64,000 nucleotides of DNA, from the NCBI GenBank assembly GCA_903939755.1, contig CAJAII010000077.1, positions 62,001 through 126,000 on the forward strand, written 5' to 3'. The position numbers were made by a program, and so were the translations under genes. The stretch comes from an uncultured Flavobacteriales bacterium (GTDB taxonomy: Bacteria; Bacteroidota; Bacteroidia; Flavobacteriales_D; Crocinitomicaceae). Shown here one piece after another: positions 1-64,000 of the stretch (position 1 is the stretch's first letter; each line of letters opens with the position of its first letter). The notes under the pieces are model-generated. The model was not told the DNA's origin. It ran no database searches and saw nothing but the letters and a program-made list of their open reading frames with translations.

Positions 1-899
1 ATGATTTTTGGTCAAATAATCCTTCCATAATTTCTGGACAATTAGATACCGCTATAATCATCCAACCGATGGTTGCTGGTACTTCTTATTACACGTATAA
101 TGTAACTGATGACTTTGGTTGTAACTATGATACAACTGTGACATTGGAAGTCTTGCCTTTACCAAACATTTTTGATGATACATTAGCTTGTAATCTTTTT
201 ATGCAAGTTCAAAACACGTTCTCTTTTAATGGAGGTACTTGGGCTTGCTTGGATACTGCTGTTCATTTTTCTAACAATGCAGCATTAAACCCCATTATTA
301 ATACAACAAGTCCTGGGATTTATACGGTAACTTATACCGATTTGGCATGTAATCATACCGACACAGCTGTAATTGAGTTCCCACCTTATGTTTATACACA
401 AGTCTTGGATTCTGCAATCTGTTTAGGGGCGGAAATCATTCTAAATGCGGCGACAATCAACTCTGGAAATGTACAGCCTGGCTACTCTCCTACAACTACA
501 CTGAATTGGAGTACTGGAACCTCAGGGTCTTCAATAACCGTTAATTCTGCTGGAAATTACATAGTGACATTTGCAAATGTTTGTCATTCCTCCACGGATA
601 CCTCAACCGTAACGATTAAACCTTGTGATATCGAAGTTCCTAATATTATTGTTTTGTCGTCTGTTAATGGCAACGAACACTTTACAATAGATTATAACGG
701 CATTTCAGAGTTTGAATGTTTTATCTTAAATAGATGGGGTAATGTCATTTATACATATACAGATCCTGCAGGATGGTGGGATGGAAAAACTCAAGATGGT
801 AAATTAGTGGAAGAAGGAACCTATTTCTATAAAATAAATGCCACATTTGATGGTGGTATTGAAATACAGAAACATGGTTTTGTTTACGTAAAATACTGA
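1..899 (+). CDS. T9SS type B (gliding-motility CHU_C-type) adhesin, 3' end only
   Basis: The reading frame is open from base 3 to the stop at 897-899, so the gene enters from the left edge; the first in-frame ATG (69) is internal. The visible part is rich in Thr, Asn, Gly and Ser and reads like repeated Ig/PKD-like beta-sandwich modules with regularly placed Cys. The last ~85 residues match the gliding-motility-associated C-terminal domain used as a type B T9SS signal: a FILNRWGNVIY core, then GWWDGKTQDG, GTYFYKI and a terminal HGFVYVKY. By family knowledge such proteins cross the outer membrane through the type IX system and stay on or leave the cell surface. The ligand cannot be told. The same C-terminal class ends the adhesin at 25748-28024. 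Confidence 0.85.
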   Translation, partial: DFWSNNPSIISGQLDTAIIIQPMVAGTSYYTYNVTDDFGCNYDTTVTLEVLPLPNIFDDTLACNLFMQVQNTFSFNGGTWACLDTAVHFSNNAALNPIINTTSPGIYTVTYTDLACNHTDTAVIEFPPYVYTQVLDSAICLGAEIILNAATINSGNVQPGYSPTTTLNWSTGTSGSSITVNSAGNYIVTFANVCHSSTDTSTVTIKPCDIEVPNIIVLSSVNGNEHFTIDYNGISEFECFILNRWGNVIYTYTDPAGWWDGKTQDGKLVEEGTYFYKINATFDGGIEIQKHGFVYVKY

Positions 900-1035
900 T
901 ATTACAATAGACAATTCAACAATAGCCCTACTTATTTAAGGTTGATCATTTTTCTGAGAACATCTTTATTATTATTGTTCCCATTAAACAATTGGTCTAA
1001 TTTCTCTGTTTACTCTTATTATTAGTGTGTTTTTG

Positions 1036-1043
1036 TAATTTTG
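1036..1043 (+). promoter_or_regulatory. candidate Bacteroidota -7 promoter element for gap
   Basis: TAATTTTG fits the TAnnTTTG -7 consensus of Bacteroidota vegetative promoters. Only 12 bases separate it from the gap ATG, predicting a leader of a few bases. No clear -33 TTG is seen. Confidence 0.45.
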
Positions 1044-1055
1044 TAAAAAAAAGAG

Positions 1056-2045
1056 ATGAAAGTTGTTGGGGTAAATGGTTTTGGCAGAATTGGTAGGTGT
1101 TTTACACGCCTCGCACTTATGGAACCGACAATAGATGTCGCACTCGTAAATGATGTAGCGGACATTACTACGTTAGCACATCTACTTAAATATGATAGTG
1201 TCCATGGAGGTCTGAATTTAAGCTTTGTCATTGAAGGCAATTCCCTCCTATTTTCCAATGGCAAGAAGATCACCTTCGTCAATGAAAAAAATCCTGAGGA
1301 TATTAATTGGTCTGCTCATCATGTAAATTATGTATTAGAATCTACCGGTCATTTTTTATCAAAAAAAGACGCTACCAAACACTTGAAATCAGGCGTAAAA
1401 AAAGTAATTCTATCCGCCCCCCCTACCGATAATGAAATAAAGAGCATTGTACTTGGTGTTAATGAAGACCAACTGAGCGCAGAGGACTTAATAATTTCAA
1501 ATGCATCATGTACGACCAATAATGTTGCTCCTATGATTAAGGTGCTCATGGAATTATTTCCAATTGATGTTGCGTATATTTCAACGATACATAGCTATAC
1601 TTCTGACCAACGGTTACACGACTCGCCCCACAAAGATTTGAGACGAGCACGAGCCGCTGCCATGTCAATTATTCCTACATCAACAGGAGCTGCAAAAGCT
1701 ATCACGCAAATATTTCCGGAACTCAATGGCAAAATAACTGGAGGTAGCGTCCGCGTGCCAGTATGCGATGGTTCAATGACAGAACTGACACTAGTTACTT
1801 CAAAAAAAGTGACCGTTGAAGAAATTAATGACGCTATGAAAAAGGCTTGTGAAGGCGAATTAAATGGCATTATGACTTACACCGAAGACCCAATTGTGTC
1901 AGTCGATGTACTTGGTAATCCAACTAGCTGTGTGTTTGATAGCGGACTTACAGTAGTATTTAATAATATGGTGAAGGTGGTTGGTTGGTATGATAATGAA
2001 ATGGGATACTCCAGCCGACTAATAGACTTAATAAAGATCGTTTAG
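1056..2045 (+). CDS. gap: glyceraldehyde-3-phosphate dehydrogenase, type I
   Basis: Glycolytic and gluconeogenic enzyme that interconverts glyceraldehyde-3-phosphate and 1,3-bisphosphoglycerate with a nicotinamide cofactor. The 329 residues match the family length. The N-terminal Rossmann fold begins GVNGFGRIGR (about residues 5-14). The catalytic motif SCTTN lies at 151-155 (Cys152), with the partner His near 180 in STIHSYTSDQ. The C-terminal WYDNEMGYSSR is typical. The Asn-Asp pair at 32-33 after the second strand suggests NAD preference. The stop TAG shares bases with the stop of the convergent pgk, so the two consecutive steps of lower glycolysis lie tail to tail. The ATG start leaves a complete Rossmann strand, and a promoter-like element lies just upstream. 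Confidence 0.97.
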   Translation: MKVVGVNGFGRIGRCFTRLALMEPTIDVALVNDVADITTLAHLLKYDSVHGGLNLSFVIEGNSLLFSNGKKITFVNEKNPEDINWSAHHVNYVLESTGHFLSKKDATKHLKSGVKKVILSAPPTDNEIKSIVLGVNEDQLSAEDLIISNASCTTNNVAPMIKVLMELFPIDVAYISTIHSYTSDQRLHDSPHKDLRRARAAAMSIIPTSTGAAKAITQIFPELNGKITGGSVRVPVCDGSMTELTLVTSKKVTVEEINDAMKKACEGELNGIMTYTEDPIVSVDVLGNPTSCVFDSGLTVVFNNMVKVVGWYDNEMGYSSRLIDLIKIV

Positions 2046-3235
2046 TTTTCAAGCGCCTTTATTCCTGGGAGTTCCTTCCCCTCAAAATATTCTAGTAAGG
2101 CTCCACCCCCTGTACTAATATAACTTACTTGGCTTTCCATACCCAATTTCTTAACGGCAGCAGCACTATCACCACCACCGATTAAACTAAAGGCTCCATT
2201 CTTTGTCGCCATTGCAACAGCGGTTGCAATCGACTTTGTCCCTTCTGAAAAAGGTTCCATTTCAAAAACACCCATTGGCCCATTCCACAATATAGTTTTA
2301 CTTTTAGCAATTATATTTTGAAAAGCATCCCGCGCTTTCTCACCAATATCTAAGCCCATCCATGCCGACGGAATATTATCGCTTTGGCAATTTTTCGTTT
2401 GCGAATTTGCCGAAAACTCATCAGCAATAATGGAATCTGAAGGTAAATGTATATTTACACCTAGTTTTTTGGCTTTTTCTAAAATCAGGAGGCATGCTTC
2501 AATTCTTTCATTTTCACAAAGAGAATTACCTATTTCACCACCCAACGCTTTATAGAAAGTATACGCCATGCCGCCACCAATAATAATATCATTAACACTT
2601 GATAGTAGATTGTCAACGATCAGTATTTTATCCGATACCTTTGCCCCACCAATAATAGCCGTGATTGGTTTTTGTCCATTTTTCATAACTTTTTCTGCCG
2701 TCTCAATTTCTCCACGCATCAAGAAACCCATCATTTTTGCTTGTGGAAAAAAAGTGGCAATTTGAGTTGTGCTAGCATGGGCACGATGTGCTGTTCCAAA
2801 TGCATCATTAACAAAACAATCCCCCAAGAAAGATAGTTTTTCTGCAAACGCCATATCTCCCATCGTTTCTTCTTTATAAAAACGAACATTTTCTAACAAT
2901 AACACTTCACCTGGCTGAAGTTTATTTGAAAGGAAAGTCGCTTCTTCACCGATACAATCATAGGCAAAATGCACCTTGCAACCTACTAAATTGGTAAGAC
3001 ACGGAATTATTTTTTTCAATGAAAATGATTCATCGGGACCATTTTTTGGTCGTCCAAAATGCGACATTAAAATAACGGATCCTCCACCCTTTAAAACATG
3101 TTGTATGGTAGGAAGTGCCGCACGAATTCGCTTGTCATCTGCTACAAGCCCACTTGTTTTGTCAAGAGGGACATTGAAATCAACTCTAATAAGCGCTTTC
3201 TTTTGAAAAAAATTGAAATCGATAATATTAGTCAT
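2042..3235 (-). CDS. pgk: phosphoglycerate kinase
   Basis: Transfers the acyl phosphate of 1,3-bisphosphoglycerate to ADP, the step after GAPDH. The 397 residues are full length. Visible motifs are RVDFNVPLD near the N-terminus, SHFGRPK (about 59-65), LLENVRFYKEE, NDAFGTAHRAHAST (the substrate Arg/His region), the hinge-side GGAKVSDKI, WNGPMGVFE and the C-terminal GGGDSAAAV nucleotide loop. It converges on gap with a 4-base TTAG overlap that contains both stop codons, leaving no room for an intergenic terminator. The 113 bases upstream separate it from the divergent aminopeptidase gene and contain near matches to the -7 consensus (for example TAATTTCG on the minus strand). Confidence 0.97.
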   Translation of the reverse strand: MTNIIDFNFFQKKALIRVDFNVPLDKTSGLVADDKRIRAALPTIQHVLKGGGSVILMSHFGRPKNGPDESFSLKKIIPCLTNLVGCKVHFAYDCIGEEATFLSNKLQPGEVLLLENVRFYKEETMGDMAFAEKLSFLGDCFVNDAFGTAHRAHASTTQIATFFPQAKMMGFLMRGEIETAEKVMKNGQKPITAIIGGAKVSDKILIVDNLLSSVNDIIIGGGMAYTFYKALGGEIGNSLCENERIEACLLILEKAKKLGVNIHLPSDSIIADEFSANSQTKNCQSDNIPSAWMGLDIGEKARDAFQNIIAKSKTILWNGPMGVFEMEPFSEGTKSIATAVAMATKNGAFSLIGGGDSAAAVKKLGMESQVSYISTGGGALLEYFEGKELPGIKALEN

Positions 3236-3348
3236 GTCTAATTAAAAGTAATGCGAAATTAATTAAAATAAAATCCTCTCATAATAAAAAGGAAGCATAC
3301 AATAATTTTAATGAATTAATTTAAGATATTTGTAATATAAATTTATCT

Positions 3349-6018
3349 ATGAAAAATTATTTCTTGTTGCTTTTTCTTGTTTTGGGCTTAATGGCATGTA
3401 AAACAAATTCTTCGGATATTCCTGTAGTAGATTTTCTCCCAGATGAATTCTCGGAAGATAATACTGATGCTCCTGTAATAGACGAAACCCTCTTTTCAGA
3501 TGAGTTTTTTTTAGATGAGCCAACTTCTGTACGTTCCATATATAATCCTTCGAGAACATTGTTAACAGATCTCGTACATACCAAATTAGAAGTAAGATTT
3601 AATTGGGCGCAATCACGCATGAATGGAAAAGCTACCATAAGTGCCAAACAGCACTTCTATCCATCCGACAGTTTAATTTTAGATGCCAAAGGAATGGATA
3701 TAATAAAAGTGGAATTGAATGGGAAGCCGTTGGTTTATTCCTACAGAGACAGTTTAAAACTAGCGATTAATTTAGGGAAAACATACAAAAAAGACGAAGT
3801 TTTTACCGTTGTAATCGACTATGTGTCTAAGCCGGATGAACGCAGGACAAAAGGAAGCGCTGCTATCACTTCCGATAAAGGCCTTTATTTTATCAACCCG
3901 AAAGGGACTGACAAAGACAAAATGCCACAAATCTGGACACAAGGAGAAACAGAAGCAAATTCAGTGTGGTTTCCAACAATTGATGCCCCAAATGCGAAAA
4001 CAACAGAGGAAATATTTATTACCGTTGATAGTAAATATAGCACTTTGTCCAATGGTAAATTAATTGAAAGCAAGCAAAATGTAGATGGAACAAGAACTGA
4101 CCATTGGAAACAAGATCAAGCACATGCACCCTACTTATTTATGATGGCTGTTGGTGAGTTTGTTACTGTCAAGGATTTTTATACCCGCCAAAATGGAACA
4201 AAAATGGAGGTTAACTACTTAGTGGAGCCTGCCTATGAGAAAGACGCCAAAGCCATCTTTGGGGAAACACCAGCCATGATAAAGTTTTTTTCTGAACGAT
4301 TAGGAGTTGAATATCCTTGGGATAAATATGCACAAATTGTCGTTAGAGATTATGTTTCTGGTGCCATGGAGAATACCGGCGCAGTAGTTTTTGGAGATTA
4401 TGTTTATAAAACAGATAGAGAATTATTAGATGGCAATAATCAATCAACTATTGCACATGAATTGTTTCACCATTGGTTTGGTGACCTTGTAACATGCGAA
4501 TCCTGGGCTAACTTGCCGCTTAATGAATCATTCGCTAATTATTCCCAATACCTTTGGGATGAATACCGTTATGGGATTGATGAAGCAGATTATAATGCGG
4601 AGGATGAGGCCAAAGGGTATTATGAATCATGCATGTATCAGGGTTACCATAATTTAATTTGGTATGGGCACGGGGACAAAGAAGATATGTTTGATGGCCA
4701 TTCCTATAATAAAGGTGGACGCATATTACACATGCTCCGATCTTACTTAGGTGATGATGCTTTTTTCAAAGGCTTGAACAATTATTTAACCACAAATAAA
4801 TATAAGGCGGCCGAAGTTCACAATTTACGTATGGCTTTCGAGGATGTAAGTGGCGAAGACTTAAATTGGTTTTTTGATCAGTGGTTTTTATCTAAAGGGC
4901 ATGTAATTATTCATACTTCCCAAGCTATAAACGACGAAGAAAACACCGTTACATTACATATCAAACAAAGACAAAAAATAACAGATTTTCCCATTTTTAA
5001 AATCCCTGTAAATGTGGCCATATGGGACAGCAAAGGAAAGAGAACCGAAAAAATAATGATCGATAGTTTGGAACAAACTTTTAGCTTTTCATACAGTGGA
5101 GAACTAAAAAACATGTTGTTTGACGAAGAACAAATGTTGCTTGGAAAAGTTTATGAAGATAAACCGATTGAACAATTTGTTCACCAATACTATAATTCTT
5201 CTAGATACAAGGCAAGATTAACTGCCCTAAACCGTTCCGCAAAACGCAAATCAATAGCAACGGACAAATTAATTTTGGACGCTATCAATGACAAGCACTG
5301 GGACATTAGGGCAAAGGCCATTGAACTATATACCGCTGCGAATAAATCCCTTACTAATGAGACCTATGGAATAATTAAAAATAGCGCACTAAACGATACA
5401 AAATCATACGTTCGAGCAATTGCTACTAAGAAAATTAGCTCAACTGATAATGCGGCACTAATCAGTTTGTGTAAAACTATAATAGCAAATGATCAGTCAT
5501 ATAACGTAATATCAACTACACTCGAGAAGCTAGTAAAACTTGATTCTGCAGAAGCCTTGCTAACAGCCAGAAACTTAATTAAACTTAACAATCCTAAATT
5601 AAACATAAAAGCAGGTGATGTTCTGGGGTCATTTGGAACAGCTGAAGACTACCCCTTTTTAGAAAAATTAAATTTAATAGATAAACCGAAAGGAGAAGAT
5701 GAATTATCAGCTATGATTGCCTATACACTCTTCATTGTTCGTCATGACATTAATCTACAGGAAAAATCACTTGCCGTATTCAGTTATCTAGATGAATTTG
5801 GTAACCGCTTTACTAAAATGTGGTTGTCGCGTGCTATCGAATACACGATTGAACAGTACAAGACTAAGTCAGGTGAATTAGAGAATGAAATTGCAGAGGA
5901 TGAAGCATCCAAGTTATACACAATAGCTAATGAAAAAAAGGCGCTAAGACAGAGGTATGAACACCTAATAACTAACCTAAGCCCAATGGTTGAGGTAGTA
6001 GTAGACGAAGGATATTGA
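3349..6018 (+). CDS. M1-family zinc aminopeptidase, lipoprotein
   Basis: Predicted cell-envelope aminopeptidase that removes N-terminal residues from peptides. A signal peptide ends in a lipobox (GLMAC, Cys at 17), so the 889-residue protein is probably lipid-anchored. The N-terminal beta domain is followed by the M1 exopeptidase motif GAMEN (338-342) and the zinc site HELFHHWFG (370-378) with the third ligand Glu in LNESFANY about 20 residues on. The catalytic Tyr region and a long alpha-helical C-terminal domain with HEAT-like repeats (about 610-870) follow. It is monocistronic, with about 140 bases free downstream. A catabolic role in peptide feeding is an inference from family and location. 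Confidence 0.93.
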   Translation: MKNYFLLLFLVLGLMACKTNSSDIPVVDFLPDEFSEDNTDAPVIDETLFSDEFFLDEPTSVRSIYNPSRTLLTDLVHTKLEVRFNWAQSRMNGKATISAKQHFYPSDSLILDAKGMDIIKVELNGKPLVYSYRDSLKLAINLGKTYKKDEVFTVVIDYVSKPDERRTKGSAAITSDKGLYFINPKGTDKDKMPQIWTQGETEANSVWFPTIDAPNAKTTEEIFITVDSKYSTLSNGKLIESKQNVDGTRTDHWKQDQAHAPYLFMMAVGEFVTVKDFYTRQNGTKMEVNYLVEPAYEKDAKAIFGETPAMIKFFSERLGVEYPWDKYAQIVVRDYVSGAMENTGAVVFGDYVYKTDRELLDGNNQSTIAHELFHHWFGDLVTCESWANLPLNESFANYSQYLWDEYRYGIDEADYNAEDEAKGYYESCMYQGYHNLIWYGHGDKEDMFDGHSYNKGGRILHMLRSYLGDDAFFKGLNNYLTTNKYKAAEVHNLRMAFEDVSGEDLNWFFDQWFLSKGHVIIHTSQAINDEENTVTLHIKQRQKITDFPIFKIPVNVAIWDSKGKRTEKIMIDSLEQTFSFSYSGELKNMLFDEEQMLLGKVYEDKPIEQFVHQYYNSSRYKARLTALNRSAKRKSIATDKLILDAINDKHWDIRAKAIELYTAANKSLTNETYGIIKNSALNDTKSYVRAIATKKISSTDNAALISLCKTIIANDQSYNVISTTLEKLVKLDSAEALLTARNLIKLNNPKLNIKAGDVLGSFGTAEDYPFLEKLNLIDKPKGEDELSAMIAYTLFIVRHDINLQEKSLAVFSYLDEFGNRFTKMWLSRAIEYTIEQYKTKSGELENEIAEDEASKLYTIANEKKALRQRYEHLITNLSPMVEVVVDEGY

Positions 6019-6112
6019 TACTGAATAAGTGATTTTTAGTTTAATGTAAAAAAATAATCTGCTTTTTTTAAATAATATTATCTAAAAACGTTTCTTAAAT
6101 AAAAATAATAGT

Positions 6113-6120
6113 TAATTTTG
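6113..6120 (+). promoter_or_regulatory. candidate -7 promoter element for bcp
   Basis: TAATTTTG is a full TAnnTTTG match, 39 bases before the ATG at 6160, in an A/T-only stretch. No convincing -33 box. Confidence 0.35.
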
Positions 6121-6159
6121 ATTAATTAAACATCATTTAACTGATTAATATTTAAGCAA

Positions 6160-6618
6160 ATGTTAGAAATAGGAGATCAACTACCATCAATAAGTGGAAT
6201 AGACCAATTTGGAAAAGTAATTCAATTGAATGAACTCAACGGAAAAAAAACAGTAATCTATTTTTATCCTAAAGATGATACGCCAGGCTGTACAACGCAG
6301 GCATGTAATATTCGAGATAATTATCAATTACTTCTGCAACATAATATCCAAATAATCGGCGTTAGCGCTGATTCTGAGGGGTCTCACCTAAAGTTTACCC
6401 AAAAATATGATTTGCCATTTCCATTAATTGCAGATACAAATAAAGCAATTATTGAGGCTTTTGGCGTATGGGGCGAAAAGAAATTTATGGGAAAAATATA
6501 CGATGGCATTCATAGAACAACATTTTTAGCAAATGAAAATGGGGAAATTATCTCAGTAATAAAAAAACCGATAACAAAAGAACATTCAAAAGAAATCCTA
6601 CAATTATTTAATAGTTAA
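6160..6618 (+). CDS. bcp: thioredoxin-dependent thiol peroxidase, Bcp/PrxQ type
   Basis: Reduces peroxides and lipid hydroperoxides using thioredoxin. The 152-residue length and the segment [15 protein letters not shown] are diagnostic of the PrxQ/Bcp subfamily: peroxidatic Cys44 and resolving Cys49 five residues apart, with the conserved Thr41 and Pro42. The [26 protein letters not shown] stretch (given here only as a landmark near residues 67-92) is the usual second half of the fold. A 79-base gap precedes recA, so co-transcription is possible but not shown. A thioredoxin that could recycle it is encoded at 8631-8927. Confidence 0.95.
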
Positions 6619-6697
6619 GTTAATCGTAAATAGTTTACGACCAACCAGTATTACCTTTGAATCAATAAAAACGCGAAAGCACTTAAAATTAAAAAAC

Positions 6698-7729
6698 ATG
6701 GCAAAGAAAGAAGCAAACGAAGAAAAATTAAAAGCTCTTCAATTAACAATGGAAAAATTAGATAAAACATACGGAAAAGGGTCGGTAATGAAGCTCGGAG
6801 ATAATCCAGTTGAAAAAGTAGATTCAATACCAACTGGTTCGTTAACACTAGATCTTGCACTAGGAATTAATGGTTATCCAAAGGGTAGAGTAGTAGAAAT
6901 ATACGGTCCAGAATCATCCGGCAAAACAACACTTGCCATACACGCAATCGCAGAAGTGCAAAAACAAGGTGGAATTGCTGCATTTATAGATGCGGAACAT
7001 GCCTTTGACCAATTCTACGCAAAAAATTTAGGGGTAGACACCGCTAACTTATTAATTTCACAACCCGATAATGGGGAGCAAGCATTAGAAATAGCTGATA
7101 ATCTTATCCGATCAGGCGCGATAGATTTAATCGTGATTGACTCTGTAGCTGCATTGACGCCAAAAGCAGAAATAGAAGGTGAAATGGGCGATTCACAAAT
7201 GGGATTACAAGCTAGATTAATGTCTAAGGCTTTGAGAAAATTAACTGGTTCAATCAATAAAGCTGGAACTTGTTGTATTTTCATCAATCAATTAAGAGAC
7301 AAAATAGGCGTAATGTTTGGAAATCCAGAAACAACTACTGGTGGAAATGCATTGAAATTTTATTCTTCCATCCGTTTAGACATTAGAAGATCTACACAAT
7401 TAAAAGATGGCGAAGAAATTATAGGAAACCGTGTTAAAGTAAAGGTGGTGAAAAATAAAATGGCACCACCATTTAGAAAAGCGGAGTTTGATATCATGTA
7501 CGGATCAGGCATATCTAAAATTGGAGAAATAATTGACATTGGAGTTGAACTTAATATTTTAAAGAAAAGTGGCTCTTGGTTTTCATATGGAGAAACAAGA
7601 CTCGGCCAAGGAAGAGATTCCATAAAAACAATTTTACTTGATAATCCAGAATTGGCAGAAGAATTAGAATTAAAAATCAAGGCACAATTAGAAAAACCAA
7701 CTGTACAAGAACTCGTAATACAGGAATAA
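6698..7729 (+). CDS. recA: recombinase RecA
   Basis: ATP-dependent strand-exchange protein of homologous recombination and activator of the SOS response. The 343 residues cover the whole family length. The Walker A motif GPESSGKTT is at 70-78, Walker B-like [10 protein letters not shown] follows near 140-150, and the L1 and L2 DNA-binding loops are present ([20 protein letters not shown] and [19 protein letters not shown] regions). The short acidic tail is ordinary. An A-rich leader precedes the ATG. A strong intrinsic terminator follows 15 bases after the stop. I see no obvious LexA-type operator in the 79 bases upstream. Confidence 0.98.
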
Positions 7730-7743
7730 GTTTAATAAATTAG

Positions 7744-7776
7744 AAAAAAGACGGTTAATAGCCGTCTTTTTTTTTT
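7744..7776 (+). terminator. intrinsic terminator after recA
   Basis: GACGG (7750-7754) pairs with CCGTC (7762-7766) across a 7-base loop, flanked by A6 on the left and a run of ten T on the right, so the stem extends through A:T pairs. Confidence 0.9.
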
Positions 7777-7805
7777 CAATATTTTTCTTACTTAACAAAT
7801 TTATC

Positions 7806-7813
7806 TAAATTTG
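7806..7813 (+). promoter_or_regulatory. candidate -7 promoter element for the surface lipoprotein
   Basis: TAAATTTG matches TAnnTTTG and lies 16 bases before the ATG at 7830, just after the recA terminator. Confidence 0.45.
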
Positions 7814-7829
7814 AGTAAAACTATAACTT

Positions 7830-8546
7830 ATGAAAAAACTACTTTTATTTATCCCTTTAAGTTTACTTGTTCTAACAATCAGTTCTTGTAAAAAGAAAGG
7901 ATGTACGGATCCATCTGCTTCGAATTACAACACAATTGCGAAAAAAGATGACGGGTCTTGTTTATACAAGCCATTTATTACAATCAACGGTCAAGCAACG
8001 GTCACAGTTAATGTAGGAGCTCCCTATACAGATGCAGGCGCTACTGCTACCAATAAAGACGGGTCTTCAGTTCTTGTAACTACAGATCAAACGCAAGTTA
8101 ACCTTGCACAAACCGGTACATACGTAGTAACCTATACTGCAACTAATGCAAATGGTACAACTACTGCTACAAGAACAATCAACGTAGTTATTGGAAATGA
8201 CAATTGGACAGATCCAAGTATAACATGGGTAGCGTCATCAACTTGTAGTGGAACACAATTTCCACTTTCAGCTTCACCAGCAATAACAGCAGGCGGTGGT
8301 GCGAACCAAGTAGTCATCGACAACATGTTTAATTTAGTAGGTGGAACAGCGACAGGAGCTGTGAATGGAGCAAGTATTACTATACCACAACAAACCATCA
8401 ATGTTACAATTGGTGACGTTATCTTTTCTGGAAATGGAACCATGAATAACACTGGAACTCAATTTCAAATTACATACAACTATGATAACCAAGCACCTTT
8501 AATCGGTGGTACTGGAACTTGTATTGCAATATACGATAAACAATAA
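7830..8546 (+). CDS. surface lipoprotein with Cys-loop motif and DUF5011/HYR-like Ig domain
   Basis: 238 residues, function unknown. The signal peptide ends in ISSC (Cys20), so it is a predicted lipoprotein. Next comes a short disulfide-type motif GCTDPSASNYN...DDGSCLY (about 24-47) that recurs in Bacteroidota surface proteins and is also seen in the adhesin at 25748-28024. Residues ~48-117 resemble an Ig-like DUF5011/HYR domain (PFITINGQATVTV, GAPYTDAGATATN, GTYVVTYTATNANG). The C-terminal ~110 residues are beta-rich with two Cys and are not recognised. The gene is a single transcription unit, framed by its own promoter element and a terminator. A structural or adhesive surface role is inference. 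Confidence 0.75.
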   Translation: MKKLLLFIPLSLLVLTISSCKKKGCTDPSASNYNTIAKKDDGSCLYKPFITINGQATVTVNVGAPYTDAGATATNKDGSSVLVTTDQTQVNLAQTGTYVVTYTATNANGTTTATRTINVVIGNDNWTDPSITWVASSTCSGTQFPLSASPAITAGGGANQVVIDNMFNLVGGTATGAVNGASITIPQQTINVTIGDVIFSGNGTMNNTGTQFQITYNYDNQAPLIGGTGTCIAIYDKQ

Positions 8547-8562
8547 TTAGCCATTTGTTATT

Positions 8563-8592
8563 AAAAGGCTAGCATTTCTGCTAGCCTTTTTT
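8563..8592 (+). terminator. intrinsic terminator after the surface lipoprotein
   Basis: GGCTAGCA (8567-8574) pairs perfectly with TGCTAGCC (8579-8586) over a 4-base loop, flanked by AAAA and a T6 run. It could work in both directions. Confidence 0.9.
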
Positions 8593-8630
8593 ATTTCATA
8601 ATAAAATAGAACTGCAAAGACTTAAAACCT

Positions 8631-8927
8631 ATGGGAAAATTTCAGGATGCAATAGCATCCAATCAGCCAACATTAGTTGATTTTTATGCCACTTGGTGTG
8701 GGCCTTGTCAAACGATGCACCCGATATTAGATGAATTAAAAAGTAATGAAAAAAATAAAATAAGAATCCTTAAAATAGATGTAGATAAGAATTCAGCAAT
8801 TGCTGAACAATTTAAAATAAAAGGAGTTCCAACCTTCATCTTATTTAAATCTGGCGAGGTGGTTTGGCGAAAAAGTGGCATTATTCCATTCAAAGAACTC
8901 AGCACTCTAATAAAACAAGCCTATTGA
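8631..8927 (+). CDS. thioredoxin family protein
   Basis: Short single-domain thioredoxin (98 residues, family usually about 105) with no signal peptide, so probably cytoplasmic. The active site WCGPC is at 22-26 and the cis-Pro motif GVPTF near 66-70. It reduces disulfides in partner proteins; the Bcp peroxidase at 6160-6618 is a plausible client by family knowledge. It begins 39 bases after the preceding terminator. Its last 7 bases overlap the 3' end of the convergent gene 8921-9325. Confidence 0.9.
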   Translation: MGKFQDAIASNQPTLVDFYATWCGPCQTMHPILDELKSNEKNKIRILKIDVDKNSAIAEQFKIKGVPTFILFKSGEVVWRKSGIIPFKELSTLIKQAY

Positions 8928-9325
8928 GCTAAGACACCTTTTTTTCCAAATTGATTGATCAACTTAAAATTAGTTGCGATTATTGATTCCGGAGGAAATA
9001 AAAACTGCTTATCATAAAGAACATCATCTACCCAAAAACTAACCCAATATTCATTATAAAGACTAAAAACCTCGGGCATTATCACTTCAATTTTAGCCAC
9101 TTCATTGGGAAGAAGCACTTCTAAACTATGTCGTAAGGTTGCCGTTTTAATCTTTTTTGCTGTCAATGGGTGTTCACCAAAACCAGCACTCGTAATAATA
9201 ACGCCTTCAATTATGTCTTCGCTATGATTCCATAGATAAACATTGTATTCATTTGTGATCTCATCTTCTAATATTACTACCACATCGACCCGGTCGACTT
9301 TTGGTAATATGATATCCTTTTTCAT
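8921..9325 (-). CDS. conserved Bacteroidota hypothetical protein
   Basis: 134 residues, soluble, no signal peptide, no cysteine. It starts MKKDIILPKVDRVDV and has alternating beta strands and acidic turns (EDEITNEYNVYLWNHSED). The overall look is a small all-beta protein; I know similar short proteins in Flavobacteria, some with doubtful tRNA-synthetase names, but no proven role. Its ATG overlaps the stop of the upstream serine hydrolase by 4 bases (ATGA type), so the two are translationally coupled. It is the last gene of the minus-strand run beginning near 15467 and converges on the thioredoxin gene. Confidence 0.7.
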   Translation of the reverse strand: MKKDIILPKVDRVDVVVILEDEITNEYNVYLWNHSEDIIEGVIITSAGFGEHPLTAKKIKTATLRHSLEVLLPNEVAKIEVIMPEVFSLYNEYWVSFWVDDVLYDKQFLFPPESIIATNFKLINQFGKKGVLAQ

Positions 9326-10584
9326 TTAAGGTGATCTTTTACATTCATAATTCGATTTGCCATATTTAAATAAATAAATAAATCAGCCGGATGTCCAATT
9401 TTATAATAAAATGCATTGTTCATCCTGCCGCGCTTGCTATTAAATAGGTCAATAAGCTGCAAGTCGCTATCACGATAATTCCCAATACGAACAATAACTA
9501 GCTTTCGAGAAGGAATTGTAATAATAAATTGGCCCTTTAATCCAATGCAATAATAAACCAATTCATCCCCATTATGATATACCCAAAAATGCAATCCATA
9601 ACGCTGATTTATTAGGCCGTCTTCTGTGACAAGATCTTGACATTGAATCACTTGATTCATATACGATTCACTTACAATACGCTTTCCCATAAACTGTCCC
9701 TTATTTGCTAAAAGCGACCCGATTTTTGCAAAATCATGCGCCGTTGCGTAAAAGCAACAAAATGCTTTTTCGACACCATTTTTTTTATCTAAACTCCAAT
9801 ACGCTGGGTACTCTGCCCCTAACGGCCCCCAGAGTTTTGTCTCGGCATAGGATGATAAGCTTACGGCAGTTGCTTTCTCAAGAACAAAAGCCAATAACTG
9901 AGAGTTTCCACTTTGATACTTAAAATTAACACCTGGTTTATTTATAACACGTTGTCGCATAATCAAATCAACTAAATTATGTGAGTAATATGCTTCAGCA
10001 TTCTCCGATAACGGATCCGTCCCACTTTCATTCCAATCAAAACCAGAAGACATTGTCAACAAATGCCGTATTGTAATAGCATTCCTTCCATGGTCTTTAA
10101 ACGCAGGTAGATACGTGCAAACTGGTTCATCAATACTTTTTATTTTTCCCTCATCAATTGCAATTCCAATTAAAAGACTAATGATTGATTTTGACATCGA
10201 AAAGGAATTCGAGACTTGACTGATTTCATGTTCGTCCCAATAAGATTCATGAATAATGGTATCATTATGAAGAATTAAAAAAGCTTTACTATCCTGTTTT
10301 TCATGGTAATCCAGTTCTGCTTTTGTTAATTTTAAGTCCGTCTTACTTTTCGTATGCGACCAAGAGACAGGTTTATTACTGGCCTGAATTTTTCTTTCAT
10401 TAAAATTGTCCAAATCATAAATTCCCGGCCCATTTCTGCCATGAAGATATGTCTGGTAAATTCCATCATACAAATAAGTTTTACCTGAAAGAATAATCAA
10501 TAAATTGATAATTAAAACAAGGTAAAATGAGGAAATGCCAAGTCGTTTTAAGAAATAAAAAATTGATTTTTTCATTCTTTGCAT
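9322..10584 (-). CDS. serine hydrolase, class C beta-lactamase family, membrane-anchored
   Basis: 420 residues. An N-terminal hydrophobic helix (about 11-32) should anchor it with the catalytic domain outside the cytoplasm. The penicillin-binding fold motifs are the SxxK nucleophile in SNSFSMSKS (~127-135) and the Tyr-containing FKYQSGNSQ (~226-234), close to the 6-aminohexanoate-dimer-hydrolase subgroup. Substrate could be a peptide, ester or amide; beta-lactamase activity should not be assumed. The annotated ATG overlaps the lipB stop (TAATG); a second ATG at 10575 (MKKSIFYF) would also give a good signal anchor. It is followed by a coupled 134-residue protein. Confidence 0.85.
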   Translation of the reverse strand: MQRMKKSIFYFLKRLGISSFYLVLIINLLIILSGKTYLYDGIYQTYLHGRNGPGIYDLDNFNERKIQASNKPVSWSHTKSKTDLKLTKAELDYHEKQDSKAFLILHNDTIIHESYWDEHEISQVSNSFSMSKSIISLLIGIAIDEGKIKSIDEPVCTYLPAFKDHGRNAITIRHLLTMSSGFDWNESGTDPLSENAEAYYSHNLVDLIMRQRVINKPGVNFKYQSGNSQLLAFVLEKATAVSLSSYAETKLWGPLGAEYPAYWSLDKKNGVEKAFCCFYATAHDFAKIGSLLANKGQFMGKRIVSESYMNQVIQCQDLVTEDGLINQRYGLHFWVYHNGDELVYYCIGLKGQFIITIPSRKLVIVRIGNYRDSDLQLIDLFNSKRGRMNNAFYYKIGHPADLFIYLNMANRIMNVKDHLK

Positions 10585-11279
10585 TAAATAGTAAAATCAA
10601 ACAATTTAGACAAATGGGATAAGAGTTTTTCACGTAATTCATCCATATCTATTTTACGCCCCAATTCATGCTGCATTGAAGTTACGCTTTTATCGCTTAT
10701 TCCACAAGGAATAATATAATCGAAATACTTTAAATCAGCATTCACATTAAAACCTAATCCATGCATGGTAATCCATCTAGAACTTTTTACACCCATAGCA
10801 CAAATCTTCCTAGCAGCTGGAGTGCCGACACCTAGCCAAACACCTGTTTGCCCATCAGCTCGCTCTCCATTAATTCCGTATTCAGACAAAGTCAAAATAA
10901 CCGCTTCCTCTAAAAATCGCATGTACTTATGAATATCGGTAAAAAACTGCTCAAGGTCAAAAATGGGATAAACGACTAATTGGCCTGGGCCATGGTAAGT
11001 AATATCACCCCCTCTATTAATTTTATAATAATTTGCTTCATGGTCTTGTAAGCCTTTTTCATCTAAAAGTAGGTGGTCTTCTTTCCCGCTTTTTCCGAGC
11101 GTAAAAACATGCGGGTGCTCGCATACAAGCAATTGGTTTTGAGGCGTAAAGCTTGTGTTATCGTTTCTGTTTTGGATTTTTAGATCAACGAGTTCTTTAA
11201 ATATTTTTTCTTGTAAATCCCAGGCTTCCTTATAATCAATGAGGCCTAGGCGGCGAATTGTTACTGCCCTATTTAACAT
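10584..11279 (-). CDS. lipB: octanoyl-[acyl-carrier-protein]:protein N-octanoyltransferase
   Basis: Moves octanoate from acyl carrier protein to lipoyl domains of 2-oxoacid dehydrogenases and GcvH, the first step of lipoate assembly. 231 residues. Motifs are RGGDITYHGPGQLVVYPI (~89-106), GVWLG, the catalytic Lys in ARKICAMGV (Lys158) and the thioester Cys in IIPCGISDKSVTS (Cys192). It sits between two genes with overlapping start and stop codons on both sides (TAATG at 11279 and at 10584), so it is part of a tight operon. No lipA is visible in the window. Confidence 0.95.
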   Translation of the reverse strand: MLNRAVTIRRLGLIDYKEAWDLQEKIFKELVDLKIQNRNDNTSFTPQNQLLVCEHPHVFTLGKSGKEDHLLLDEKGLQDHEANYYKINRGGDITYHGPGQLVVYPIFDLEQFFTDIHKYMRFLEEAVILTLSEYGINGERADGQTGVWLGVGTPAARKICAMGVKSSRWITMHGLGFNVNADLKYFDYIIPCGISDKSVTSMQHELGRKIDMDELREKLLSHLSKLFDFTI

Positions 11280-12262
11280 TAAAAATTTGCTAGCTCACTT
11301 TTAAGGTAATCAATAATCTCGATGTCCATAATGTCCGCTTTATTTAGATCACAAAGATAATAAGATGCCCAATCAACGATATGAATAAAATACAAAGAAC
11401 GCTCAATGATTGTTTCCCCTTTAGCTTCGATCACGAAAACTTTACCTGTTTTTTTCTCCACCGCATCCAAAGTGATTTGAAAACGTTTTTTATTTCTAGG
11501 ATGCATGTCGACAGAATTAAAGAAAACTGGTGCAAATCGAGTGTCACCACCTCCCCAACCAACCAGTTCGTTGTGATTCATTTCCGGAATAACATGATGC
11601 CAGCCTAGGTATTTAGAATTTTCATTAAATTGTTGACGGGCGCGAACAATGACTCCCTCATACTTAGTCTCAGCATAATACACACCTACTTTTTTGTAAA
11701 GATAATTTGCTAATTCCAATCCTATTGATTGTATAGACGCAAGGTCTTTAACTAAAGCATCAGCCGCATTGTTCATTGAATCGATGCATTTAGGTGAAAT
11801 GAAACCTTGTCGAGATAAATAATTAAGCAACTGCACCAATGAAAATGCCAAAGCACTCCGTGGAGGATTTCCTCCGGGAACAATAATACAATCATAGGTA
11901 TATTTTGTGCAAAAATCTTGAAGATTTCCACCGCTTGTAATCCCAACAATATGACAGCCATTGGCATGAGCCGCATCAATGGCCATTGTTGTTTCTTCGG
12001 TGTTTCCTGAATAAGAACAACCAATTACCAACGTGTTTTCATTTGCGAAAGCGGGCAATGTATATTCATTGACGCACGTTATCGGGACTTTTATTTCATC
12101 TTGCGTCCAATTGTGAACTATTTTCGCTCCGATACCAGACCCTCCTAATCCACAGATAACAATGTTCTTTATTTCATTCTTTGGGGTGGTAAATGCATTA
12201 GAATTACCTATTTGAATGGCATCTCTAATATTTTGCGAGAAGGCCTCTATTAATGTTTTCAT
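11279..12262 (-). CDS. SIS-domain phosphoglucose/phosphomannose isomerase family protein
   Basis: 327 residues made of two SIS sugar-isomerase lobes. Motifs: NIVICGLGGSGIGA (~32-45), CSYSGNTEET (~88-97), GGNPPRSALAFSLVQLL (~130-146) and EMNHNELVGW (~224-233), the last carrying the His/Glu used by the bifunctional PGI/PMI group. The likely reaction is fructose-6-phosphate to glucose-6- and/or mannose-6-phosphate. It may supply the cell's isomerase step, since no classical pgi is in view. Start codon ATG at 12262; its stop overlaps lipB's ATG. An 18-base gap separates it from the upstream carboxylase gene. Confidence 0.88.
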   Translation of the reverse strand: MKTLIEAFSQNIRDAIQIGNSNAFTTPKNEIKNIVICGLGGSGIGAKIVHNWTQDEIKVPITCVNEYTLPAFANENTLVIGCSYSGNTEETTMAIDAAHANGCHIVGITSGGNLQDFCTKYTYDCIIVPGGNPPRSALAFSLVQLLNYLSRQGFISPKCIDSMNNAADALVKDLASIQSIGLELANYLYKKVGVYYAETKYEGVIVRARQQFNENSKYLGWHHVIPEMNHNELVGWGGGDTRFAPVFFNSVDMHPRNKKRFQITLDAVEKKTGKVFVIEAKGETIIERSLYFIHIVDWASYYLCDLNKADIMDIEIIDYLKSELANF

Positions 12263-12280
12263 ATACGATTATATTAAAAT

Positions 12281-13822
12281 TTAAAGTGGAATATTTCCAT
12301 GTTTTTTATAAGGTAAGTTCTCTGCTTTTTTTTCAAGCATCTTAAAACTTGCAATTAACTTATTACGCGTTTCTTCTGGCAAAATGACATCGTCGATGAT
12401 GCCCCTTTCGGCTGCTCGGTATGGGTTCGCAAACAAATCGGCATATTCAGCTTCTTTTTCAAGCCATTTTTCGGAAGGATTAGTTGCACCAGAAATCTCT
12501 TTTTTAAATATTATTTCGGCAGCCCCTTTTGCGCCCATTACGGCAATTTCAGCTGTAGGCCAAGCATAATTTAAATCTGCCCCCAAGGTTTTGGAATTCA
12601 TTACACAATAGGCACCTCCATAGGCTTTTCGTGTAATAACTGTGATTCTTGGAACCGTTGCTTCTGCAAAGGCATACAGTAATTTAGCACCATGCGTGAT
12701 AATTCCATTCCATTCCTGATCTGTTCCAGGAAGAAATCCCGGAACATCTTCAATAACCAATAAGGGAATATTAAATGAGTCACAAAACCGAACAAATCGA
12801 GCGCCTTTTCTAGAAGCGTCGATATCCAAAACCCCTGCTAAAGAAGCTGGTTGATTGGCAACTATACCAATTGACTTTCCTTCTAAACGACCAAAACCGA
12901 CTACTATATTTTTTGCGAAATCCATATGAACCTCCCTAAATGAATCGTCATCGATAATACAATCTATTATTTTTCGGGAATCGTAGGGCAGATTTACGTT
13001 TTCAGGAAGCACTTCCTTAATTTGATTTAGTTTTGATGAAGTGAATTCAACAACAGAAGGTACAGGGGACGTCTCATAGGCATTTTGAGGAAGGTATGAA
13101 ATTAAATCCCTTACTTTTTTCAAACACTCCACATCATTCGCTGCTGTAAAATGATTCACCCCCGATTTTTCAGCATGTGTCTTTGCACCGCCCAAATCCT
13201 CAGATGAAACTTCTTCATGCGTAACTGTTTTGACAACATTCGGACCCGTAACAAACATATACGACGTTTCCTCCACCATAAAAACAAAGTCGGTGAGTGC
13301 GGGCGAATAAACTGCTCCACCAGCACAGGGCCCCATAATTACAGATATTTGTGGCACCACACCAGAGGCACGGGTATTTCGAAAAAAAATATCTGCATAT
13401 CCTGATAAAGAAACCACTCCCTCTTGTATTCGAGCTCCCCCTGAATCGTTCAGTCCAATTATTGGCGCGCCATTCTTCATCGCCATGTCCATTAATCGGC
13501 AAATTTTAGCGGCATGCGTTTCAGAAAGAGACCCTCCAAGAACGGTAAAGTCTTGGGAAAAAACATAGATCAAGCGCCCAAAAATAGTTCCATAACCCGT
13601 AATAACGCCGTCGCCAGGTATACGTTGGTTTTCTATGCCAAAAGTTGTTGCTCGGTGTTCCACCAGAGCACCTAGTTCATGAAATGAAGCTTCATCTAAC
13701 AACATGGTTATTCTTTCGCGAGCAGTTAACTTGCCTTGATCGTGTTGTTTCTTAATTCTATCTTCCCCACCTCCCAAGGTAGAAAGGAATCTTTTTTCTA
13801 ATAATTGTTTAGTTTTTTCCAT
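12281..13822 (-). CDS. acyl-CoA carboxylase beta (carboxyltransferase) subunit
   Basis: 513 residues, propionyl/methylmalonyl-CoA carboxylase beta type. It carries the two crotonase-like halves: the N-terminal half with KLTARERITMLLDE, NDSGGARIQEGV and GPCAGGAVYSPAL, and the C-terminal half with VANQPASLAGVLDIDASRK, VPGFLPGTDQEW and AYGGAYCVMNSK. It accepts carboxybiotin and carboxylates an acyl-CoA, probably propionyl-CoA. The biotin carboxylase/carrier subunit is not in the window, so pairing and exact substrate are unproven. It lies upstream of the isomerase and lipB in the same strand run, with 59 bases between it and the next gene upstream. Confidence 0.92.
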   Translation of the reverse strand: MEKTKQLLEKRFLSTLGGGEDRIKKQHDQGKLTARERITMLLDEASFHELGALVEHRATTFGIENQRIPGDGVITGYGTIFGRLIYVFSQDFTVLGGSLSETHAAKICRLMDMAMKNGAPIIGLNDSGGARIQEGVVSLSGYADIFFRNTRASGVVPQISVIMGPCAGGAVYSPALTDFVFMVEETSYMFVTGPNVVKTVTHEEVSSEDLGGAKTHAEKSGVNHFTAANDVECLKKVRDLISYLPQNAYETSPVPSVVEFTSSKLNQIKEVLPENVNLPYDSRKIIDCIIDDDSFREVHMDFAKNIVVGFGRLEGKSIGIVANQPASLAGVLDIDASRKGARFVRFCDSFNIPLLVIEDVPGFLPGTDQEWNGIITHGAKLLYAFAEATVPRITVITRKAYGGAYCVMNSKTLGADLNYAWPTAEIAVMGAKGAAEIIFKKEISGATNPSEKWLEKEAEYADLFANPYRAAERGIIDDVILPEETRNKLIASFKMLEKKAENLPYKKHGNIPL

Positions 13823-13881
13823 ATCAAATTGGGGTCAAAAATACATGATTTTTTAGCTGCCACTAACAAAAAAGTGCTAAA

Positions 13882-14469
13882 TTAAGCTTGTTTTATCTCT
13901 TTCTTAACCGGCGCAAAAATTGGAAGTCCTATTCCAACTAGAAAAAGAACGACAATTATTAACTCAGAAAGCATGATAAAATTAACCATTCCTAATATAA
14001 TCCCCAAAATCGAAAGCCGAACCTGAGATTGCTGTAGACTATGATTGATGTTTTTTTGTTTTAGTTCGTCTGATTGCTTGAATTTTTGCTCTGTTTTTAA
14101 TTTCATCCATTCGGCAAAGATCAAAAGTGGAATTAAAATTATCCCTTGCTGGACGCCCATGTCTTCATACGTTAAAAACTTTATTACTCCTTTTATGGGA
14201 TTAAAATCAACCGTCATTTGGTAGTTAATCAATATAATAATTAATACCTCAAAGAAAAAGAGTATCATGCTTTTACTTAAAATTAAAGCTTTGTCTGAAA
14301 ATTGTATTTGAATCTTATTCATGCGAATAATCAAAAAGGCTTGTTTAGCCAACTGATCGATAATAAAATATAGTGCAATGAAATAAAACCCCCAATCCCA
14401 AAAGAAAAAGCCAATAAGCGGCAGGGCTACATCGCCGACTAAAAGAATTATTTTTTCTTGAATTTTCAA
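13882..14469 (-). CDS. unknown integral membrane protein with TTG start
   Basis: 195 residues with about five hydrophobic segments (roughly 7-38, 62-84, 107-122, 150-182) and a Gln/Lys-rich cytoplasmic-looking stretch at 125-148. I do not recognise the family. The start codon appears to be TTG at 14469: the sequence TTGA overlaps the TGA stop of the upstream TPR gene, and no in-frame ATG precedes the first two membrane segments. This fits translational coupling to the TPR lipoprotein. Function unknown; a joint role with the TPR lipoprotein is inference. Confidence 0.65.
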   Translation of the reverse strand: MKIQEKIILLVGDVALPLIGFFFWDWGFYFIALYFIIDQLAKQAFLIIRMNKIQIQFSDKALILSKSMILFFFEVLIIILINYQMTVDFNPIKGVIKFLTYEDMGVQQGIILIPLLIFAEWMKLKTEQKFKQSDELKQKNINHSLQQSQVRLSILGIILGMVNFIMLSELIIVVLFLVGIGLPIFAPVKKEIKQA

Positions 14470-15467
14470 CGGCGTTTTTTTAATACTGCGACCCGCTCTT
14501 TTGTTAATTTAAATTCAGGATTATACTTTAACACCTTAGCATAAGAAAGCAATGCATTTGAGATGTCTTTTTTGTCCTCATATATTAATCCTATATTATG
14601 ATAACACTCAATATGCCGAACTTCAATATCCAGTGCAGCATTGTAAAAATACAACGCACTATCTAAATCAAGATCCGTAAATTGCTTGATATAGCCCAAT
14701 TGAAAATTTGCTTCATAATAGGTACTGTCAAGCTTAAGCATTTTTCTATAAATCAGTTTGGCTTCATTTTCCCTTCCATAAATTTGTTTCGCATAAGCCA
14801 ATGAATATAGAACATCTGGATTTTTTGGCTGTAGCTGTGAGGCCGTTGTATAGTATTCGATACAAATTGGGTTTTCTTCGAACTGGTAAAGAGCTCCTAA
14901 CATTAGATAGCCACCGTAAAAAGTAGGGTCTTGTTGGACAGCTGTTTCATAGGATGATATAGCTAATTTAGAATTCCCCAATAATCGATAGTTACTTCCT
15001 TTTAATATATAGGCGTTTCGATACTTTGGATTAATCTTCAGTGCGAGATTGATATATTTAAAGGAGTTGTCAAAATCCTGACGTAAACTAAACGTATTTG
15101 CTAGACCAACTAAAGCTCTTACATTTTTTGGGTCCTTACTTATAAGTTTTCTGTAATGATATTGTGCTTTTGAAACATCTGCATTCTGACGATCAGGATT
15201 ATTACAAATAGCATCCGCGTATAGAATCCTGGTGTCGAGACGAGAGCTGTCAAGTCTAAATGCTTTGGCGGCATCAGCGATAGCAACATCGTACTTAAAA
15301 TTGTTTAAAGCTTGCTCTCCATGTTTCACTAATAAATTAACACTGTCGGGATATTGTAATAATAAACTATCTAAAGACAAAGTCGAATTGTGCCCTAAAA
15401 CGGGTTTGTTTTTACACGAAACTAAAAACAAAGAAAAGACAAGAAAAATTCCAAAAATTATTTTCAT
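14466..15467 (-). CDS. TPR-repeat lipoprotein
   Basis: 333 residues. The signal peptide ends in FLVSC (Cys18), a lipobox. The remainder is tandem tetratricopeptide repeats of about 34 residues (for example ALVGLANTFSLRQDF, AYILKGSNYRLLGN, YHNIGLIYEDKKDISNAL), a protein-interaction scaffold at the envelope. Its promoter element ends only 5 bases before the ATG. Its 3' end overlaps the TTG start of the membrane protein 13882-14469, so the pair forms a two-gene unit heading the minus-strand run. Partner unknown. Confidence 0.85.
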   Translation of the reverse strand: MKIIFGIFLVFSLFLVSCKNKPVLGHNSTLSLDSLLLQYPDSVNLLVKHGEQALNNFKYDVAIADAAKAFRLDSSRLDTRILYADAICNNPDRQNADVSKAQYHYRKLISKDPKNVRALVGLANTFSLRQDFDNSFKYINLALKINPKYRNAYILKGSNYRLLGNSKLAISSYETAVQQDPTFYGGYLMLGALYQFEENPICIEYYTTASQLQPKNPDVLYSLAYAKQIYGRENEAKLIYRKMLKLDSTYYEANFQLGYIKQFTDLDLDSALYFYNAALDIEVRHIECYHNIGLIYEDKKDISNALLSYAKVLKYNPEFKLTKERVAVLKKRR

Positions 15468-15472
15468 AATAA

Positions 15473-15480
15473 CAAAGATA
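15473..15480 (-). promoter_or_regulatory. candidate -7 promoter element for the TPR lipoprotein
   Basis: On the minus strand TATCTTTG matches TAnnTTTG, with five bases before the ATG at 15467. This predicts a leaderless or nearly leaderless mRNA. It is divergent from the promoter at 15486-15515. Confidence 0.45.
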
Positions 15481-15485
15481 AGTAA

Positions 15486-15515
15486 TTTGTATTGTTTCGT
15501 TTATTCTTACTTTTG
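15486..15515 (+). promoter_or_regulatory. candidate promoter (TTTG, 18 bp, TACTTTTG) for the small Cys-pair protein
   Basis: TTTG at 15486-15489 and TACTTTTG at 15508-15515 match the -33 and -7 elements with a spacing of 18 bases. This is the best two-box promoter in the window. The ATG follows at 15534. Confidence 0.55.
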
Positions 15516-15533
15516 TTATTGAAAAAAATCGCC

Positions 15534-15779
15534 ATGAAATTCAAGGTAACACTTTTTGTATTCACCTGTCTAACAATTGGAAATACGCTGTTTAGCCAAG
15601 GTTGTTCGCAATGTAAATTAATGGCCGAGCAAGGTAATGAAATGGATGAGACGGCATTTGGAACGAACATTAATAGTGGAATACTATATTTAATGATTAT
15701 TCCCTATTTATTAATTCTCTTCTTGTTTAGGAAACAAATTGTAGGTCTGTTTAAAAAGCTATTCAAACCAGCGAATTAG
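15534..15779 (+). CDS. small exported membrane protein with CSQC motif
   Basis: 81 residues from the ATG at 15534; an upstream in-frame start at 15492 would overlap the promoter and spoil the signal peptide. Layout: signal peptide ending near LFSQ, then GCSQCKLMAEQGNEMDE, then a membrane helix (about 48-65) and a basic tail FKKLFKPAN. The CxxC right after cleavage suggests a metal or redox site facing outside the cytoplasm. I know similar short proteins in Bacteroidota but no function. It converges on the oxidoreductase gene with a 4-base TTAG stop overlap. Confidence 0.7.
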   Translation: MKFKVTLFVFTCLTIGNTLFSQGCSQCKLMAEQGNEMDETAFGTNINSGILYLMIIPYLLILFLFRKQIVGLFKKLFKPAN

Positions 15780-16804
15780 TCCCAAAAGACTGTTATTTTT
15801 CCGACCGACTGCCCACTTTCTAGGAAATCATGTGCTTTCGCGATCTCTTTTACATGAAATGTCTTACCTACCAATGGCGTGATTTTTTTGTCATGAAAAA
15901 GAGAGGCTACCGCCTCCATACATTCTTGAATTACGTGTGGCTTATTATCGGCTATCTTTAACATGTTTATTCCCAATATACTTTTAGACCTCATCATGAA
16001 GGCAACTGGAATTAACAGTCCCATTTTACGTAAAAAAGACAACTTAGAAAATATCCCCAATCTACCTTTTAGTAATTCGGCTCCACCAAACAAAAACAAG
16101 CGCCCACCCGACCCTAATAAGCGCAAATCTTTTTTTACCGTTGATCCAGCGACGGCATTGAAACTAACGTCTAATCTTCGGCCATTTAATAGTAATTCAA
16201 TTTCTTTTTCATAATCGTTTTCAGTATAATTTATGGTAAAGTCTGCTCCTATTTTTTTTGCTAATATTTCTTTTTCAGCACTACTTACTTTGGCAATAAC
16301 CGTTGCACCCGCAAGCTTAGCAAGTTGTATTAGTATAGACCCAACACCACCTGCAGCAGCGTGAATTAAAACCCAATCATTGCGTCTTATTTTAGAAATA
16401 TAATCTGACATATAAAATGCAGTAACGGCTTGAGTACTTAAGGCCATTGCCGTCTCAGCACTCGTTTCTGGTAAAGAAATAAACGCAGTTCTTTTGCTAA
16501 TCACTTTTTTAGCATAGGCACCAAAACGACTAAATGCTAATACGCGATTTCCAAGAAGATGCTGGTCATCCTTATTTCCAACCTGTATTATGGTGCCTAC
16601 TAATTCATAACCGATTACACAGGGCAATGGTGGAGCCTCATTGTACAAACCCCTTCTTGCCATAACGTCGGCATAATTCAATCCAAAAGCTTCTGAATCA
16701 ATGAGGACTTCATCTTCTTTTAATTCGGGAAGGGTTACCTCATCAATGCAAAACGCACTTTCTGCGGAGCCAATTTTAGTTAATACGATCGCCTGCGTCT
16801 TCAT
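15776..16804 (-). CDS. zinc-free medium-chain quinone oxidoreductase (VAT-1-like)
   Basis: 342 residues of the MDR superfamily. The N-terminal GroES-like domain contains NYADVMARRGLY and PCVIGYELVGTI; the Rossmann domain has IHAAAGGVGSILIQLAK (about 146-162). The structural and catalytic zinc Cys sets are absent, as in NADPH:quinone reductases and VAT-1 homologues. It probably reduces quinones or enals with NADPH. The stop TAA is shared with the convergent small protein. Its ATG overlaps the stop of the upstream beta-barrel gene by 4 bases, so the two are co-transcribed. Confidence 0.88.
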   Translation of the reverse strand: MKTQAIVLTKIGSAESAFCIDEVTLPELKEDEVLIDSEAFGLNYADVMARRGLYNEAPPLPCVIGYELVGTIIQVGNKDDQHLLGNRVLAFSRFGAYAKKVISKRTAFISLPETSAETAMALSTQAVTAFYMSDYISKIRRNDWVLIHAAAGGVGSILIQLAKLAGATVIAKVSSAEKEILAKKIGADFTINYTENDYEKEIELLLNGRRLDVSFNAVAGSTVKKDLRLLGSGGRLFLFGGAELLKGRLGIFSKLSFLRKMGLLIPVAFMMRSKSILGINMLKIADNKPHVIQECMEAVASLFHDKKITPLVGKTFHVKEIAKAHDFLESGQSVGKITVFWD

Positions 16805-17301
16805 TTTTTTATTTTTGTGTTATTGATTAATACAAAACGAATATCAATAAATAGTGTATTTGTTGTGAAAAAATTAGTGCGCGCTTTTGACAAAAACTGA
16901 TAGCCTGTTTGAATATGAAATTGCCATATTTTATATCCTAACACTGGCGCGAATCCAATCTTAGTATTGGTAAAATCAGTTCGCAAAAGAAGAGAAGCAC
17001 CATAAGTAAGGCCAATATTGCTAGGTTTATACCAATATCCTAGGTCGTAACCCAATACATTATTTGAAAAATCATAATTGAACCCAATGTTTAATGCATG
17101 CGTTTTAGGTTTTCGGAATTGTAAATCTTTCCACTGACGTTCACCTCCAATTCCGACAACAATAAACCTTCCTTTTTGAAGACCAAAATAAGGACCGTTT
17201 TTTACAATATCAATCCTTCGTTTTTCAAGCAAGCCTTTTTTTTGAGCCTGTAACACAGTGGTTATAAAAATGAAAAACAGGATGGTGATTGATTTTAACA
17301 T
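16801..17301 (-). CDS. small outer-membrane beta-barrel-like protein
   Basis: 166 residues with an N-terminal signal peptide ending near LQAQ. The mature part alternates polar and hydrophobic residues with many aromatic strand ends (NIGFNYDFSNNVLGYDLGYW, TYGASLLLRTDF, FHIQTGYQFL), which fits a small outer-membrane barrel. No family name can be given. It is translationally coupled to the downstream oxidoreductase. Its 5' end is divergent from tadA, and in-frame starts of tadA further upstream would overlap it, which argues for a downstream tadA start. Confidence 0.65.
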   Translation of the reverse strand: MLKSITILFFIFITTVLQAQKKGLLEKRRIDIVKNGPYFGLQKGRFIVVGIGGERQWKDLQFRKPKTHALNIGFNYDFSNNVLGYDLGYWYKPSNIGLTYGASLLLRTDFTNTKIGFAPVLGYKIWQFHIQTGYQFLSKARTNFFTTNTLFIDIRFVLINNTKIKK

Positions 17302-17368
17302 AGTTTTAGGTCGTTACTGTTTCAATTGTTTTCTGCTTGAATCTGATGGTTTCGAAATTAACAATTTG

Positions 17369-17887
17369 ATGCGACATATACTCGAATCTTATTATTATTG
17401 CGATATTTACCACCCAAATCATGCTAAACACCCTTGCTTGAACATCATTTCCCCATACAACGAGACCTATTTTATGCAGCAGGCATTGTTAGAAGCAGAA
17501 AAAGCCTTTTCTGTAAACGAAGTGCCCGTTGGAGCGGTCGTTGTTTGTAATAATCAAATTATTGGCAAAGGACACAATTTGACAGAAACTTTAAATGATA
17601 TTACAGCACATGCAGAAATGCAGGCGATAACTGCCGCTGCCACCTATTTAGGTGGAAAATACTTAAAGGGATGCACCTTATTCGTAACATTAGAGCCATG
17701 TCCAATGTGCGCCGGGGCATTGTATTGGTCCCAAATTGATAAGGTGGTGTTTGCAACACGGGACGAAAAAAGAGGCGCTTGCCGCCAACACCCCTCATTA
17801 TTTCACCCAAGTACATTGGTTACCAACGGAATCTTGGAAGCGCCCTGTTCAGAAATACTAAAACGATTCTTTAAGGACAAACGTTAA
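17369..17887 (+). CDS. tadA: tRNA-specific adenosine deaminase
   Basis: Deaminates A34 to inosine in the tRNA-Arg(ACG) anticodon. Zinc-deaminase motifs: AHAEMQA (His81, catalytic Glu83) and LEPCPMCAGAL (Cys111, Cys114), counted from the chosen start. The conserved core begins near FMQQALLEAEKAF. The open frame extends up to 17258, over the divergent barrel gene, but that part has no family similarity. ATG 17369 gives 172 residues; TTG 17438 or ATG 17474 would be nearer the usual 150-160, so the true start is uncertain. C-terminal ILKRFFKDKR is ordinary. Confidence 0.9.
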   Translation: MRHILESYYYCDIYHPNHAKHPCLNIISPYNETYFMQQALLEAEKAFSVNEVPVGAVVVCNNQIIGKGHNLTETLNDITAHAEMQAITAAATYLGGKYLKGCTLFVTLEPCPMCAGALYWSQIDKVVFATRDEKRGACRQHPSLFHPSTLVTNGILEAPCSEILKRFFKDKR

Positions 17888-17921
17888 GGCTAAAATCCTT
17901 TATGTTTTCAACTCAATTCCC

Positions 17922-17929
17922 TATATTTG
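17922..17929 (+). promoter_or_regulatory. candidate -7 promoter element for the RidA-family gene
   Basis: TATATTTG matches TAnnTTTG, 13 bases before the ATG at 17943. It would give a leader of under ten bases. Confidence 0.45.
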
Positions 17930-17942
17930 CATAAAAAAAGTA

Positions 17943-18374
17943 ATGCCTGACAAGCCTATTTCAATAAATAAAGCGCCAAAACCTGTTGGATTGTATCCAC
18001 ACGCAAGACGCGTAGGGGACTTGTTGTTTTTGTCAGGTGTGGGGCCTCGCGTAGCGGGTTCTAACGAAAATGATTCCGTTGTTCCTGGATTAGAATTAGA
18101 TCAGAATGGGAATTTTATTTCCTTTGATTTTGAGGCGCAATGTCGTAGTGTCTTCGAAAATGTACGAATAATCCTAGAAGCATCTGGCTCAAGTTGGGGA
18201 GAATTGGTGGATGTAACTGTCTTTTTAGTTAATATGAAACGTGATTTTCAGCTTTATAATCGACTTTATGCTGAATACTTTAAAGACAATTTACCTTGTA
18301 GAACCACCGTTGAAATCAGTTCTTTACCTACTCCCATTGCTATTGAATTAAAATGTATCGCCTCAATTAAATAA
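17943..18374 (+). CDS. RidA-family deaminase, 2-aminomuconate-deaminase-like
   Basis: 143 residues. RidA/YjgF fold with GLYPHARRVGDLLFLSGVGPR at the start, AQCRSVFENVRIILEASGSS in the middle and the conserved Arg in PCRTTVEISSLPTPIAIELK. The start is closer to 2-aminomuconate deaminase (late kynurenine/2-nitrobenzoate pathways) than to the short imine-deaminase RidA. No other tryptophan-degradation gene is visible, so a general enamine/imine hydrolase role is equally possible. Two bases separate it from the next gene, implying an operon with 18377-18958 and 18968-19846. Confidence 0.82.
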   Translation: MPDKPISINKAPKPVGLYPHARRVGDLLFLSGVGPRVAGSNENDSVVPGLELDQNGNFISFDFEAQCRSVFENVRIILEASGSSWGELVDVTVFLVNMKRDFQLYNRLYAEYFKDNLPCRTTVEISSLPTPIAIELKCIASIK

Positions 18375-18376
18375 CT

Positions 18377-18958
18377 ATGATCGGATTTATATTACGCTGT
18401 GTTATTGCAGTATCTTTTCTTGGCTTTAATACCTATCTATTTTATAGTGGCTCTTGGGGATGGGGAATTTCTTTTATATTTATAACTGCTATCATAATTT
18501 TGTCATTTTTTAGAAATGAGAATATGATTTTGGCGCTCAACCAAATGCGTGTTGGCAACCAAGACAAAGCAAAGAAATACATCAATCGTATTAGTGCCCC
18601 ACAATTTTTACCGCGAAAACAACATGCATATGTACTTTATTTACAGGCGGTTATGAATGCCCAGGAGCTTGGGTTTGCGAATAGTGAGGTCTTGCTTCGA
18701 AAAGCGTTGCATCTTGGTTTAAGGACTGCTGAAGACAATGCGGTGGCAAGAATGCATTTATCAAGTATTTGTGCTCAAACAGGCAGAAAATCAGAAGCTG
18801 TTGCTTTACTAGCTGAAGCCAAAAAATTAGATAAGTCTGGAATGATGAAAGACCAAATAAAAATGATGCAACAACAATTGCAGATGGCACCATCAAAAAA
18901 CCAAATGCGCATGGCCCAAATGATGGGTGGACGCAAGAAAATGCCTAAAATGCGATAA
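18377..18958 (+). CDS. membrane-anchored TPR-like protein with Met-rich basic tail
   Basis: 193 residues. Two membrane helices at the N-terminus (about 1-22 and 28-45), then helical repeats resembling TPRs (AYVLYLQAVMNAQELG, ARMHLSSICAQTGRKSEAVALL), then a tail of 38 residues holding 11 Met plus Gln and Lys. Family not recognised. The gene lies between the RidA-type gene (2-base gap) and a methyltransferase (9-base gap). The Met-rich tail could bind RNA, metal or a membrane; none of this is shown. Confidence 0.65.
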   Translation: MIGFILRCVIAVSFLGFNTYLFYSGSWGWGISFIFITAIIILSFFRNENMILALNQMRVGNQDKAKKYINRISAPQFLPRKQHAYVLYLQAVMNAQELGFANSEVLLRKALHLGLRTAEDNAVARMHLSSICAQTGRKSEAVALLAEAKKLDKSGMMKDQIKMMQQQLQMAPSKNQMRMAQMMGGRKKMPKMR

Positions 18959-18967
18959 GCAAAAACC

Positions 18968-19846
18968 ATGTTAAAAAATAAGCAGATTACATCGACTTCC
19001 TGGGAAGAGTATGAACTAATGGATGCTGGAGGAGGAAAAAAATTAGAGCGATGGGGAAAAATAATCACCATCAGGCCTGAAGTCAATGCCTATTTTCGAA
19101 GCGGAATGCCATTTGAAGAATGGTATAAGTTGGCACACGTAGAGTTCATCTTAAAAAAAGGACAACAAGGCACCTGGAAGACATTAAATAAAGAAGTTCC
19201 AATTGCTTGGAACATCAATTATAACCAGTTTTACTTTGAGTTAAAGCAAACTTCCTATAAGCATCTTGGATTATTTCCTGAACAAAGGAATAATTGGGAT
19301 TTTATTAAAAAACACTTGAAAAGGGATCAAAAATTCTTGAACCTCTTTGCTTATAGCGGTGCAGCATCGTGTATTTCAAGATATCTCGGAGCCGACACAT
19401 ATCATGTTGATGCATCAAAAACAGCGCTTAATGCCGCTAAGCGAAACATGGAATTAAATAAACTTTTAAATATTCGGTGGGTTTTTGAAGACGCTGCTAA
19501 GTTTTTAAACAAAGAGGTACAACGTGGAAATCAATTTCAAGGCATCCAAATGGATCCACCCGCATGGGGAAATGGTGCGAAGGGAGAGAAGTGGAAATTA
19601 GAAGACCAAATCGATACGTTGATGAGCAATGCTTCCAAAGCATTAAGTCAGGACGGCTTTTTAATAATGAATACTTATTCACCAACCGTTAATTTATCCT
19701 TAATTGATGACTTAAGTGATCTATATTTTCCAGATAGAAAAAAAGAAGTTGCCGAACTTGTAATGACTACAAAAAGCGGCAAAGTCTTATCTTTTGGGAA
19801 TTTATTACGAGTTTTGCCAGCTACTATTTCCGAAGAAACGTATTAG
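18968..19846 (+). CDS. class I SAM-dependent methyltransferase, RlmI/RlmK-like
   Basis: 292 residues related to the 23S rRNA cytosine-C5 methyltransferase group (COG1092). The SAM loop is FLNLFAYSGAASC (~118-130), an acidic residue follows strand 2 in YHVDASKTALNAAKRN, and the catalytic-type motif is MDPPAWGNGAKGEKW (~194-208). The usual N-terminal PUA domain of RlmI is missing and replaced by a ~100-residue beta-rich region. The second catalytic Cys of m5C enzymes (TCS-type motif) is not obvious: the corresponding place reads MNTYSP. RNA target therefore uncertain. The 3' end overlaps the convergent thioredoxin-like gene by 23 bases. Confidence 0.8.
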   Translation: MLKNKQITSTSWEEYELMDAGGGKKLERWGKIITIRPEVNAYFRSGMPFEEWYKLAHVEFILKKGQQGTWKTLNKEVPIAWNINYNQFYFELKQTSYKHLGLFPEQRNNWDFIKKHLKRDQKFLNLFAYSGAASCISRYLGADTYHVDASKTALNAAKRNMELNKLLNIRWVFEDAAKFLNKEVQRGNQFQGIQMDPPAWGNGAKGEKWKLEDQIDTLMSNASKALSQDGFLIMNTYSPTVNLSLIDDLSDLYFPDRKKEVAELVMTTKSGKVLSFGNLLRVLPATISEETY

Positions 19847-20291
19847 CATTTGATGTCCAAACAGATGGGCCACCTGCCATGTAACCTGATTGACCTAATT
19901 TTGTATAATTGTAATTTCCCGCTGAACCTGACACAGTAACAAAATGAACGGTAGGGTAACCTCTTACTTCGTATTGTCTAGCCAAAAGATTGTTTTGATT
20001 TTGAAGTTCCACAGATTGTTTGCTTTTATCTTTAGGAAAGTCAACATCTACCAAAATCACGCTTTCACTTGCCCATTTTGTAAAGTCCTTGGTTAAAAAA
20101 ACTTCCTTTTGAAGCTTCACACACCAACCACACCAATCACTTCCTGTGAAAAACAACATAAGGGGCTTATTGGTTTTGGCAGAAATTTTTGACGCCTCAT
20201 TTAAATCAGTATACCAAGTTAATTGTTCTTTTTGAGCAGATAGATTAGCAGAGAATAGAATAATGAACAATAAAAAGAATGTGTTTTTCAT
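19824..20291 (-). CDS. secreted thioredoxin-fold protein (WCGWC)
   Basis: 155 residues from the ATG at 20291; the frame opens 15 codons earlier but only the 20291 start gives a clean signal peptide (MKNTFFLLFIILFSANLSAQ). A thioredoxin-like domain follows with SDWCGWCVKLQKEVF as redox site and RGYPTVHFV as the cis-Pro region. It should act in the periplasm as a disulfide reductase or chaperone (DUF255/thioredoxin_7-like). The tail overlaps the end of the methyltransferase gene by 23 bases in the convergent sense. It is monocistronic. Confidence 0.85.
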   Translation of the reverse strand: MKNTFFLLFIILFSANLSAQKEQLTWYTDLNEASKISAKTNKPLMLFFTGSDWCGWCVKLQKEVFLTKDFTKWASESVILVDVDFPKDKSKQSVELQNQNNLLARQYEVRGYPTVHFVTVSGSAGNYNYTKLGQSGYMAGGPSVWTSNANTFLRK

Positions 20292-20428
20292 ATAGATAAT
20301 TTTAGTAAAGTTAATAATGCGAAACCGATTTTGCAAATACCGTGCAAATTATTCTCTTCAGCCTAATTAATAGTTAATTTTTAATGTGCTAATTATAAAT
20401 AACTTATATTCGTAATAAATATTCAACT

Positions 20429-22882
20429 ATGAAACTAAGCATTACATTCCTTCTTTTCTCGTTCTTTTCGATGACATTAATCGCGCAAACACCTACACAA
20501 ACAATACGTGGAAAGGTGGTTGACAGCGAATCTCAATCCCCATTAATAGGGGTTAAAGTTGAAGTTAAAATAGCAAGTGGAGAACAATTTCGCGCTTTAA
20601 GTGATATGGATGGGAATTTTGAATTAACAAAAGTCCCAATTGGAAAACACCAAGTGGTTGCAACGTTTGCAATGTATGAAACCAAAACAGTAACCGCAGA
20701 ACTTTCTTCTGGCAAAGAGCTGATTTTAACAATTTCACTTTCTGAACTTATTAATAAACAAGCAGAAGTTTCCGTGGTAGGAAGGCGGAAAGGCAGCGTC
20801 TTAAATGAGATGGCCATGCTATCAGCGCAACAATTTAGCGTAGAAGAAACAAATCGATATCCCGGTTCTCGGATGGACCCAGCAAGGATGGCCTCTAATT
20901 TTGCAGGAGTGCAAGGTTCAGATGACTCCCGAAACGATATTGTTATACGTGGGAATTCTCCATTAGGAGTCGTTTGGAAAATGGAAGGAATTGACTTACC
21001 CAACCCCACTCACTTTGCGATATCAGGAAGTACGGGCGGGCCAGTTTCCATTATTAACAATAAATTCTTGGGTAATTCAGACTTTTTTATGAGCGCCTTT
21101 CCAGCAGAATATGGGAATAGCACATCCGGCGTATTTGATTTAAAAGTGAGAAACGGAAATGACAAGCGCCATGAATTTACTGGTCAATTTGGGTTTTTAG
21201 GAACCGAAATGATGGCTGAAGGGCCGATGAACAAAAAGGGAACCGCGAGTTATCTAATTATGGGCAGGTATTCTACGCTCAGTATTTTTCAAAAAATCGG
21301 AGTAAAAATTGGCACTGATGCTGTGCCCGTATATGGAGATGGGGCATTCAAATTTAATTGGAAACTCAAAAACGGAGGTAATCTTGCCCTATTTGGCCTA
21401 GGGGGCGCCAGCAACATTGCCATTGAAATATCTAAACAAAAAGAATACACGAAAGAATTTTATGGAGAAGGAGATCGGGATCAGTTTTTTGGGACAGCCA
21501 TGGGAGTTGTAGGATTAAACTATAAGAAATCACTTAATGAAAAAACATATATTACCTCCACCCTTGCCATTTCTCACGAGAACCAACATGCTAATCATAA
21601 TTACCTAGTTCGGAGCTTAGATACACTTTCCAGTGGCGCTATTGAAATTAAAGTGGATACTTCTTACGCCTTGATGGCCTACACCTTCAATTTTACAAAA
21701 TATTCCGGATTCGTCAGTATTAACCATAAAATTTCAAAGCAACATCTTATAAAAGCGGGAATTAATATGGATCTTATTTCAATGCAACAGTTAGATTCAG
21801 GTCTTGTAAATATAGGCGTTCCCAATGTTTTTAAAAACCGATGGGATTATAATGGCGCTTGTGTTTTAATACAACCTTTTGTACAATGGAAATGGCGTAT
21901 TAGCGATAAAATGGACTTTACAGCCGGTGTTCACTCACAATACTTTAGTTTAAGCAATAGTTTAAGTATTGCAGAGCCAAGGATAGGCTGGAAATATAGA
22001 ATGAATGGGAATCAATCCATTTTTGCTGGTGGAGGAATGCATAGCCAAATGCAACCCTTATACACGTATACATATAACAAATATGGCACGCAAACTAATC
22101 CAATCTATCATAATAAAAACATGGATTTTATGCGGAGTTTACATACTGGTATAGGGTATGAAAAATTCTTTAAAAAAGGGATTAGTGTCCGAACGGAAGC
22201 TTATTATCAGTACCTCTATAAAGTACCTGTAACAATAGCCCCTTCCTCATTTTCAATGATCAATTTAGGTAGTTCCTTTTCGCGTGTTTTTGCAGATTCT
22301 CTTGAAAACACAGGGACAGGAGTCAATTATGGCTTAGAAATTACCATCCAAAAATATTTTGACAAAAACTTTTTCTTCTTATTTTCAGGGACCTTATATA
22401 ATTCCGAATATAAAGGAAGTGATGGAGTCACACGCAACACTTCTTATAACGGAAAATATGTTGCCAATCTATTAGCTGGAAAAGAATTTAAGTTAGGTAA
22501 AAACAATGTGATCGGACTTGGAATTAAAGTAACACGGGCGGGAGGTAAGAAATATGGGTATGTTGATGTAAACGCTACGAACCAAAATTACGATTTAACC
22601 TTCCTTGATTCCGCATTCAACACCCGTCAATTTAAGGATTATTTTAGATTAGACTTAAAAATTAGCTGGCGCTTAAACACGGCAAAAATGACCCATGAAA
22701 TTGGCTTGGACTTGGTTAATTTATTAGGGACAAGGAATATTCTTGGTCTTACATACGCACCAAGTTTAAACCCTGCAGAAACAAGTGCGCCTGGATATCA
22801 ACCAACTGCTGAAAAAACACAGCTAGGATTCTTGCCTATATTTTATTATAAAATTGATTTCAGGCGGGCGAAGGATAATTAA
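20429..22882 (+). CDS. TonB-dependent outer-membrane receptor with carboxypeptidase-regulatory-like domain
   Basis: 817 residues. Signal peptide (about 1-20), then a CarboxypepD_reg-like beta domain (TIRGKVVDSESQSPLIGVKVEV to ~110), a plug domain with NDIVIRGNSPLGVVWKMEGIDLPNP (~170-195), and a long beta barrel ending KIDFRRAKDN. It imports an unknown nutrient, perhaps a metal chelate or peptide, powered by TonB. It is not a SusC member: no SusD follows and the barrel is short. The stop overlaps the convergent barrel-protein gene by a shared TTAA. A -7-like TATATTCG lies about 25 bases upstream. Confidence 0.9.
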   Translation: MKLSITFLLFSFFSMTLIAQTPTQTIRGKVVDSESQSPLIGVKVEVKIASGEQFRALSDMDGNFELTKVPIGKHQVVATFAMYETKTVTAELSSGKELILTISLSELINKQAEVSVVGRRKGSVLNEMAMLSAQQFSVEETNRYPGSRMDPARMASNFAGVQGSDDSRNDIVIRGNSPLGVVWKMEGIDLPNPTHFAISGSTGGPVSIINNKFLGNSDFFMSAFPAEYGNSTSGVFDLKVRNGNDKRHEFTGQFGFLGTEMMAEGPMNKKGTASYLIMGRYSTLSIFQKIGVKIGTDAVPVYGDGAFKFNWKLKNGGNLALFGLGGASNIAIEISKQKEYTKEFYGEGDRDQFFGTAMGVVGLNYKKSLNEKTYITSTLAISHENQHANHNYLVRSLDTLSSGAIEIKVDTSYALMAYTFNFTKYSGFVSINHKISKQHLIKAGINMDLISMQQLDSGLVNIGVPNVFKNRWDYNGACVLIQPFVQWKWRISDKMDFTAGVHSQYFSLSNSLSIAEPRIGWKYRMNGNQSIFAGGGMHSQMQPLYTYTYNKYGTQTNPIYHNKNMDFMRSLHTGIGYEKFFKKGISVRTEAYYQYLYKVPVTIAPSSFSMINLGSSFSRVFADSLENTGTGVNYGLEITIQKYFDKNFFFLFSGTLYNSEYKGSDGVTRNTSYNGKYVANLLAGKEFKLGKNNVIGLGIKVTRAGGKKYGYVDVNATNQNYDLTFLDSAFNTRQFKDYFRLDLKISWRLNTAKMTHEIGLDLVNLLGTRNILGLTYAPSLNPAETSAPGYQPTAEKTQLGFLPIFYYKIDFRRAKDN

Positions 22883-23757
22883 TTCCAAACGGGACAATCA
22901 CAATCCTTTTTGGATTTTAGGTATAAAATAAAGCCTGCAGAGATTGAAGTATTAAATGCACCAAAAATGTGCGATACCGAGTTTTTTGCAGCATTTTGGT
23001 GGGTGTGCACGCTGATTTGATCAAGGAAGGCTGCACTAAGATCTGGCTGAACGTAAAAATACTTAAAGAACTCAAAACGCAATCCAGCATTCGCATTCAC
23101 CCCAAAACCAGACAAGCTGCTTTTGGATTCTTCAAAGCCGCCGAAATTGAAATTAGCGTTCGTATGTAATAAGCCAGCTCCAATCCCATACACAGCATTC
23201 ACCACAAAATTTCGGCGTTTCGTTCGATACAAATTTTGAATTAAATTTAATTCAATGTTCACAAAACTCATCCCCAAATCAGATCCGAACTGAATTCGGG
23301 CAGAGTCAAGGTTAATTAATTCATCTGTGTATTGACCTGACAAGTTCGAAACCGTATCCACCTCAGAACTTACAAACCCATTCAAATAAACGGACTGATT
23401 GGGTTTTATTCCATATTTAAGGCGGTCAATTCCCAGAGATACATTAACGCCTCTACGAATATTATAACCTACTCTAATCGCATATTGGTTGGAAAGCATT
23501 TTACTAAGGTCTGGCATTGAAAAAGGGGGAGAATTTTGCCAAAGACCAACCTTTTCCAAAGAGAAATTATAGCCTGACCCGAAGAATTTAAGTGTTGAGT
23601 GAGAATAAAAATTAGACCCTAAACCAACAGAAAAATTAACATTTCCAGCATATGCAGAGTTATTTGCTTTGCCGCTTTGGGAGATCAAAATGAACGGAAA
23701 GAAAGCTATTGCGAAATAGACAACAATTCTAGTTAGTGAGAGATTATCTTTAACCAT
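22879..23757 (-). CDS. outer-membrane beta-barrel protein, unknown function
   Basis: 292 residues. A hydrophobic leader (~10-30) is followed by strands typical of Bacteroidota barrel proteins (NVNFSVGLGSNFYSHS, YAIRVGYNIRRGVNVSLGIDRL, FGVNANAGLRFEFFKYFYVQPDLS) and a C-terminal ISAGFILYLKSKKDCDCPVWN with an unusual Cys-Asp-Cys near the end. The ATG overlaps the upstream lipoprotein gene by 25 bases; an internal start is possible but would remove part of the signal peptide. Its tail shares stop-codon bases with the TonB receptor. Confidence 0.7.
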   Translation of the reverse strand: MVKDNLSLTRIVVYFAIAFFPFILISQSGKANNSAYAGNVNFSVGLGSNFYSHSTLKFFGSGYNFSLEKVGLWQNSPPFSMPDLSKMLSNQYAIRVGYNIRRGVNVSLGIDRLKYGIKPNQSVYLNGFVSSEVDTVSNLSGQYTDELINLDSARIQFGSDLGMSFVNIELNLIQNLYRTKRRNFVVNAVYGIGAGLLHTNANFNFGGFEESKSSLSGFGVNANAGLRFEFFKYFYVQPDLSAAFLDQISVHTHQNAAKNSVSHIFGAFNTSISAGFILYLKSKKDCDCPVWN

Positions 23758-24422
23758 TCTTCTTGCGTTAAAATTTGTTCTAAGCGGAAATGTAATTTTT
23801 TGTTTGGACTATACCATTCTACCAATCCAAGACCTTCCCCAAAATAAGTAATCATATTTGCCTCAATAACATTTTCCTTGTTAGTAAAAGGGTTGATTAG
23901 CGATTGACGCAAGCCATCATGAAATTCCAAACAAAGCACATTTTTTTCCATGATTTCTCTTAATACAGAAGTATTAACTAAGTTACGTTTAACTTCACGA
24001 AGGAATAAGGTTGAATCATTCATTCCTTGAAACTTAGTCGCAAACCATGTTTGATTATTTTTATTTAGCGGAAATATTTTGTTTTTATATAAAATAGCTT
24101 TCGTCTTTTCTTGCTTAAAATTCACAACCATGTGGTCTTGTAAGTCCAATGAATCTAAGTTATAATTAAGCGCCTCAAGTATCCGGCCATCTGAAGAATA
24201 TCGCTCCACGACAATATGTTTTCCCGCTTTATCACCAAGGGAGTACACACGATGAAATTCTTCATCTAAGCCATTAGCTACATCGCGATAAAGGTAAATT
24301 TTAGGCACGGTGTCGTAAGAGTAAAAATAATCCGCATAAGGATGTGTGCTCTTTATTTGTTCATTAAAAGAGCAAGAAACAATTGTGATGGCACTCAATA
24401 AAAAAAATAGGCATTTTATCAT
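23733..24422 (-). CDS. lipoprotein, unknown function
   Basis: 229 residues. Signal peptide with lipobox TIVSC (Cys17). The mature part is mixed alpha/beta with motifs such as YADYFYSYDTVPKIYLYRDVANG and MITYFGEGLGLVEWYSPNK; I do not recognise the family. Its ATG overlaps the end of the pseudouridine-synthase gene by 4 bases and its 3' end overlaps the barrel gene by 25, so it forms a three-gene unit. Confidence 0.7.
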   Translation of the reverse strand: MIKCLFFLLSAITIVSCSFNEQIKSTHPYADYFYSYDTVPKIYLYRDVANGLDEEFHRVYSLGDKAGKHIVVERYSSDGRILEALNYNLDSLDLQDHMVVNFKQEKTKAILYKNKIFPLNKNNQTWFATKFQGMNDSTLFLREVKRNLVNTSVLREIMEKNVLCLEFHDGLRQSLINPFTNKENVIEANMITYFGEGLGLVEWYSPNKKLHFRLEQILTQEEWLKIISH

Positions 24423-25318
24423 GACTTAGACATTTTTAAGAAGGCGACCTCTTGTTCAGTTAAATGTCGATACATTCCTCTTGGCAAATCTTTCTTCGTA
24501 AGACTTGAAAACTGAACACGGTCTAATTTTACTACTTCATATCCAAGCGCCTCAAACAAACGCCTCACGATCCGATTTTTACCAGATTGTAGTTCTACAC
24601 CAATTTCCTTAGAAGAGGCATCACTAACAAAAGAAACTTGATCAACTTTTGATCGTCCATCTTCAAGGTCAACCCCCTTCAGAAGCTTTTCAAAATCAGC
24701 TTTATTAACCGACTTATTGAGTTCAACGTGGTAGATTTTTTTTGATTGGTACCGGGGATGTGTTAGCTTTTTAGCCATATCACCATCATTAGTAAACAAC
24801 AATAATCCTGTTGTTTCACGGTCAAGGCGTCCGATTGGATAGATCCTTTCTTTGCATGCTTTACTCACTAAAGTCATAACAGTTTTTCGCCCTCGAGGAT
24901 CATCCATGGTGGTAATAAAACCCTTCGGCTTATTTAATAAAACATACCGTTTTTTCTCGGCATTAATGGTTTCTCCATCATATTGTACCACGTCAGTAGG
25001 CTTTATTTTATACCCTAATTCCGTAATGGTCACCCCATTTATGGTTACAACACCTGTTGCAATAAGGACATCTGCTTCTCTTCTTGAACAAATACCAGCA
25101 TTCGCTAAAAATTTATTCAATCTTATCGCATCCTCATTAAAGGATGGTAAAGGATCTCCTTTTTTGACTTTTATTTTATAATCTATGTATTTTCTTTTAT
25201 CCCTTGCCGAAACTTCTTTTGTTTCGGTTTTTGTTTCAGACTTAGATTTTACCGTTGTTTTACGAGTTGGCTTCTCCGTTCTTTTTACCCCTCTTTTAGA
25301 GGTTTTAGGTGTGTTCAT
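24419..25318 (-). CDS. 16S/23S rRNA pseudouridine synthase, RsuA/RluB/RluE/RluF family
   Basis: 299 residues. A Lys/Thr-rich basic N-terminal tail (~1-58) precedes an S4 RNA-binding domain (IRLNKFLANAGICSRREADVLI, ~66-88) and the catalytic domain with the Asp-containing motif YPIGRLDRETTGLLLFTNDGD (catalytic Asp about 163). C-terminal KNRIVRRLFEALGYEVVKLDRV is typical. It isomerises a uridine in rRNA, most likely of the RluB type. The basic extension is common in Bacteroidota members. It is followed by a coupled lipoprotein gene (4-base overlap). Confidence 0.93.
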   Translation of the reverse strand: MNTPKTSKRGVKRTEKPTRKTTVKSKSETKTETKEVSARDKRKYIDYKIKVKKGDPLPSFNEDAIRLNKFLANAGICSRREADVLIATGVVTINGVTITELGYKIKPTDVVQYDGETINAEKKRYVLLNKPKGFITTMDDPRGRKTVMTLVSKACKERIYPIGRLDRETTGLLLFTNDGDMAKKLTHPRYQSKKIYHVELNKSVNKADFEKLLKGVDLEDGRSKVDQVSFVSDASSKEIGVELQSGKNRIVRRLFEALGYEVVKLDRVQFSSLTKKDLPRGMYRHLTEQEVAFLKMSKS

Positions 25319-25356
25319 CGCGAGCAGATTTTTACAAAGGTACAGCTAATTGTGCG

Positions 25357-25716
25357 TTAAGCAATAGGACAGAAAGCATCTTCAATATGAAGAATTTTTG
25401 TGTGGTATTGATTGTGAACAATAGAAACCACATCGAAACGGACATGAGACGCTATATTATTCGATTGCAAGTAATGATTAGCTACTTTAATTATTTGTCG
25501 CTGTTTACTTCTTGTTACAGCTTTCCAAGGTTCCCCTATTTCTGCTGTTTGTCGCGTTTTAACCTCAGCAATAATAAAATAAGCGTCCTTACTAAGTACA
25601 ATATCTATTTCATTTTTGTTAAAGCGAAAATTACGCGCTTCAATTTTATACCCTTTCGATGCCAATAAATTACAAGCTGTTTCTTCACCCCATTGGCCTA
25701 ATTCTTCATTTGTCAT
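25357..25716 (-). CDS. YraN / UPF0102 family nuclease-like protein
   Basis: 119 residues from the ATG at 25716; the frame could begin at a GTG eight codons upstream. The restriction-endonuclease-like motifs of the family are visible: GQWGEETACNLLASKGYKI at the start, then NEIDIVLSKDAYFIIAEVKTR (Asp, Glu-x-Lys active-site pattern). Family role is obscure and linked to DNA processing. A 31-base gap separates it from the adhesin gene upstream. Confidence 0.88.
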   Translation of the reverse strand: MTNEELGQWGEETACNLLASKGYKIEARNFRFNKNEIDIVLSKDAYFIIAEVKTRQTAEIGEPWKAVTRSKQRQIIKVANHYLQSNNIASHVRFDVVSIVHNQYHTKILHIEDAFCPIA

Positions 25717-25747
25717 AACTTCTTTTATTGAAGTTACCACTTAATAA

Positions 25748-28024
25748 TTAATTATACAAATGAAGAAAACCGTGGCCTACCAACTCTTGTCCATTGATTC
25801 CGACAGCGATATATTTATAAAAATAGACACCATCGCTTGCCGAATTTTGGTCCACTTTTCCGTCCCAACTAGGATTGTCATTAACTAAGTCCGTGCTTAA
25901 TTTATCAAAGACAACAAGTCCCCAACGATTTACAATTACCAAGTTTAGGGAAGCTAAGTTTTTACTGGTTAAAAAGAATTCATCGTTATCATCGTCGTTA
26001 TTAGGAGTAAAGACATTTGGAGCCTCAACTTCTGGATTAGGTGGAATAGGATAAACACATGAACCATCATTTTGAGAAGCATTGCTGTTAAAATTCAATG
26101 CATTGGGATCATTACATCCACAGATTTCTACCGTAATGGTTGAATATGCTGTATCAGAACACAATGCGCCTTGCGTAACAATTAATTGAATGGTAAATAC
26201 ACCTGCAGAAGCCGGATTATACGAAGTATTCAACGGATTTAAGTCCCCTACCGTATTGGTTTGTCCATTTCCAAAATTCCAATTGTAACTTGTTCCGTTT
26301 TGACTGTTGTTTATTACTGCAACATCCAGAGGAGCGCAACCAGTCGCCGGTATGGCTTGAAAAGAGGCAATTGGTGGATTTAAAATGTCGACAAAAGCGC
26401 TATCACTCACTGCACAAAAGTCATCTGTCACTGTAATGTAGTACCAACCAGACGGTAAGTTTTGCCATACCGAAGCGTCAATAAATCCATTTGGACCTGG
26501 GCCAGTCCACGTATAAGAAGGGACTCCACTTGTTCCAATTGCGACTGCTGACAACGCCCCTGTTGGTTGACAACTTGACGGAAATATATAAATGGTGTCA
26601 ATCGCGATGGTTTGATTCAAAATAATTATCGCGGTATCCGTTTGTGAAAAATTACAATTATCGACCGCAGTGATCAGAATCTGTGTGGTGCCATTTTGGG
26701 TAACATTCAAATATAGGGAGTCGTTTGTACTTAGCTGAGTTCCAGAAATCGAGGTCCAAGTGTAGGTGTATGGCGCATAACCGCCAGAAGCAGATGCCGT
26801 TATCAATAAATTATCTTGAGCACAATAAATAGTTGGGTCACTTTCTGTGATATTAATAATGGGACCATCCCCTATATAAATCGTGCCTTGTGAAAAGATG
26901 GTGTCTCCACATGGATTAACAATATATACAGAAATAATCACCGATTCAAATCCTTCAAGAAGTCCATCTTGCGTAGGGGTAAGATTAATTATTACGGTAT
27001 CTACCCCTGGTAAAAATACAATTGGATTAATTAAGTTATTATAATCAACGCCTTGAGTAGCCGTTCCAGTTATTGTATAATTAATGATTAGCGTATCATT
27101 GACTTCCGTGTCAGGACGAGTAAAAATAAAATCCGCATAGGTACAACCCTCCACAATGGTTGTGTCTCCAGAAACAGTGGCTACGGAAACGTTTACGGCA
27201 TCAGAATTAAAGCTGCCAGCCTCGAGGAAAACACCAGAATCATAAGATTCGTCACCTACATTTGCAATAGCCAATTTAATATGATAAACCTCATTGCATT
27301 GTACATCCGCAGAAGCTGTTAATAAAACGGTGGTCCCATCATATTGAATGGCATCGCCATAAGTTGGTGTTGAAACCGCTTCGTTAAAAACATAATAAGA
27401 AGTATTAGATTGGTCGCCTACATTATTTATAGTAACAGGAATTCCTCCAGGAATAACCGCAATGTTTGCTCCTCCATTAGGATAACCGCCTAAAATGTGT
27501 GGCCCAGAAATTCCAGGGCCCCATAAAAACAAACCGAATGCATCGTTATAACTGGATGGTGAAAATTCCGGGTATTCATCAGAACCAAACATATAATTGA
27601 AAAACAAAGTGTCCCCTGAAGGGATGAAGTCAAATTCTAGCACAATTCCATTTTCAACTGATCCATTTGCAATATCATTTAAATGAGGGTCTCCAGAAAC
27701 TGACGCTGTTGGAGGTGTATTAACCGTAGAAAATGTTGAGTTATTAGGTCCAATGGCACCACTAGCGTTTCCGGTCGTTAAAACTAGCCCGCTTGAAATT
27801 GGAAAAGTTGGATTTGAATTGGTGAAATAACCTATGCTACCAATGGGTGTGTTGGCAGCACCTAAATTCCCATTTATCATAATGTTAAATGCGGTAACAC
27901 CGGACCCCAATAAAATACCATTAACTAATTGTTGAGGTGTTTGTGTATTAGTTACAACTATTGACTGACCGAAACCTTGAGAAAAAATGAATAGAAATGT
28001 GAAAATTGTAAAAATTGATTTCAT
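25748..28024 (-). CDS. secreted adhesin: choice-of-anchor L, Calx-beta-like, PKD and T9SS type B C-terminal domain
   Basis: 758 residues from the ATG at 28024 (an in-frame TTG lies 2 codons upstream). Signal peptide to about residue 20. Residues ~22-260 form a choice-of-anchor L domain (LVNGILLGSGVTAFN, VLEFDFIPSGDTLFFNYMFG, SDEYPE). Then a Calx-beta-like region (~275-385: TITGTATQGVDYNN), SprB-like repeats, a PKD domain (APLDVAVINNS, YNWNFGNGQ), a Cys motif CGCNDPNALNFN...NDGSCVYP and finally the type B T9SS domain (NVFTPNNDDDNDEFFL, VNRWGLVVFDK, GVYFYK, HGFLHLYN). By family it is exported and surface-bound or released, with an adhesive role. Substrate unknown. Confidence 0.9.
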   Translation of the reverse strand: MKSIFTIFTFLFIFSQGFGQSIVVTNTQTPQQLVNGILLGSGVTAFNIMINGNLGAANTPIGSIGYFTNSNPTFPISSGLVLTTGNASGAIGPNNSTFSTVNTPPTASVSGDPHLNDIANGSVENGIVLEFDFIPSGDTLFFNYMFGSDEYPEFSPSSYNDAFGLFLWGPGISGPHILGGYPNGGANIAVIPGGIPVTINNVGDQSNTSYYVFNEAVSTPTYGDAIQYDGTTVLLTASADVQCNEVYHIKLAIANVGDESYDSGVFLEAGSFNSDAVNVSVATVSGDTTIVEGCTYADFIFTRPDTEVNDTLIINYTITGTATQGVDYNNLINPIVFLPGVDTVIINLTPTQDGLLEGFESVIISVYIVNPCGDTIFSQGTIYIGDGPIINITESDPTIYCAQDNLLITASASGGYAPYTYTWTSISGTQLSTNDSLYLNVTQNGTTQILITAVDNCNFSQTDTAIIILNQTIAIDTIYIFPSSCQPTGALSAVAIGTSGVPSYTWTGPGPNGFIDASVWQNLPSGWYYITVTDDFCAVSDSAFVDILNPPIASFQAIPATGCAPLDVAVINNSQNGTSYNWNFGNGQTNTVGDLNPLNTSYNPASAGVFTIQLIVTQGALCSDTAYSTITVEICGCNDPNALNFNSNASQNDGSCVYPIPPNPEVEAPNVFTPNNDDDNDEFFLTSKNLASLNLVIVNRWGLVVFDKLSTDLVNDNPSWDGKVDQNSASDGVYFYKYIAVGINGQELVGHGFLHLYN

Positions 28025-28160
28025 TAGCAATGATTTTTTATATTACAAAATTGTTAAGACTAGAGTTTATTTATTTTAGTTGCATTTCGTCCACTTACAT
28101 GCTATAAGTATTCAAAAATATAGTATTTTCGGGACATTATTGACCTTTATCTTTACTATC

Positions 28161-29552
28161 ATGTTACAAAGTCAAAAGTTTATTGAAAAAAACCGAGAAA
28201 AATTCCTCGATGAATTAATACTATTGCTTAAGATTCCTTCTGTTTCTGCTAATCCCACTTTTACTAATGAAGTAAACAATTGTGCAGAAATGATCGCGTT
28301 AGGCTTGAAGAATATAGGCATGGAAAAGGTGGAAGTTTGTCCGACAGCAGGGTTTCCAATTGTTTATGGAGAAAAAATAATAAACCCCTCATTACCAACT
28401 GTATTAGTTTATGGCCATTATGATGTGCAGCCAGCCGATCCAATAGAACTATGGATTTCTCCTCCCTTTGAGCCTCAAATAAAACAAACCGAAATACATC
28501 CTCAAGGTGCCATATTTGCCCGTGGAGCGTGCGACGATAAAGGGCAAATGTTTATGCACCTAAAAGCGGTTGAAGCCATGTTGCAAACAGGCGAGTTGCC
28601 CTGCAATGTGAAATTCATGATAGAGGGAGAAGAAGAAATTGGCAGCGAAAACCTAGGGGTTTTTATTAAAAATAACAAAGAGAAATTAAAGGCGGATATA
28701 ATAATTGTGTCGGATACAGGAATGCTGGCCAACGATGTTCCATCAATTACAACCGGGTTGAGAGGGCTAAGTTATGTAGAAGTTGAGGTAGTAGGTCCCA
28801 ACCGCGATTTACACTCCGGATTATATGGTGGATGCGTGGCGAATCCTATCAATATACTTTCAGAAATGATTGCGTCATTACACGATGAAGAAGGAAAAAT
28901 AACGATCCCGGGATTTTACGATTCCGTATTAAATCTTTCGGATGAAGAAAGAGCAGAAATGGCTAAGGCTCCATTCTCGCATAAGGATTATTGTACAGCA
29001 CTTGATATAGAAGATACATATGGAGAAGTAGGATACTCAACTTTGGAAAGGGGATCTATCCGTCCAACCTTAGATGTAAACGGCATTTGGGGTGGATATA
29101 TAGGCGAAGGCGCAAAAACCGTTATTGCATCTAAAGCAAATGCTAAAATTTCTATGCGTTTAGTTCCTAATCAAGCGCCAGAAATAATAACGGATTTATT
29201 TACAAAGCATTTTGAATCCATTGCCCCTAAAGGCGTTAAGGTGACAGTAAAACCTCATCATGGGGGAGAATCAGCGGTAACACCAATTGATTCAATCGGA
29301 TACAAAGCGGCTAGCTTAGCGTATGAAAAGACCTTTAATAAAAAGCCTATCCCAGTTAGAAGTGGTGGAAGCATTCCAATTGTTGCTATGTTCGAAAAGG
29401 AACTTGGATTAAAAACGGTACTAATGGGCTTCGGTTTAGATAGCGATGCCATACATTCTCCGAACGAACATTTTGGACTGTTTAATTTTTACAAAGGCAT
29501 TGAGACCATTCCCTATTTTTATTACTATTTTAATCAATTGATCAATAAATGA
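28161..29552 (+). CDS. M20-family metallodipeptidase
   Basis: 463 residues from ATG 28161; an in-frame start 27 codons earlier adds a hydrophobic stretch with no family support. Di-zinc motifs: YGHYDVQPADP (His ligand, ~83-93), ARGACDDKGQM (bridging Asp), MIEGEEEIGSENLG (catalytic Glu-Glu) and the late HSPNEHF ligand. An insertion domain with PNRDLHSGLYGG is typical of the CNDP/PepV-like dipeptidase group. It hydrolyses dipeptides in the cytoplasm. The stop overlaps the next gene by ATGA. Confidence 0.92.
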   Translation: MLQSQKFIEKNREKFLDELILLLKIPSVSANPTFTNEVNNCAEMIALGLKNIGMEKVEVCPTAGFPIVYGEKIINPSLPTVLVYGHYDVQPADPIELWISPPFEPQIKQTEIHPQGAIFARGACDDKGQMFMHLKAVEAMLQTGELPCNVKFMIEGEEEIGSENLGVFIKNNKEKLKADIIIVSDTGMLANDVPSITTGLRGLSYVEVEVVGPNRDLHSGLYGGCVANPINILSEMIASLHDEEGKITIPGFYDSVLNLSDEERAEMAKAPFSHKDYCTALDIEDTYGEVGYSTLERGSIRPTLDVNGIWGGYIGEGAKTVIASKANAKISMRLVPNQAPEIITDLFTKHFESIAPKGVKVTVKPHHGGESAVTPIDSIGYKAASLAYEKTFNKKPIPVRSGGSIPIVAMFEKELGLKTVLMGFGLDSDAIHSPNEHFGLFNFYKGIETIPYFYYYFNQLINK

Positions 29553-30022
29553 AAAAAGGATTGCTTTTCGTTGCTTGGCTGCTAATTCTAAGTGCCTGTT
29601 CTATTTATAAAGAACCTGAATTTAAAGAACTGAATGGATATAAATTAACCGAAATGGATGGAAATAATATCCGTTTTAATGTTGATGGAATTATTTCAAA
29701 TCCTAATTGGTATGCGATTAAAATAAAAAAATCAAGCTTGGATATTTACATTGAAAATAAAAAATTCGGGGTGATATCGCTCGATAATAAGATCAAAATT
29801 AAATCAAAACTAGACAATAACTTATCCGTTCCTATCACATTAGTTTTGGAGCCTGGGGCAATGGTAAAGATGATGGGGATGGCTTTTCGCGATTCGATTT
29901 CAATGGAAATAAAAGGGCCGATAAAGGCCGGTGTGTTTTTTATTTATCATAAATTCCCCGTTCAATTCACGAAAAACGTTTCAAGTAAAGCCATTATTAA
30001 AAACCTATTTACAAGTCCTTAA
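29549..30022 (+). CDS. LEA type 2-like lipoprotein
   Basis: 157 residues. Lipobox ILSAC (Cys16). The mature domain (KEPEFKELNGYKLTEMDG, VDGIISNPNWYAIKIKKSSLDIYIENK) fits the water-stress/LEA14-like Ig fold often found as a lipoprotein in Bacteroidota. Function unknown. It is translationally coupled to the dipeptidase and sits 2 bases before polA. Confidence 0.8.
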   Translation: MKKGLLFVAWLLILSACSIYKEPEFKELNGYKLTEMDGNNIRFNVDGIISNPNWYAIKIKKSSLDIYIENKKFGVISLDNKIKIKSKLDNNLSVPITLVLEPGAMVKMMGMAFRDSISMEIKGPIKAGVFFIYHKFPVQFTKNVSSKAIIKNLFTSP

Positions 30023-30024
30023 CT

Positions 30025-32841
30025 ATGCTGTCAGCTGAATCACCAAAAAAACTATTTTTATTAGACGCCTACGCATTAATCTATCGGGCCTATTTTGCCT
30101 TTGTTAAAAACCCACGTGTTAATTCAAAAGGAGAAAATACTTCTGCTGCATTCGGTTTTACCAACGTACTTATTGACATAATTAAAAATGAAAAGCCAAC
30201 GCATATTGCCGTTGTATTTGATCCACCTGGAGGTTCAACCCATCGTCAAGAACAATTTGAGGCATATAAGGCACACCGGGAGGAAATGCCTGAAGATATT
30301 CGGTCCATGATTCAACCCATAAAACGAATCGTTGAAGCATTTAACATCCCACTTTTGGAAATTGCTGGGTACGAAGCAGATGATCTTATTGGCGCTTTAG
30401 CTAAAATAGCTGAGACCAAAGGTTTTGTTACCTACATGATGACGCCTGATAAAGATTATGCCCAGTTAGTCACTGACAAAACGTTCATTTATAAACCCGG
30501 AAGGAGTGGGAATCCAGCTGAAATATTAGGTGTAAAAGAAGTTTGTGAAAAATTTGAAGTAGAGCGACCCGAACAAGTAATTGATATTTTAGGATTGTGG
30601 GGAGATGCAGCAGACAACATTCCTGGTATTCCTGGTATTGGTGAAAAAACCAGTAAAATTCTCATTGCTAAATACGGCTCTATTGAAAATTTGATCGCCA
30701 ACGCACATGAATTAAAAGGAAAACAACAAGAAAATGTTATTGAATTTGCTGAACAAGGATTGGTTTCAAAAATGCTGGCGACAATTATCACAGATATCGA
30801 TGTTGAATTCGATGAGGAGAAGCTCATCATGTGCGAAGTCGATGCCGACAAAGTTAGAGACGTATTTACAGAATTAGAATTTAGAAATTTAACCAAGCGA
30901 ATTCTTGGTGAAGAGGAGGTTACGCAAACGGATTTCGCACATCCTAAAAATGGGACTACGGAACAATTGGATTTGTTTGGTATGCAAAGTATGATCGAAA
31001 AGCAGGAGCCCGTTGAAACAGCTAATTACAAAACGATTGTTTCTGAGAAACCGAGCTATCACTTTATTAATACGCAAGAAGAAAGAAACGAGTTGTTGGC
31101 CATCTTACTTACCCAATCGCAGGTGTGTTTTGATACCGAAACAACAGGAGTTGATGCCTTGCATGCAGATTTAGTTGGGTTTTCTTTCTCATATAAAGCC
31201 AGAGAAGCATTCTACGTGGCCGTACCTAAAGAATTTGATGAAGCGAAAAAGATACTCTCCTTTTTTATGCCTTGTTTTGAAAGTATGGAAATAGAAAAAA
31301 TTGGCCATAATATTAAATATGATTTAAAAGTACTACAGCGATATGGTATTAAGGTACTGGGGCCAATGTTCGACACGATGATTGCGCATTATTTGATTAA
31401 TCCAGAAGCCAAACAAAGCATGGACTTCCTTGCTAATTTCTACCTGAATTACCAACCTATTTCTATTGAAGCCCTAATTGGAAAGAAAGGGAAAGGACAA
31501 GGGAATATGGGAGACATGAAACAGGAAGACATTTCTGATTACGCATGCGAAGACGCGGATATTACCTTTCAATTAAAACAAGTGTTGGAACCTCAAATTC
31601 AAAAGCCACATTTATTTGATTTATTCTATAACATGGAAATGCCCTTGGTTGAAGTGCTTAAAGACATGGAGTTTGAAGGTATTTCAATTGATGTACCCGC
31701 TTTGAAAGACTATTCCCACGAATTAGATCTAATATTAATTCAACTAGAAAAAGAAATTAAAATTGACGCTGGTTTAGACTTTAATCTTGATTCTCCCAAA
31801 CAATTGGGTGAGGTACTTTTTGAACACTTAAAAATTTCCTCAAAAGCAAAAAAAACAAAGACCGGTCAATATGCAACTGCTGAAGATGTATTACAAAAAC
31901 ATGAAAAAGATCACCCCATAATTCCTAAAATATTAGAATATAGACAACTACGAAAATTAAAATCTACCTACGTCGATCCGTTACCTATGCTTTGTGATCC
32001 TGTTGATGGAAGGATTCACACCAACTTTATGCAAACCGTAACCGCAACAGGGAGGCTAAGTTCAAATAATCCAAACCTTCAAAACATTCCTGTCCGATCA
32101 GCAAAAGGACGTGAAATCAGGCGGGCATTTGTGGCTAGGAATCCTGAATTTAAACTTATGGCAGTAGATTATTCACAGATTGAATTAAGAATTATTGCCG
32201 CTCTAAGTGAGGACGAAACTATGATTTCAGCCTTTAAAGCTGGACTTGACATTCACACTGCAACTGCTGCCAATGTGTTTAAAACCCCCTTAGCAGAAGT
32301 TTCAAGAGAGCAACGAAGTGCTGCCAAGGCCGTTAATTTTGGAATTATTTACGGGCAATCCGCATTTGGACTTTCACAAAACCTTTCTATTTCCAGAACA
32401 GAAGCGAAAACAATCATCGATAGTTATTTTGAACAGTTTAAAACGATTAAAACCTACATGGAGAAAGTGGTGTCAGATGCAAGAGAGTTGGGCTATGTTG
32501 AAACTATTATGAAGCGTAGAAGGTATTTACCAGATATTAATTCTACGAATGCTATTGTCCGGGGATTTGCAGAAAGAAATGCGGTCAACGCGCCGATTCA
32601 AGGTTCTGCCGCTGACATTATTAAAATGGCCATGATTGCTGTTCACAAGGCCATGAAATTAGAAAATGTGAAGTCTAAAATGATTCTTCAAGTACACGAT
32701 GAATTAGTTTTTGACGTACATGTGTCCGAAGAAATAATGATGCAATTACTGGTTAAATCTGCGATGGAGAATGCTATTAACCTAATTGTTCCAATGGAAG
32801 TAGAATTAAAACTTGCCCAAAATTGGCTCGAAGCACATTAA
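30025..32841 (+). CDS. polA: DNA polymerase I
   Basis: 938 residues with all three classical domains. 5'-nuclease domain (1-~290: FLLDAYALIYRAYFAF, AGYEADDLIGALA, GIPGIGEKTS). 3'-5' exonuclease (~365-545) with intact acidic motifs: VCFDTETTG, IGHNIKYDL and YACEDADITFQL. Polymerase domain (~560-938): motif A AVDYSQIELRI, motif B RSAAKAVNFGIIYG, motif C QVHDELVFDV. Hence proofreading is likely active, unlike Pol I of Thermus. It fills gaps in repair and removes RNA primers. The gene is followed 9 bases later by a small lipoprotein. Confidence 0.97.
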   Translation: MLSAESPKKLFLLDAYALIYRAYFAFVKNPRVNSKGENTSAAFGFTNVLIDIIKNEKPTHIAVVFDPPGGSTHRQEQFEAYKAHREEMPEDIRSMIQPIKRIVEAFNIPLLEIAGYEADDLIGALAKIAETKGFVTYMMTPDKDYAQLVTDKTFIYKPGRSGNPAEILGVKEVCEKFEVERPEQVIDILGLWGDAADNIPGIPGIGEKTSKILIAKYGSIENLIANAHELKGKQQENVIEFAEQGLVSKMLATIITDIDVEFDEEKLIMCEVDADKVRDVFTELEFRNLTKRILGEEEVTQTDFAHPKNGTTEQLDLFGMQSMIEKQEPVETANYKTIVSEKPSYHFINTQEERNELLAILLTQSQVCFDTETTGVDALHADLVGFSFSYKAREAFYVAVPKEFDEAKKILSFFMPCFESMEIEKIGHNIKYDLKVLQRYGIKVLGPMFDTMIAHYLINPEAKQSMDFLANFYLNYQPISIEALIGKKGKGQGNMGDMKQEDISDYACEDADITFQLKQVLEPQIQKPHLFDLFYNMEMPLVEVLKDMEFEGISIDVPALKDYSHELDLILIQLEKEIKIDAGLDFNLDSPKQLGEVLFEHLKISSKAKKTKTGQYATAEDVLQKHEKDHPIIPKILEYRQLRKLKSTYVDPLPMLCDPVDGRIHTNFMQTVTATGRLSSNNPNLQNIPVRSAKGREIRRAFVARNPEFKLMAVDYSQIELRIIAALSEDETMISAFKAGLDIHTATAANVFKTPLAEVSREQRSAAKAVNFGIIYGQSAFGLSQNLSISRTEAKTIIDSYFEQFKTIKTYMEKVVSDARELGYVETIMKRRRYLPDINSTNAIVRGFAERNAVNAPIQGSAADIIKMAMIAVHKAMKLENVKSKMILQVHDELVFDVHVSEEIMMQLLVKSAMENAINLIVPMEVELKLAQNWLEAH

Positions 32842-32850
32842 ATAATTAAT

Positions 32851-33240
32851 ATGAGAAACTTCTTTTTTTTTAGCCTGATGACCAGCTTTCTTTATGCTTG
32901 TAATAAACCTATTTATGATTATCGAAGTAAATATGTTGGGACATATCAAGTGATTCAATATAATAAGAGCTGGATTGGTGGACAAGCATATTCCTATGAC
33001 ACGAGCTATTATGATATAAAAGTGGAGCGGTCGGATGAAAAATATTATGTGAATTTTACTTCTGATAATGGGGAAACAAACTATCTTTTAGAAAAAGATG
33101 GGACAATACACTATAAAAGTCCCGATTGGCATTACCAAATTGAAGGGGAATTTAATACAAAATCCAAATTCACAATAATCGGAGGTTATTATGGCCTTGG
33201 CGGAGGGACTTCTTTTACATCCATAGGAACAAAAAAATAA
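32851..33240 (+). CDS. small lipoprotein, unknown function
   Basis: 129 residues. Lipobox FLYAC (Cys17). The mature region has repeated Tyr-rich strands (YVGTYQVIQYNKSW, IEGEFNTKSKFTIIGGYYG) consistent with a lipocalin-like or small barrel fold. No family recognised. It lies 9 bases after polA and 31 bases before dxr, whose own promoter-like element lies in that gap. Confidence 0.65.
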   Translation: MRNFFFFSLMTSFLYACNKPIYDYRSKYVGTYQVIQYNKSWIGGQAYSYDTSYYDIKVERSDEKYYVNFTSDNGETNYLLEKDGTIHYKSPDWHYQIEGEFNTKSKFTIIGGYYGLGGGTSFTSIGTKK

Positions 33241-33259
33241 ATAAACGTATTGAATTGGT

Positions 33260-33267
33260 TAAATTTG
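33260..33267 (+). promoter_or_regulatory. candidate -7 promoter element for dxr
   Basis: TAAATTTG matches TAnnTTTG. Only four bases separate it from the dxr ATG at 33272, so the transcript would be leaderless. Confidence 0.4.
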
Positions 33268-33271
33268 ACAA

Positions 33272-34435
33272 ATGAATAAGAAGAAGGGAATTGCCATTCT
33301 AGGCTCCACAGGGTCTATTGGGACACAAACATTAGAAGTAATTGAAGCGTATCCAGACTATTTTGATTTACAAGTCATCACTGCCCATAATAATGTTGAA
33401 TTATTGATAGAACAAGCGCTGAAATTTCACCCGAATACGGTCGTTATTTCAAATGAAAGTCATTATAAAAAATTAAAAGAGGCCCTTTGGAATGAAGATA
33501 TTCATGTTTATTGTGGAGAAGACGCACTTTGTCAAGTGGTTGAGGCTACAGACGTTGATATTGTACTGACCGCCTTGGTTGGTTATGCGGGCTTACGACC
33601 AACCATATCAGCTATTAATGCAAAGAAATCCATTGCCTTAGCCAATAAAGAAACATTAGTGGTTGCTGGTGAATTAATAACGCAACTAGCAAAAGAAAAT
33701 GGTGTTCCCATTTTTCCTGTAGATTCGGAACATTCTGCGATCTTTCAATGTTTGATTGGTGAGTTTCATAACCCCATTGAGAAAATTTACCTCACGGCGT
33801 CTGGGGGGCCATTTCGAGGTTATTCAATCGATCAACTTACAAAAGTAACCTTAGAACAGGCATTAAAACATCCGAATTGGTCGATGGGAGCAAAAATAAC
33901 CATCGACTCTGCTTCTTTAATGAATAAAGGACTAGAGGTTATCGAGGCCAAATGGTTATTTAATTTACAAAGTAACCAAATAGATGTAATTGTACACCCT
34001 CAATCAATCGTTCATTCGCTTGTTCAATTTGAAGACGGTAGTATGAAAGCACAAATGGGCTTGCCCGATATGAAATTACCCATCCAATTTGCACTTACCT
34101 ATCCCCATCGGCTCAAAACAGATTTTCCTCGCTTTAATTTTATGGATTACCCCAATTTAACCTTTGAACAAGCCGATAGAAAGGTGTTTAAAAATTTAGA
34201 TTTGGCGTACAGAGTGATGGAAAGGAAAGGTACTGCCGCCTGTGCTTTGAATGCAGCAAATGAAGTCGCTGTCGCCGCATTTTTAGACAATAAAATACAG
34301 TTTCTAGATATTTCAAGGCTCAATGAAGAGGTAATGGAATCCATTGCCAATGTCCTTTCCCCAAAATACGATGATTTCGTAAGTGTAGACCTAAGCGCTC
34401 GAGAAATTACCCGTCAAAAAATAGAGCGTTTATGA
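33272..34435 (+). CDS. dxr: 1-deoxy-D-xylulose-5-phosphate reductoisomerase
   Basis: Second step of the MEP isoprenoid pathway, converting DXP to 2-C-methyl-D-erythritol-4-phosphate with NADPH. 387 residues. Motifs: ILGSTGSIGTQTLEVI (NADPH loop), IALANKETLV, PVDSEHSAIFQCL (metal-binding Asp/Glu), TASGGPFRGY, IDSASLMNKGLEVIEA and KAQMGLPDMKLPIQ. It complements dxs at 50658-52616, so this organism makes isoprenoids by the MEP route. Its stop overlaps the following gene's ATG by 4 bases. Confidence 0.96.
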   Translation: MNKKKGIAILGSTGSIGTQTLEVIEAYPDYFDLQVITAHNNVELLIEQALKFHPNTVVISNESHYKKLKEALWNEDIHVYCGEDALCQVVEATDVDIVLTALVGYAGLRPTISAINAKKSIALANKETLVVAGELITQLAKENGVPIFPVDSEHSAIFQCLIGEFHNPIEKIYLTASGGPFRGYSIDQLTKVTLEQALKHPNWSMGAKITIDSASLMNKGLEVIEAKWLFNLQSNQIDVIVHPQSIVHSLVQFEDGSMKAQMGLPDMKLPIQFALTYPHRLKTDFPRFNFMDYPNLTFEQADRKVFKNLDLAYRVMERKGTAACALNAANEVAVAAFLDNKIQFLDISRLNEEVMESIANVLSPKYDDFVSVDLSAREITRQKIERL

Positions 34436-34944
34436 GCATACAAAACCTATTCGTGTTTTTTATGAGTGTATATTTTATCGCAAGTTGCCAATCCTATCAC
34501 ATACAGCTGCACGGAGATATTTATAAGCCATATTGCGGTGGCGCTCGACCGACACAAGAGCAAGAAAAGGGTGTTGTGATGCCTGCTTCGTATAAAGTTT
34601 ATATTGTTTTTGACTTATTAAATAAGCAAGATAAAGTGCTTAAAAAAATTGAGCTGGATAGTAATGGGAATTATTTTGGTGAGTTTAAAGTAGGGTATTA
34701 CGCATTAAAACAAGTAGAAAAATCGTGGTCAATAGAAACGTTAAAAAAATATTATTCCGTAATGGACACGATAAACTATCGCTATGCTGGTGATAAAAAA
34801 ATTACCATCTGGAAAGAACAATTAGATTATGTTTTTGAAGTTAAAAAAGAAACAGCAAAAAGCACCAATAATTTTACGATGAAAGAAAACTGTTTTGTTG
34901 GCTTAAATCCATGTTTTGAATACATTGGGCCAAAACCTAGGTAG
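34432..34944 (+). CDS. lipoprotein, unknown function
   Basis: 170 residues. Lipobox FIASC (Cys19). The mature part begins with GDIYKPYCGGARPTQEQEKG and reads like a carboxypeptidase-regulatory-like beta sandwich (YKVYIVFDLLNKQDKVLKKIELDSNGNYFGEFKVGYY). Four Cys. It is coupled to dxr by ATGA. A 22-base piece of its 3' end (34891-34912) is repeated at 37662-37683, within a recombined segment beside the multicopper oxidase. Confidence 0.65.
   Translation: MSIQNLFVFFMSVYFIASCQSYHIQLHGDIYKPYCGGARPTQEQEKGVVMPASYKVYIVFDLLNKQDKVLKKIELDSNGNYFGEFKVGYYALKQVEKSWSIETLKKYYSVMDTINYRYAGDKKITIWKEQLDYVFEVKKETAKSTNNFTMKENCFVGLNPCFEYIGPKPR
34891..34912 (+). repeat. 22-bp segment duplicated at 37662-37683
   Basis: Exact 22-base match, starting TGTTTTGTTGG and ending AATCCAT, between the 3' part of the lipoprotein gene and the copy near 37.67 kb. 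It joins there to the second duplicated block at the shared AATCCAT. Confidence 0.85.
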
Positions 34945-34950
34945 CAAAAG

Positions 34951-35313
34951 TTAATTAAGGGGCTTCTCTTCCAAATAATACTCATTGGCAACAAAATAAT
35001 CAATCATTGCCTCTTTAATAAGGTGCTGTTGTTCCCTGTCGGAAATCGCGGGAATCGCTTTTAACAACTTAAAATGTGGCCAGTTTTCTTTATCACGCCC
35101 TTCAAATTGGTAATAACCATAAGGCTCTAATAAAGTACAAATAGCTATATGAAGTAAATCCGTCTTTTCAGATTTTGAATAATTTTTGTGTCCTTGCCCT
35201 AATTCATTCACCCCAATCAAAAATAAAATGGCCTGGACATCCATTCCTCCACCAAAAGTTATTTCTAGGTGTTTGGTTAATGCCTGAAAGCGTAATTCAA
35301 TATCGTAATCCAT
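34951..35313 (-). CDS. conserved Bacteroidota hypothetical protein
   Basis: 120 residues, acidic and helical, soluble with no signal peptide: MDYDIELRFQALTKHLEIT, ILFLIGVNELGQG, LHIAICTLLEPYGYY. I know similar proteins in Flavobacteriales without known function. It converges on the dxr-lipoprotein pair (6-base gap). Its ATG lies at the edge of the imperfect duplication described at 35310-35378. Confidence 0.7.
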   Translation of the reverse strand: MDYDIELRFQALTKHLEITFGGGMDVQAILFLIGVNELGQGHKNYSKSEKTDLLHIAICTLLEPYGYYQFEGRDKENWPHFKLLKAIPAISDREQQHLIKEAMIDYFVANEYYLEEKPLN

Positions 35314-35378
35314 AGTACAAAAGTACGAAAGATAAAGTGATCATTAAGGAAACGTCAAGGAGAATGCGAAATCTAGTC
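35310..35378 (+). repeat. imperfect direct repeat, copy A (partner 37680-37740)
   Basis: Starts CCATAGTA at the start codon of gene 34951-35313. The stretch 35328-35378 matches 37690-37740 in 46 of 51 positions, counted by eye; copy B lacks 8-9 bases after CCATAGTA. It flanks the left side of the multicopper oxidase region. Confidence 0.8.
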
Positions 35379-35406
35379 TTGCCTGGAAATCGTTTAATTT
35401 AGATGA

Positions 35407-35514
35407 CTTTCATTTTTAGAAGATCGTGTCGCAGAAGAGGAATTGCCTATTGATACAAATTATAGCGAAGTAGGTACATTTCATGCGAGAGATACTTTTT
35501 TAAATACCCTTTAG
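35407..35514 (+). pseudogene. 3' remnant of a degraded gene
   Basis: A frame of about 35 codons, without a start codon, runs from after a TGA (35404-35406) to TAG at 35512-35514. It reads protein-like, with landmarks FLEDRVAEEELP and VGTFHARDTFLNTL. A single missing T in the run at 35413-35417 would join it to an upstream LDDFHF in another frame. The TAG overlaps the oxidase stop as TTAG, the same geometry as four intact convergent gene pairs in this window, which supports its being a true 3' end. Family not recognised. Confidence 0.45.
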
Positions 35515-37208
35515 TTTTTAATGATTTTTCTTATTTCAGTATTCTTTTCATGTGTAAAAACCACAAAATATACACCTGAAACTAAACTTGAGAGATTCAA
35601 AACAGCTGCTGTTTGTTCCGTAAATTGAGAGATTACATCCTTACCACTTAAATCAACTAATTTAATTGTTTGATTGGCGTCTAATTCGCTAATTGTAAGG
35701 CTATTAGTTACTGGATTTGGAAATAAATTTCCTGAATTGGTGAAATCTATTTCATTTATTCCAACAGGTGGAGCTTGAACAATAAATTGACCCATCATTC
35801 CACCATCTTCATGTGTTAACATGTGACAGTGATACATGTAAGGAACAGTGTCGTTATAAAAGTCTTCGAACTTGGTAATGAATCTAACAATTCCACCACC
35901 AGCAGGAACCAATATCACATCTTTACGACCTTGTTGATTCAACGGAGGAGCAATTCCATTTATGTCTAAAATATAAAATTGTACATCATGAATATGGAAA
36001 GGATGTGCAATAGGTGTGTTATTCGTTAAAGTCCAAATTTCGATATTGTTATAAGGAACATATTGATTAATCATCATCATATCAAACATTGTCATGTCAA
36101 ACATAAATGGCCCATTAATAGCAGTAGGTCCCATGTTTTGAGGTGAAAAAGTCAATGTGCGTGTAATATTTGAATTCGCAGCTAACCAAGGTGCATGTGT
36201 TACTAAAGTTATTGGAATTGCAGTAATTGCATTTGCCGTGGCTGCGATTACATTAAAATCAATCAATTGAAAGTTTGCTCCATTCAAAGGGTTTGACGTA
36301 TAATTTGGAATCACTTGTCCAGCTCCCATTCCCGGCTGTGTTGCACCATAAATTGCAGATGGAAGTTCAGTACCATAGCTTACAAGTTGAACGGATTGAC
36401 CAAGTAATCCTGAAAAATTGATTAACAATTCAGCTCGTTCTCCAGGTGATAAGCGCAATCTTGTCATTGAAACTGGGGCAGTTAATAAACCACCGTCCGA
36501 TGCAATTTGGTAAAAAGTTTGATTATTAGATAAACCAATATTGTAAACACGCTCACTTGAACCGTTTAAAACTCTGAATCGTACAACTTGTTCTGGAACA
36601 CCTACAAATGGATCAATTGTACCATTAATCATTAATGAAGTATCAAGCGCCGTTTCTTGTGTAATAATTTGATTGGTTGCATCGAATGCTTTTGTTTGAA
36701 TTACTAGCGGAATATCATCAATTCCATAGCTTCTTGGCAATACCAAGGCTGCTTCAGTATTATCACGCACAATAATCAGCCCTGCAATTCCTTTTTGAAC
36801 CTGTTCATGTGTGTGTGAATGCAAATGTGGGTGATACCAATATGTTCCAGCCCAATCCATTACAGGAATCACTGGAGACCACGTTGATCCTGGAGAAATT
36901 ACAATGTGTGGACCTCCATCATTTAGGGAAGAAACGTGCATACCATGCCAATGGATAGTTGAAGAATCCATTAAGTTGTTTGTAACATTCATTGTTACCG
37001 TTTCTGTTTTGTTAAGAATCAAAGTTGGCCCAAGTAAATTTCCATTAACACCCATTGTTTGAGTAGCGGGTCCTGGATAAAAATTCACACTTCCTTCTTG
37101 AAGGCTTAGATTTATCGAAGAACCTACTAAAGTGTCAGGGATAAATAAAGGATTTTGAGCGGTTAATTCAAAACTGAATAATAAAAATGCAACGATGAAA
37201 CTTCTCAT
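35511..37208 (-). CDS. multicopper oxidase with T9SS type A sorting domain
   Basis: 565 residues. Signal peptide to ~17; three cupredoxin domains of the CotA/bilirubin-oxidase/CueO type. Copper ligands are all present: STIHWHGMHV (~80-89), TYWYHPHLHSHTHE, HPFHIHDVQFY near 395-405 and MYHCHMLTHEDGGMMGQF (~445-462), so type 1 and trinuclear centres are complete and the axial Met is present. The final ~80 residues are a type A T9SS domain (NLFPNPVTNSLTI, GVYFVVF, RKIIKN). Predicted to be secreted and to oxidise Cu(I), Mn(II) or phenolics; substrate unknown. Met-rich MFDMTMFDMMMIN near 370 favours metal contact. The gene lies alone between gene remnants and a duplicated segment, so recent acquisition is plausible. 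Confidence 0.93.
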   Translation of the reverse strand: MRSFIVAFLLFSFELTAQNPLFIPDTLVGSSINLSLQEGSVNFYPGPATQTMGVNGNLLGPTLILNKTETVTMNVTNNLMDSSTIHWHGMHVSSLNDGGPHIVISPGSTWSPVIPVMDWAGTYWYHPHLHSHTHEQVQKGIAGLIIVRDNTEAALVLPRSYGIDDIPLVIQTKAFDATNQIITQETALDTSLMINGTIDPFVGVPEQVVRFRVLNGSSERVYNIGLSNNQTFYQIASDGGLLTAPVSMTRLRLSPGERAELLINFSGLLGQSVQLVSYGTELPSAIYGATQPGMGAGQVIPNYTSNPLNGANFQLIDFNVIAATANAITAIPITLVTHAPWLAANSNITRTLTFSPQNMGPTAINGPFMFDMTMFDMMMINQYVPYNNIEIWTLTNNTPIAHPFHIHDVQFYILDINGIAPPLNQQGRKDVILVPAGGGIVRFITKFEDFYNDTVPYMYHCHMLTHEDGGMMGQFIVQAPPVGINEIDFTNSGNLFPNPVTNSLTISELDANQTIKLVDLSGKDVISQFTEQTAAVLNLSSLVSGVYFVVFTHEKNTEIRKIIKN

Positions 37209-37254
37209 GAGAAATAATTTTCATGCAAGCTACATTTTTAAAATTTATTTGACT

Positions 37255-37268
37255 GTAACTTATGTTAC
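37255..37268. promoter_or_regulatory. candidate operator upstream of the multicopper oxidase
   Basis: GTAAC-TTAT-GTTAC is a perfect 5-4-5 dyad, 47-60 bases upstream of the oxidase ATG. Its form fits a Crp/Fnr-type site but the regulator is not known. Confidence 0.35.
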
Positions 37269-37661
37269 TTATTATATTCTTGAACGAGACTTGTTAAATT
37301 CATTGGGAAATAATTATGAGCTAAATGCAAAGGGTTGAAAACAAAAAATTGACATTTCACAACCCGACCACTTTGTAACCCACACAAAAATTTGTTTTTC
37401 ATATCGTTAGTAATTGGTTATGTCAAAATGAATTTTCTTGTAATTCTGTAAATAGAGGTGTGTATTTTGAATCAATATTGTTTGATTTACGTCCTTGCTG
37501 AAAAACGGTCATCGCATTTACCTTTTTTATAACAGTAAAACTGTTAATTGGCTCCTAAAAATATTTCGCCTCCACTTAGATATTCTTTCAATGGAATCCC
37601 GAAGTATAATTTGACCATCATCGTCTGGTTGAAAGAAGTTGGTGTTTCGGTCCGAGAAAAG

Positions 37662-37740
37662 TGTTTTGTTGGCTTAAATCCATAGTATAAAAGATAAAAT
37701 GATCATTAAGGAAAGGTCTAGGAGAACACGAAATCTAGTC
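37662..37740 (+). repeat. chimeric duplicate, copy B
   Basis: 37662-37683 equals 34891-34912 (22 of 22). From 37680 it follows 35310-35378 with about 90% identity over 51 bases. The join is at the shared AATCCAT, so copy B looks like the flanks of gene 34951-35313 fused with that gene missing. Confidence 0.8.
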
Positions 37741-37752
37741 CTCCATTAAAAA

Positions 37753-38001
37753 TTAATCGAATCCATTGAGTTTTTCACTTACTATTCGATCAAGGTACAA
37801 CTTTTCGACCTTGGCTCTAGCCCAAGGCATACGTCTCAAAAATTTTAAACTTGATTTTACACTTGGCTCGTGACTAAAACAATTTATGGGAATAAAATAA
37901 GCAAGTTTCTCCCAACCAAATTTTTCATGGAGTTCAGTGAGCATTTTCTCGAGCGTTATCCCATGTAAGAGATTATTCGATTGGTCTTGTGGTGTAGGCA
38001 T
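37753..38001 (-). CDS. VF530/DUF2132 family DNA-binding-like protein
   Basis: 82 residues from ATG 38001 (an in-frame TTG lies 6 codons earlier). Family signature: [22 protein letters not shown], then [35 protein letters not shown]530-type proteins are small helical proteins reported to bind DNA; role unknown. The gene sits immediately beside duplicate copy B and ends the recombined zone. Confidence 0.9.
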
Positions 38002-38061
38002 CCTAAAATATACTGACAAGATAAAAAAAAATATTCATTTAACTGAATTACCAATTTTATT

Positions 38062-38096
38062 GACAAAAAAAAGGGGCGAAAAAATCGCCCCTTTAA
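38062..38096 (-). terminator. intrinsic terminator after the secreted glycan-binding protein
   Basis: A 10-bp stem pairs AAAGGGGCGA (38070-38079) with TCGCCCCTTT (38085-38094) over a 5-base loop; read on the minus strand it ends in a run of T. It closes the polysaccharide locus 19 bases after its last stop. Confidence 0.9.
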
Positions 38097-38112
38097 CTCG
38101 GTGTTAAAACTC

Positions 38113-39228
38113 TTAATTTCTAACTATTCTGATTGTTTGGTTCTCTCCTTTCACAGTGAAGTTCAAGAAATAAATACCAGCTCCTAAGTTCGCTATATTG
38201 ATGCTACTTTCATTGCCATTTAATGACATAACTGTCTCACCCATAATGTTTGTAATGTTGTTCAAGATTGTCGATGAATTAGATACAACAGCCAATGTTC
38301 CATTAGATGGGTTTGGATAAACCGATACCACCTGGTTGGAGATATCCTCGAGACCAGCAACACAAGCAGTACAACTGTTATAACACACTGTACCTAAAAC
38401 AGCATCGCCAACAACTGTGTACGTACGATTTGTAAATCCTCCATTAGTTACGGTACATGACTCGCCTCCAATAAATTGCTCCTCAGCAAACCAACCATCA
38501 AGAGTAAATTTATAGTCAATAACTCCAGGGCCTATTGGTAGTGTTACTTCCCATACACCATCCATATTTGCATCTGACATTGGATTACATGCCCCACACC
38601 AATTATTAAATGTTCCATTTACGAAAACACCTGTATAAGCAGGGCCAGCATATTGATTCATATCAACCTTAAAAGTAACATTTGGTGTTGGAGGGTTAAT
38701 AACTTCCGTTTTTTGATAAACAAACTGCCACCATCCTGGACCAAAATTAATTTGAGCAGTCATGGTATTTCCTCCGTTAGAGAAAGTTACATTATAGGTA
38801 ATTGAGGAAACAGCTCCAGCAGGGCTAGTGAGTTCACCTGCGTTGTTTACTTTAGCCAATCCTATGTGAGCGCCTAAACCATTAACAGTTAAAGTGCCTA
38901 ACACTGCATCAAAAGTATAAGTTGCTGCACCACCCGTGTGAGGAGCAATAGGAGTTCCGCAACCTTCAGGAGCGCCTTGCCAACCTTCCAACCAAGTACT
39001 TCCGTCCATGTAATGCGTCATGGCACCTCCAGGTGCAAATTTAATAGAGTCGTCGAACAAACAAGCTCTCGTGGTAACGTCGCCTAAAGAACTTGAAAAC
39101 CAAGTTAGGTCATTCAATGCTGGACCAACAGCTAAAGATCCTGCTTGACCTGCCAATTTCCAGGTTCCTTCAATTTGTGCGGAAACACCTAAAATTGGAA
39201 ATGCTAAAAGTAGTAGTAGTTTTTTCAT
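38113..39228 (-). CDS. secreted glycan-binding protein: lipocalin-like module, CBM48-like module, T9SS type A domain
   Basis: 371 residues. Signal peptide to ~17. Residues ~18-180 form a beta-rich module (GTWKLAGQAGSLAVGP, ACLFDDSIKFAPGG, WQFVYQKTE) that appears related to the C-terminal module of the PKD lipoprotein 42813-43658. Residues ~185-290 resemble an AMPK/CBM48-type glycan-binding fold (VFVNGTFNNWCG, WEVTLPIGPGVIDYKFTLDGW). The end is a type A T9SS domain (VSVYPNPSNGTLAV, GIYFLNFTVKG, IRIVRN). No catalytic motif is seen. As the last gene of the locus, with its own promoter and operator candidate, it is probably a released glucan-binding accessory. Confidence 0.8.
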   Translation of the reverse strand: MKKLLLLLAFPILGVSAQIEGTWKLAGQAGSLAVGPALNDLTWFSSSLGDVTTRACLFDDSIKFAPGGAMTHYMDGSTWLEGWQGAPEGCGTPIAPHTGGAATYTFDAVLGTLTVNGLGAHIGLAKVNNAGELTSPAGAVSSITYNVTFSNGGNTMTAQINFGPGWWQFVYQKTEVINPPTPNVTFKVDMNQYAGPAYTGVFVNGTFNNWCGACNPMSDANMDGVWEVTLPIGPGVIDYKFTLDGWFAEEQFIGGESCTVTNGGFTNRTYTVVGDAVLGTVCYNSCTACVAGLEDISNQVVSVYPNPSNGTLAVVSNSSTILNNITNIMGETVMSLNGNESSINIANLGAGIYFLNFTVKGENQTIRIVRN

Positions 39229-39283
39229 AATAAAATAATTTAAGTTAATTGAATAACAATGTAAATTTAATATAGTTCAAAGA

Positions 39284-39291
39284 CAAATATA
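39284..39291 (-). promoter_or_regulatory. candidate -7 promoter element for the secreted glycan-binding protein
   Basis: TATATTTG on the minus strand, about 55 bases before the ATG, overlapping the palindrome 39287-39307. Confidence 0.45.
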
Positions 39292-39307
39292 GTAATAAAT
39301 ACAATAA
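39287..39307. promoter_or_regulatory. candidate PUL operator, third copy (weak)
   Basis: ATATAGT-N7-ACAATAA. The right arm is identical to the sites upstream of susC and the sugar transporter; the left arm matches 5 of 7. It overlaps the -7 element, as expected for a repressor site. Confidence 0.4.
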
Positions 39308-39341
39308 GTGGTTGTTTTTTTTATTATTGACTAAAAAAATC

Positions 39342-41675
39342 TTAATTAGACAATATGAATTTGAAATCAAGTAACTGATTACCAACCGTAATGGTGTAAT
39401 CTCCTTGTTCAAACACATCCATTCCATTGTGGTCGGCAAATTTTAGATCTTCGGGGTATAAATAAAAAACAAGTTCTTTACGCTCATTGGCTTGAAGGGT
39501 AACTTTCTCAAAACGTTTTAGACTTTTGCCGGTAGGTACAAAGCTGGCATATTGGTCACTAAGATACAATTGGACCACCTCATCAGTTTTCAGATTACTA
39601 TCATTTTGGATAAAAACAGATACCCTAAGGCTATCATTTTTATGCATCGTAGAATTGTTCAACGTTAGCTTAGAGTAAGTAACTTTTGAATACGATAAGC
39701 CAAATCCAAAATCCCATTCTGGGTTATATGCATCGAAAGGGCCATTCTTTGATCGGTCTACACTTCTCGGATGGTCATAAAATTCGATTACGCCATCATA
39801 TTTTGGATACGTGTAAGGAAGTTTGCCGCTGAAATTTGCCTCGCCATACATCAAATTAATTAAGGCCTCTGCACCATAATCTCCTGGTAGGTAACATTGA
39901 ATAATGGCCGAAGCGCTATCAACAATATCATGAATAATTCTCGGTCTTCCTTCTAAAAGAACAAGTACAACCTTTTTATTTTTTGCATAGGCCAACTTCG
40001 CCAATTCGCGTTGTTGCGGATCTAAATTTAAACTAAGTATATCCCCCGGTTTTTCCGTAGCGGGTAGTTCACCTAAACAAAGAACAAGAACATCTGCTTT
40101 ATCGAGCATTGAATTATATTCTTTTAAGTCGGTATAAACTGTTTTTTCAAAGCCATTTTCATCGAGAGAAAGCGATGCTCCAGCGGCATATAGACAGTTT
40201 TCTTTGCCTAATTTTTGTTCAAACACTTCTCTGATGGTTAAGCAGCCCTTTGTATTGTATTGTTTATCGACTCCTTGCCAGGTATGTGTCCAAGCGCCAT
40301 TAAGAAAAATTAAATTATCCGCTGTAGGGCCAGCAATCATCACTTTTTGTTTTGGGTTTAAAGGAAGTGTGCCTTGATTGTTTTTCAATAAGGTTATTGA
40401 TTCAGTTGCCGCTTGTTTAGCAATTGACTTAAATTTTGTTGATCCGAAATCGGGATACATCGAGAAAGTTGGAATTGGATGCTTAAAAAGATCCAGTTTC
40501 ATTTTTACGCGTAAAACTCTTCGTACAGCATCATCTAAGCGATCCATCGTAATCTTTCCCGCTTTTACTGCTTCCGTCATACTTTTGCAATATTCCTGAT
40601 ACTGAGGGCTGAGTGGTACCATACTCATATCCACACCTGCGTTAAACGATTGAATGTATGCATCGATAAGTGTCGGAGCTGTTCTATGCACTGTATGAAG
40701 CATAATAAAATCTTCCCAGTCGGATACCGCAAAGCCTTGAAATCCCCAATCTTGTTTTAATGTTTTGGTGATTAAATCATAATTCATGTGCCCTGGAATC
40801 CCATTCACTACGCCACTATTAATCATGACAGTCAAAGCGCCGGCCTCTACTGCTTTTTTAAACGATGGCAAATACAATTCTGTCATGTATTTTTGAGGAA
40901 TCCAGGCAGGTGTTCGATCCCTTCCACTAGTAGTGGCAGAATAACCAACAAAATGTTTCATGCACGCCGCAACATGATAAGCGTCTATTCCTCCTTTTCC
41001 TTGGTAACCGGTCACTATTGCCGCACCCATTTGGGAGGCTAAATAAGGGTCCTCACCTAGCGTTTCAAATGTTCTCGACCACAAAGGTTGACGTGCTAAA
41101 TCCAACACAGGTGAAAAATTCCAAGGAATCCCTGAGGCGCGCAATTCATAGGCCGTGATTTCCCCAAAACTAGTAGCCAATTTAGGATTCCATGTTGCTG
41201 CCAACCCTATTTCTTGGGGGAACAATGTACCACCTACCGTATAGTTTACTCCATGAATAGCATCAACACCGTAAATAATCGGAGTTTTCGAAAGGCCTTG
41301 CTGATAATTACGATGAATAGACTTCAGAATACCTTCCCATTCAGTAATACTTAAGGTGTGGCTTCCCACATTTAATACTGAACCGACTTTATACTTATCA
41401 ATGGCCACTTTTAGCTTTTCTTCATCAATTTCCGCTATCGTTCTTGCTGACCCATCGGAATTAGTTTTCAGCAAGACATCTAGTGTTATTTGGCAAGTCT
41501 GACCGACCTTTTCCGCTATACTCATCTTAGCAATTAAACTATTAATTTGCTTTTCATCTTCTTTAGGAAGCGAGAAAGAGGACTGAAGATTAGCCTGCTG
41601 AACCACTTCATTAGCACTTTTACACGATACAAAAACGCAAAGAGAAGTCCCTAAAACGAACGAAATAACTTTCAT
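39342..41675 (-). CDS. GH3 beta-glucosidase, lipoprotein
   Basis: 777 residues from ATG 41675, which gives a lipobox (FVSC); the frame opens 11 codons earlier. GH3 domains: N-terminal barrel with YGVDAIHGVNYTVGGTLFPQ and the catalytic nucleophile Asp319 in FAVSDWEDF, KHFVGYS, then the C-terminal alpha/beta domain (ITLLKNNQGTLPL, GDYGAEALINLMYGEANFSGKLPYT) and a fibronectin III-like end. Family knowledge: BglX-type enzymes release glucose from beta-1,3/1,4 or 1,6 oligomers. Here it is a cell-envelope enzyme that completes breakdown of the glucan cut by the GH16 enzyme upstream (36 bases between). Confidence 0.94.
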   Translation of the reverse strand: MKVISFVLGTSLCVFVSCKSANEVVQQANLQSSFSLPKEDEKQINSLIAKMSIAEKVGQTCQITLDVLLKTNSDGSARTIAEIDEEKLKVAIDKYKVGSVLNVGSHTLSITEWEGILKSIHRNYQQGLSKTPIIYGVDAIHGVNYTVGGTLFPQEIGLAATWNPKLATSFGEITAYELRASGIPWNFSPVLDLARQPLWSRTFETLGEDPYLASQMGAAIVTGYQGKGGIDAYHVAACMKHFVGYSATTSGRDRTPAWIPQKYMTELYLPSFKKAVEAGALTVMINSGVVNGIPGHMNYDLITKTLKQDWGFQGFAVSDWEDFIMLHTVHRTAPTLIDAYIQSFNAGVDMSMVPLSPQYQEYCKSMTEAVKAGKITMDRLDDAVRRVLRVKMKLDLFKHPIPTFSMYPDFGSTKFKSIAKQAATESITLLKNNQGTLPLNPKQKVMIAGPTADNLIFLNGAWTHTWQGVDKQYNTKGCLTIREVFEQKLGKENCLYAAGASLSLDENGFEKTVYTDLKEYNSMLDKADVLVLCLGELPATEKPGDILSLNLDPQQRELAKLAYAKNKKVVLVLLEGRPRIIHDIVDSASAIIQCYLPGDYGAEALINLMYGEANFSGKLPYTYPKYDGVIEFYDHPRSVDRSKNGPFDAYNPEWDFGFGLSYSKVTYSKLTLNNSTMHKNDSLRVSVFIQNDSNLKTDEVVQLYLSDQYASFVPTGKSLKRFEKVTLQANERKELVFYLYPEDLKFADHNGMDVFEQGDYTITVGNQLLDFKFILSN

Positions 41676-41711
41676 ACTAATTAAATTATTCTTTGAATTT
41701 ATTTTCAATTC

Positions 41712-42800
41712 TTATTGAAAAACTCTAACGTAATCCACATACATAGATTGAGGAAAGACCGTGGTAGCATCGGGATTTCCTGGAAAACTTCCCCCAACGG
41801 CCACATTAAAAATTAAAAAGAATTTTTCCTGAAATTCGCTAAGCTCTGCAGGGGTTGTACTAACAGACTTAAATTCCACATTATCCAACAGCCAGTGAAT
41901 ACCCAACTGATCCCAAATGATTGAAAAAACATGAAATTCATCCGCGAATTTTCCACTAGCTAAGGTTGTAGTGCCACCGTATTGGGCATGAGTACCATTA
42001 TCCTGCCAGTGTATCGTTCCAAAAGTGGTTCTATCATTGGCCCCTGCGCCACCCTTCATTTCCATAATATCAATTTCACCGCAAGCTGGCCAACCAGCAG
42101 AGGTTATATTATCACCCAGCATCCACAATGCCGGCCATACCCCTTGACCGTAAGGAAGCGCTGCGCGAATATCAACTCTACCATATTTCCAAGATTTTAA
42201 ACCTTGAGTTTTAATTCTTGATGAAGTATATGCCTGGCCATTGAACTGTTCTTGTTTCGCCTCAATTTTCAATACACCATTGGCTACTGTAGCATTCTGA
42301 TTGGTGTAGTACTGCAATTCATTATTACCCCAACCCCACGAACCGTTACCTATATCATATGTCCAATCATTTGACAAGGCTGCCCCATTAAATTCATCTT
42401 GCCAAACTAAAGAATAATTAGGATACGTTAACGGACTGGAGTAACCCGAAGTTGGCGGCCCTCCTTGGCCATTAGCCACAGTAACTTGCACTAAATCCGT
42501 TTTTGAAATGTAATCAGCATAAGTAGTATGAGCCTTGGTTTTAATAGTATATGACCCTGAGACGGTAAATACGTGAGAAGCAGTGCCTGCTTGAGATTCT
42601 ACCACAGTTGAATCATTCCCATGATAAAATGTTACGGTGTAAAAATTTGCATTTTCAGCCTGAGCCGCTACGTTTACTGTACCGTTAGAAAAAGTGATTG
42701 TGGTTACTAGGTTGGTGGGTAAAACTACAACTGGGGTAACTGGTTTTTTACACGCAGAGAAACCTACAAGCGCAAAAACAAGAAGAAGATTTAAATTCAT
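41712..42800 (-). CDS. GH16 endo-beta-1,3-glucanase (laminarinase-type), lipoprotein
   Basis: 362 residues. Lipobox GFSAC (Cys17). Residues ~25-110 are an Ig/PKD-like domain. The GH16 fold starts LVWQDEFNGAALSNDWTYDIG, and the active site is GEIDIMEMKG (nucleophile Glu242, Asp244, acid/base Glu247). The extra Met in EIDIME is the pattern of laminarinases and lichenases, while agarases and carrageenases usually differ nearby; the WPALWMLGD before it also fits. So it most likely hydrolyses beta-1,3- or mixed-linkage glucan at the cell surface. Neighbours SusCD, PKD lipoprotein and GH3 agree. Confidence 0.93.
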   Translation of the reverse strand: MNLNLLLVFALVGFSACKKPVTPVVVLPTNLVTTITFSNGTVNVAAQAENANFYTVTFYHGNDSTVVESQAGTASHVFTVSGSYTIKTKAHTTYADYISKTDLVQVTVANGQGGPPTSGYSSPLTYPNYSLVWQDEFNGAALSNDWTYDIGNGSWGWGNNELQYYTNQNATVANGVLKIEAKQEQFNGQAYTSSRIKTQGLKSWKYGRVDIRAALPYGQGVWPALWMLGDNITSAGWPACGEIDIMEMKGGAGANDRTTFGTIHWQDNGTHAQYGGTTTLASGKFADEFHVFSIIWDQLGIHWLLDNVEFKSVSTTPAELSEFQEKFFLIFNVAVGGSFPGNPDATTVFPQSMYVDYVRVFQ

Positions 42801-42812
42801 AAGTAAATTGTT

Positions 42813-43658
42813 TTATTCCGGAACCAATCGCAGGTACCATTTTAATCCACCGGCATGGTGACTATATTGTAAAAATAAGGAAGAATCAGTAATACTAACA
42901 ATTCGATAGGTGTGAACGCCAGAGAAAAATCCGATAAAGGCATTATTGGAAATCGTAATTGTTGTGTCTAGCCCTTCCACTAAATTCCATGACTCATTCA
43001 TCTGATTAGTGTATGGAGCGGTGTAATCTCCCAAGTTTTGAAATGAACCAGGAAAAGAGCCCGCTAACGAATTATGAACATATACATCATCATTATTGAT
43101 CATGTCAAATTTAAATCCATTAAGATGAAAAACATATCGATCATTGTATAAACCGCATCCCGGTTTATCATTGGGACCTGCGGCCCACCATTCAGGGACA
43201 TTCCCCAAGGGACTTATTGGATCAGGACCTACACCAAAGTGCCCCGCATTATTAGAATCAATCAGCCAAGTTTTAAATCCGGGACCACTTGCGCCACCCG
43301 TTAACATCGTAAAAATGGGGTTGTTTAATAATCCCAGATCATCTTGCGCAATAACAACATCTTGCGTAGTGCTTCGACTTCCTCCTTTATTAAAAACAGT
43401 TAACTTAATTGTATATGTCCCGGCATACGGATAAGAAGCCGTTGCGGTAGCACCTTGTGCTTTAACACCGTTTCCAAAATCCCATAAACATTGATAATTC
43501 TGACTGTTGGCCGTTAAATCGAGAACATTAGCACTCGTCGAAGAAACGCTATAGGTAAACGATGCCTCAGCTAAGGTTGGTGGATTTCCTAATTGTGGGT
43601 CTTCTTTTTTACATCCAATAAAAAGAAGCGAAATAAGTGCTATAAAAGATAATTTCAT
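42813..43658 (-). CDS. PKD-domain surface glycan-binding lipoprotein
   Basis: 281 residues from ATG 43658, which yields lipobox LFIGC; the longer frame overlaps susD. A PKD domain (~25-105: NYQCLWDFGNGVKAQGATATASYPYAGTY region) is followed by a ~165-residue beta module (GHFGVGPDPISPLG, EWWAAGPND, YNDRYVFHLNG, LKWYLRLVPE). No catalytic residues seen. In position and type it matches the SGBP/SusE-F role: outer-surface glucan capture beside SusD. The C-terminal module seems homologous to that of the secreted protein 38113-39228. Confidence 0.8.
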   Translation of the reverse strand: MKLSFIALISLLFIGCKKEDPQLGNPPTLAEASFTYSVSSTSANVLDLTANSQNYQCLWDFGNGVKAQGATATASYPYAGTYTIKLTVFNKGGSRSTTQDVVIAQDDLGLLNNPIFTMLTGGASGPGFKTWLIDSNNAGHFGVGPDPISPLGNVPEWWAAGPNDKPGCGLYNDRYVFHLNGFKFDMINNDDVYVHNSLAGSFPGSFQNLGDYTAPYTNQMNESWNLVEGLDTTITISNNAFIGFFSGVHTYRIVSITDSSLFLQYSHHAGGLKWYLRLVPE

Positions 43659-43668
43659 ATCATTCGAT

Positions 43669-45129
43669 TTAATATCCATTGTTTTGAGACCAATTGCCTC
43701 CTACTAAGTCAATTTCTACTTGCGGTATTGGAAACAACTCATGCTTTCCGACCACAAAACCAGGAATAAAATCCGCTGCTTTTCCTGTTCTCACTAAATC
43801 AAAGAACCGATGACCTTCACCTGATAATTCATACCTTCTTTCTCTATAAATTACATCTATTGAATTAACAGGGATTGGTTGAATGCCAACACGTTGACGT
43901 ATTTGAGTAACTAAGGACTGAGCTGTGGCGGTATTTCCATTCTGATAATGTGCTTCAGCTGCCATTAAAAGTACATCAGCATAACGAATTACTCGATAAT
44001 TCACAGGGCTTGTCAAATCATTGTCAGGCAGTCCAATTTCACCTTGCCTTTTTATGTACTTATTATTGTAATAACCCGTATGGCCGCCGGCGCCAATAGC
44101 ATAGGAAATGGAGGATGGGTTCGGTTGTGTTGCTATGAAAGCGTCAATATCTAAAATCGTCGCTCCTCTACGAATGTCAAGTGAATAAAAAGCATCATAA
44201 AGCGCTTGAGTAGGCAAGTTGTAGCTATTTCCATCACCGTAAACAGGTCCATTATATTGTCGAATACCTTGAAAACCAACTGCAGCATTTCCCTCTAAAC
44301 AAATATAGCAACCATAAGATCCACCTTCTAATCCAGAGTATTGAACATCAAAAACAGTTTCGCTATTATTTTCATTGTTTGCAGCAAACAATAAATTGTA
44401 ATCAGGAATTAAACTATACATGCCCATAGCGATCACCTCATCAAAAGTTGAGGCTGCTTGCGCAAATTTATTTTGATATAAATAAGCCTTCCCTAAAAAT
44501 GCCAATGCGGCTCCTTTTGTGGCACGTCCTTTTTGACTTGCAACCGGATTTAAAATAGAAGCAGCATAAGCAAAATCCGCTTCTATTTGAGCATAAACTT
44601 CTGCTTTAGGTGTTCTTGGCAATTGCATGGCCTCATCAATCCCAATTCTTTTATCTACAATTAGCGGAATGTCCCCGAAAAACTTTACCAGTTCGAAATA
44701 ATAATACCCACGCAAAAATCTAGCTTCAGCAATAATATGTTCTTTTCCTTGAAAGTCAATCTTATCTTTATTCTCTAGAAGATAATTTGCGCGGGTAATC
44801 CCAGCATAATTCCATCTAAGCACATTTCTCAACTCATTATTCACGCCACCGTGGGTCATGTCATCTATTTGATGCAAGCCTTGAGAATCATTTACACTTT
44901 CTCCACCAGCTATTGAATTATCAGAAGCGATTTCACCAATCCAAAATGACATAAACGAACCCTGAAGCAAATCATATGCCCCAGTTAAAGCCCGTTCATA
45001 ATCTTCTTTCGTTTCAAAAAAGTTTTCTACATCCTGTGTGTAGGGAGGATCAACAGTAAGAAACTTTTCACATCCAGCAGAAACGACAAGAAGGAAAATA
45101 CTAAATAAACTAACTTTAAATAACTTCAT
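43669..45129 (-). CDS. SusD/RagB-family glycan-binding lipoprotein
   Basis: 486 residues. Lipobox VSAGC (Cys19). SusD fold: TPR-like helices and typical motifs ENFFETKEDYERALTGAYDLL, AEARFLRGYYYFELVKFFGDIPLI, YRVIRYADVLLMAAEAHYQNG and the C-terminal RRYELSGEGHRFFDLVRTG. It binds oligosaccharide at the surface and lids the SusC barrel encoded just upstream (3-base gap). Named by family, not by measured ligand. Confidence 0.95.
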   Translation of the reverse strand: MKLFKVSLFSIFLLVVSAGCEKFLTVDPPYTQDVENFFETKEDYERALTGAYDLLQGSFMSFWIGEIASDNSIAGGESVNDSQGLHQIDDMTHGGVNNELRNVLRWNYAGITRANYLLENKDKIDFQGKEHIIAEARFLRGYYYFELVKFFGDIPLIVDKRIGIDEAMQLPRTPKAEVYAQIEADFAYAASILNPVASQKGRATKGAALAFLGKAYLYQNKFAQAASTFDEVIAMGMYSLIPDYNLLFAANNENNSETVFDVQYSGLEGGSYGCYICLEGNAAVGFQGIRQYNGPVYGDGNSYNLPTQALYDAFYSLDIRRGATILDIDAFIATQPNPSSISYAIGAGGHTGYYNNKYIKRQGEIGLPDNDLTSPVNYRVIRYADVLLMAAEAHYQNGNTATAQSLVTQIRQRVGIQPIPVNSIDVIYRERRYELSGEGHRFFDLVRTGKAADFIPGFVVGKHELFPIPQVEIDLVGGNWSQNNGY

Positions 45130-45132
45130 AAC

Positions 45133-48100
45133 TTAAAATTTAAGTTGAACTCCAACCATATATGTTTTCGCTTGAGGATAAAAACCATAATCTACACCTG
45201 CAGCTAAGACACCTGGAGAACCAATATCTGGATCAAAGCCTTGATACTTGGTTAAGGTGAATAAATTGTTTACTGCTGTATAAATTCTGAAAGAATCTAC
45301 TTTCAATCGCTTTAATTTAGTAGTTGGAACTGTGTAGCCCAATTGAATGTTTTTTAAGCGAGCAAATGAACCATCTTCAACAAAATAAGAGGAAAAAACA
45401 TTGTTTCTAGTTGGGCCAGTAGTTACTCTTGGGTGCTCATTTGTTGACCCAGGCCCTGTCCAACGATCTACCACATAACCTAACTGATTGGCATAAGGTT
45501 GTTGACGCTCATAGTTCCTGATGATTTCCTGACCGATAGCTGCATATAAGCTACCAGAAAGATCAAACCCTTTGTATTTTAAATTGAATGCAAATCCCAT
45601 TGTAAAGTCAGGTATTGGCGACCCTAAATATGTTTTGTCTAAATCTCCGTTGAAATTTACAACGCCATCGCCATTTTGATCAACAAAGATTAAGTCCCCT
45701 GGCTGAGCACCATCCTGAACGACTGCTGCATTATCAATTTCATCTTGCGTTTGAAAAACTCCCGCCGTTTCGTAACCGAAAAAATAACCGATTTCATATC
45801 CCGTTTGAAACCGTGTAGCGACATCCCCACCCACGCTAAATTGCGCACCAGGAATATAATCAACTCCTTCCGGAACTGCCGTTACTTTATTTGAAATAGT
45901 AGTGAAATTTAGGTTTAAATCTGCCGTGAATGGTTTTTTTCGCTGCGATTTGTATGCCAATTCCAATTCTACCCCTTTATTTGATACATTTCCAGCATTG
46001 ATTATTGGCGGATATCCTCCGGGGCCATAAGAACCTAAAACCGCTGTTACTTCAGGCTGAAAAAGTAAATCGTAGGTGTTCTTAATGAAATAATTTGTCG
46101 TAAAATCTAACTTATTCCAAAATGTCATGTCAGCACCAATGTTAAATTGTCTGGTAGTTTCCCATTTCAAATCTGGATTGGAAGGCCTACCTATTGCAAC
46201 GCCTGGTGTGATTACATCATTAAATACATACACACCTTCTCCATTTAACAATCCACGGTAAGCAAAGTTCGGAATCTGATCGTTTCCCGAAACACCAAAG
46301 CTAGCCCTGAACTTTAAAAAGTTAATAAACTTAAGGTTATAAAACTTTTCTTCCGAGAGTAACCATCCACCAGAAAAAGTAGGGAAAAAGCCATAACGAC
46401 TATTCGGCCCAAATTTACTAGACCCATCACGTCTTAAAATAGTTGAAAACAAGTATTTGGAGTCATAAGCGTATTCCAATCTCATAAAGGAAGAAATCAA
46501 ACGCTCTTTAAATTCCCACGAACCAACATTATTCAAAAATCCACCTTGTGCCGTATTTGCCGAAATATCAGCATAATCTAAGGAGTTATTCGGTATTCCG
46601 TAGCCAGTTCCATTTAGTGACTCACCTTTCCGTTGAAAGATAGAAATCCCAGCGGTGCCCTTAATAGTATGTACCTCTTGAAAAGTTTTATCATAATTTA
46701 TGAAGCTCTCATAGGATAAATCCAAATAACTTGATCGCTCTTCATACACCGCTGCTCCACGCTCAATAAACACACTGTCTGCTATCTCAACTGTTGGCGA
46801 TTCTAGTGATTCATTAATCGCCGTATTGGCATATTTTCCGTCACCATACCAAACCAAGGGCGAGAATACTTTTGAATTTATTATAGAATAATTATAATTG
46901 AATCGATTAGTGAAAGAAATGTTTTCATTAATAGCATAAACGAACTCTTCTTTCCCGACGAATTTTGCAGCAGTTCCCCAATTATATTGATTTTTAATTT
47001 GTGCAATTGGATTAATAATGTCGCTAACTTCTTCGAGGTAAGAATATTGGCCATTTGGCGTATAAACCGGCTCATTTGGAAAAGCATTGATGGTATTATA
47101 TAAAACCGATCCAATTCCATTTTCGGGCAGGGTATTTCTTGAATCATTAGAGAAAAGAAGTACTGAATTTAATTTTAGCTTTGCCGACATATCGGTGCTA
47201 AAATTAAGTCGAGCATTATACCTAGAAAAATGTGATTTGGAACCACCAACGATTCCATCTTGCGTAAAATAGCCTAAACCGATTGAATATTTAGTATTAA
47301 GAGTGCCGCCACTTAAACTCAAGTTATGACTTTGAACAGGCGAGGTGCTAAAAACCGAGTCTTGCCATGGCGTACCAATTCCAATATTCGTATTTGCAAA
47401 AGGTAATGGCTGACCTCCCATTGCAAACATTTCATTTTTTATTACCGCATATTCTTGAGCGGTCAGTAAGTCAAGTTTTCTAGCTGTTTGTTGAATCCCA
47501 TAATAGGCATTGTATTCAAATTTTGGTTTGGAATTCATGCTTCCATTTTTCGTTTCGACTATTATGACACCATTTGCAGCACGCACACCATAAATTCCTG
47601 CAGTCGCATCTTTCAATACATTCACCGACTTTATATCCGATGGATTTAATGCATTTAACCCTTCAGAGTCATAAACAATCCCGTCCACTAATATCAAGGG
47701 GTCATTGTCACCGAAAGTAGAGATGCCACGTATTCTAATGTTTGCGGAACCACCTGGCGAACCAGAGTTTGTAGAAACATTAACCCCTGCAACCTGACCT
47801 TGCAAGGCTTGATCAACACGCGAAATATTTAGCTTTTCAATGTTCTCTCCACCTACTTTTGTGCTTGCTCCGGTAAGCTCTTTGCTTTTTGCAGAACCAT
47901 ATCCAATAACGACTACTTCTCCTACATCTTTAGTAATGAAATCAGACATCACGACATCGACAATCTTTCGCCCATTTACAGGAACTTCCATTTTCGAATA
48001 GCCCGAAAACGAAAAAATTAAAATTGCATTAGTGGTGTCAATTAGCAAAATGCTATAATTTCCTTTAAGATCAGTTACCACACTATTTTTTTGACCCTTC

Positions 48101-48234
48101 TCAAGAATAGTGACAAAAGGGATTTGCTCCTTTTGCTCGTTTAAAACAACGCCGTAAACCTTATTGTCTTGAGAAAAAGCATGACTCCCCAAAATAAAAA
48201 CTAGTAAAATTGGAAAAAGTAAAATTCTAGCCAT
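45133..48234 (-). CDS. SusC/RagA-family TonB-linked outer-membrane transporter
   Basis: 1033 residues. Signal peptide to ~21, CarboxypepD_reg-like domain (VYGVVLNEQKEQIPFVTI to ~100), the SusC-type box after it (VGEVVVIGYGSAKSKELTGA), plug (ANIRIRGISTFGDNDPLILVDGIVY) and 22-strand barrel ending TYMVGVQLKF. It imports glucan oligomers into the periplasm with TonB energy. Followed by susD. A TAnnTTTG element and a 21-bp palindrome precede it, so it probably starts the main transcript of the locus. Confidence 0.95.
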   Translation of the reverse strand: MARILLFPILLVFILGSHAFSQDNKVYGVVLNEQKEQIPFVTILEKGQKNSVVTDLKGNYSILLIDTTNAILIFSFSGYSKMEVPVNGRKIVDVVMSDFITKDVGEVVVIGYGSAKSKELTGASTKVGGENIEKLNISRVDQALQGQVAGVNVSTNSGSPGGSANIRIRGISTFGDNDPLILVDGIVYDSEGLNALNPSDIKSVNVLKDATAGIYGVRAANGVIIVETKNGSMNSKPKFEYNAYYGIQQTARKLDLLTAQEYAVIKNEMFAMGGQPLPFANTNIGIGTPWQDSVFSTSPVQSHNLSLSGGTLNTKYSIGLGYFTQDGIVGGSKSHFSRYNARLNFSTDMSAKLKLNSVLLFSNDSRNTLPENGIGSVLYNTINAFPNEPVYTPNGQYSYLEEVSDIINPIAQIKNQYNWGTAAKFVGKEEFVYAINENISFTNRFNYNYSIINSKVFSPLVWYGDGKYANTAINESLESPTVEIADSVFIERGAAVYEERSSYLDLSYESFINYDKTFQEVHTIKGTAGISIFQRKGESLNGTGYGIPNNSLDYADISANTAQGGFLNNVGSWEFKERLISSFMRLEYAYDSKYLFSTILRRDGSSKFGPNSRYGFFPTFSGGWLLSEEKFYNLKFINFLKFRASFGVSGNDQIPNFAYRGLLNGEGVYVFNDVITPGVAIGRPSNPDLKWETTRQFNIGADMTFWNKLDFTTNYFIKNTYDLLFQPEVTAVLGSYGPGGYPPIINAGNVSNKGVELELAYKSQRKKPFTADLNLNFTTISNKVTAVPEGVDYIPGAQFSVGGDVATRFQTGYEIGYFFGYETAGVFQTQDEIDNAAVVQDGAQPGDLIFVDQNGDGVVNFNGDLDKTYLGSPIPDFTMGFAFNLKYKGFDLSGSLYAAIGQEIIRNYERQQPYANQLGYVVDRWTGPGSTNEHPRVTTGPTRNNVFSSYFVEDGSFARLKNIQLGYTVPTTKLKRLKVDSFRIYTAVNNLFTLTKYQGFDPDIGSPGVLAAGVDYGFYPQAKTYMVGVQLKF

Positions 48235-48255
48235 TTAATATATGTTAATTGTAAG

Positions 48256-48263
48256 CAAATATA
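48256..48263 (-). promoter_or_regulatory. candidate -7 promoter element for susC
   Basis: TATATTTG on the minus strand, 21 bases before the susC ATG. Confidence 0.5.
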
Positions 48264-48277
48264 AAACTAATTTTTAA

Positions 48278-48298
48278 TTATTGTATAAACAACAATAA
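48278..48298. promoter_or_regulatory. candidate PUL operator upstream of susC
   Basis: TTATTGT-N7-ACAATAA, a perfect 21-bp palindrome with 7-bp arms, placed just upstream of the -7 element, over the -33 region. The same motif precedes the sugar transporter gene (50536-50556). Confidence 0.6.
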
Positions 48299-48332
48299 CT
48301 TGCCGATTTATTGAATTTTGTGTTAATTAAAA

Positions 48333-48360
48333 TCGAATTAAGCAAGCCAAATTAATTCGA
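48333..48360. repeat. 9-bp inverted repeat between regulator gene and susC
   Basis: TCGAATTAA (48333-48341) pairs with TTAATTCGA (48352-48360) across 10 bases, 17 bases after the regulator's stop. It may end that transcript (T-rich after it on the minus strand, but weak) or be a second protein site. Confidence 0.5.
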
Positions 48361-48377
48361 CAACACTTTTTTTAGAA

Positions 48378-49073
48378 CTACATTTTGAATTGATAGTCCT
48401 TTAATCCCTGTTTATTTATATACTCGGTATGTGAGAACGAAAAAAGCTTTGCTGGTCTGTGTTTAACCATTTGTTGTTTCTCATCATGCGCTAGCAATGG
48501 AATATGTTTTATTTTTTTTCTGAAATTCGCTTTGTCTAATGACTGATTATAGGCGTATTCATAAAGCTGCTGGAATTCACTTAAGGTAAACCGATCAGGT
48601 AACATATCAAAACAGATGGGCTCCACGTGTAGTTTTTGTTTAAGTAGTTCAATGGTTGTGGCCATGATCAAGTTGTGATCAAATGCTAAAACAGGAATGT
48701 CATGAATTGGAACCCATGAAATTTCATCTGCCCATGAAGATGCCTTAGCATTAAAATCCTCTATTCGAACCAAGGCAAAGTAAGAAACGGTGACAACTCG
48801 CCCTTGAGGATGCCGCTTAGGATGCCCAAATGATTGTGCCTGATGCAAACCAACGTCTGTTAAACCGGTGAGGTCTTTTAAAATCCTATTTGCCGCTTCA
48901 TCAAGATCCTCATCGGGATATACCAAATCCCCAGGTATAGCCCAAAAATTATTATAAGGTTCCATTGCCCGTTTTATTAATAAGGCTTTTATCTGTCCTT
49001 GAGAATAACCAAATAACATACAATCAACTGAAAAAGCTGAGGTGAAAAAATCGCTAAAATTTATTCGATACAT
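48378..49073 (-). CDS. Nudix-fold transcriptional regulator (NrtR/AraR-like) with degenerate Nudix box
   Basis: 231 residues. N-terminal Nudix domain: CMLFGYSQGQIKALLIKRA, then NFWAIPGDLVYPDEDLDEAANRILKDLTGL as the box region (~43-71). The catalytic REUxEE core reads RILKDL, so the key Glu residues are lost and hydrolysis is unlikely. The C-terminal part (~150-231: RFTLSEFQQLYEYAYNQSLDKANFRKKI) is the winged-helix DNA-binding region of NrtR-type regulators. Such proteins sense a metabolite with the Nudix domain; relatives in Bacteroides control sugar use. Position between the sugar transporter (23-base gap) and susC suggests local control of the locus by a sugar or its phosphate. Confidence 0.85.
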   Translation of the reverse strand: MYRINFSDFFTSAFSVDCMLFGYSQGQIKALLIKRAMEPYNNFWAIPGDLVYPDEDLDEAANRILKDLTGLTDVGLHQAQSFGHPKRHPQGRVVTVSYFALVRIEDFNAKASSWADEISWVPIHDIPVLAFDHNLIMATTIELLKQKLHVEPICFDMLPDRFTLSEFQQLYEYAYNQSLDKANFRKKIKHIPLLAHDEKQQMVKHRPAKLFSFSHTEYINKQGLKDYQFKM

Positions 49074-49096
49074 AAACTCCCTTATTAATTTATTGC

Positions 49097-50518
49097 TTAA
49101 TGTGAACCTTCCTTGGTAGAGAAGTCAGTAATTCCTTGATTTATTAATGTTTTTCTTACACTCCAGGCAAAGAATAATAAATACATAAAACAAATCACCC
49201 CTACCCAATAGGAATGTTGAATGCCCAACAAATCATTACTAGCAAGTGCTCCTTGTGCAGTAGAAATAAATCCACCTCCCATTATCATCATAATTAATAA
49301 GCTCGATGCTGTATTTGTTTTATCGCCTAAACCAGCGATTCCAAGTGTAAAGATACAAGGCCAAAGAGTGCTACAAAACAGCCCTACAGAAATAAAGGCA
49401 AAGACACTTATTATACCAGAAGAAAAAATACCAACTATTAAAGCTAAAATACCCAAGGTGGAATAAATCATAATTTGATTCGCTGGATTTCCTTTACTGA
49501 ATTTGTCCGCGATAATTAACAAAACAACAAGACCAAGATAAGGATAGAATTGCGCCATGGAATTCCCGGCAATCCAGTTTACGAAAAGAAAAATACCAAA
49601 GGCCGCAAAAGGTAAAATAAAACCAAGTATTGATTTAATTTGATTTGAAAAATTAAAGGCTCCCGCCGCAGAAGTCCATCGTCCAATCATTAAACTTGCC
49701 CAAAACAAAGACACAAAAGGAGCTACAGCATTTTCCCCTGTTCCTAATTTCTGTTTCATGAATTCTGGCAGATTGCTAGCTGTAGCAACCTCAACCCCAA
49801 CATAAACAAAAATAGCAATCATCCCCAATATAACTTGGGGATATTTTAAGGTGGCCATTATATTACCTCCTTTAACCTCTGAATCTTCTGTCATTCTATC
49901 TGGAACAGATGAGAATTTAAAAAAAATAGCGGCAATGACAAATGCAAGACCTAGATAAAGATATGGCGTTTGAACAGCCTGTAAGTTTAAGGTGGTTTCC
50001 CCTGAAGACAAACCTCCAAAAATTGCGAAAGAAACAATTACAGGACCTATAGTCGTTCCGACATTATTAATACCCCCTGCCAAACTCAATCGCATATTCC
50101 CTTTTGCAGGATCTCCCATTTTTATTGCTAAAGGATTTGCAGCAATTTGTTGTAAAGAAAACCCTAATCCTACTGTAAAAAGCCCTGAAATCAATAAGGG
50201 AAAAGAGGCATTATTGGATGCAGGAATGAAGAGTAAAGTTCCTAAAGCAGATATAATCAATCCCAAAGCCAAGCCATTTCTGTAGCCAATAACATTTAAA
50301 ATGTCTCTTTTCAATAAAGAGGATATGCCAAAATACAATAAAGACCCAACAGTATATGCAATATAAAAAGCTAAGGAAATCAATTGAGATTCAAATTGAC
50401 TAAGGCTTAGTGCCTTTTTGAATACTGGGATGAGTATGTCATTACTAGCGGCAACGAAGCCCCAAAAGAAAAATATGGTAATTAGCGTACCAAAAGCGCC
50501 GAAATTTGTTTTTTTCAC
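49097..50518 (-). CDS. sugar MFS transporter, GluP/FucP-like
   Basis: 473 residues, about 12 membrane helices. Start is GTG at 50518 (MKKTNFGAFG); no in-frame ATG lies near. Features of the glucose/galactose/fucose:proton symporters: FFFWGFVAASNDILIPVFKK in helix 1, AFYIAYTVGSLLYFGISSLLKRD, GLGFSLQQIAANPLAIKMGD. It probably brings glucose released by the GH3 enzyme across the inner membrane. It starts the transcript with the regulator gene behind it; a palindrome overlaps its -7-like element TATTTTCG. Confidence 0.93.
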   Translation of the reverse strand: MKKTNFGAFGTLITIFFFWGFVAASNDILIPVFKKALSLSQFESQLISLAFYIAYTVGSLLYFGISSLLKRDILNVIGYRNGLALGLIISALGTLLFIPASNNASFPLLISGLFTVGLGFSLQQIAANPLAIKMGDPAKGNMRLSLAGGINNVGTTIGPVIVSFAIFGGLSSGETTLNLQAVQTPYLYLGLAFVIAAIFFKFSSVPDRMTEDSEVKGGNIMATLKYPQVILGMIAIFVYVGVEVATASNLPEFMKQKLGTGENAVAPFVSLFWASLMIGRWTSAAGAFNFSNQIKSILGFILPFAAFGIFLFVNWIAGNSMAQFYPYLGLVVLLIIADKFSKGNPANQIMIYSTLGILALIVGIFSSGIISVFAFISVGLFCSTLWPCIFTLGIAGLGDKTNTASSLLIMMIMGGGFISTAQGALASNDLLGIQHSYWVGVICFMYLLFFAWSVRKTLINQGITDFSTKEGSH

Positions 50519-50535
50519 TGATGCTAAAATTTAAA

Positions 50536-50556
50536 TAATTGTCGAAAATACAATAA
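50536..50556. promoter_or_regulatory. candidate PUL operator upstream of the sugar transporter
   Basis: TAATTGT-N7-ACAATAA: 21 bp with one arm mismatch. It covers the -7-like TATTTTCG (50543-50550, minus strand), about 20 bases from the GTG start. Same form as the site at 48278-48298. Confidence 0.55.
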
Positions 50557-50657
50557 TTAATACTGCTCCGCTCTTTTTAATACTAAATTTTGAAAAAAAA
50601 CGGTTTTTTAGAAACGAACTATAAGCATTCAATAACTTGTTTTGGCAAAGGTTATAT

Positions 50658-52616
50658 TTAACCCGCTTGTATAAATGATGCTGTAGAAGAATGCGAAATA
50701 CTAACTAGTTTCTCAATGGTTTTAATAATGGCCGCTACATCAAATCCACATTCATCCCATAATTCTTCTTGTGTGCCATGATGAATATATTCATCTGGAA
50801 TACCAAGACGTACCACTTCTGATTGATACTTTTGATCAACCATAAATTCAATAATTGCTGAACCAAAACCGCCCATAATACAACCATCTTCTATGGTGAT
50901 TATTTTTTTAAACTTGCTGAAAATTTCATGAAGCAACATTTCATCCAAGGGCTTTACAAAGCGCATGTCGTAATGAGCAATAGAAATTCCAGATTCGCTC
51001 ATTTTAGCAATCGCTTCTTGCGCAAAATTGCCAGGATGACCAATAGAAAGCAACGCAATGTCTTCGCCGTTAGTTACCTTTCTTCCTCTTCCTGTTTTAA
51101 TTTCTTTGAAAGGAGTTCTCCACGCTGTCATCACGCCATTACCTCTTGGATAGCGAATAGAATAGGGTCCCCTTTCTTCCAGTTGAGCAGAGTACATTAA
51201 GTTTCTTAATTCTTCCTCATTCATGGGGGCTGACACCACCAAATTAGGGATACAACGCATGTAAGCCAAATCATATGCCCCATGATGCGTAGCGCCATCG
51301 GCTCCTACAAGCCCTCCTCTATCTAAACAGAATACAACATTGAGATTTTGTAAGGCTACATCATGAATTACTTGATCATACGCCCTTTGCATAAAAGACG
51401 AATAAATATTGCAGAAAGGAACTAGGCCCTGAGTAGCCATTCCAGCACTAAATGTAACCGCATGTTGTTCCGCAATACCAACATCAAAACTTCTTTCTGG
51501 CATAGCTTTCATCATAATATTTAATGAGGAGCCAGAAGGCATGGCGGGCGTTACCCCTACAATTTTTTCGTTTTTTTCTGCTAATTCAACAATTGTATGC
51601 CCAAATACATCTTGATATTTAGGAGCTTGGGGTGACTTCGGTATTATTTTTACTATCTCACCGGTTTCTTTGTTAAATATCCCCGGGGCATGCCATTTTG
51701 TAGGATTGCCTTCTTCAGAATACTTATATCCTGCTCCTTTTCTAGTGATACAATGTAAAATTTTAGGTCCTGGAATATCTTTTAAATCTTCTAAAACTTT
51801 AGCCAAACCAATTACATCATGCCCATCAACCGGCCCAAAATACCTAAAGTTTAATGCTTCGAATAAATTACTTTGTTTTAATAAACTTCCTTTTAAAGCA
51901 CTTGATACTTTGGATGCGATAGATTGGGCATCAGGTCCAAATGTGGATATTTTACCTAACAACTTCCAAACCTCATCTTTAACTTTATTATAAGTATGTG
52001 AAGTCGTTATATCCGTTAAATATTCCTTTAAGGCGCCAACATTTGGATCAATCGACATGCAATTATCATTCAAAATCACCAATAAATTAGTGTCTTTTTC
52101 AAAGCCGGCATTATTCAATCCTTCAAATGCTAATCCTGCTGTCATTGCTCCGTCGCCAATAACAGCAATGTGCTGCGTGTTAAGATTTCCTTTTAAACGA
52201 TTAGCTGCCGCCATCCCTAATGCAGCAGATATTGAAGTAGAGGAATGTCCAACCCCAAAAGTATCAAACTCACTTTCTGATCTTTTTGGAAAACCTGAAA
52301 TTCCACCCTTTAATCTGTTGGTATGAAAATTTTCTCGACGTCCCGTTAATATTTTATGGCCATATGCTTGGTGGCCGACATCCCAAACCAATTGGTCTTG
52401 GGGCGTATTGAAAACATAATGTAGAGCTACCGTCAACTCAACTACACCAAGGCTTGCCCCAAAATGGCTGTTTCCAATCTCCGAAATCACATCAACAATA
52501 TATTGACGTAATTCATCAGATACCTGAATTAAATCATCGGTCGAAAATTTCGATCTTAAATCGCCAGGATTTACTATTTGACTTAAAAATGGGCCGGATG
52601 TATAGTTTTTAACCAT
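50658..52616 (-). CDS. dxs: 1-deoxy-D-xylulose-5-phosphate synthase
   Basis: First step of the MEP pathway: pyruvate plus glyceraldehyde-3-phosphate to DXP, using thiamine diphosphate. 652 residues. Motifs: WDVGHQAYGHKILTGRR, the ThDP-binding GDGAMTAGLAFEGLNNAG...NDN (~154-185), GPVDGHDV, the catalytic Glu region VGIAEQHAVTFSAGMA, DRGGLVGADGATHHGAYD and ITIEDGCIMGGFGSA. Partner enzyme dxr is at 33272-34435. A -7 element lies 11 bases before the ATG. Confidence 0.97.
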   Translation of the reverse strand: MVKNYTSGPFLSQIVNPGDLRSKFSTDDLIQVSDELRQYIVDVISEIGNSHFGASLGVVELTVALHYVFNTPQDQLVWDVGHQAYGHKILTGRRENFHTNRLKGGISGFPKRSESEFDTFGVGHSSTSISAALGMAAANRLKGNLNTQHIAVIGDGAMTAGLAFEGLNNAGFEKDTNLLVILNDNCMSIDPNVGALKEYLTDITTSHTYNKVKDEVWKLLGKISTFGPDAQSIASKVSSALKGSLLKQSNLFEALNFRYFGPVDGHDVIGLAKVLEDLKDIPGPKILHCITRKGAGYKYSEEGNPTKWHAPGIFNKETGEIVKIIPKSPQAPKYQDVFGHTIVELAEKNEKIVGVTPAMPSGSSLNIMMKAMPERSFDVGIAEQHAVTFSAGMATQGLVPFCNIYSSFMQRAYDQVIHDVALQNLNVVFCLDRGGLVGADGATHHGAYDLAYMRCIPNLVVSAPMNEEELRNLMYSAQLEERGPYSIRYPRGNGVMTAWRTPFKEIKTGRGRKVTNGEDIALLSIGHPGNFAQEAIAKMSESGISIAHYDMRFVKPLDEMLLHEIFSKFKKIITIEDGCIMGGFGSAIIEFMVDQKYQSEVVRLGIPDEYIHHGTQEELWDECGFDVAAIIKTIEKLVSISHSSTASFIQAG

Positions 52617-52627
52617 AAATATTGCAA

Positions 52628-52635
52628 CAAAAATA
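52628..52635 (-). promoter_or_regulatory. candidate -7 promoter element for dxs
   Basis: TATTTTTG on the minus strand, 11 bases before the dxs ATG at 52616. Confidence 0.4.
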
Positions 52636-52652
52636 ATATATTAATGAAAACT

Positions 52653-52677
52653 AAACAATGAATTTACGCTATTGTTT
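52653..52677. repeat. dyad in the dxs-ctaB divergent region
   Basis: AAACAAT (52653-52659) and ATTGTTT (52671-52677) are inverted repeats 11 bases apart, between two divergent promoters. Could be a shared control site; AT-rich, so chance is possible. Confidence 0.25.
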
Positions 52678-52720
52678 TAATTCGTCATTTAACTAGTGAA
52701 TGCAATCGCTTAAAAATTAT

Positions 52721-52728
52721 TAATTTTG
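52721..52728 (+). promoter_or_regulatory. candidate -7 promoter element for the oxidase operon
   Basis: TAATTTTG matches TAnnTTTG and ends 6 bases before the ATG at 52735. A leaderless or nearly leaderless mRNA is predicted. Confidence 0.45.
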
Positions 52729-52734
52729 TGCCCA

Positions 52735-53619
52735 ATGGAAGATTTAATAAAAAAGCCGTCAATTCTCAAAATTTATTTGGTTTTCACTAAGTTCCGCCTA
52801 TCGTTTCTGGTAATTATTTCAGCGCTGTCTGGGTACTTATTTGCTGGAGGACGTGACCTTAAGGAAATTACTTTATTAATGATTGGAGGGACGTTGGTCA
52901 CTGCTGCCTCAAATGGAGCCAATCAAATATGGGAACGTGATATTGATAAAAAAATGACTCGAACCGCTAAACGGCCATTGCCCATGGGCTGGATGAGCAA
53001 GCAAGAGGCAATTCTCATTTGCGTGTTTTCATTAGTGCTTGGTGAGTTCCTCTTGTATCTTATTAATTTAAATAGTGCTTTATTAGGACTGGGAGCCTTC
53101 TTTGTTTATGTGTTTATTTATACGCCTATGAAGCAAAAGAGCGCCTGGGCTGTTTTTGTTGGGGCTATACCCGGGGCGGTCCCTCCATTATTAGGTGCCA
53201 TCGCAGCCACTAATGAGTTTGGCTTTATTCCAGGGATATTGTTTTTCGTTCAGTTTACCTGGCAATTCCCACATTTTTGGGCAATTGCTTGGGTGCTTCA
53301 TGAAGATTATCAAAAAGCCGGATTCTTTCTTCTTCCTTCTTCATCAGGAAAAACGAAAAGTTCCGCTTTTCATATTGCTACTTATTCGCTAGCCTTAATA
53401 CCGTTTAGTCTTGCGCCATGGTTTTATGGCCTAACCGGAAACATCACACTAATTATTGGAAGTTTGCTAGGTGGTGGATTTTTTTTATTGGCCTATCGTT
53501 TATACCACAGCTGCCTAGACTCTGATGCTAGAAAACTTATGTTCGCTTCATTTGTTTATTTACCAATTATTCAATTTACCTATGTTTTTGATAAAATTGA
53601 ACAGCTATTAATTAAATAA
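52735..53619 (+). CDS. ctaB: heme O synthase (protoheme IX farnesyltransferase)
   Basis: 294 residues from ATG 52735; an in-frame TTG lies three codons before it, inside the -7 element. UbiA-type prenyltransferase with eight or nine membrane helices; motifs NGANQIWERDIDKKMTRTAKRPLP (the Asp-rich prenyl site, ~59-82) and YTPMKQKSAWAVFVGAIPGAVPPLLG. It farnesylates heme B to heme O for the oxidase that follows. Operon with the two subunit III genes (6-base gap). Confidence 0.95.
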   Translation: MEDLIKKPSILKIYLVFTKFRLSFLVIISALSGYLFAGGRDLKEITLLMIGGTLVTAASNGANQIWERDIDKKMTRTAKRPLPMGWMSKQEAILICVFSLVLGEFLLYLINLNSALLGLGAFFVYVFIYTPMKQKSAWAVFVGAIPGAVPPLLGAIAATNEFGFIPGILFFVQFTWQFPHFWAIAWVLHEDYQKAGFFLLPSSSGKTKSSAFHIATYSLALIPFSLAPWFYGLTGNITLIIGSLLGGGFFLLAYRLYHSCLDSDARKLMFASFVYLPIIQFTYVFDKIEQLLIK

Positions 53620-53625
53620 AAAACT

Positions 53626-54675
53626 ATGAGTTATTCAAAAGATTTGAGTCCTGAAATAAGAAAAAAGATGAATCTTAATCTTATTTATGTGGTATCCTTT
53701 AGTGTTACGATGCTTTTTGCAGGATTAACTTCGGCTTACATTGTTAGCATGGGAGCTGGATTTTGGTTGAAATTTGCCTTGCCAAGCGCATTTTATTGGA
53801 GCACTTTTTTTATTGCTTTGAGCAGTATTAGTTTTATTATTTCCCTTAACGCTGCAAAAAAAAACAAGAGTGCTATCCAAAAGATTTCGATTTTTACCAC
53901 TTTTATTTTGGGTATTCTTTTCGTTGTCTTTCAATTTCGTGGATTTAGCAAACTGATCGAAAGAGGAATTCATCCTGCAAAAAACTACCTTCTCGTTACT
54001 GATGGGCGTTACGGAGATTACTTCGAAATTAAATATAAAGGTGATTTTATTGAAGTAGATGGTAACGATTATAAAGTCAAAGGACGTAATATGACCATCG
54101 CGGAATATAAAGAACTCCAAAACTTCACCAAGCAATTTATTAATCCAAAACAAAAAACTGCCTTGCGTGTTAAAGAGAATCCGGATTTTACGTTGGTTCT
54201 TAATGGAAGTCCATTACAAATAAAAAAACAACTCTTCTACATTTCAGATACTATTCCAATGGAACATGTGGACGAAATAAGACTAGGTGATTTGGCTATA
54301 AACATTAGAGACAAACGGGGAGATTTTTTTGCCCGTGGGAACTATGGCGAAGATTTCACCATCTACTTTAAGGGAAAACCTCTAAAATATAAAAACCGGG
54401 AACTTGTTTACAAGAATCGAGTACTATCTCCCTCATTACAAATTAAAGCGGCTGAAGCGGCAGATGCAGCCAGTTCTTATTTATTTATCTTAACGGCTCT
54501 GCATGTATTACACATGATTATCACGTTGTTTTTTCTTGTTGTTGTCGTAATTAATTCATTTTCAAACAAATACAACTCAAACAATTACTTGCAAATTTTA
54601 ACTACTGGCGTATTTTGGCATTTTCTTGGTATTTTATGGGTATATTTGTTGTTATTTTTGGTATTTATTCATTAA
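53626..54675 (+). CDS. heme-copper oxidase subunit III paralogue with long insertion
   Basis: 349 residues instead of the usual ~190-200 of this type. Five membrane helices (about 17-40, 55-77, 86-110, 283-312, 328-349); helix 4 has LTALHVLHMIITLFF and helix 5 FWHFLGILWVYLL, the typical subunit III signature. Between helices 3 and 4 lies a soluble insert of ~170 residues (~111-280) with strands such as YFEIKYKGDFIEVDGNDY and FTIYFKGKPLKYKN. By the seven-helix topology of subunit III this loop should face the periplasm (inference). Subunits I and II are not in the window. Confidence 0.88.
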   Translation: MSYSKDLSPEIRKKMNLNLIYVVSFSVTMLFAGLTSAYIVSMGAGFWLKFALPSAFYWSTFFIALSSISFIISLNAAKKNKSAIQKISIFTTFILGILFVVFQFRGFSKLIERGIHPAKNYLLVTDGRYGDYFEIKYKGDFIEVDGNDYKVKGRNMTIAEYKELQNFTKQFINPKQKTALRVKENPDFTLVLNGSPLQIKKQLFYISDTIPMEHVDEIRLGDLAINIRDKRGDFFARGNYGEDFTIYFKGKPLKYKNRELVYKNRVLSPSLQIKAAEAADAASSYLFILTALHVLHMIITLFFLVVVVINSFSNKYNSNNYLQILTTGVFWHFLGILWVYLLLFLVFIH

Positions 54676-54696
54676 TTTCGCTCAAAATTAAAAGTA

Positions 54697-55890
54697 ATGG
54701 CAGAACATTCAGTAGTATTAGATTCTAAAACACTTTGGGGAGGTAAAGAATCTCCATTTTCAACTAGTTACGGGAAATTAATGATGTGGTTTTTCTTGGT
54801 TTCTGATGCGCTTACATTCACCGGTTTACTGATTGCATATGGATTTACTAGGCATGCTGCACAAGCCGCTTGGCCAATTGGAGAAGAGACATTTAATTCT
54901 ATGCCTTTCCTTGGACACGGTTACCCATTACTCTATGTAGCATTGATGACTTTTATTTTAATTGTATCGTCGGTAACAATGGTGTTAGCTGTTGAAGCTG
55001 GACATAGAATGGATAAAAAAGGGGTTATAAAATGGATGATTGCAACTATTATTGGTGGTTTCTTTTTCTTAGGCTCTCAAGCTTGGGAATGGAGTCATTT
55101 TATACATGGATCTGAATTCGGAAAAATCGAATTAGCGGATGGTTCTCAGGCGATTGTGAGAGGTCATTTTGGTGAAATTGAAAACTTTGTGGTTGTTAAA
55201 GCTGGTGCGCATCATAAGAGTGGAGAAGTAATCAAAACTGATTTGCTTCATCAATTTCAACATGCAGCCGAAACGGGTAAAATTTTCCGTAATGAAACTG
55301 TAATTGAAAATCTTAAAGAGCAAAAGAAAATAATTGCCCAATTAAAAATGGATACAACAGGTGTTAAAGGGGCCACAGTAATTTTAAGTGATTTAAATAA
55401 TAAATTGAATCTACTAAAAAAACAACATAACGAAATTCAATCGAAACCATTTAAAGGGGGGGTGATTGTTTTACATGATGGATCAATTGCCAAAATAAAT
55501 AAAAAGTCAGATGAGCATTTAATGTTAATTACCAAAAAGTCTGGGGCTAAATTTAAAGTTGGCGGAGAGCCTATTAAAGGAGAAAAAGCTGCGGAACTGT
55601 ATTACGGATCAATTTCTGATGGTTATGCTAATAAAGTAGTATATGGCGCAAACCTTAAGCAAAATGAATACGGACCTCAGCAATACGGCCAATTCTTTTT
55701 CTTTATCACTGGTTTTCATGGTTTTCATGTGTTCTCTGGTGTACTAATTAACATCATAATTTGTATTGGTGTTGTTTTAGGGACCTACCATAAGCGAGGT
55801 CATTACGAAATGGTTGAAAAAACGGGGCTTTATTGGCACTTTGTTGATTTAGTTTGGGTTTTTGTATTTACATTTTTCTATCTAGTTTAA
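54697..55890 (+). CDS. cytochrome c oxidase subunit III with long insertion
   Basis: 397 residues. Core helices: 28-50, 76-100, 112-132, 329-362, 377-397. Signature residues include FLVSDALTFTGLL, FFFITGFHGFHVFSG and LYWHFVDLVWVFVF. Between helices 3 and 4 (~139-328) sits an insert of ~190 residues containing a coiled-coil-like stretch (ENLKEQKKIIAQLK, LNNKLNLLKKQHNEIQ) and beta-hairpins (GGVIVLHDGSIAKIN). Bacteroidota homologues often have some extension here, but the parallel insert in the preceding paralogue is notable. The gene follows 21 bases after the first. Confidence 0.9.
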   Translation: MAEHSVVLDSKTLWGGKESPFSTSYGKLMMWFFLVSDALTFTGLLIAYGFTRHAAQAAWPIGEETFNSMPFLGHGYPLLYVALMTFILIVSSVTMVLAVEAGHRMDKKGVIKWMIATIIGGFFFLGSQAWEWSHFIHGSEFGKIELADGSQAIVRGHFGEIENFVVVKAGAHHKSGEVIKTDLLHQFQHAAETGKIFRNETVIENLKEQKKIIAQLKMDTTGVKGATVILSDLNNKLNLLKKQHNEIQSKPFKGGVIVLHDGSIAKINKKSDEHLMLITKKSGAKFKVGGEPIKGEKAAELYYGSISDGYANKVVYGANLKQNEYGPQQYGQFFFFITGFHGFHVFSGVLINIIICIGVVLGTYHKRGHYEMVEKTGLYWHFVDLVWVFVFTFFYLV

Positions 55891-55900
55891 ATATTATTTT

Positions 55901-56269
55901 ATGTTAAGAGACGATTTAATTGAATATTCACTTCATACGCATCATTCGGAAGATCAAGGAAAAAAAATTCGAAAGAAAATATTCTTTGTAACTATTCTTT
56001 TGACTGTAATTACCTTAGTAGAAGTACTATTAGGGGCTTTTATTCATCAAAATTCAAGCCTTTGGCCATTTGTGAAATGGACATTTGTAGTTTTAACCAT
56101 ATTTAAAGCTGGTTATATTGTAATGATTTTCATGCATTTAGGCGACGAAAAGAAATGGATGAGAAATGTCATTTTAATTCCTTACTTTATTTTTGTTCTC
56201 TATTTGATTTTTATTGCTATTTGGGAGGCATTAGAAGTGGGCGGCGCCCTAGCCTTGTATGGTAACTAA
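55901..56269 (+). CDS. cytochrome c oxidase subunit IV family protein
   Basis: 122 residues. Three membrane helices (~27-48, ~55-78, ~86-110) in the CtaF/CyoD pattern, with GYIVMIFMHLGDEKKWMRNVILIPYF as the typical middle. Assists assembly or stability of the oxidase. N-terminal DLIEYSLHTHHSEDQGKK is His-rich. Ten bases after subunit III. Confidence 0.88.
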   Translation: MLRDDLIEYSLHTHHSEDQGKKIRKKIFFVTILLTVITLVEVLLGAFIHQNSSLWPFVKWTFVVLTIFKAGYIVMIFMHLGDEKKWMRNVILIPYFIFVLYLIFIAIWEALEVGGALALYGN

Positions 56270-56271
56270 AA

Positions 56272-56946
56272 ATGGACAACCCGCCTGTAAAGAATAAGAA
56301 GAAGGCTTTTTTAGCTTTGTTACTCGTATTTGCTCCTGCATTCATATTAATATTCATTTCGTCAATCGGCTGTGAACATAAATTTCAAAAATTAGAAAAT
56401 TTTGGAAAGATTAAACCCTTTCTTTTTATTGATGCTGATAATAAAACGAGGAGTTCTTCTGAATTTAAGAATGATATTTTATTAATTACAACGATTCAAA
56501 ATGATTGTCCCAATGTATGTGCTATATCGCTTTGGCATTTGAACCAACTCATTTACCAACACATCCGTAAGAATAGTCACAAAAAAATGAAGCAGGTTCG
56601 GATTATTTCCTTTGTGACAGATGGTAAAGGCAACCCCGTCAATAATCTTAATGAAGTGAGAAATAGTGTTAAGGATTTAGCTGAGGGCTACGATCCAAAA
56701 CTTTGGATAATCGCGAATGGTGATGCCAGAAAGATATACGACATTTCAAATAACGGACAATCTCTTTTACAGAAAGGAGACAAGTATTTTGGTGGAGAGG
56801 CTTTCCAGGAACTCCTCCTTTTAATCGATAAGGCGGGAAGTCTTCGTATGGTATTACCCGGAAATGAAGAAGGCTTAATTAGAAGAATGAAAGAAAATAT
56901 AGCACTTCTTCAAAAGGAATATGATAAGATAATCGTACGAAAATGA
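56272..56946 (+). CDS. SCO-like thioredoxin-fold membrane protein lacking the metal His
   Basis: 224 residues. One N-terminal membrane anchor (~13-33), then a thioredoxin-like domain with TTIQNDCPNVCAISLWHL, i.e. the CxxxC of SCO proteins (Cys79, Cys83). The His that completes the copper site in canonical SCO proteins is not seen where expected: the region reads LLLLIDKAGSLRMVLPG. So it may be a redox partner rather than a copper carrier. It overlaps the canonical SCO gene by ATGA. Confidence 0.7.
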   Translation: MDNPPVKNKKKAFLALLLVFAPAFILIFISSIGCEHKFQKLENFGKIKPFLFIDADNKTRSSSEFKNDILLITTIQNDCPNVCAISLWHLNQLIYQHIRKNSHKKMKQVRIISFVTDGKGNPVNNLNEVRNSVKDLAEGYDPKLWIIANGDARKIYDISNNGQSLLQKGDKYFGGEAFQELLLLIDKAGSLRMVLPGNEEGLIRRMKENIALLQKEYDKIIVRK

Positions 56947-57614
56947 ATTTTTTTTATGGCGCAATATTTCTTTTCGGATATTTGCTAGTTTCTTGCCAGC
57001 CATCTGTTCCTGCTCCACTTCCAAAACTTGGCAATTACGATGTCGTTTACCACAAAAAAAATGGAAAAGAAATAATTGATTCTATCTATTCAACCATACC
57101 AACCTTCCGTTATTTAAATGAGGACTCTATTTGGGTAACAAATACTAACTTTAAAAATAAAGTTTGGATTGTTGAATTCTTCTTTGCTACTTGTCCAACA
57201 ATTTGTCCAATCATGAATAAGCAATTGAAAAAGTTAGTAACCGAAACTGATAAATATAAAAAACAGATTCAATTTATTTCTTTCTCAATCGACCCAAAAA
57301 AAGACACCCCTTCCAAATTGATGGAATTTAAACATCGAAATGGCATCAACGCCAAAAACTGGACTTTTTTAACGGGTGATGAAGCTACCACGCACACGCT
57401 CGGTATTAAGCATTTTTTGACATTCGCAGGAAGAGACAGCCTATCTGCGGGGGGATATGCACATTCTGGTTCATTTACTTTAGTTGATAAAGCGGGGTAT
57501 GTTCGAGGCGTTTATGCGGTAACAAATTTTGACTTGACCGTCAATCAAGAAGAATACAAGAGGCTTTTAAATGATGTGAACAATCTCATTAAATACGAAT
57601 ATCATGATAAATAA
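56943..57614 (+). CDS. SCO family copper chaperone/assembly protein
   Basis: 223 residues, lipoprotein (LLVSC, Cys18). CxxxC motif ATCPTICPI (Cys84, Cys88) and the partner His in GGYAHSGSFTLVD (His174) make a complete SCO copper site. Inserts copper into the CuA site of cytochrome oxidase subunit II or acts as thiol reductase for it. Overlaps DUF420 gene by 11 bases. Confidence 0.93.
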   Translation: MNFFYGAIFLFGYLLVSCQPSVPAPLPKLGNYDVVYHKKNGKEIIDSIYSTIPTFRYLNEDSIWVTNTNFKNKVWIVEFFFATCPTICPIMNKQLKKLVTETDKYKKQIQFISFSIDPKKDTPSKLMEFKHRNGINAKNWTFLTGDEATTHTLGIKHFLTFAGRDSLSAGGYAHSGSFTLVDKAGYVRGVYAVTNFDLTVNQEEYKRLLNDVNNLIKYEYHDK

Positions 57615-58128
57615 CGACTTAAAATCAACCAAATATCGCAAGGTGGTAATTGCCTTGTCTTTAATAATCCCAATTGCAGTTGCTGCGCTTTTTGCTATAA
57701 AAGTACCTGGAATTGACCTGTCTTTTTTACCCCCGTTTTATGCGGGAATAAATGGTGTAACAGCGATTTTATTAATCCTGGCATTAGTATTTATTAAAAT
57801 TGGGAAAAGGAGAAGCCATGAAATAACCATTAAAGTATGTATGGCATTATCTGTGGTCTTTTTATTAAGTTATATTGCCTATCACATGACTTCAGATCCT
57901 ACCGAGTATGAAGGAAAATATAATCTTGTTTATTATTTTATATTAATATCTCATATATTATTAAGTGTCGCTGTTATTCCGATCGTACTCTTTGCTTATT
58001 TATTCGCCTGGGAAGGCGATTTTGTGAAACACAAGAAGTGGACGCGTTTTGCATTTCCAATATGGCTATATGTTGCAATAACAGGAGTGGTCGTCTATTT
58101 TATGATTTCTCCTTTCTATTCGGCTTAG
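57604..58128 (+). CDS. DUF420 membrane protein, oxidase-associated
   Basis: 174 residues, about five helices. Conserved LPPFYAGINGVTAILLILALVFIK, SYIAYHMTSD and a C-terminal helix. DUF420 proteins cluster with caa3/cbb-type oxidases, but their function is unknown. Its stop shares TTAG with the convergent OmpA-family gene. Confidence 0.85.
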   Translation: MINNDLKSTKYRKVVIALSLIIPIAVAALFAIKVPGIDLSFLPPFYAGINGVTAILLILALVFIKIGKRRSHEITIKVCMALSVVFLLSYIAYHMTSDPTEYEGKYNLVYYFILISHILLSVAVIPIVLFAYLFAWEGDFVKHKKWTRFAFPIWLYVAITGVVVYFMISPFYSA

Positions 58129-59270
58129 TCTACTTTAATTTCTACCCGACGATTGGCCTCCCGTTGATTGTCATCTGCTGGAAATTGAAATAAGGGTTTA
58201 GAATTCCCATAGCCAATGGCCTTCAAACGAATAGGGTCTATTCCATTCTGAACTAAATAGCGCATTATTTTTTGAGCGCGCTTTTTGGACAATCTTTGAG
58301 AGCTCATAGAATTCGCGCCCTCTTCATTAACATGCCCCTGTATTTCAATGGATATACTAGGATTTAAGACTAAAAAGTCTTTTAAGCGCTTAAGTTTCGG
58401 TAAAGATTCATCCGAAATAACTGCCAAGCCTCCAACAAAATTAATATCGTCAAGTTTCGCAATGGCACCACTGGTAATTGGCACTAATCTAATCGTATCG
58501 TGAGAACTCTGATTGCCAATTATTTTATGTTCTAACAAGTCTTTTGAAAAATACCCTTGTGCATCAATACGCATACTTGCCTTAAGATTTTTTGTGTTGT
58601 TAATTCGTAAATCACTAGCTCGATAAGATCCATCGAGGTTGCCAGTTGAGGAAATATAGATTCTTGCAACAACAGGTTTATTACTAATCTCATTCACCAA
58701 ATGCAATGCATAGATGGGTTGGTCGTAACGGCTCACAAGATTTAATGAAAGTGAATCTTCCACGTAGGCACCAAACTGATCACTTTCTTCAAATTTTAAT
58801 GTGAAGTCTATGCTGGACATCGACCCCTTAGATGTATTGAAAGCAATAAAATAGGAGCTGCTATTATTTAAGAAAACAGGTTTGGACTCATATGGCGCAA
58901 TCTTACTATTGTTAAATTGGCATAGCACCATATTGGCTCTTTTTTCTATAATTTCTTTGCAAGGATTATTTGTCTTGCATTCAAAAACAAAAATAGTTAG
59001 TGAGTCCGGTTTGTTACCAAAAACAAAATCTAAGTTTCCGTATGAGTTTGGGGTGAAATTAAGCCAAATATAATTGTTAGAAATGTTAGGAAAGTTGCAA
59101 TAACCAAAAAGATTATGGACATCCGTTTTCTTTTTGCCTAAAAAATTTAACGTATACGGAACATTATTATTAATAGAAGTACTCCCGCTACAGAGGGAAA
59201 TATCAGTTTTTTGGCCTAATGCACCTAAACATACAATCAAAGAAAATAAGGTAGTTCTAATCGCCCACAT
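58125..59270 (-). CDS. OmpA-family C-terminal peptidoglycan-binding protein
   Basis: 381 residues. Signal peptide to ~20. N-terminal ~250 residues are a Cys-containing beta-rich domain not recognised. The C-terminal OmpA domain (~280-381) has SISIEIQGHVNEEGANSMSSQRLSKKRAQKIMRYL, the Asp-equivalent position varied (NEEG where TDxxG is usual), and DDNQREANRRVEIKVD at the end. Anchors to peptidoglycan. Follows the DUF4403 gene (16-base gap). Confidence 0.85.
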   Translation of the reverse strand: MWAIRTTLFSLIVCLGALGQKTDISLCSGSTSINNNVPYTLNFLGKKKTDVHNLFGYCNFPNISNNYIWLNFTPNSYGNLDFVFGNKPDSLTIFVFECKTNNPCKEIIEKRANMVLCQFNNSKIAPYESKPVFLNNSSSYFIAFNTSKGSMSSIDFTLKFEESDQFGAYVEDSLSLNLVSRYDQPIYALHLVNEISNKPVVARIYISSTGNLDGSYRASDLRINNTKNLKASMRIDAQGYFSKDLLEHKIIGNQSSHDTIRLVPITSGAIAKLDDINFVGGLAVISDESLPKLKRLKDFLVLNPSISIEIQGHVNEEGANSMSSQRLSKKRAQKIMRYLVQNGIDPIRLKAIGYGNSKPLFQFPADDNQREANRRVEIKVD

Positions 59271-59286
59271 GAAGGATGTAAACGCA

Positions 59287-60669
59287 TTAATATAATTTAA
59301 GTTTCAGTTCGCCAAGAATGTTGGTCCTAATCACCAAGTGACTATTGGTTAAGTGAAGGCTTTTAACCAATATATTATTGATTTCCCCTTCCATTTCGAC
59401 TCCATCTGTGATTGTTCCTTTCAATTGTTTACTAATCGTTTTCTTTGCATCATCCAGCATAACCCGCAAGTCATATGTTGCCACTTTTTGAATTTCACTG
59501 ATAATTTTATCATTAAACATCCACTTAGCCGTCTTCAATAATACGCTCTTTGTTTCAATATCAAAGGCAATATCACGTATTGAAACACGTTGACTTTCTT
59601 CATCAATTGTCGGTTTTCCAACTAAAAACACTGTACCACTCTTTGCCCCTTCAAACGTAACCGCAAAAACAATTGTACTATCTAAAGCCCCTTTAATTAC
59701 TATGTTCTTTATTACAACTTTCTTTTTCTTAAAAACAAACTCCTTATCCCTCAATGATTCACTTATTATTGCAGATAAAGAATCATATGAGGCGTCAATA
59801 TCAAGTGTCATATCTAAACCATTTGTTTTTTTAAATGGCTGCATGTCAGGTAAAGCGGTCCGTTGAAAGGTTAGTTTTTCAGTAACTACCATTGGAGCGA
59901 CAGTAAGATTAAGATCAATATTTACTTTATTATTTGAAAATGCCAGTTTACCAAGTGAAAGGGCCTTCGGTTGTAAATACAAAAAACCATAACTTTCAAT
60001 TGGCAGTGGCTCTTGTAATTCATTCCAAACATCTTTCATTGATGATCTGATATCTACCGATTCAATTTGTTTGTCAATTTCTTTTTCAAGCGCGATCAAT
60101 TCCCCACTCACTTGCTTTTTAACCTCCGATGTCGCGTCATAGTTAAAGACGGTTATTTTACAGGGGTCAAGCATGTCAAATTTCTCTAATTTTGTCGTTG
60201 CATCAAACTTAAACTTTGGAGTCAGATTAATTTTGGTTGAATAGGCAACTTTAACCTTGCGCATTGGATCATCTATGCCGCAATCTGTATAAATCCTAGG
60301 AATTGTACAAGTGCCTTTTTTATCAAATAAATAAACGCATTTGGGGCAATAATTTAATTTCAAATCGAATTTTCCATCAACTGTATAATAAAGGCCGTCA
60401 GTTTTAAATGTAAAAGCAATAGGGTCTCTAAAAAATCGATAGGAAAAACTTATTCCTTCACAATGCTCTTCAGCGCCAGAAAATGCTTTTGGCAAGGTAG
60501 ATTCCACCTCTTTTAAATAACTCTCTAAATTAATTTGAACAGGTATTGTAAGCGTTGAAACTTGATTGTTTAATTCCGGCAAAGGAATTGTTCGAAATTC
60601 AGGTGTTGCCACCTCAATTGTTTTACAAGCGAAAAAAATAAAGGGTAATGCCAAATAGAAAATTTTCAT
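59287..60669 (-). CDS. DUF4403-family lipoprotein
   Basis: 460 residues. Lipobox FFAC (Cys15). Recognisable DUF4403: N-terminal SFRYRFFRDPIAF-type region, Cys pair PKCVYLFDKKGTC, central and C-terminal FEGAKSGTVFLVGKPTID, VSIRDIAFDIET and SHLVIRTNILGELKLKL. Function unknown; predicted tubular lipid-binding fold of the SMP/TULIP type is only a thought. Located 17 bases upstream of the OmpA-family gene. Confidence 0.82.
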   Translation of the reverse strand: MKIFYLALPFIFFACKTIEVATPEFRTIPLPELNNQVSTLTIPVQINLESYLKEVESTLPKAFSGAEEHCEGISFSYRFFRDPIAFTFKTDGLYYTVDGKFDLKLNYCPKCVYLFDKKGTCTIPRIYTDCGIDDPMRKVKVAYSTKINLTPKFKFDATTKLEKFDMLDPCKITVFNYDATSEVKKQVSGELIALEKEIDKQIESVDIRSSMKDVWNELQEPLPIESYGFLYLQPKALSLGKLAFSNNKVNIDLNLTVAPMVVTEKLTFQRTALPDMQPFKKTNGLDMTLDIDASYDSLSAIISESLRDKEFVFKKKKVVIKNIVIKGALDSTIVFAVTFEGAKSGTVFLVGKPTIDEESQRVSIRDIAFDIETKSVLLKTAKWMFNDKIISEIQKVATYDLRVMLDDAKKTISKQLKGTITDGVEMEGEINNILVKSLHLTNSHLVIRTNILGELKLKLY

Positions 60670-60743
60670 TTTATATAATTATAGATAAATACGTATCCAA
60701 ATTACACTGAAATTTTATATTAAGAGCAATCTCGAGATGAAGA

Positions 60744-61973
60744 CTATTTCATTTTTTCTTGCAAGCCTCTGTCAAGAGCATCCAAAAACTCCTCTGTATA
60801 AACATAGTGTTGTCCATGAATTGTCTTGCTACCATGAATACAAACAGCCAAATCCTTGGTCATTATGCCAGATTCTACCGTTTCAATACAAACACGTTCT
60901 AATTCATTGCAAAATTTAATTAATGCTTCATTGTTATCTAACTTCCCTCTAAAAGCCAAACCTCTTGTCCATGCAAAAATTGATGCGATAGGATTGGTAG
61001 ATGTCTTTTTACCTGCTTGATGATCTCTATAATGTCTTGTAACAGTTCCGTGTGCTGCTTCCGCCTCCATTACTTCTCCGTTTGGTGTAATTAAAACAGA
61101 TGTCATTAAACCCAAAGACCCAAAACCTTGCGCAACAGTATCCGATTGCACGTCTCCATCATAATTTTTACAAGCCCAAACAAAATTTCCGCTCCATTTT
61201 AATGCCGAAGCTACCATATCGTCGATTAACCTATGCTCATAAATGATCCCTGCGTCGCTAAATTTTGTTTTAAATTCTTCCTGATAAATTTCTTCAAATA
61301 TATCTTTAAATCTACCGTCATATTTCTTTAAGATCGTGTTTTTCGTTGACAAATAAAGAGGCCACTTTTTTGAAAGCGCCATGTTAAAGCAACTATAAGC
61401 AAATCCGCGAATAGATTCATCGGTATTATACATCGCCATGCCAACGCCATCACCTTGAAAATCATAAACGTTGAACGTTTGGATCTCGTCCCCATTTTCA
61501 GGCGTAAAGGTCATTGTCAATTTTCCCTTTCCTTTAAAAACAGCATCTGTTGCACGATATTGGTCACCAAAAGCATGGCGCCCAACGATTATTGGAGAAG
61601 TCCAGTTTGTCACTAAACGAGGAACGTTTTGCATAACAATTGGCTCCCGAAAGACAGTGCCATCTAATATATTACGAATGGTTCCATTTGGTGATTTCCA
61701 CATCGATTTTAGAGAAAATTCTTTTACTCGGTCTTCATCCGGAGTGATTGTTGCACATTTAACACCTACCTTATATTTTTTTATTGCTTCGGCGGCGTCT
61801 ATGGTAATTTGATCATTTGTTTGATCGCGCATTTCAATACCTAAATCATAATATTTGATATCGATGTCTAAATAGGGTAGAATCAATTTGTCCTTTATGA
61901 ATTTCCAGATGATTCTTGTCATCTCATCACCATCTAATTCTACTATTGGATTCGCAACTTTAATTTTTGACAT
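60744..61973 (-). CDS. icd: isocitrate dehydrogenase, NADP-type, homodimeric eukaryote-like class
   Basis: 409 residues. TCA step, isocitrate to 2-oxoglutarate. The class II (eukaryote-like) pattern starts [20 protein letters not shown], with [20 protein letters not shown] as the substrate site and [34 protein letters not shown] as the nucleotide region. Length fits that class. A run of 11-12 A in the minus-strand leader directly precedes the ATG, a slippery site but also a common A-rich initiation context. Downstream of fumC (113-base gap). Confidence 0.95.
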
Positions 61974-61997
61974 TTGTTTGTTTTTTTTTTAGTTGGG

Positions 61998-62005
61998 CAA
62001 AATTA
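61998..62005 (-). promoter_or_regulatory. candidate -7 promoter element for icd
   Basis: TAATTTTG on the minus strand, 24 bases before the ATG, in the gap after fumC. Confidence 0.45.
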
Positions 62006-62086
62006 CATATTCGATAAGGATTTGTGCTTGAAAAAGGACATTTTTATCTTCTCTTTTCTTAAACATTAATGAAACCCTATTTTTTT

Positions 62087-63484
62087 TTAATCTAATTCGC
62101 CTATCATTTTTGAAGGGTCAACATATTCGTCGTATTCTTCAGAGGTGACATGACCTAATCCTACTGCCGCTTCTTTAAGCGTTGTCCCATTTTTATGTGC
62201 ATATTTTGCTATTTCTGCCGCTTTGTAGTAGCCAATTTTAGTATTCAGAGCAGTCACTAGCATTAAGGAATTGTCCAAATGTAGCTTTATGACAGGCAAA
62301 TTAGCTTGGATTCCAGCAACACAATTGACGGTGAATGAAACACATGCGTCACCAATTAGTCGGGCAGATTCCAACACATTGGAAGCAATGACAGGTTTAA
62401 ACACATTCAATTCGAAGTGACCATTTGATCCAGCAACCGAAACAGTCATATCGTTACCCATTACTTGAGCACACACCATGGTTAGCGCTTCAGGTTGTGT
62501 CGGGTTTACTTTTCCCGGCATTATGGAAGATCCAGGTTCATTATCAGGAATAATCAACTCACCAATCCCACAACGTGGGCCTGAAGATAACATTCGGATA
62601 TCATTTCCAATTTTCATTAATGAAACAGCGGTCCTTTTTAATGCTCCTGATAATTCAACCATGGCGTCGTGGGCAGCCAACGCTTCAAATTTATTTTTTG
62701 CTGTAATGAATGGCAGCCCCGTAAAATCAGCTATTTTCTTCGCAACCAACACATCGTAACCCTTTGGCGCATTTAAACCTGTACCAACGGCTGTTCCGCC
62801 AAGTGCTAATTCCGAAACAGCACCCAATGCATTGTTTATAGCGCGAATAGCATTGTCAATTTGTGCTACATAAGCACTAAATTCTTGGCCCAAAGTAAGT
62901 GGTGTAGCATCCATAAAATGCGTTCGGCCAGTCTTTACGATATCCTTAAACTCTACCACCTTTAGTTGAAGTGCATTGCGCAAATTTACAAGGCCTGGGA
63001 GAGTAATCTCATTGGTTAATTTGTAGGCTGCAATATGCATCGCTGTAGGAAATGTGTCATTTGAAGACTGTGACTTGTTAACATCATCATTTGGATTTAA
63101 AACTTTTACTTCATCTAATAATTTTCCACCCCCAATCACATGAGCCCGATTGGCAATAACCTCATTACAATTCATGTTAGACTGAGTACCAGAACCCGTT
63201 TGCCAAATAACCAAAGGAAATTCTGCGTCGTGCATCCCTGTTAATACCTCATCACAAACCGTTGAAATTAAATCCCGTTTTTCCAATGTCAAAACACCTA
63301 AATCATGATTTGCATGAGCCGCTGCTTTTTTCAAATAAGCAAACGCATGAATAATTTCAATTGGCATAGACGCCTCTCTCCCAATTTTAAAGTTGTTTCT
63401 AGAACGTTCCGTTTGAGCTCCCCAATAACGGTTAGCAGGAACCTTAACCTCTCCCATGGTATCTTTTTCAATTCTATAGTCCAT
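62087..63484 (-). CDS. fumC: class II fumarate hydratase
   Basis: 465 residues. Iron-free fumarase converting fumarate to L-malate. Motifs: [57 protein letters not shown] (the His of the active site) and [16 protein letters not shown], the family signature that distinguishes it from argininosuccinate lyase. Gene order fumC-icd gives two TCA enzymes together. Confidence 0.96.
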
Positions 63485-63534
63485 TTTATATTGTTATTTG
63501 ATTTTTAATTTCTAATTTCGCATCGTTACAAACA

Positions 63535-63542
63535 CAAAAATA
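63535..63542 (-). promoter_or_regulatory. candidate -7 promoter element for fumC
   Basis: TATTTTTG on the minus strand, 50 bases before the ATG, in the 65-base gap to the divergent small gene. Confidence 0.35.
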
Positions 63543-63549
63543 ATAGAAG

Positions 63550-63708
63550 ATGAGCACTTTTGGTATAGTATTGTTTCTTTTAATTTTCGGGATGGCATTT
63601 TGGATGCTAATTTATCTAATGGGATTTATTCTTCCTTTTTGGATAACCTTAGGTGTTTTTGAGCAGCTCAAGTCTAAAAGAGTTTTTGAGGACAAAGCTC
63701 CCAAATAA
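63550..63708 (+). CDS. 52-residue membrane protein
   Basis: Short open frame, ATG 63550 to TAA 63708. Sequence is one or two membrane helices (FGIVLFLLIFGMAFWMLIYL, then MGFILPFWITLGVFEQ) followed by a charged tail SKRVFEDKAPK. Codons look normal and it is divergent from fumC, with near-match promoter TAATTTCG upstream. Family unknown. Confidence 0.6.
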   Translation: MSTFGIVLFLLIFGMAFWMLIYLMGFILPFWITLGVFEQLKSKRVFEDKAPK

Positions 63709-63803
63709 TCAAATAGCAGTCGCTTTCTTTTTTTATAATCGTAATTTCTTAAGGTAATACCTTCTGCAAAAAATTCGTTGTTGTTTTTATTTTATTAACC
63801 TTA

Positions 63804-63840
63804 TCGTTAAAAACAACCTTTAAAAGATTGTTTTTAACGA
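63804..63840. terminator. hairpin, probable terminator in the 3' gap
   Basis: TCGTTAAAAACAA (63804-63816) pairs perfectly with TTGTTTTTAACGA (63828-63840) over 11 bases, and the stem extends with AGGT and ACCT outside one bulge. It lies between the small gene and the convergent T9SS gene and could serve either. Confidence 0.6.
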
Positions 63841-63856
63841 AGGTCAATAATACTAT

Positions 63857-63886
63857 TCGTTATTTCTTAAGAAACAAAAATAACGA
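63857..63886. repeat. second inverted repeat in the same gap
   Basis: TCGTTATTT (63857-63865) pairs with AAATAACGA (63878-63886); inside lies the palindrome TTCTTAAGAA. The outer arms begin with the same TCGTTA as the previous hairpin. Confidence 0.55.
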
Positions 63887-63918
63887 GTCAATTGCCTAAT
63901 TCGGCGAAATACTTGAAA

Positions 63919-64000
63919 TTATTGCTTAACTACCCGAATTGTTTTTTTGCCTAAATCAGATGTTGCATGAACAAAATATACGCCTGATGAATTGCTCAAG
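63919..64000 (-). CDS. T9SS type A C-terminal end of a secreted protein (partial)
   Basis: Minus-strand frame open from the right edge to the stop at 63919-63921. It reads SGVYFVHATSDLGKKTIRVVKQ, the classical end of a type A sorting domain (SGVYFV...G..TIRVVK). The upstream part is outside the window. Confidence 0.8.
   Translation of the reverse strand, partial: LSNSSGVYFVHATSDLGKKTIRVVKQ

Follow-up and report, generated by a model that had tools for sequence, protein, structure and literature searches.

Laminarin-type β-glucans are major carbon stores in water, and in a literature search covering few subscription journals no paper was seen to assign a regulator of the Nudix type to their use. 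Here we analysed a 64,000-nucleotide stretch of DNA (hereafter the window) from an uncultured Flavobacteriales bacterium of the Crocinitomicaceae, which holds a cluster of eight genes whose enzyme families point to a β-glucan substrate, perhaps a laminarin-like one. A preliminary description of the window had noticed a 21-bp palindrome at three places in this cluster, and had proposed that a Nudix-fold regulator encoded between two of them acts through it on a sugar transporter, a SusCD operon and a secreted protein. Are these palindromes the operators of that regulator, and could a single regulator govern all three units?

The gene cluster and its palindromes

All eight genes of the cluster lie on the minus strand:

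49097..50518, minus strand: MFS sugar transporter (Pfam MFS_1; NagP and gluP models below their cut-offs)
48378..49073, minus strand: AraR-like regulator, 231 aa, with a Nudix-like domain and a winged helix
45133..48234, minus strand: SusC-like TonB-dependent receptor (Pfam)
43669..45129, minus strand: SusD-like protein (Pfam)
42813..43679, minus strand: PKD-domain protein (Pfam)
41712..42800, minus strand: GH16 glycosidase (Pfam Glyco_hydro_16)
39342..41708, minus strand: GH3 glycosidase (Pfam Glyco_hydro_3)
38113..39228, minus strand: secreted CBM48-like protein with a T9SS sorting tail (Pfam CBM_48 and Por_Secre_tail)

The three palindromes were found in the sequence at the places and with the arms first reported for them, and are treated below as candidate operators:

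48278..48298: candidate operator 1, TTATTGT-ATAAACA-ACAATAA, perfect arms, in front of susC (strict match)
50536..50556: candidate operator 2, TAATTGT-CGAAAAT-ACAATAA, one arm mismatch, 17 bp before the MFS start (strict match)
39287..39307: candidate operator 3, ATATAGT-AATAAAT-ACAATAA, two arm mismatches, before the secreted CBM48-like gene

The -7 box of promoters in this group has the consensus TAnnTTTG, and two such boxes accompany the palindromes:

48256..48263, minus strand: -7 box TATATTTG of the predicted susC promoter, beginning 14 bp beyond operator 1 (TAnnTTTG match)
39284..39291, minus strand: -7 box TATATTTG, overlapping the right arm of operator 3 (from sequence)

All three palindromes had been placed on or next to a -7 element. 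This holds for the sites at 48278 and 39287, but not for the transporter site at 50536, downstream of which no TANNTTT[GA] box was recognised. When sites were collected with a looser operator pattern, such a box lay downstream of 78 of 143 distinct sites, compared with about 5% of random, mostly coding, positions. Its commonest offsets from the operator start were 16 (28 sites, this offset being partly built into the second operator form described below), 34 (14) and 25 (9). A scan for sigma-70-type promoters was of no help, nor was a terminator scan; the latter gave four terminator-like matches in 47900-50800, none on an operator site.

Against the pattern TWATTGT-N7-ACAATWA, the 48278 and 50536 sites have no mismatch and the 39287 site has two. 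The strict pattern occurs at two places in the whole 2.9-Mb source genome, which are these same 48278 and 50536 sites, and two random matches would fall within 2,258 bp of each other with a probability of about 0.0016. Taken by itself the strict count says little, because the reversed control also gives 1. With up to two mismatches, 11 matches were found in the window, one of them a shifted register of the 48278 site, against a mean of 4.95 (sd 2.12, largest 10) in window shuffles; genome-wide there were 274 places, and 274 for the reversed control. Because the relaxed count equals that of the control, mismatch counting cannot separate the 39287 site from chance, and we replaced it for this site by two other properties, its own sequence form and its conserved position, which do set it apart. 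In a logo of 65 non-redundant strict sites, both strands pooled, the arms are given by the selection itself; preferences were seen outside them as well as inside, for A at -1 (0.82) and for A at 8 (0.76).

The palindrome accompanies the regulator in relatives

Homologues of the regulator were found in 121 of 200 genomes of the family. Those with at least 55% identity were called type A (76 genomes; in G076 the gene is in two contig-end pieces), and 77 loci, the 76 of type A and that of G021 (a 46% relative), were compared together with three type-B loci. Strict sites numbered 137 in the 76 type-A genomes (reversed control 7) and 51 in the 124 others (control 53). Within the genus the counts were 77 in 35 genomes with type A and 4 in 11 without it (controls 4 and 4); related genomes are not independent, so that rank-test values overstate the case.

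Conservation at orthologous loci had been named as a check in the preliminary description. Of 76 loci, 61 had a site of either form in the 330 bp that follow the regulator, where Markov shuffles would give 0.2 (one locus was dropped as too short); no site was found in this interval in the other 15 (L049, L065, L085, L087, L088, L093, L105, L107, L113, L116, L118 and L120-L123). An unbiased scan for inverted repeats ranked ATTGT-N7-ACAAT first, in 46 of 76 loci as compared with at most 5 in 20 mononucleotide shuffles, and TTGT pairs after type-A regulators had a spacer of 7 in 46 of 76 loci, the next commonest spacer being 0, in 16. In other families of the order, with regulators 46-62% identical, a TTGT-type pair stood within about 330 bp in 17 of 20 loci (L184's is imperfect).

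The usual layout in the genus is a site, the MFS gene, the regulator, one or more sites, susC through GH3, another site and the CBM48 gene; in other genera, GH3 precedes the regulator. A different MFS gene (42-51% like the window's) occupies the same place in L050, L051, L053 and L060 with the operator in front of it retained, and sites also persist where GH3 replaces MFS. Upstream of the unit that contains the regulator, a site was found in 27 of 66 cases (16 of 31 with MFS and 11 of 35 with GH3), so that autoregulation is not general. In several loci of the GH3 layout, e.g. L084, L086 and L095, sites are present nearby but lay beyond the upstream stretch scanned.

Together, these comparisons strongly support the palindrome as a putative operator of the Nudix-fold regulator: sites follow the regulator from genus to genus even where its gene neighbours change, and drop to background without an orthologue, the genus included. 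The proposal that one regulator governs transporter, SusCD operon and secreted protein is supported as well, the same promoters carrying sites in relatives, with the transporter site present in only 16 of 31 scanned MFS units.

Those relatives that bear a name are labelled as Crocinitomicaceae, Flavobacteriales or Flavobacteriia bins, with one distant Ancylomarina, and two named proteins come from Fluviicola. Two bins labelled Chryseobacterium gleum (L035, L037) hold regulators 93-94% like the window's, and these labels look wrong. In one locus, L080 (G134), the regulator is present twice, the copies being 66% and 60% like that of the window and surrounded by GH3, CBM48 and GH16 relatives.

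A probable second operator form in front of the secreted-protein gene

The 39287 site had been described as a weaker copy of the palindrome. Read on the minus strand it is CTTATTGT-ATTTATT-ACTATATTTG, and corresponds to a second form, TTATTGT-N7-ACTATAT; in the window, the full -7 box TATATTTG and the right arm of this form overlap. A longer version, TTATWGT-N7-ACTATATTT, occurs at one place in the source genome, namely this site. Among 65 hand-picked genomes it was found at 26 places in 24 of 44 with type A and in none of 21 without, and its reversed control at 3 places in all 65. As the form was defined after the relatives had been seen, these counts are not an independent discovery test; they are checked by how often the form occurs in the whole genome, by its reversed control and by the 21 genomes that lack type A. 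The match to the -7 box is not perfect everywhere, because some relatives continue TAG and not TTG.

TTATTGT-N7-ACTATAT was also found behind the GH3 end in 24 of 26 loci scanned. In the two misses, L107 and L113, GH3 ends beside the regulator, so the wrong stretch was scanned; in L107 the CBM48 gene is preceded by a site with one mismatch. With its single place in the genome and its recurrence behind GH3, the 39287 site is a conserved second form instead of a decayed copy.

Sites outside the cluster

We also examined 40 off-locus sites of type-A genomes, among the matches listed, using a simple reading-frame caller. Thirteen lay inside frames and 27 between them, and 23 of these 27 had a gene start within about 130 bp downstream, a count made with no control. 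The adjacent genes encode CBM48-like secreted proteins (L135, L136), other T9SS-tailed proteins, lectin-like secreted proteins (L141, L144, L154), an MFS transporter with a GH2-like protein (L156-L158), an E1 dehydrogenase (L143) and a sodium symporter (L140). In other genera, strict sites stand just upstream of genes for G6PD (L145, L161, L163) and GAPDH (L137, L142), hinting at control of central sugar metabolism. It is from these kinds of genes that glucose was guessed as the effector. In L139, L140 and L160 the site is just inside the 5' end of the called frame. In four genomes (L128-L131, near 3817-4043) a strict palindrome lies in the same 456-aa frame, which is probably coding conservation and not an operator.

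The regulator is related to AraR

The regulator (P0001) consists of a NUDIX domain (residues 25-138) followed by an NrtR winged helix (155-213), both above Pfam cut-offs. Its Nudix catalytic signature, compared by eye in the translation, is impaired, with R kept, E changed to I and EE to DL. A palindromic operator near the regulated genes, as expected of the NrtR family, is predicted here by the comparison of loci. The protein scored 140.7 bits with the ADP-ribose NrtR model NCBIfam NF050029, below the cut-off of 400, and its closest solved relative is BtAraR (Bacteroides thetaiotaomicron BT0354; PDB 5bs6, 5dd4, 5ddg, 5deq). The earlier assignment to NrtR-type regulators thus holds for the family, but the protein stands nearer to sugar-binding AraR than to the ADP-ribose-binding NAD regulators. 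Relatives P0002-P0121, where named by their source, are mostly called '8-oxo-dGTP diphosphatase', which is probably a misnaming, the Nudix signature of the window protein being broken; under this name such regulators are easily overlooked.

Residues Arg34, Arg86 and His131 of BtAraR, which bind sugar hydroxyls, correspond to Arg35, Arg87 and His133, and these are invariant in 75 relatives. Elsewhere in the pocket, Phe36, Gly48 and Phe49 are replaced by Met37, Asp49 and Leu50, with Asp49 present in 74 of 75. These changes suggest a sugar other than that of BtAraR, without naming which.

Recognition-helix residues and the operator half-site

The start of the predicted recognition helix was located by alignment to Lys179-Arg180-Asn181-Lys184 of BtAraR:

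48513..48533, minus strand: start of the recognition helix, KANFRKK, codons 181-187 (helix 181-188 in the model)

The accessible portion of the BtAraR study (PMC4666351) describes an operator in the crystal of GTGT-N7-ACAC, with 25 bp covered by the protein, Lys179 contacting the G of GTGT and Arg180 intercalating beside that G. It lists Lys179, Arg180, Asn181, Lys184, Lys204 and Arg205 as DNA contacts, said to be absolutely conserved in AraR orthologues. The window protein retains four of the six and has Ala182 for Arg180 and His205 for Lys204. Its candidate operators share the spacing and read TTGT-N7-ACAA, with no GTGT-N7-ACAC among them.

Among 75 regulators of the type-A set, the helix reads Lys-Ala-Asn in 74 and Thr-Arg-Asn in one (L123, a 46% relative, for which no site was found). 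The family also contains type-B paralogues, about 37-42% identical, in 24 loci (L125, L126, L127, L145 and L190-L209), likewise with a Nudix-like domain, a winged helix and palindromic half-sites 7 bp apart. Of these, 22 have a Lys-Arg-Asn helix, and GTGT-N7-ACAC stood upstream in 21 of the 22 (not L192), TTGT-N7-ACAA in none; downstream of the L145 gene there is in addition a TTGT site, ahead of G6PD. The two Arg-Arg-Asn proteins had no upstream pair, and one of them (L206) has two GTGT pairs downstream. The spacer of GTGT pairs before type B was 7 in 21 of 24 loci and 9 in 2. As for their surroundings, L126 has α-amylase, GH65, MFS and SusCD-like genes, and L127 has other neighbours.

In 20 more distant loci, Lys-Ala/Gly-Asn was found in 14, with TTGT-type pairs in 12 of these (not L171 and L180; L173 has GTGT as well as TTGT), and the three Thr-Arg-Asn loci (L186-L188) all have TTGT. 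Two distant loci have Lys-Arg-Asn: the TTGT pair of L184 is imperfect, and L189 has no pair. Nor was a pair found for Ile-Arg-Asn in L185. In shuffles of 120 loci with two stretches each, TTGT-N7-ACAA arose about 4.5 times and GTGT-N7-ACAC about 0.7 times.

The family comparison suggests a testable rule that adds to the earlier reading: in the sugar-sensing NrtR branch, the half-site would begin with G (GTGT) where both Lys179 and Arg180 are present and with T (TTGT) where one of the two is replaced, Arg180 by Ala or Gly in some clades and Lys179 by Thr in another (BtAraR numbering). We consider the prospects of this code to be evenly balanced. L184 speaks against it, and the number of independent helix changes is small because the states fall in few clades of a midpoint-rooted tree. 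A correlation between helix and site in NrtR has been studied before, according to the part of PMC5045206 that cites it (reference 62, 2009). If the rule is true, it could serve to predict from sequence which operators many unstudied glucan regulators use; the window's clade would then represent a β-glucan regulator that is widespread and has a second form of operator, overlapping the -7 box.

A proposed mechanism and its alternatives

We favour, with good confidence, a reading in which the palindromes serve as operators for the AraR-like regulator whose gene lies between two of them, this regulator being an autoregulated apo-repressor that a glucan-derived sugar would release. That the 48378-49073 protein binds these sites is very likely. 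A dimer would read TTATTGT-N7-ACAATAA with one winged helix per half-site and, without inducer, would cover the promoters of three units, presumed to be co-transcribed as written: transporter-regulator, susC-susD-PKD-GH16-GH3, and the secreted CBM48-like protein. With the transporter-regulator unit under an operator, the regulator would control its own gene too. A glucan-derived sugar would then fill the Nudix-fold pocket, upon which the dimer would let go and all three units would be expressed. Repression by the apo form is probable, and glucose as the effector is a tentative suggestion, as far as gene content and pocket changes go. This gives one regulator, three candidate operators and a predicted eight-gene regulon.

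Some activators work from a position like that of operator 1, 14 bp upstream of its -7 box, and the regulator might bind but activate, or act both ways by position. This is unlikely, as operator 3 overlaps its -7 box and BtAraR behaves as a DNA-binder released by sugar. We think it quite unlikely that some other regulator, such as a global sugar regulator of the CRP-like kind, binds the sites, which would then neighbour the present regulator gene because both belong to sugar loci. In the available part of PMC3878776, a CRP-like palindrome, wwwTATGTTnTAnAACATAwww, does precede several Bacteroides sugar operons that have NrtR-family regulators of their own; it differs from the present sites in sequence and spacing, however, and the loss of sites without the orthologue (within the genus too), the BtAraR-like half-site spacing and the half-site letters that vary with the family's helix residues all argue against such a binder. 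Finally, AT-rich dyads arising by chance, or RNA hairpins involving no regulator, would fit the equal counts of palindrome and reversed control at two mismatches. They are hardly credible given conservation at homologous places, which extends to loci of relatives from other families of the order, the preference for spacer 7, the terminator-like matches in 47900-50800 that all miss the sites, and the strict-site counts with and without the orthologue.

Paired operators after the regulator

Two sites lie 127-129 or 148-150 bp apart in 16 loci, and helical-phase looping between them was considered; it was dropped because each spacing belongs to its own set of relatives, and the two sets have different sequences between the sites. 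Between two operators after the regulator, L054-L059, L061-L064 and L066-L073 share a conserved stretch of 70-90 nt (e.g. L056:10050-10134, L068:10182-10253). It includes a -7-like box of its own and two hairpins, the second of them terminator-like, joined by a conserved linker, and is a candidate for a small RNA or leader that the same operator would control. A related leader stands before susC in L090, L092, L098, L099, L101 and L124. Fold z-scores of the stretch were -3.1, -3.5, -5.2, -2.6 and -1.4. A joint alignment gave no consensus structure, and separate alignments showed little covariation, with pairs changed on both sides in 0 of 16, 1 of 29 and 3 of 28. With the stricter filters of Infernal, models R1 and R2 had matches in 8 and 11 of the 51 genomes of the genus. 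A search of Rfam with six loci at E up to 1 gave two weak matches to a Brucella sRNA family (E 0.086 and 0.091), far below its gathering score. Neither model had a match in the source genome, and the small RNA was set aside as a part of the regulator finding.

Comparison with known sugar and NAD regulators

The NAD-metabolism NrtR of Shewanella (PDB 3gz5/3gz6) differs from the system described here in its ADP-ribose effector and its NAD genes. XylR of B. thetaiotaomicron (BT0791), as far as its available description goes, is likewise an NrtR-family sugar regulator beside its pathway genes and responds to xylose. The nearest likeness is to BtAraR, which pairs its half-sites in the same way across the same 7-bp spacer and, in the accessible portion of its report (PMC4666351), is released from DNA by its sugar, L-arabinose. 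The window's cluster differs in containing GH16 and GH3, with no arabinose genes among its eight named genes, and in reading TTGT where BtAraR reads GTGT, with Ala182 in place of the intercalating Arg180. It offers a test case in a family with a solved protein-DNA complex, in which natural loss of an intercalating arginine accompanies one changed operator base.
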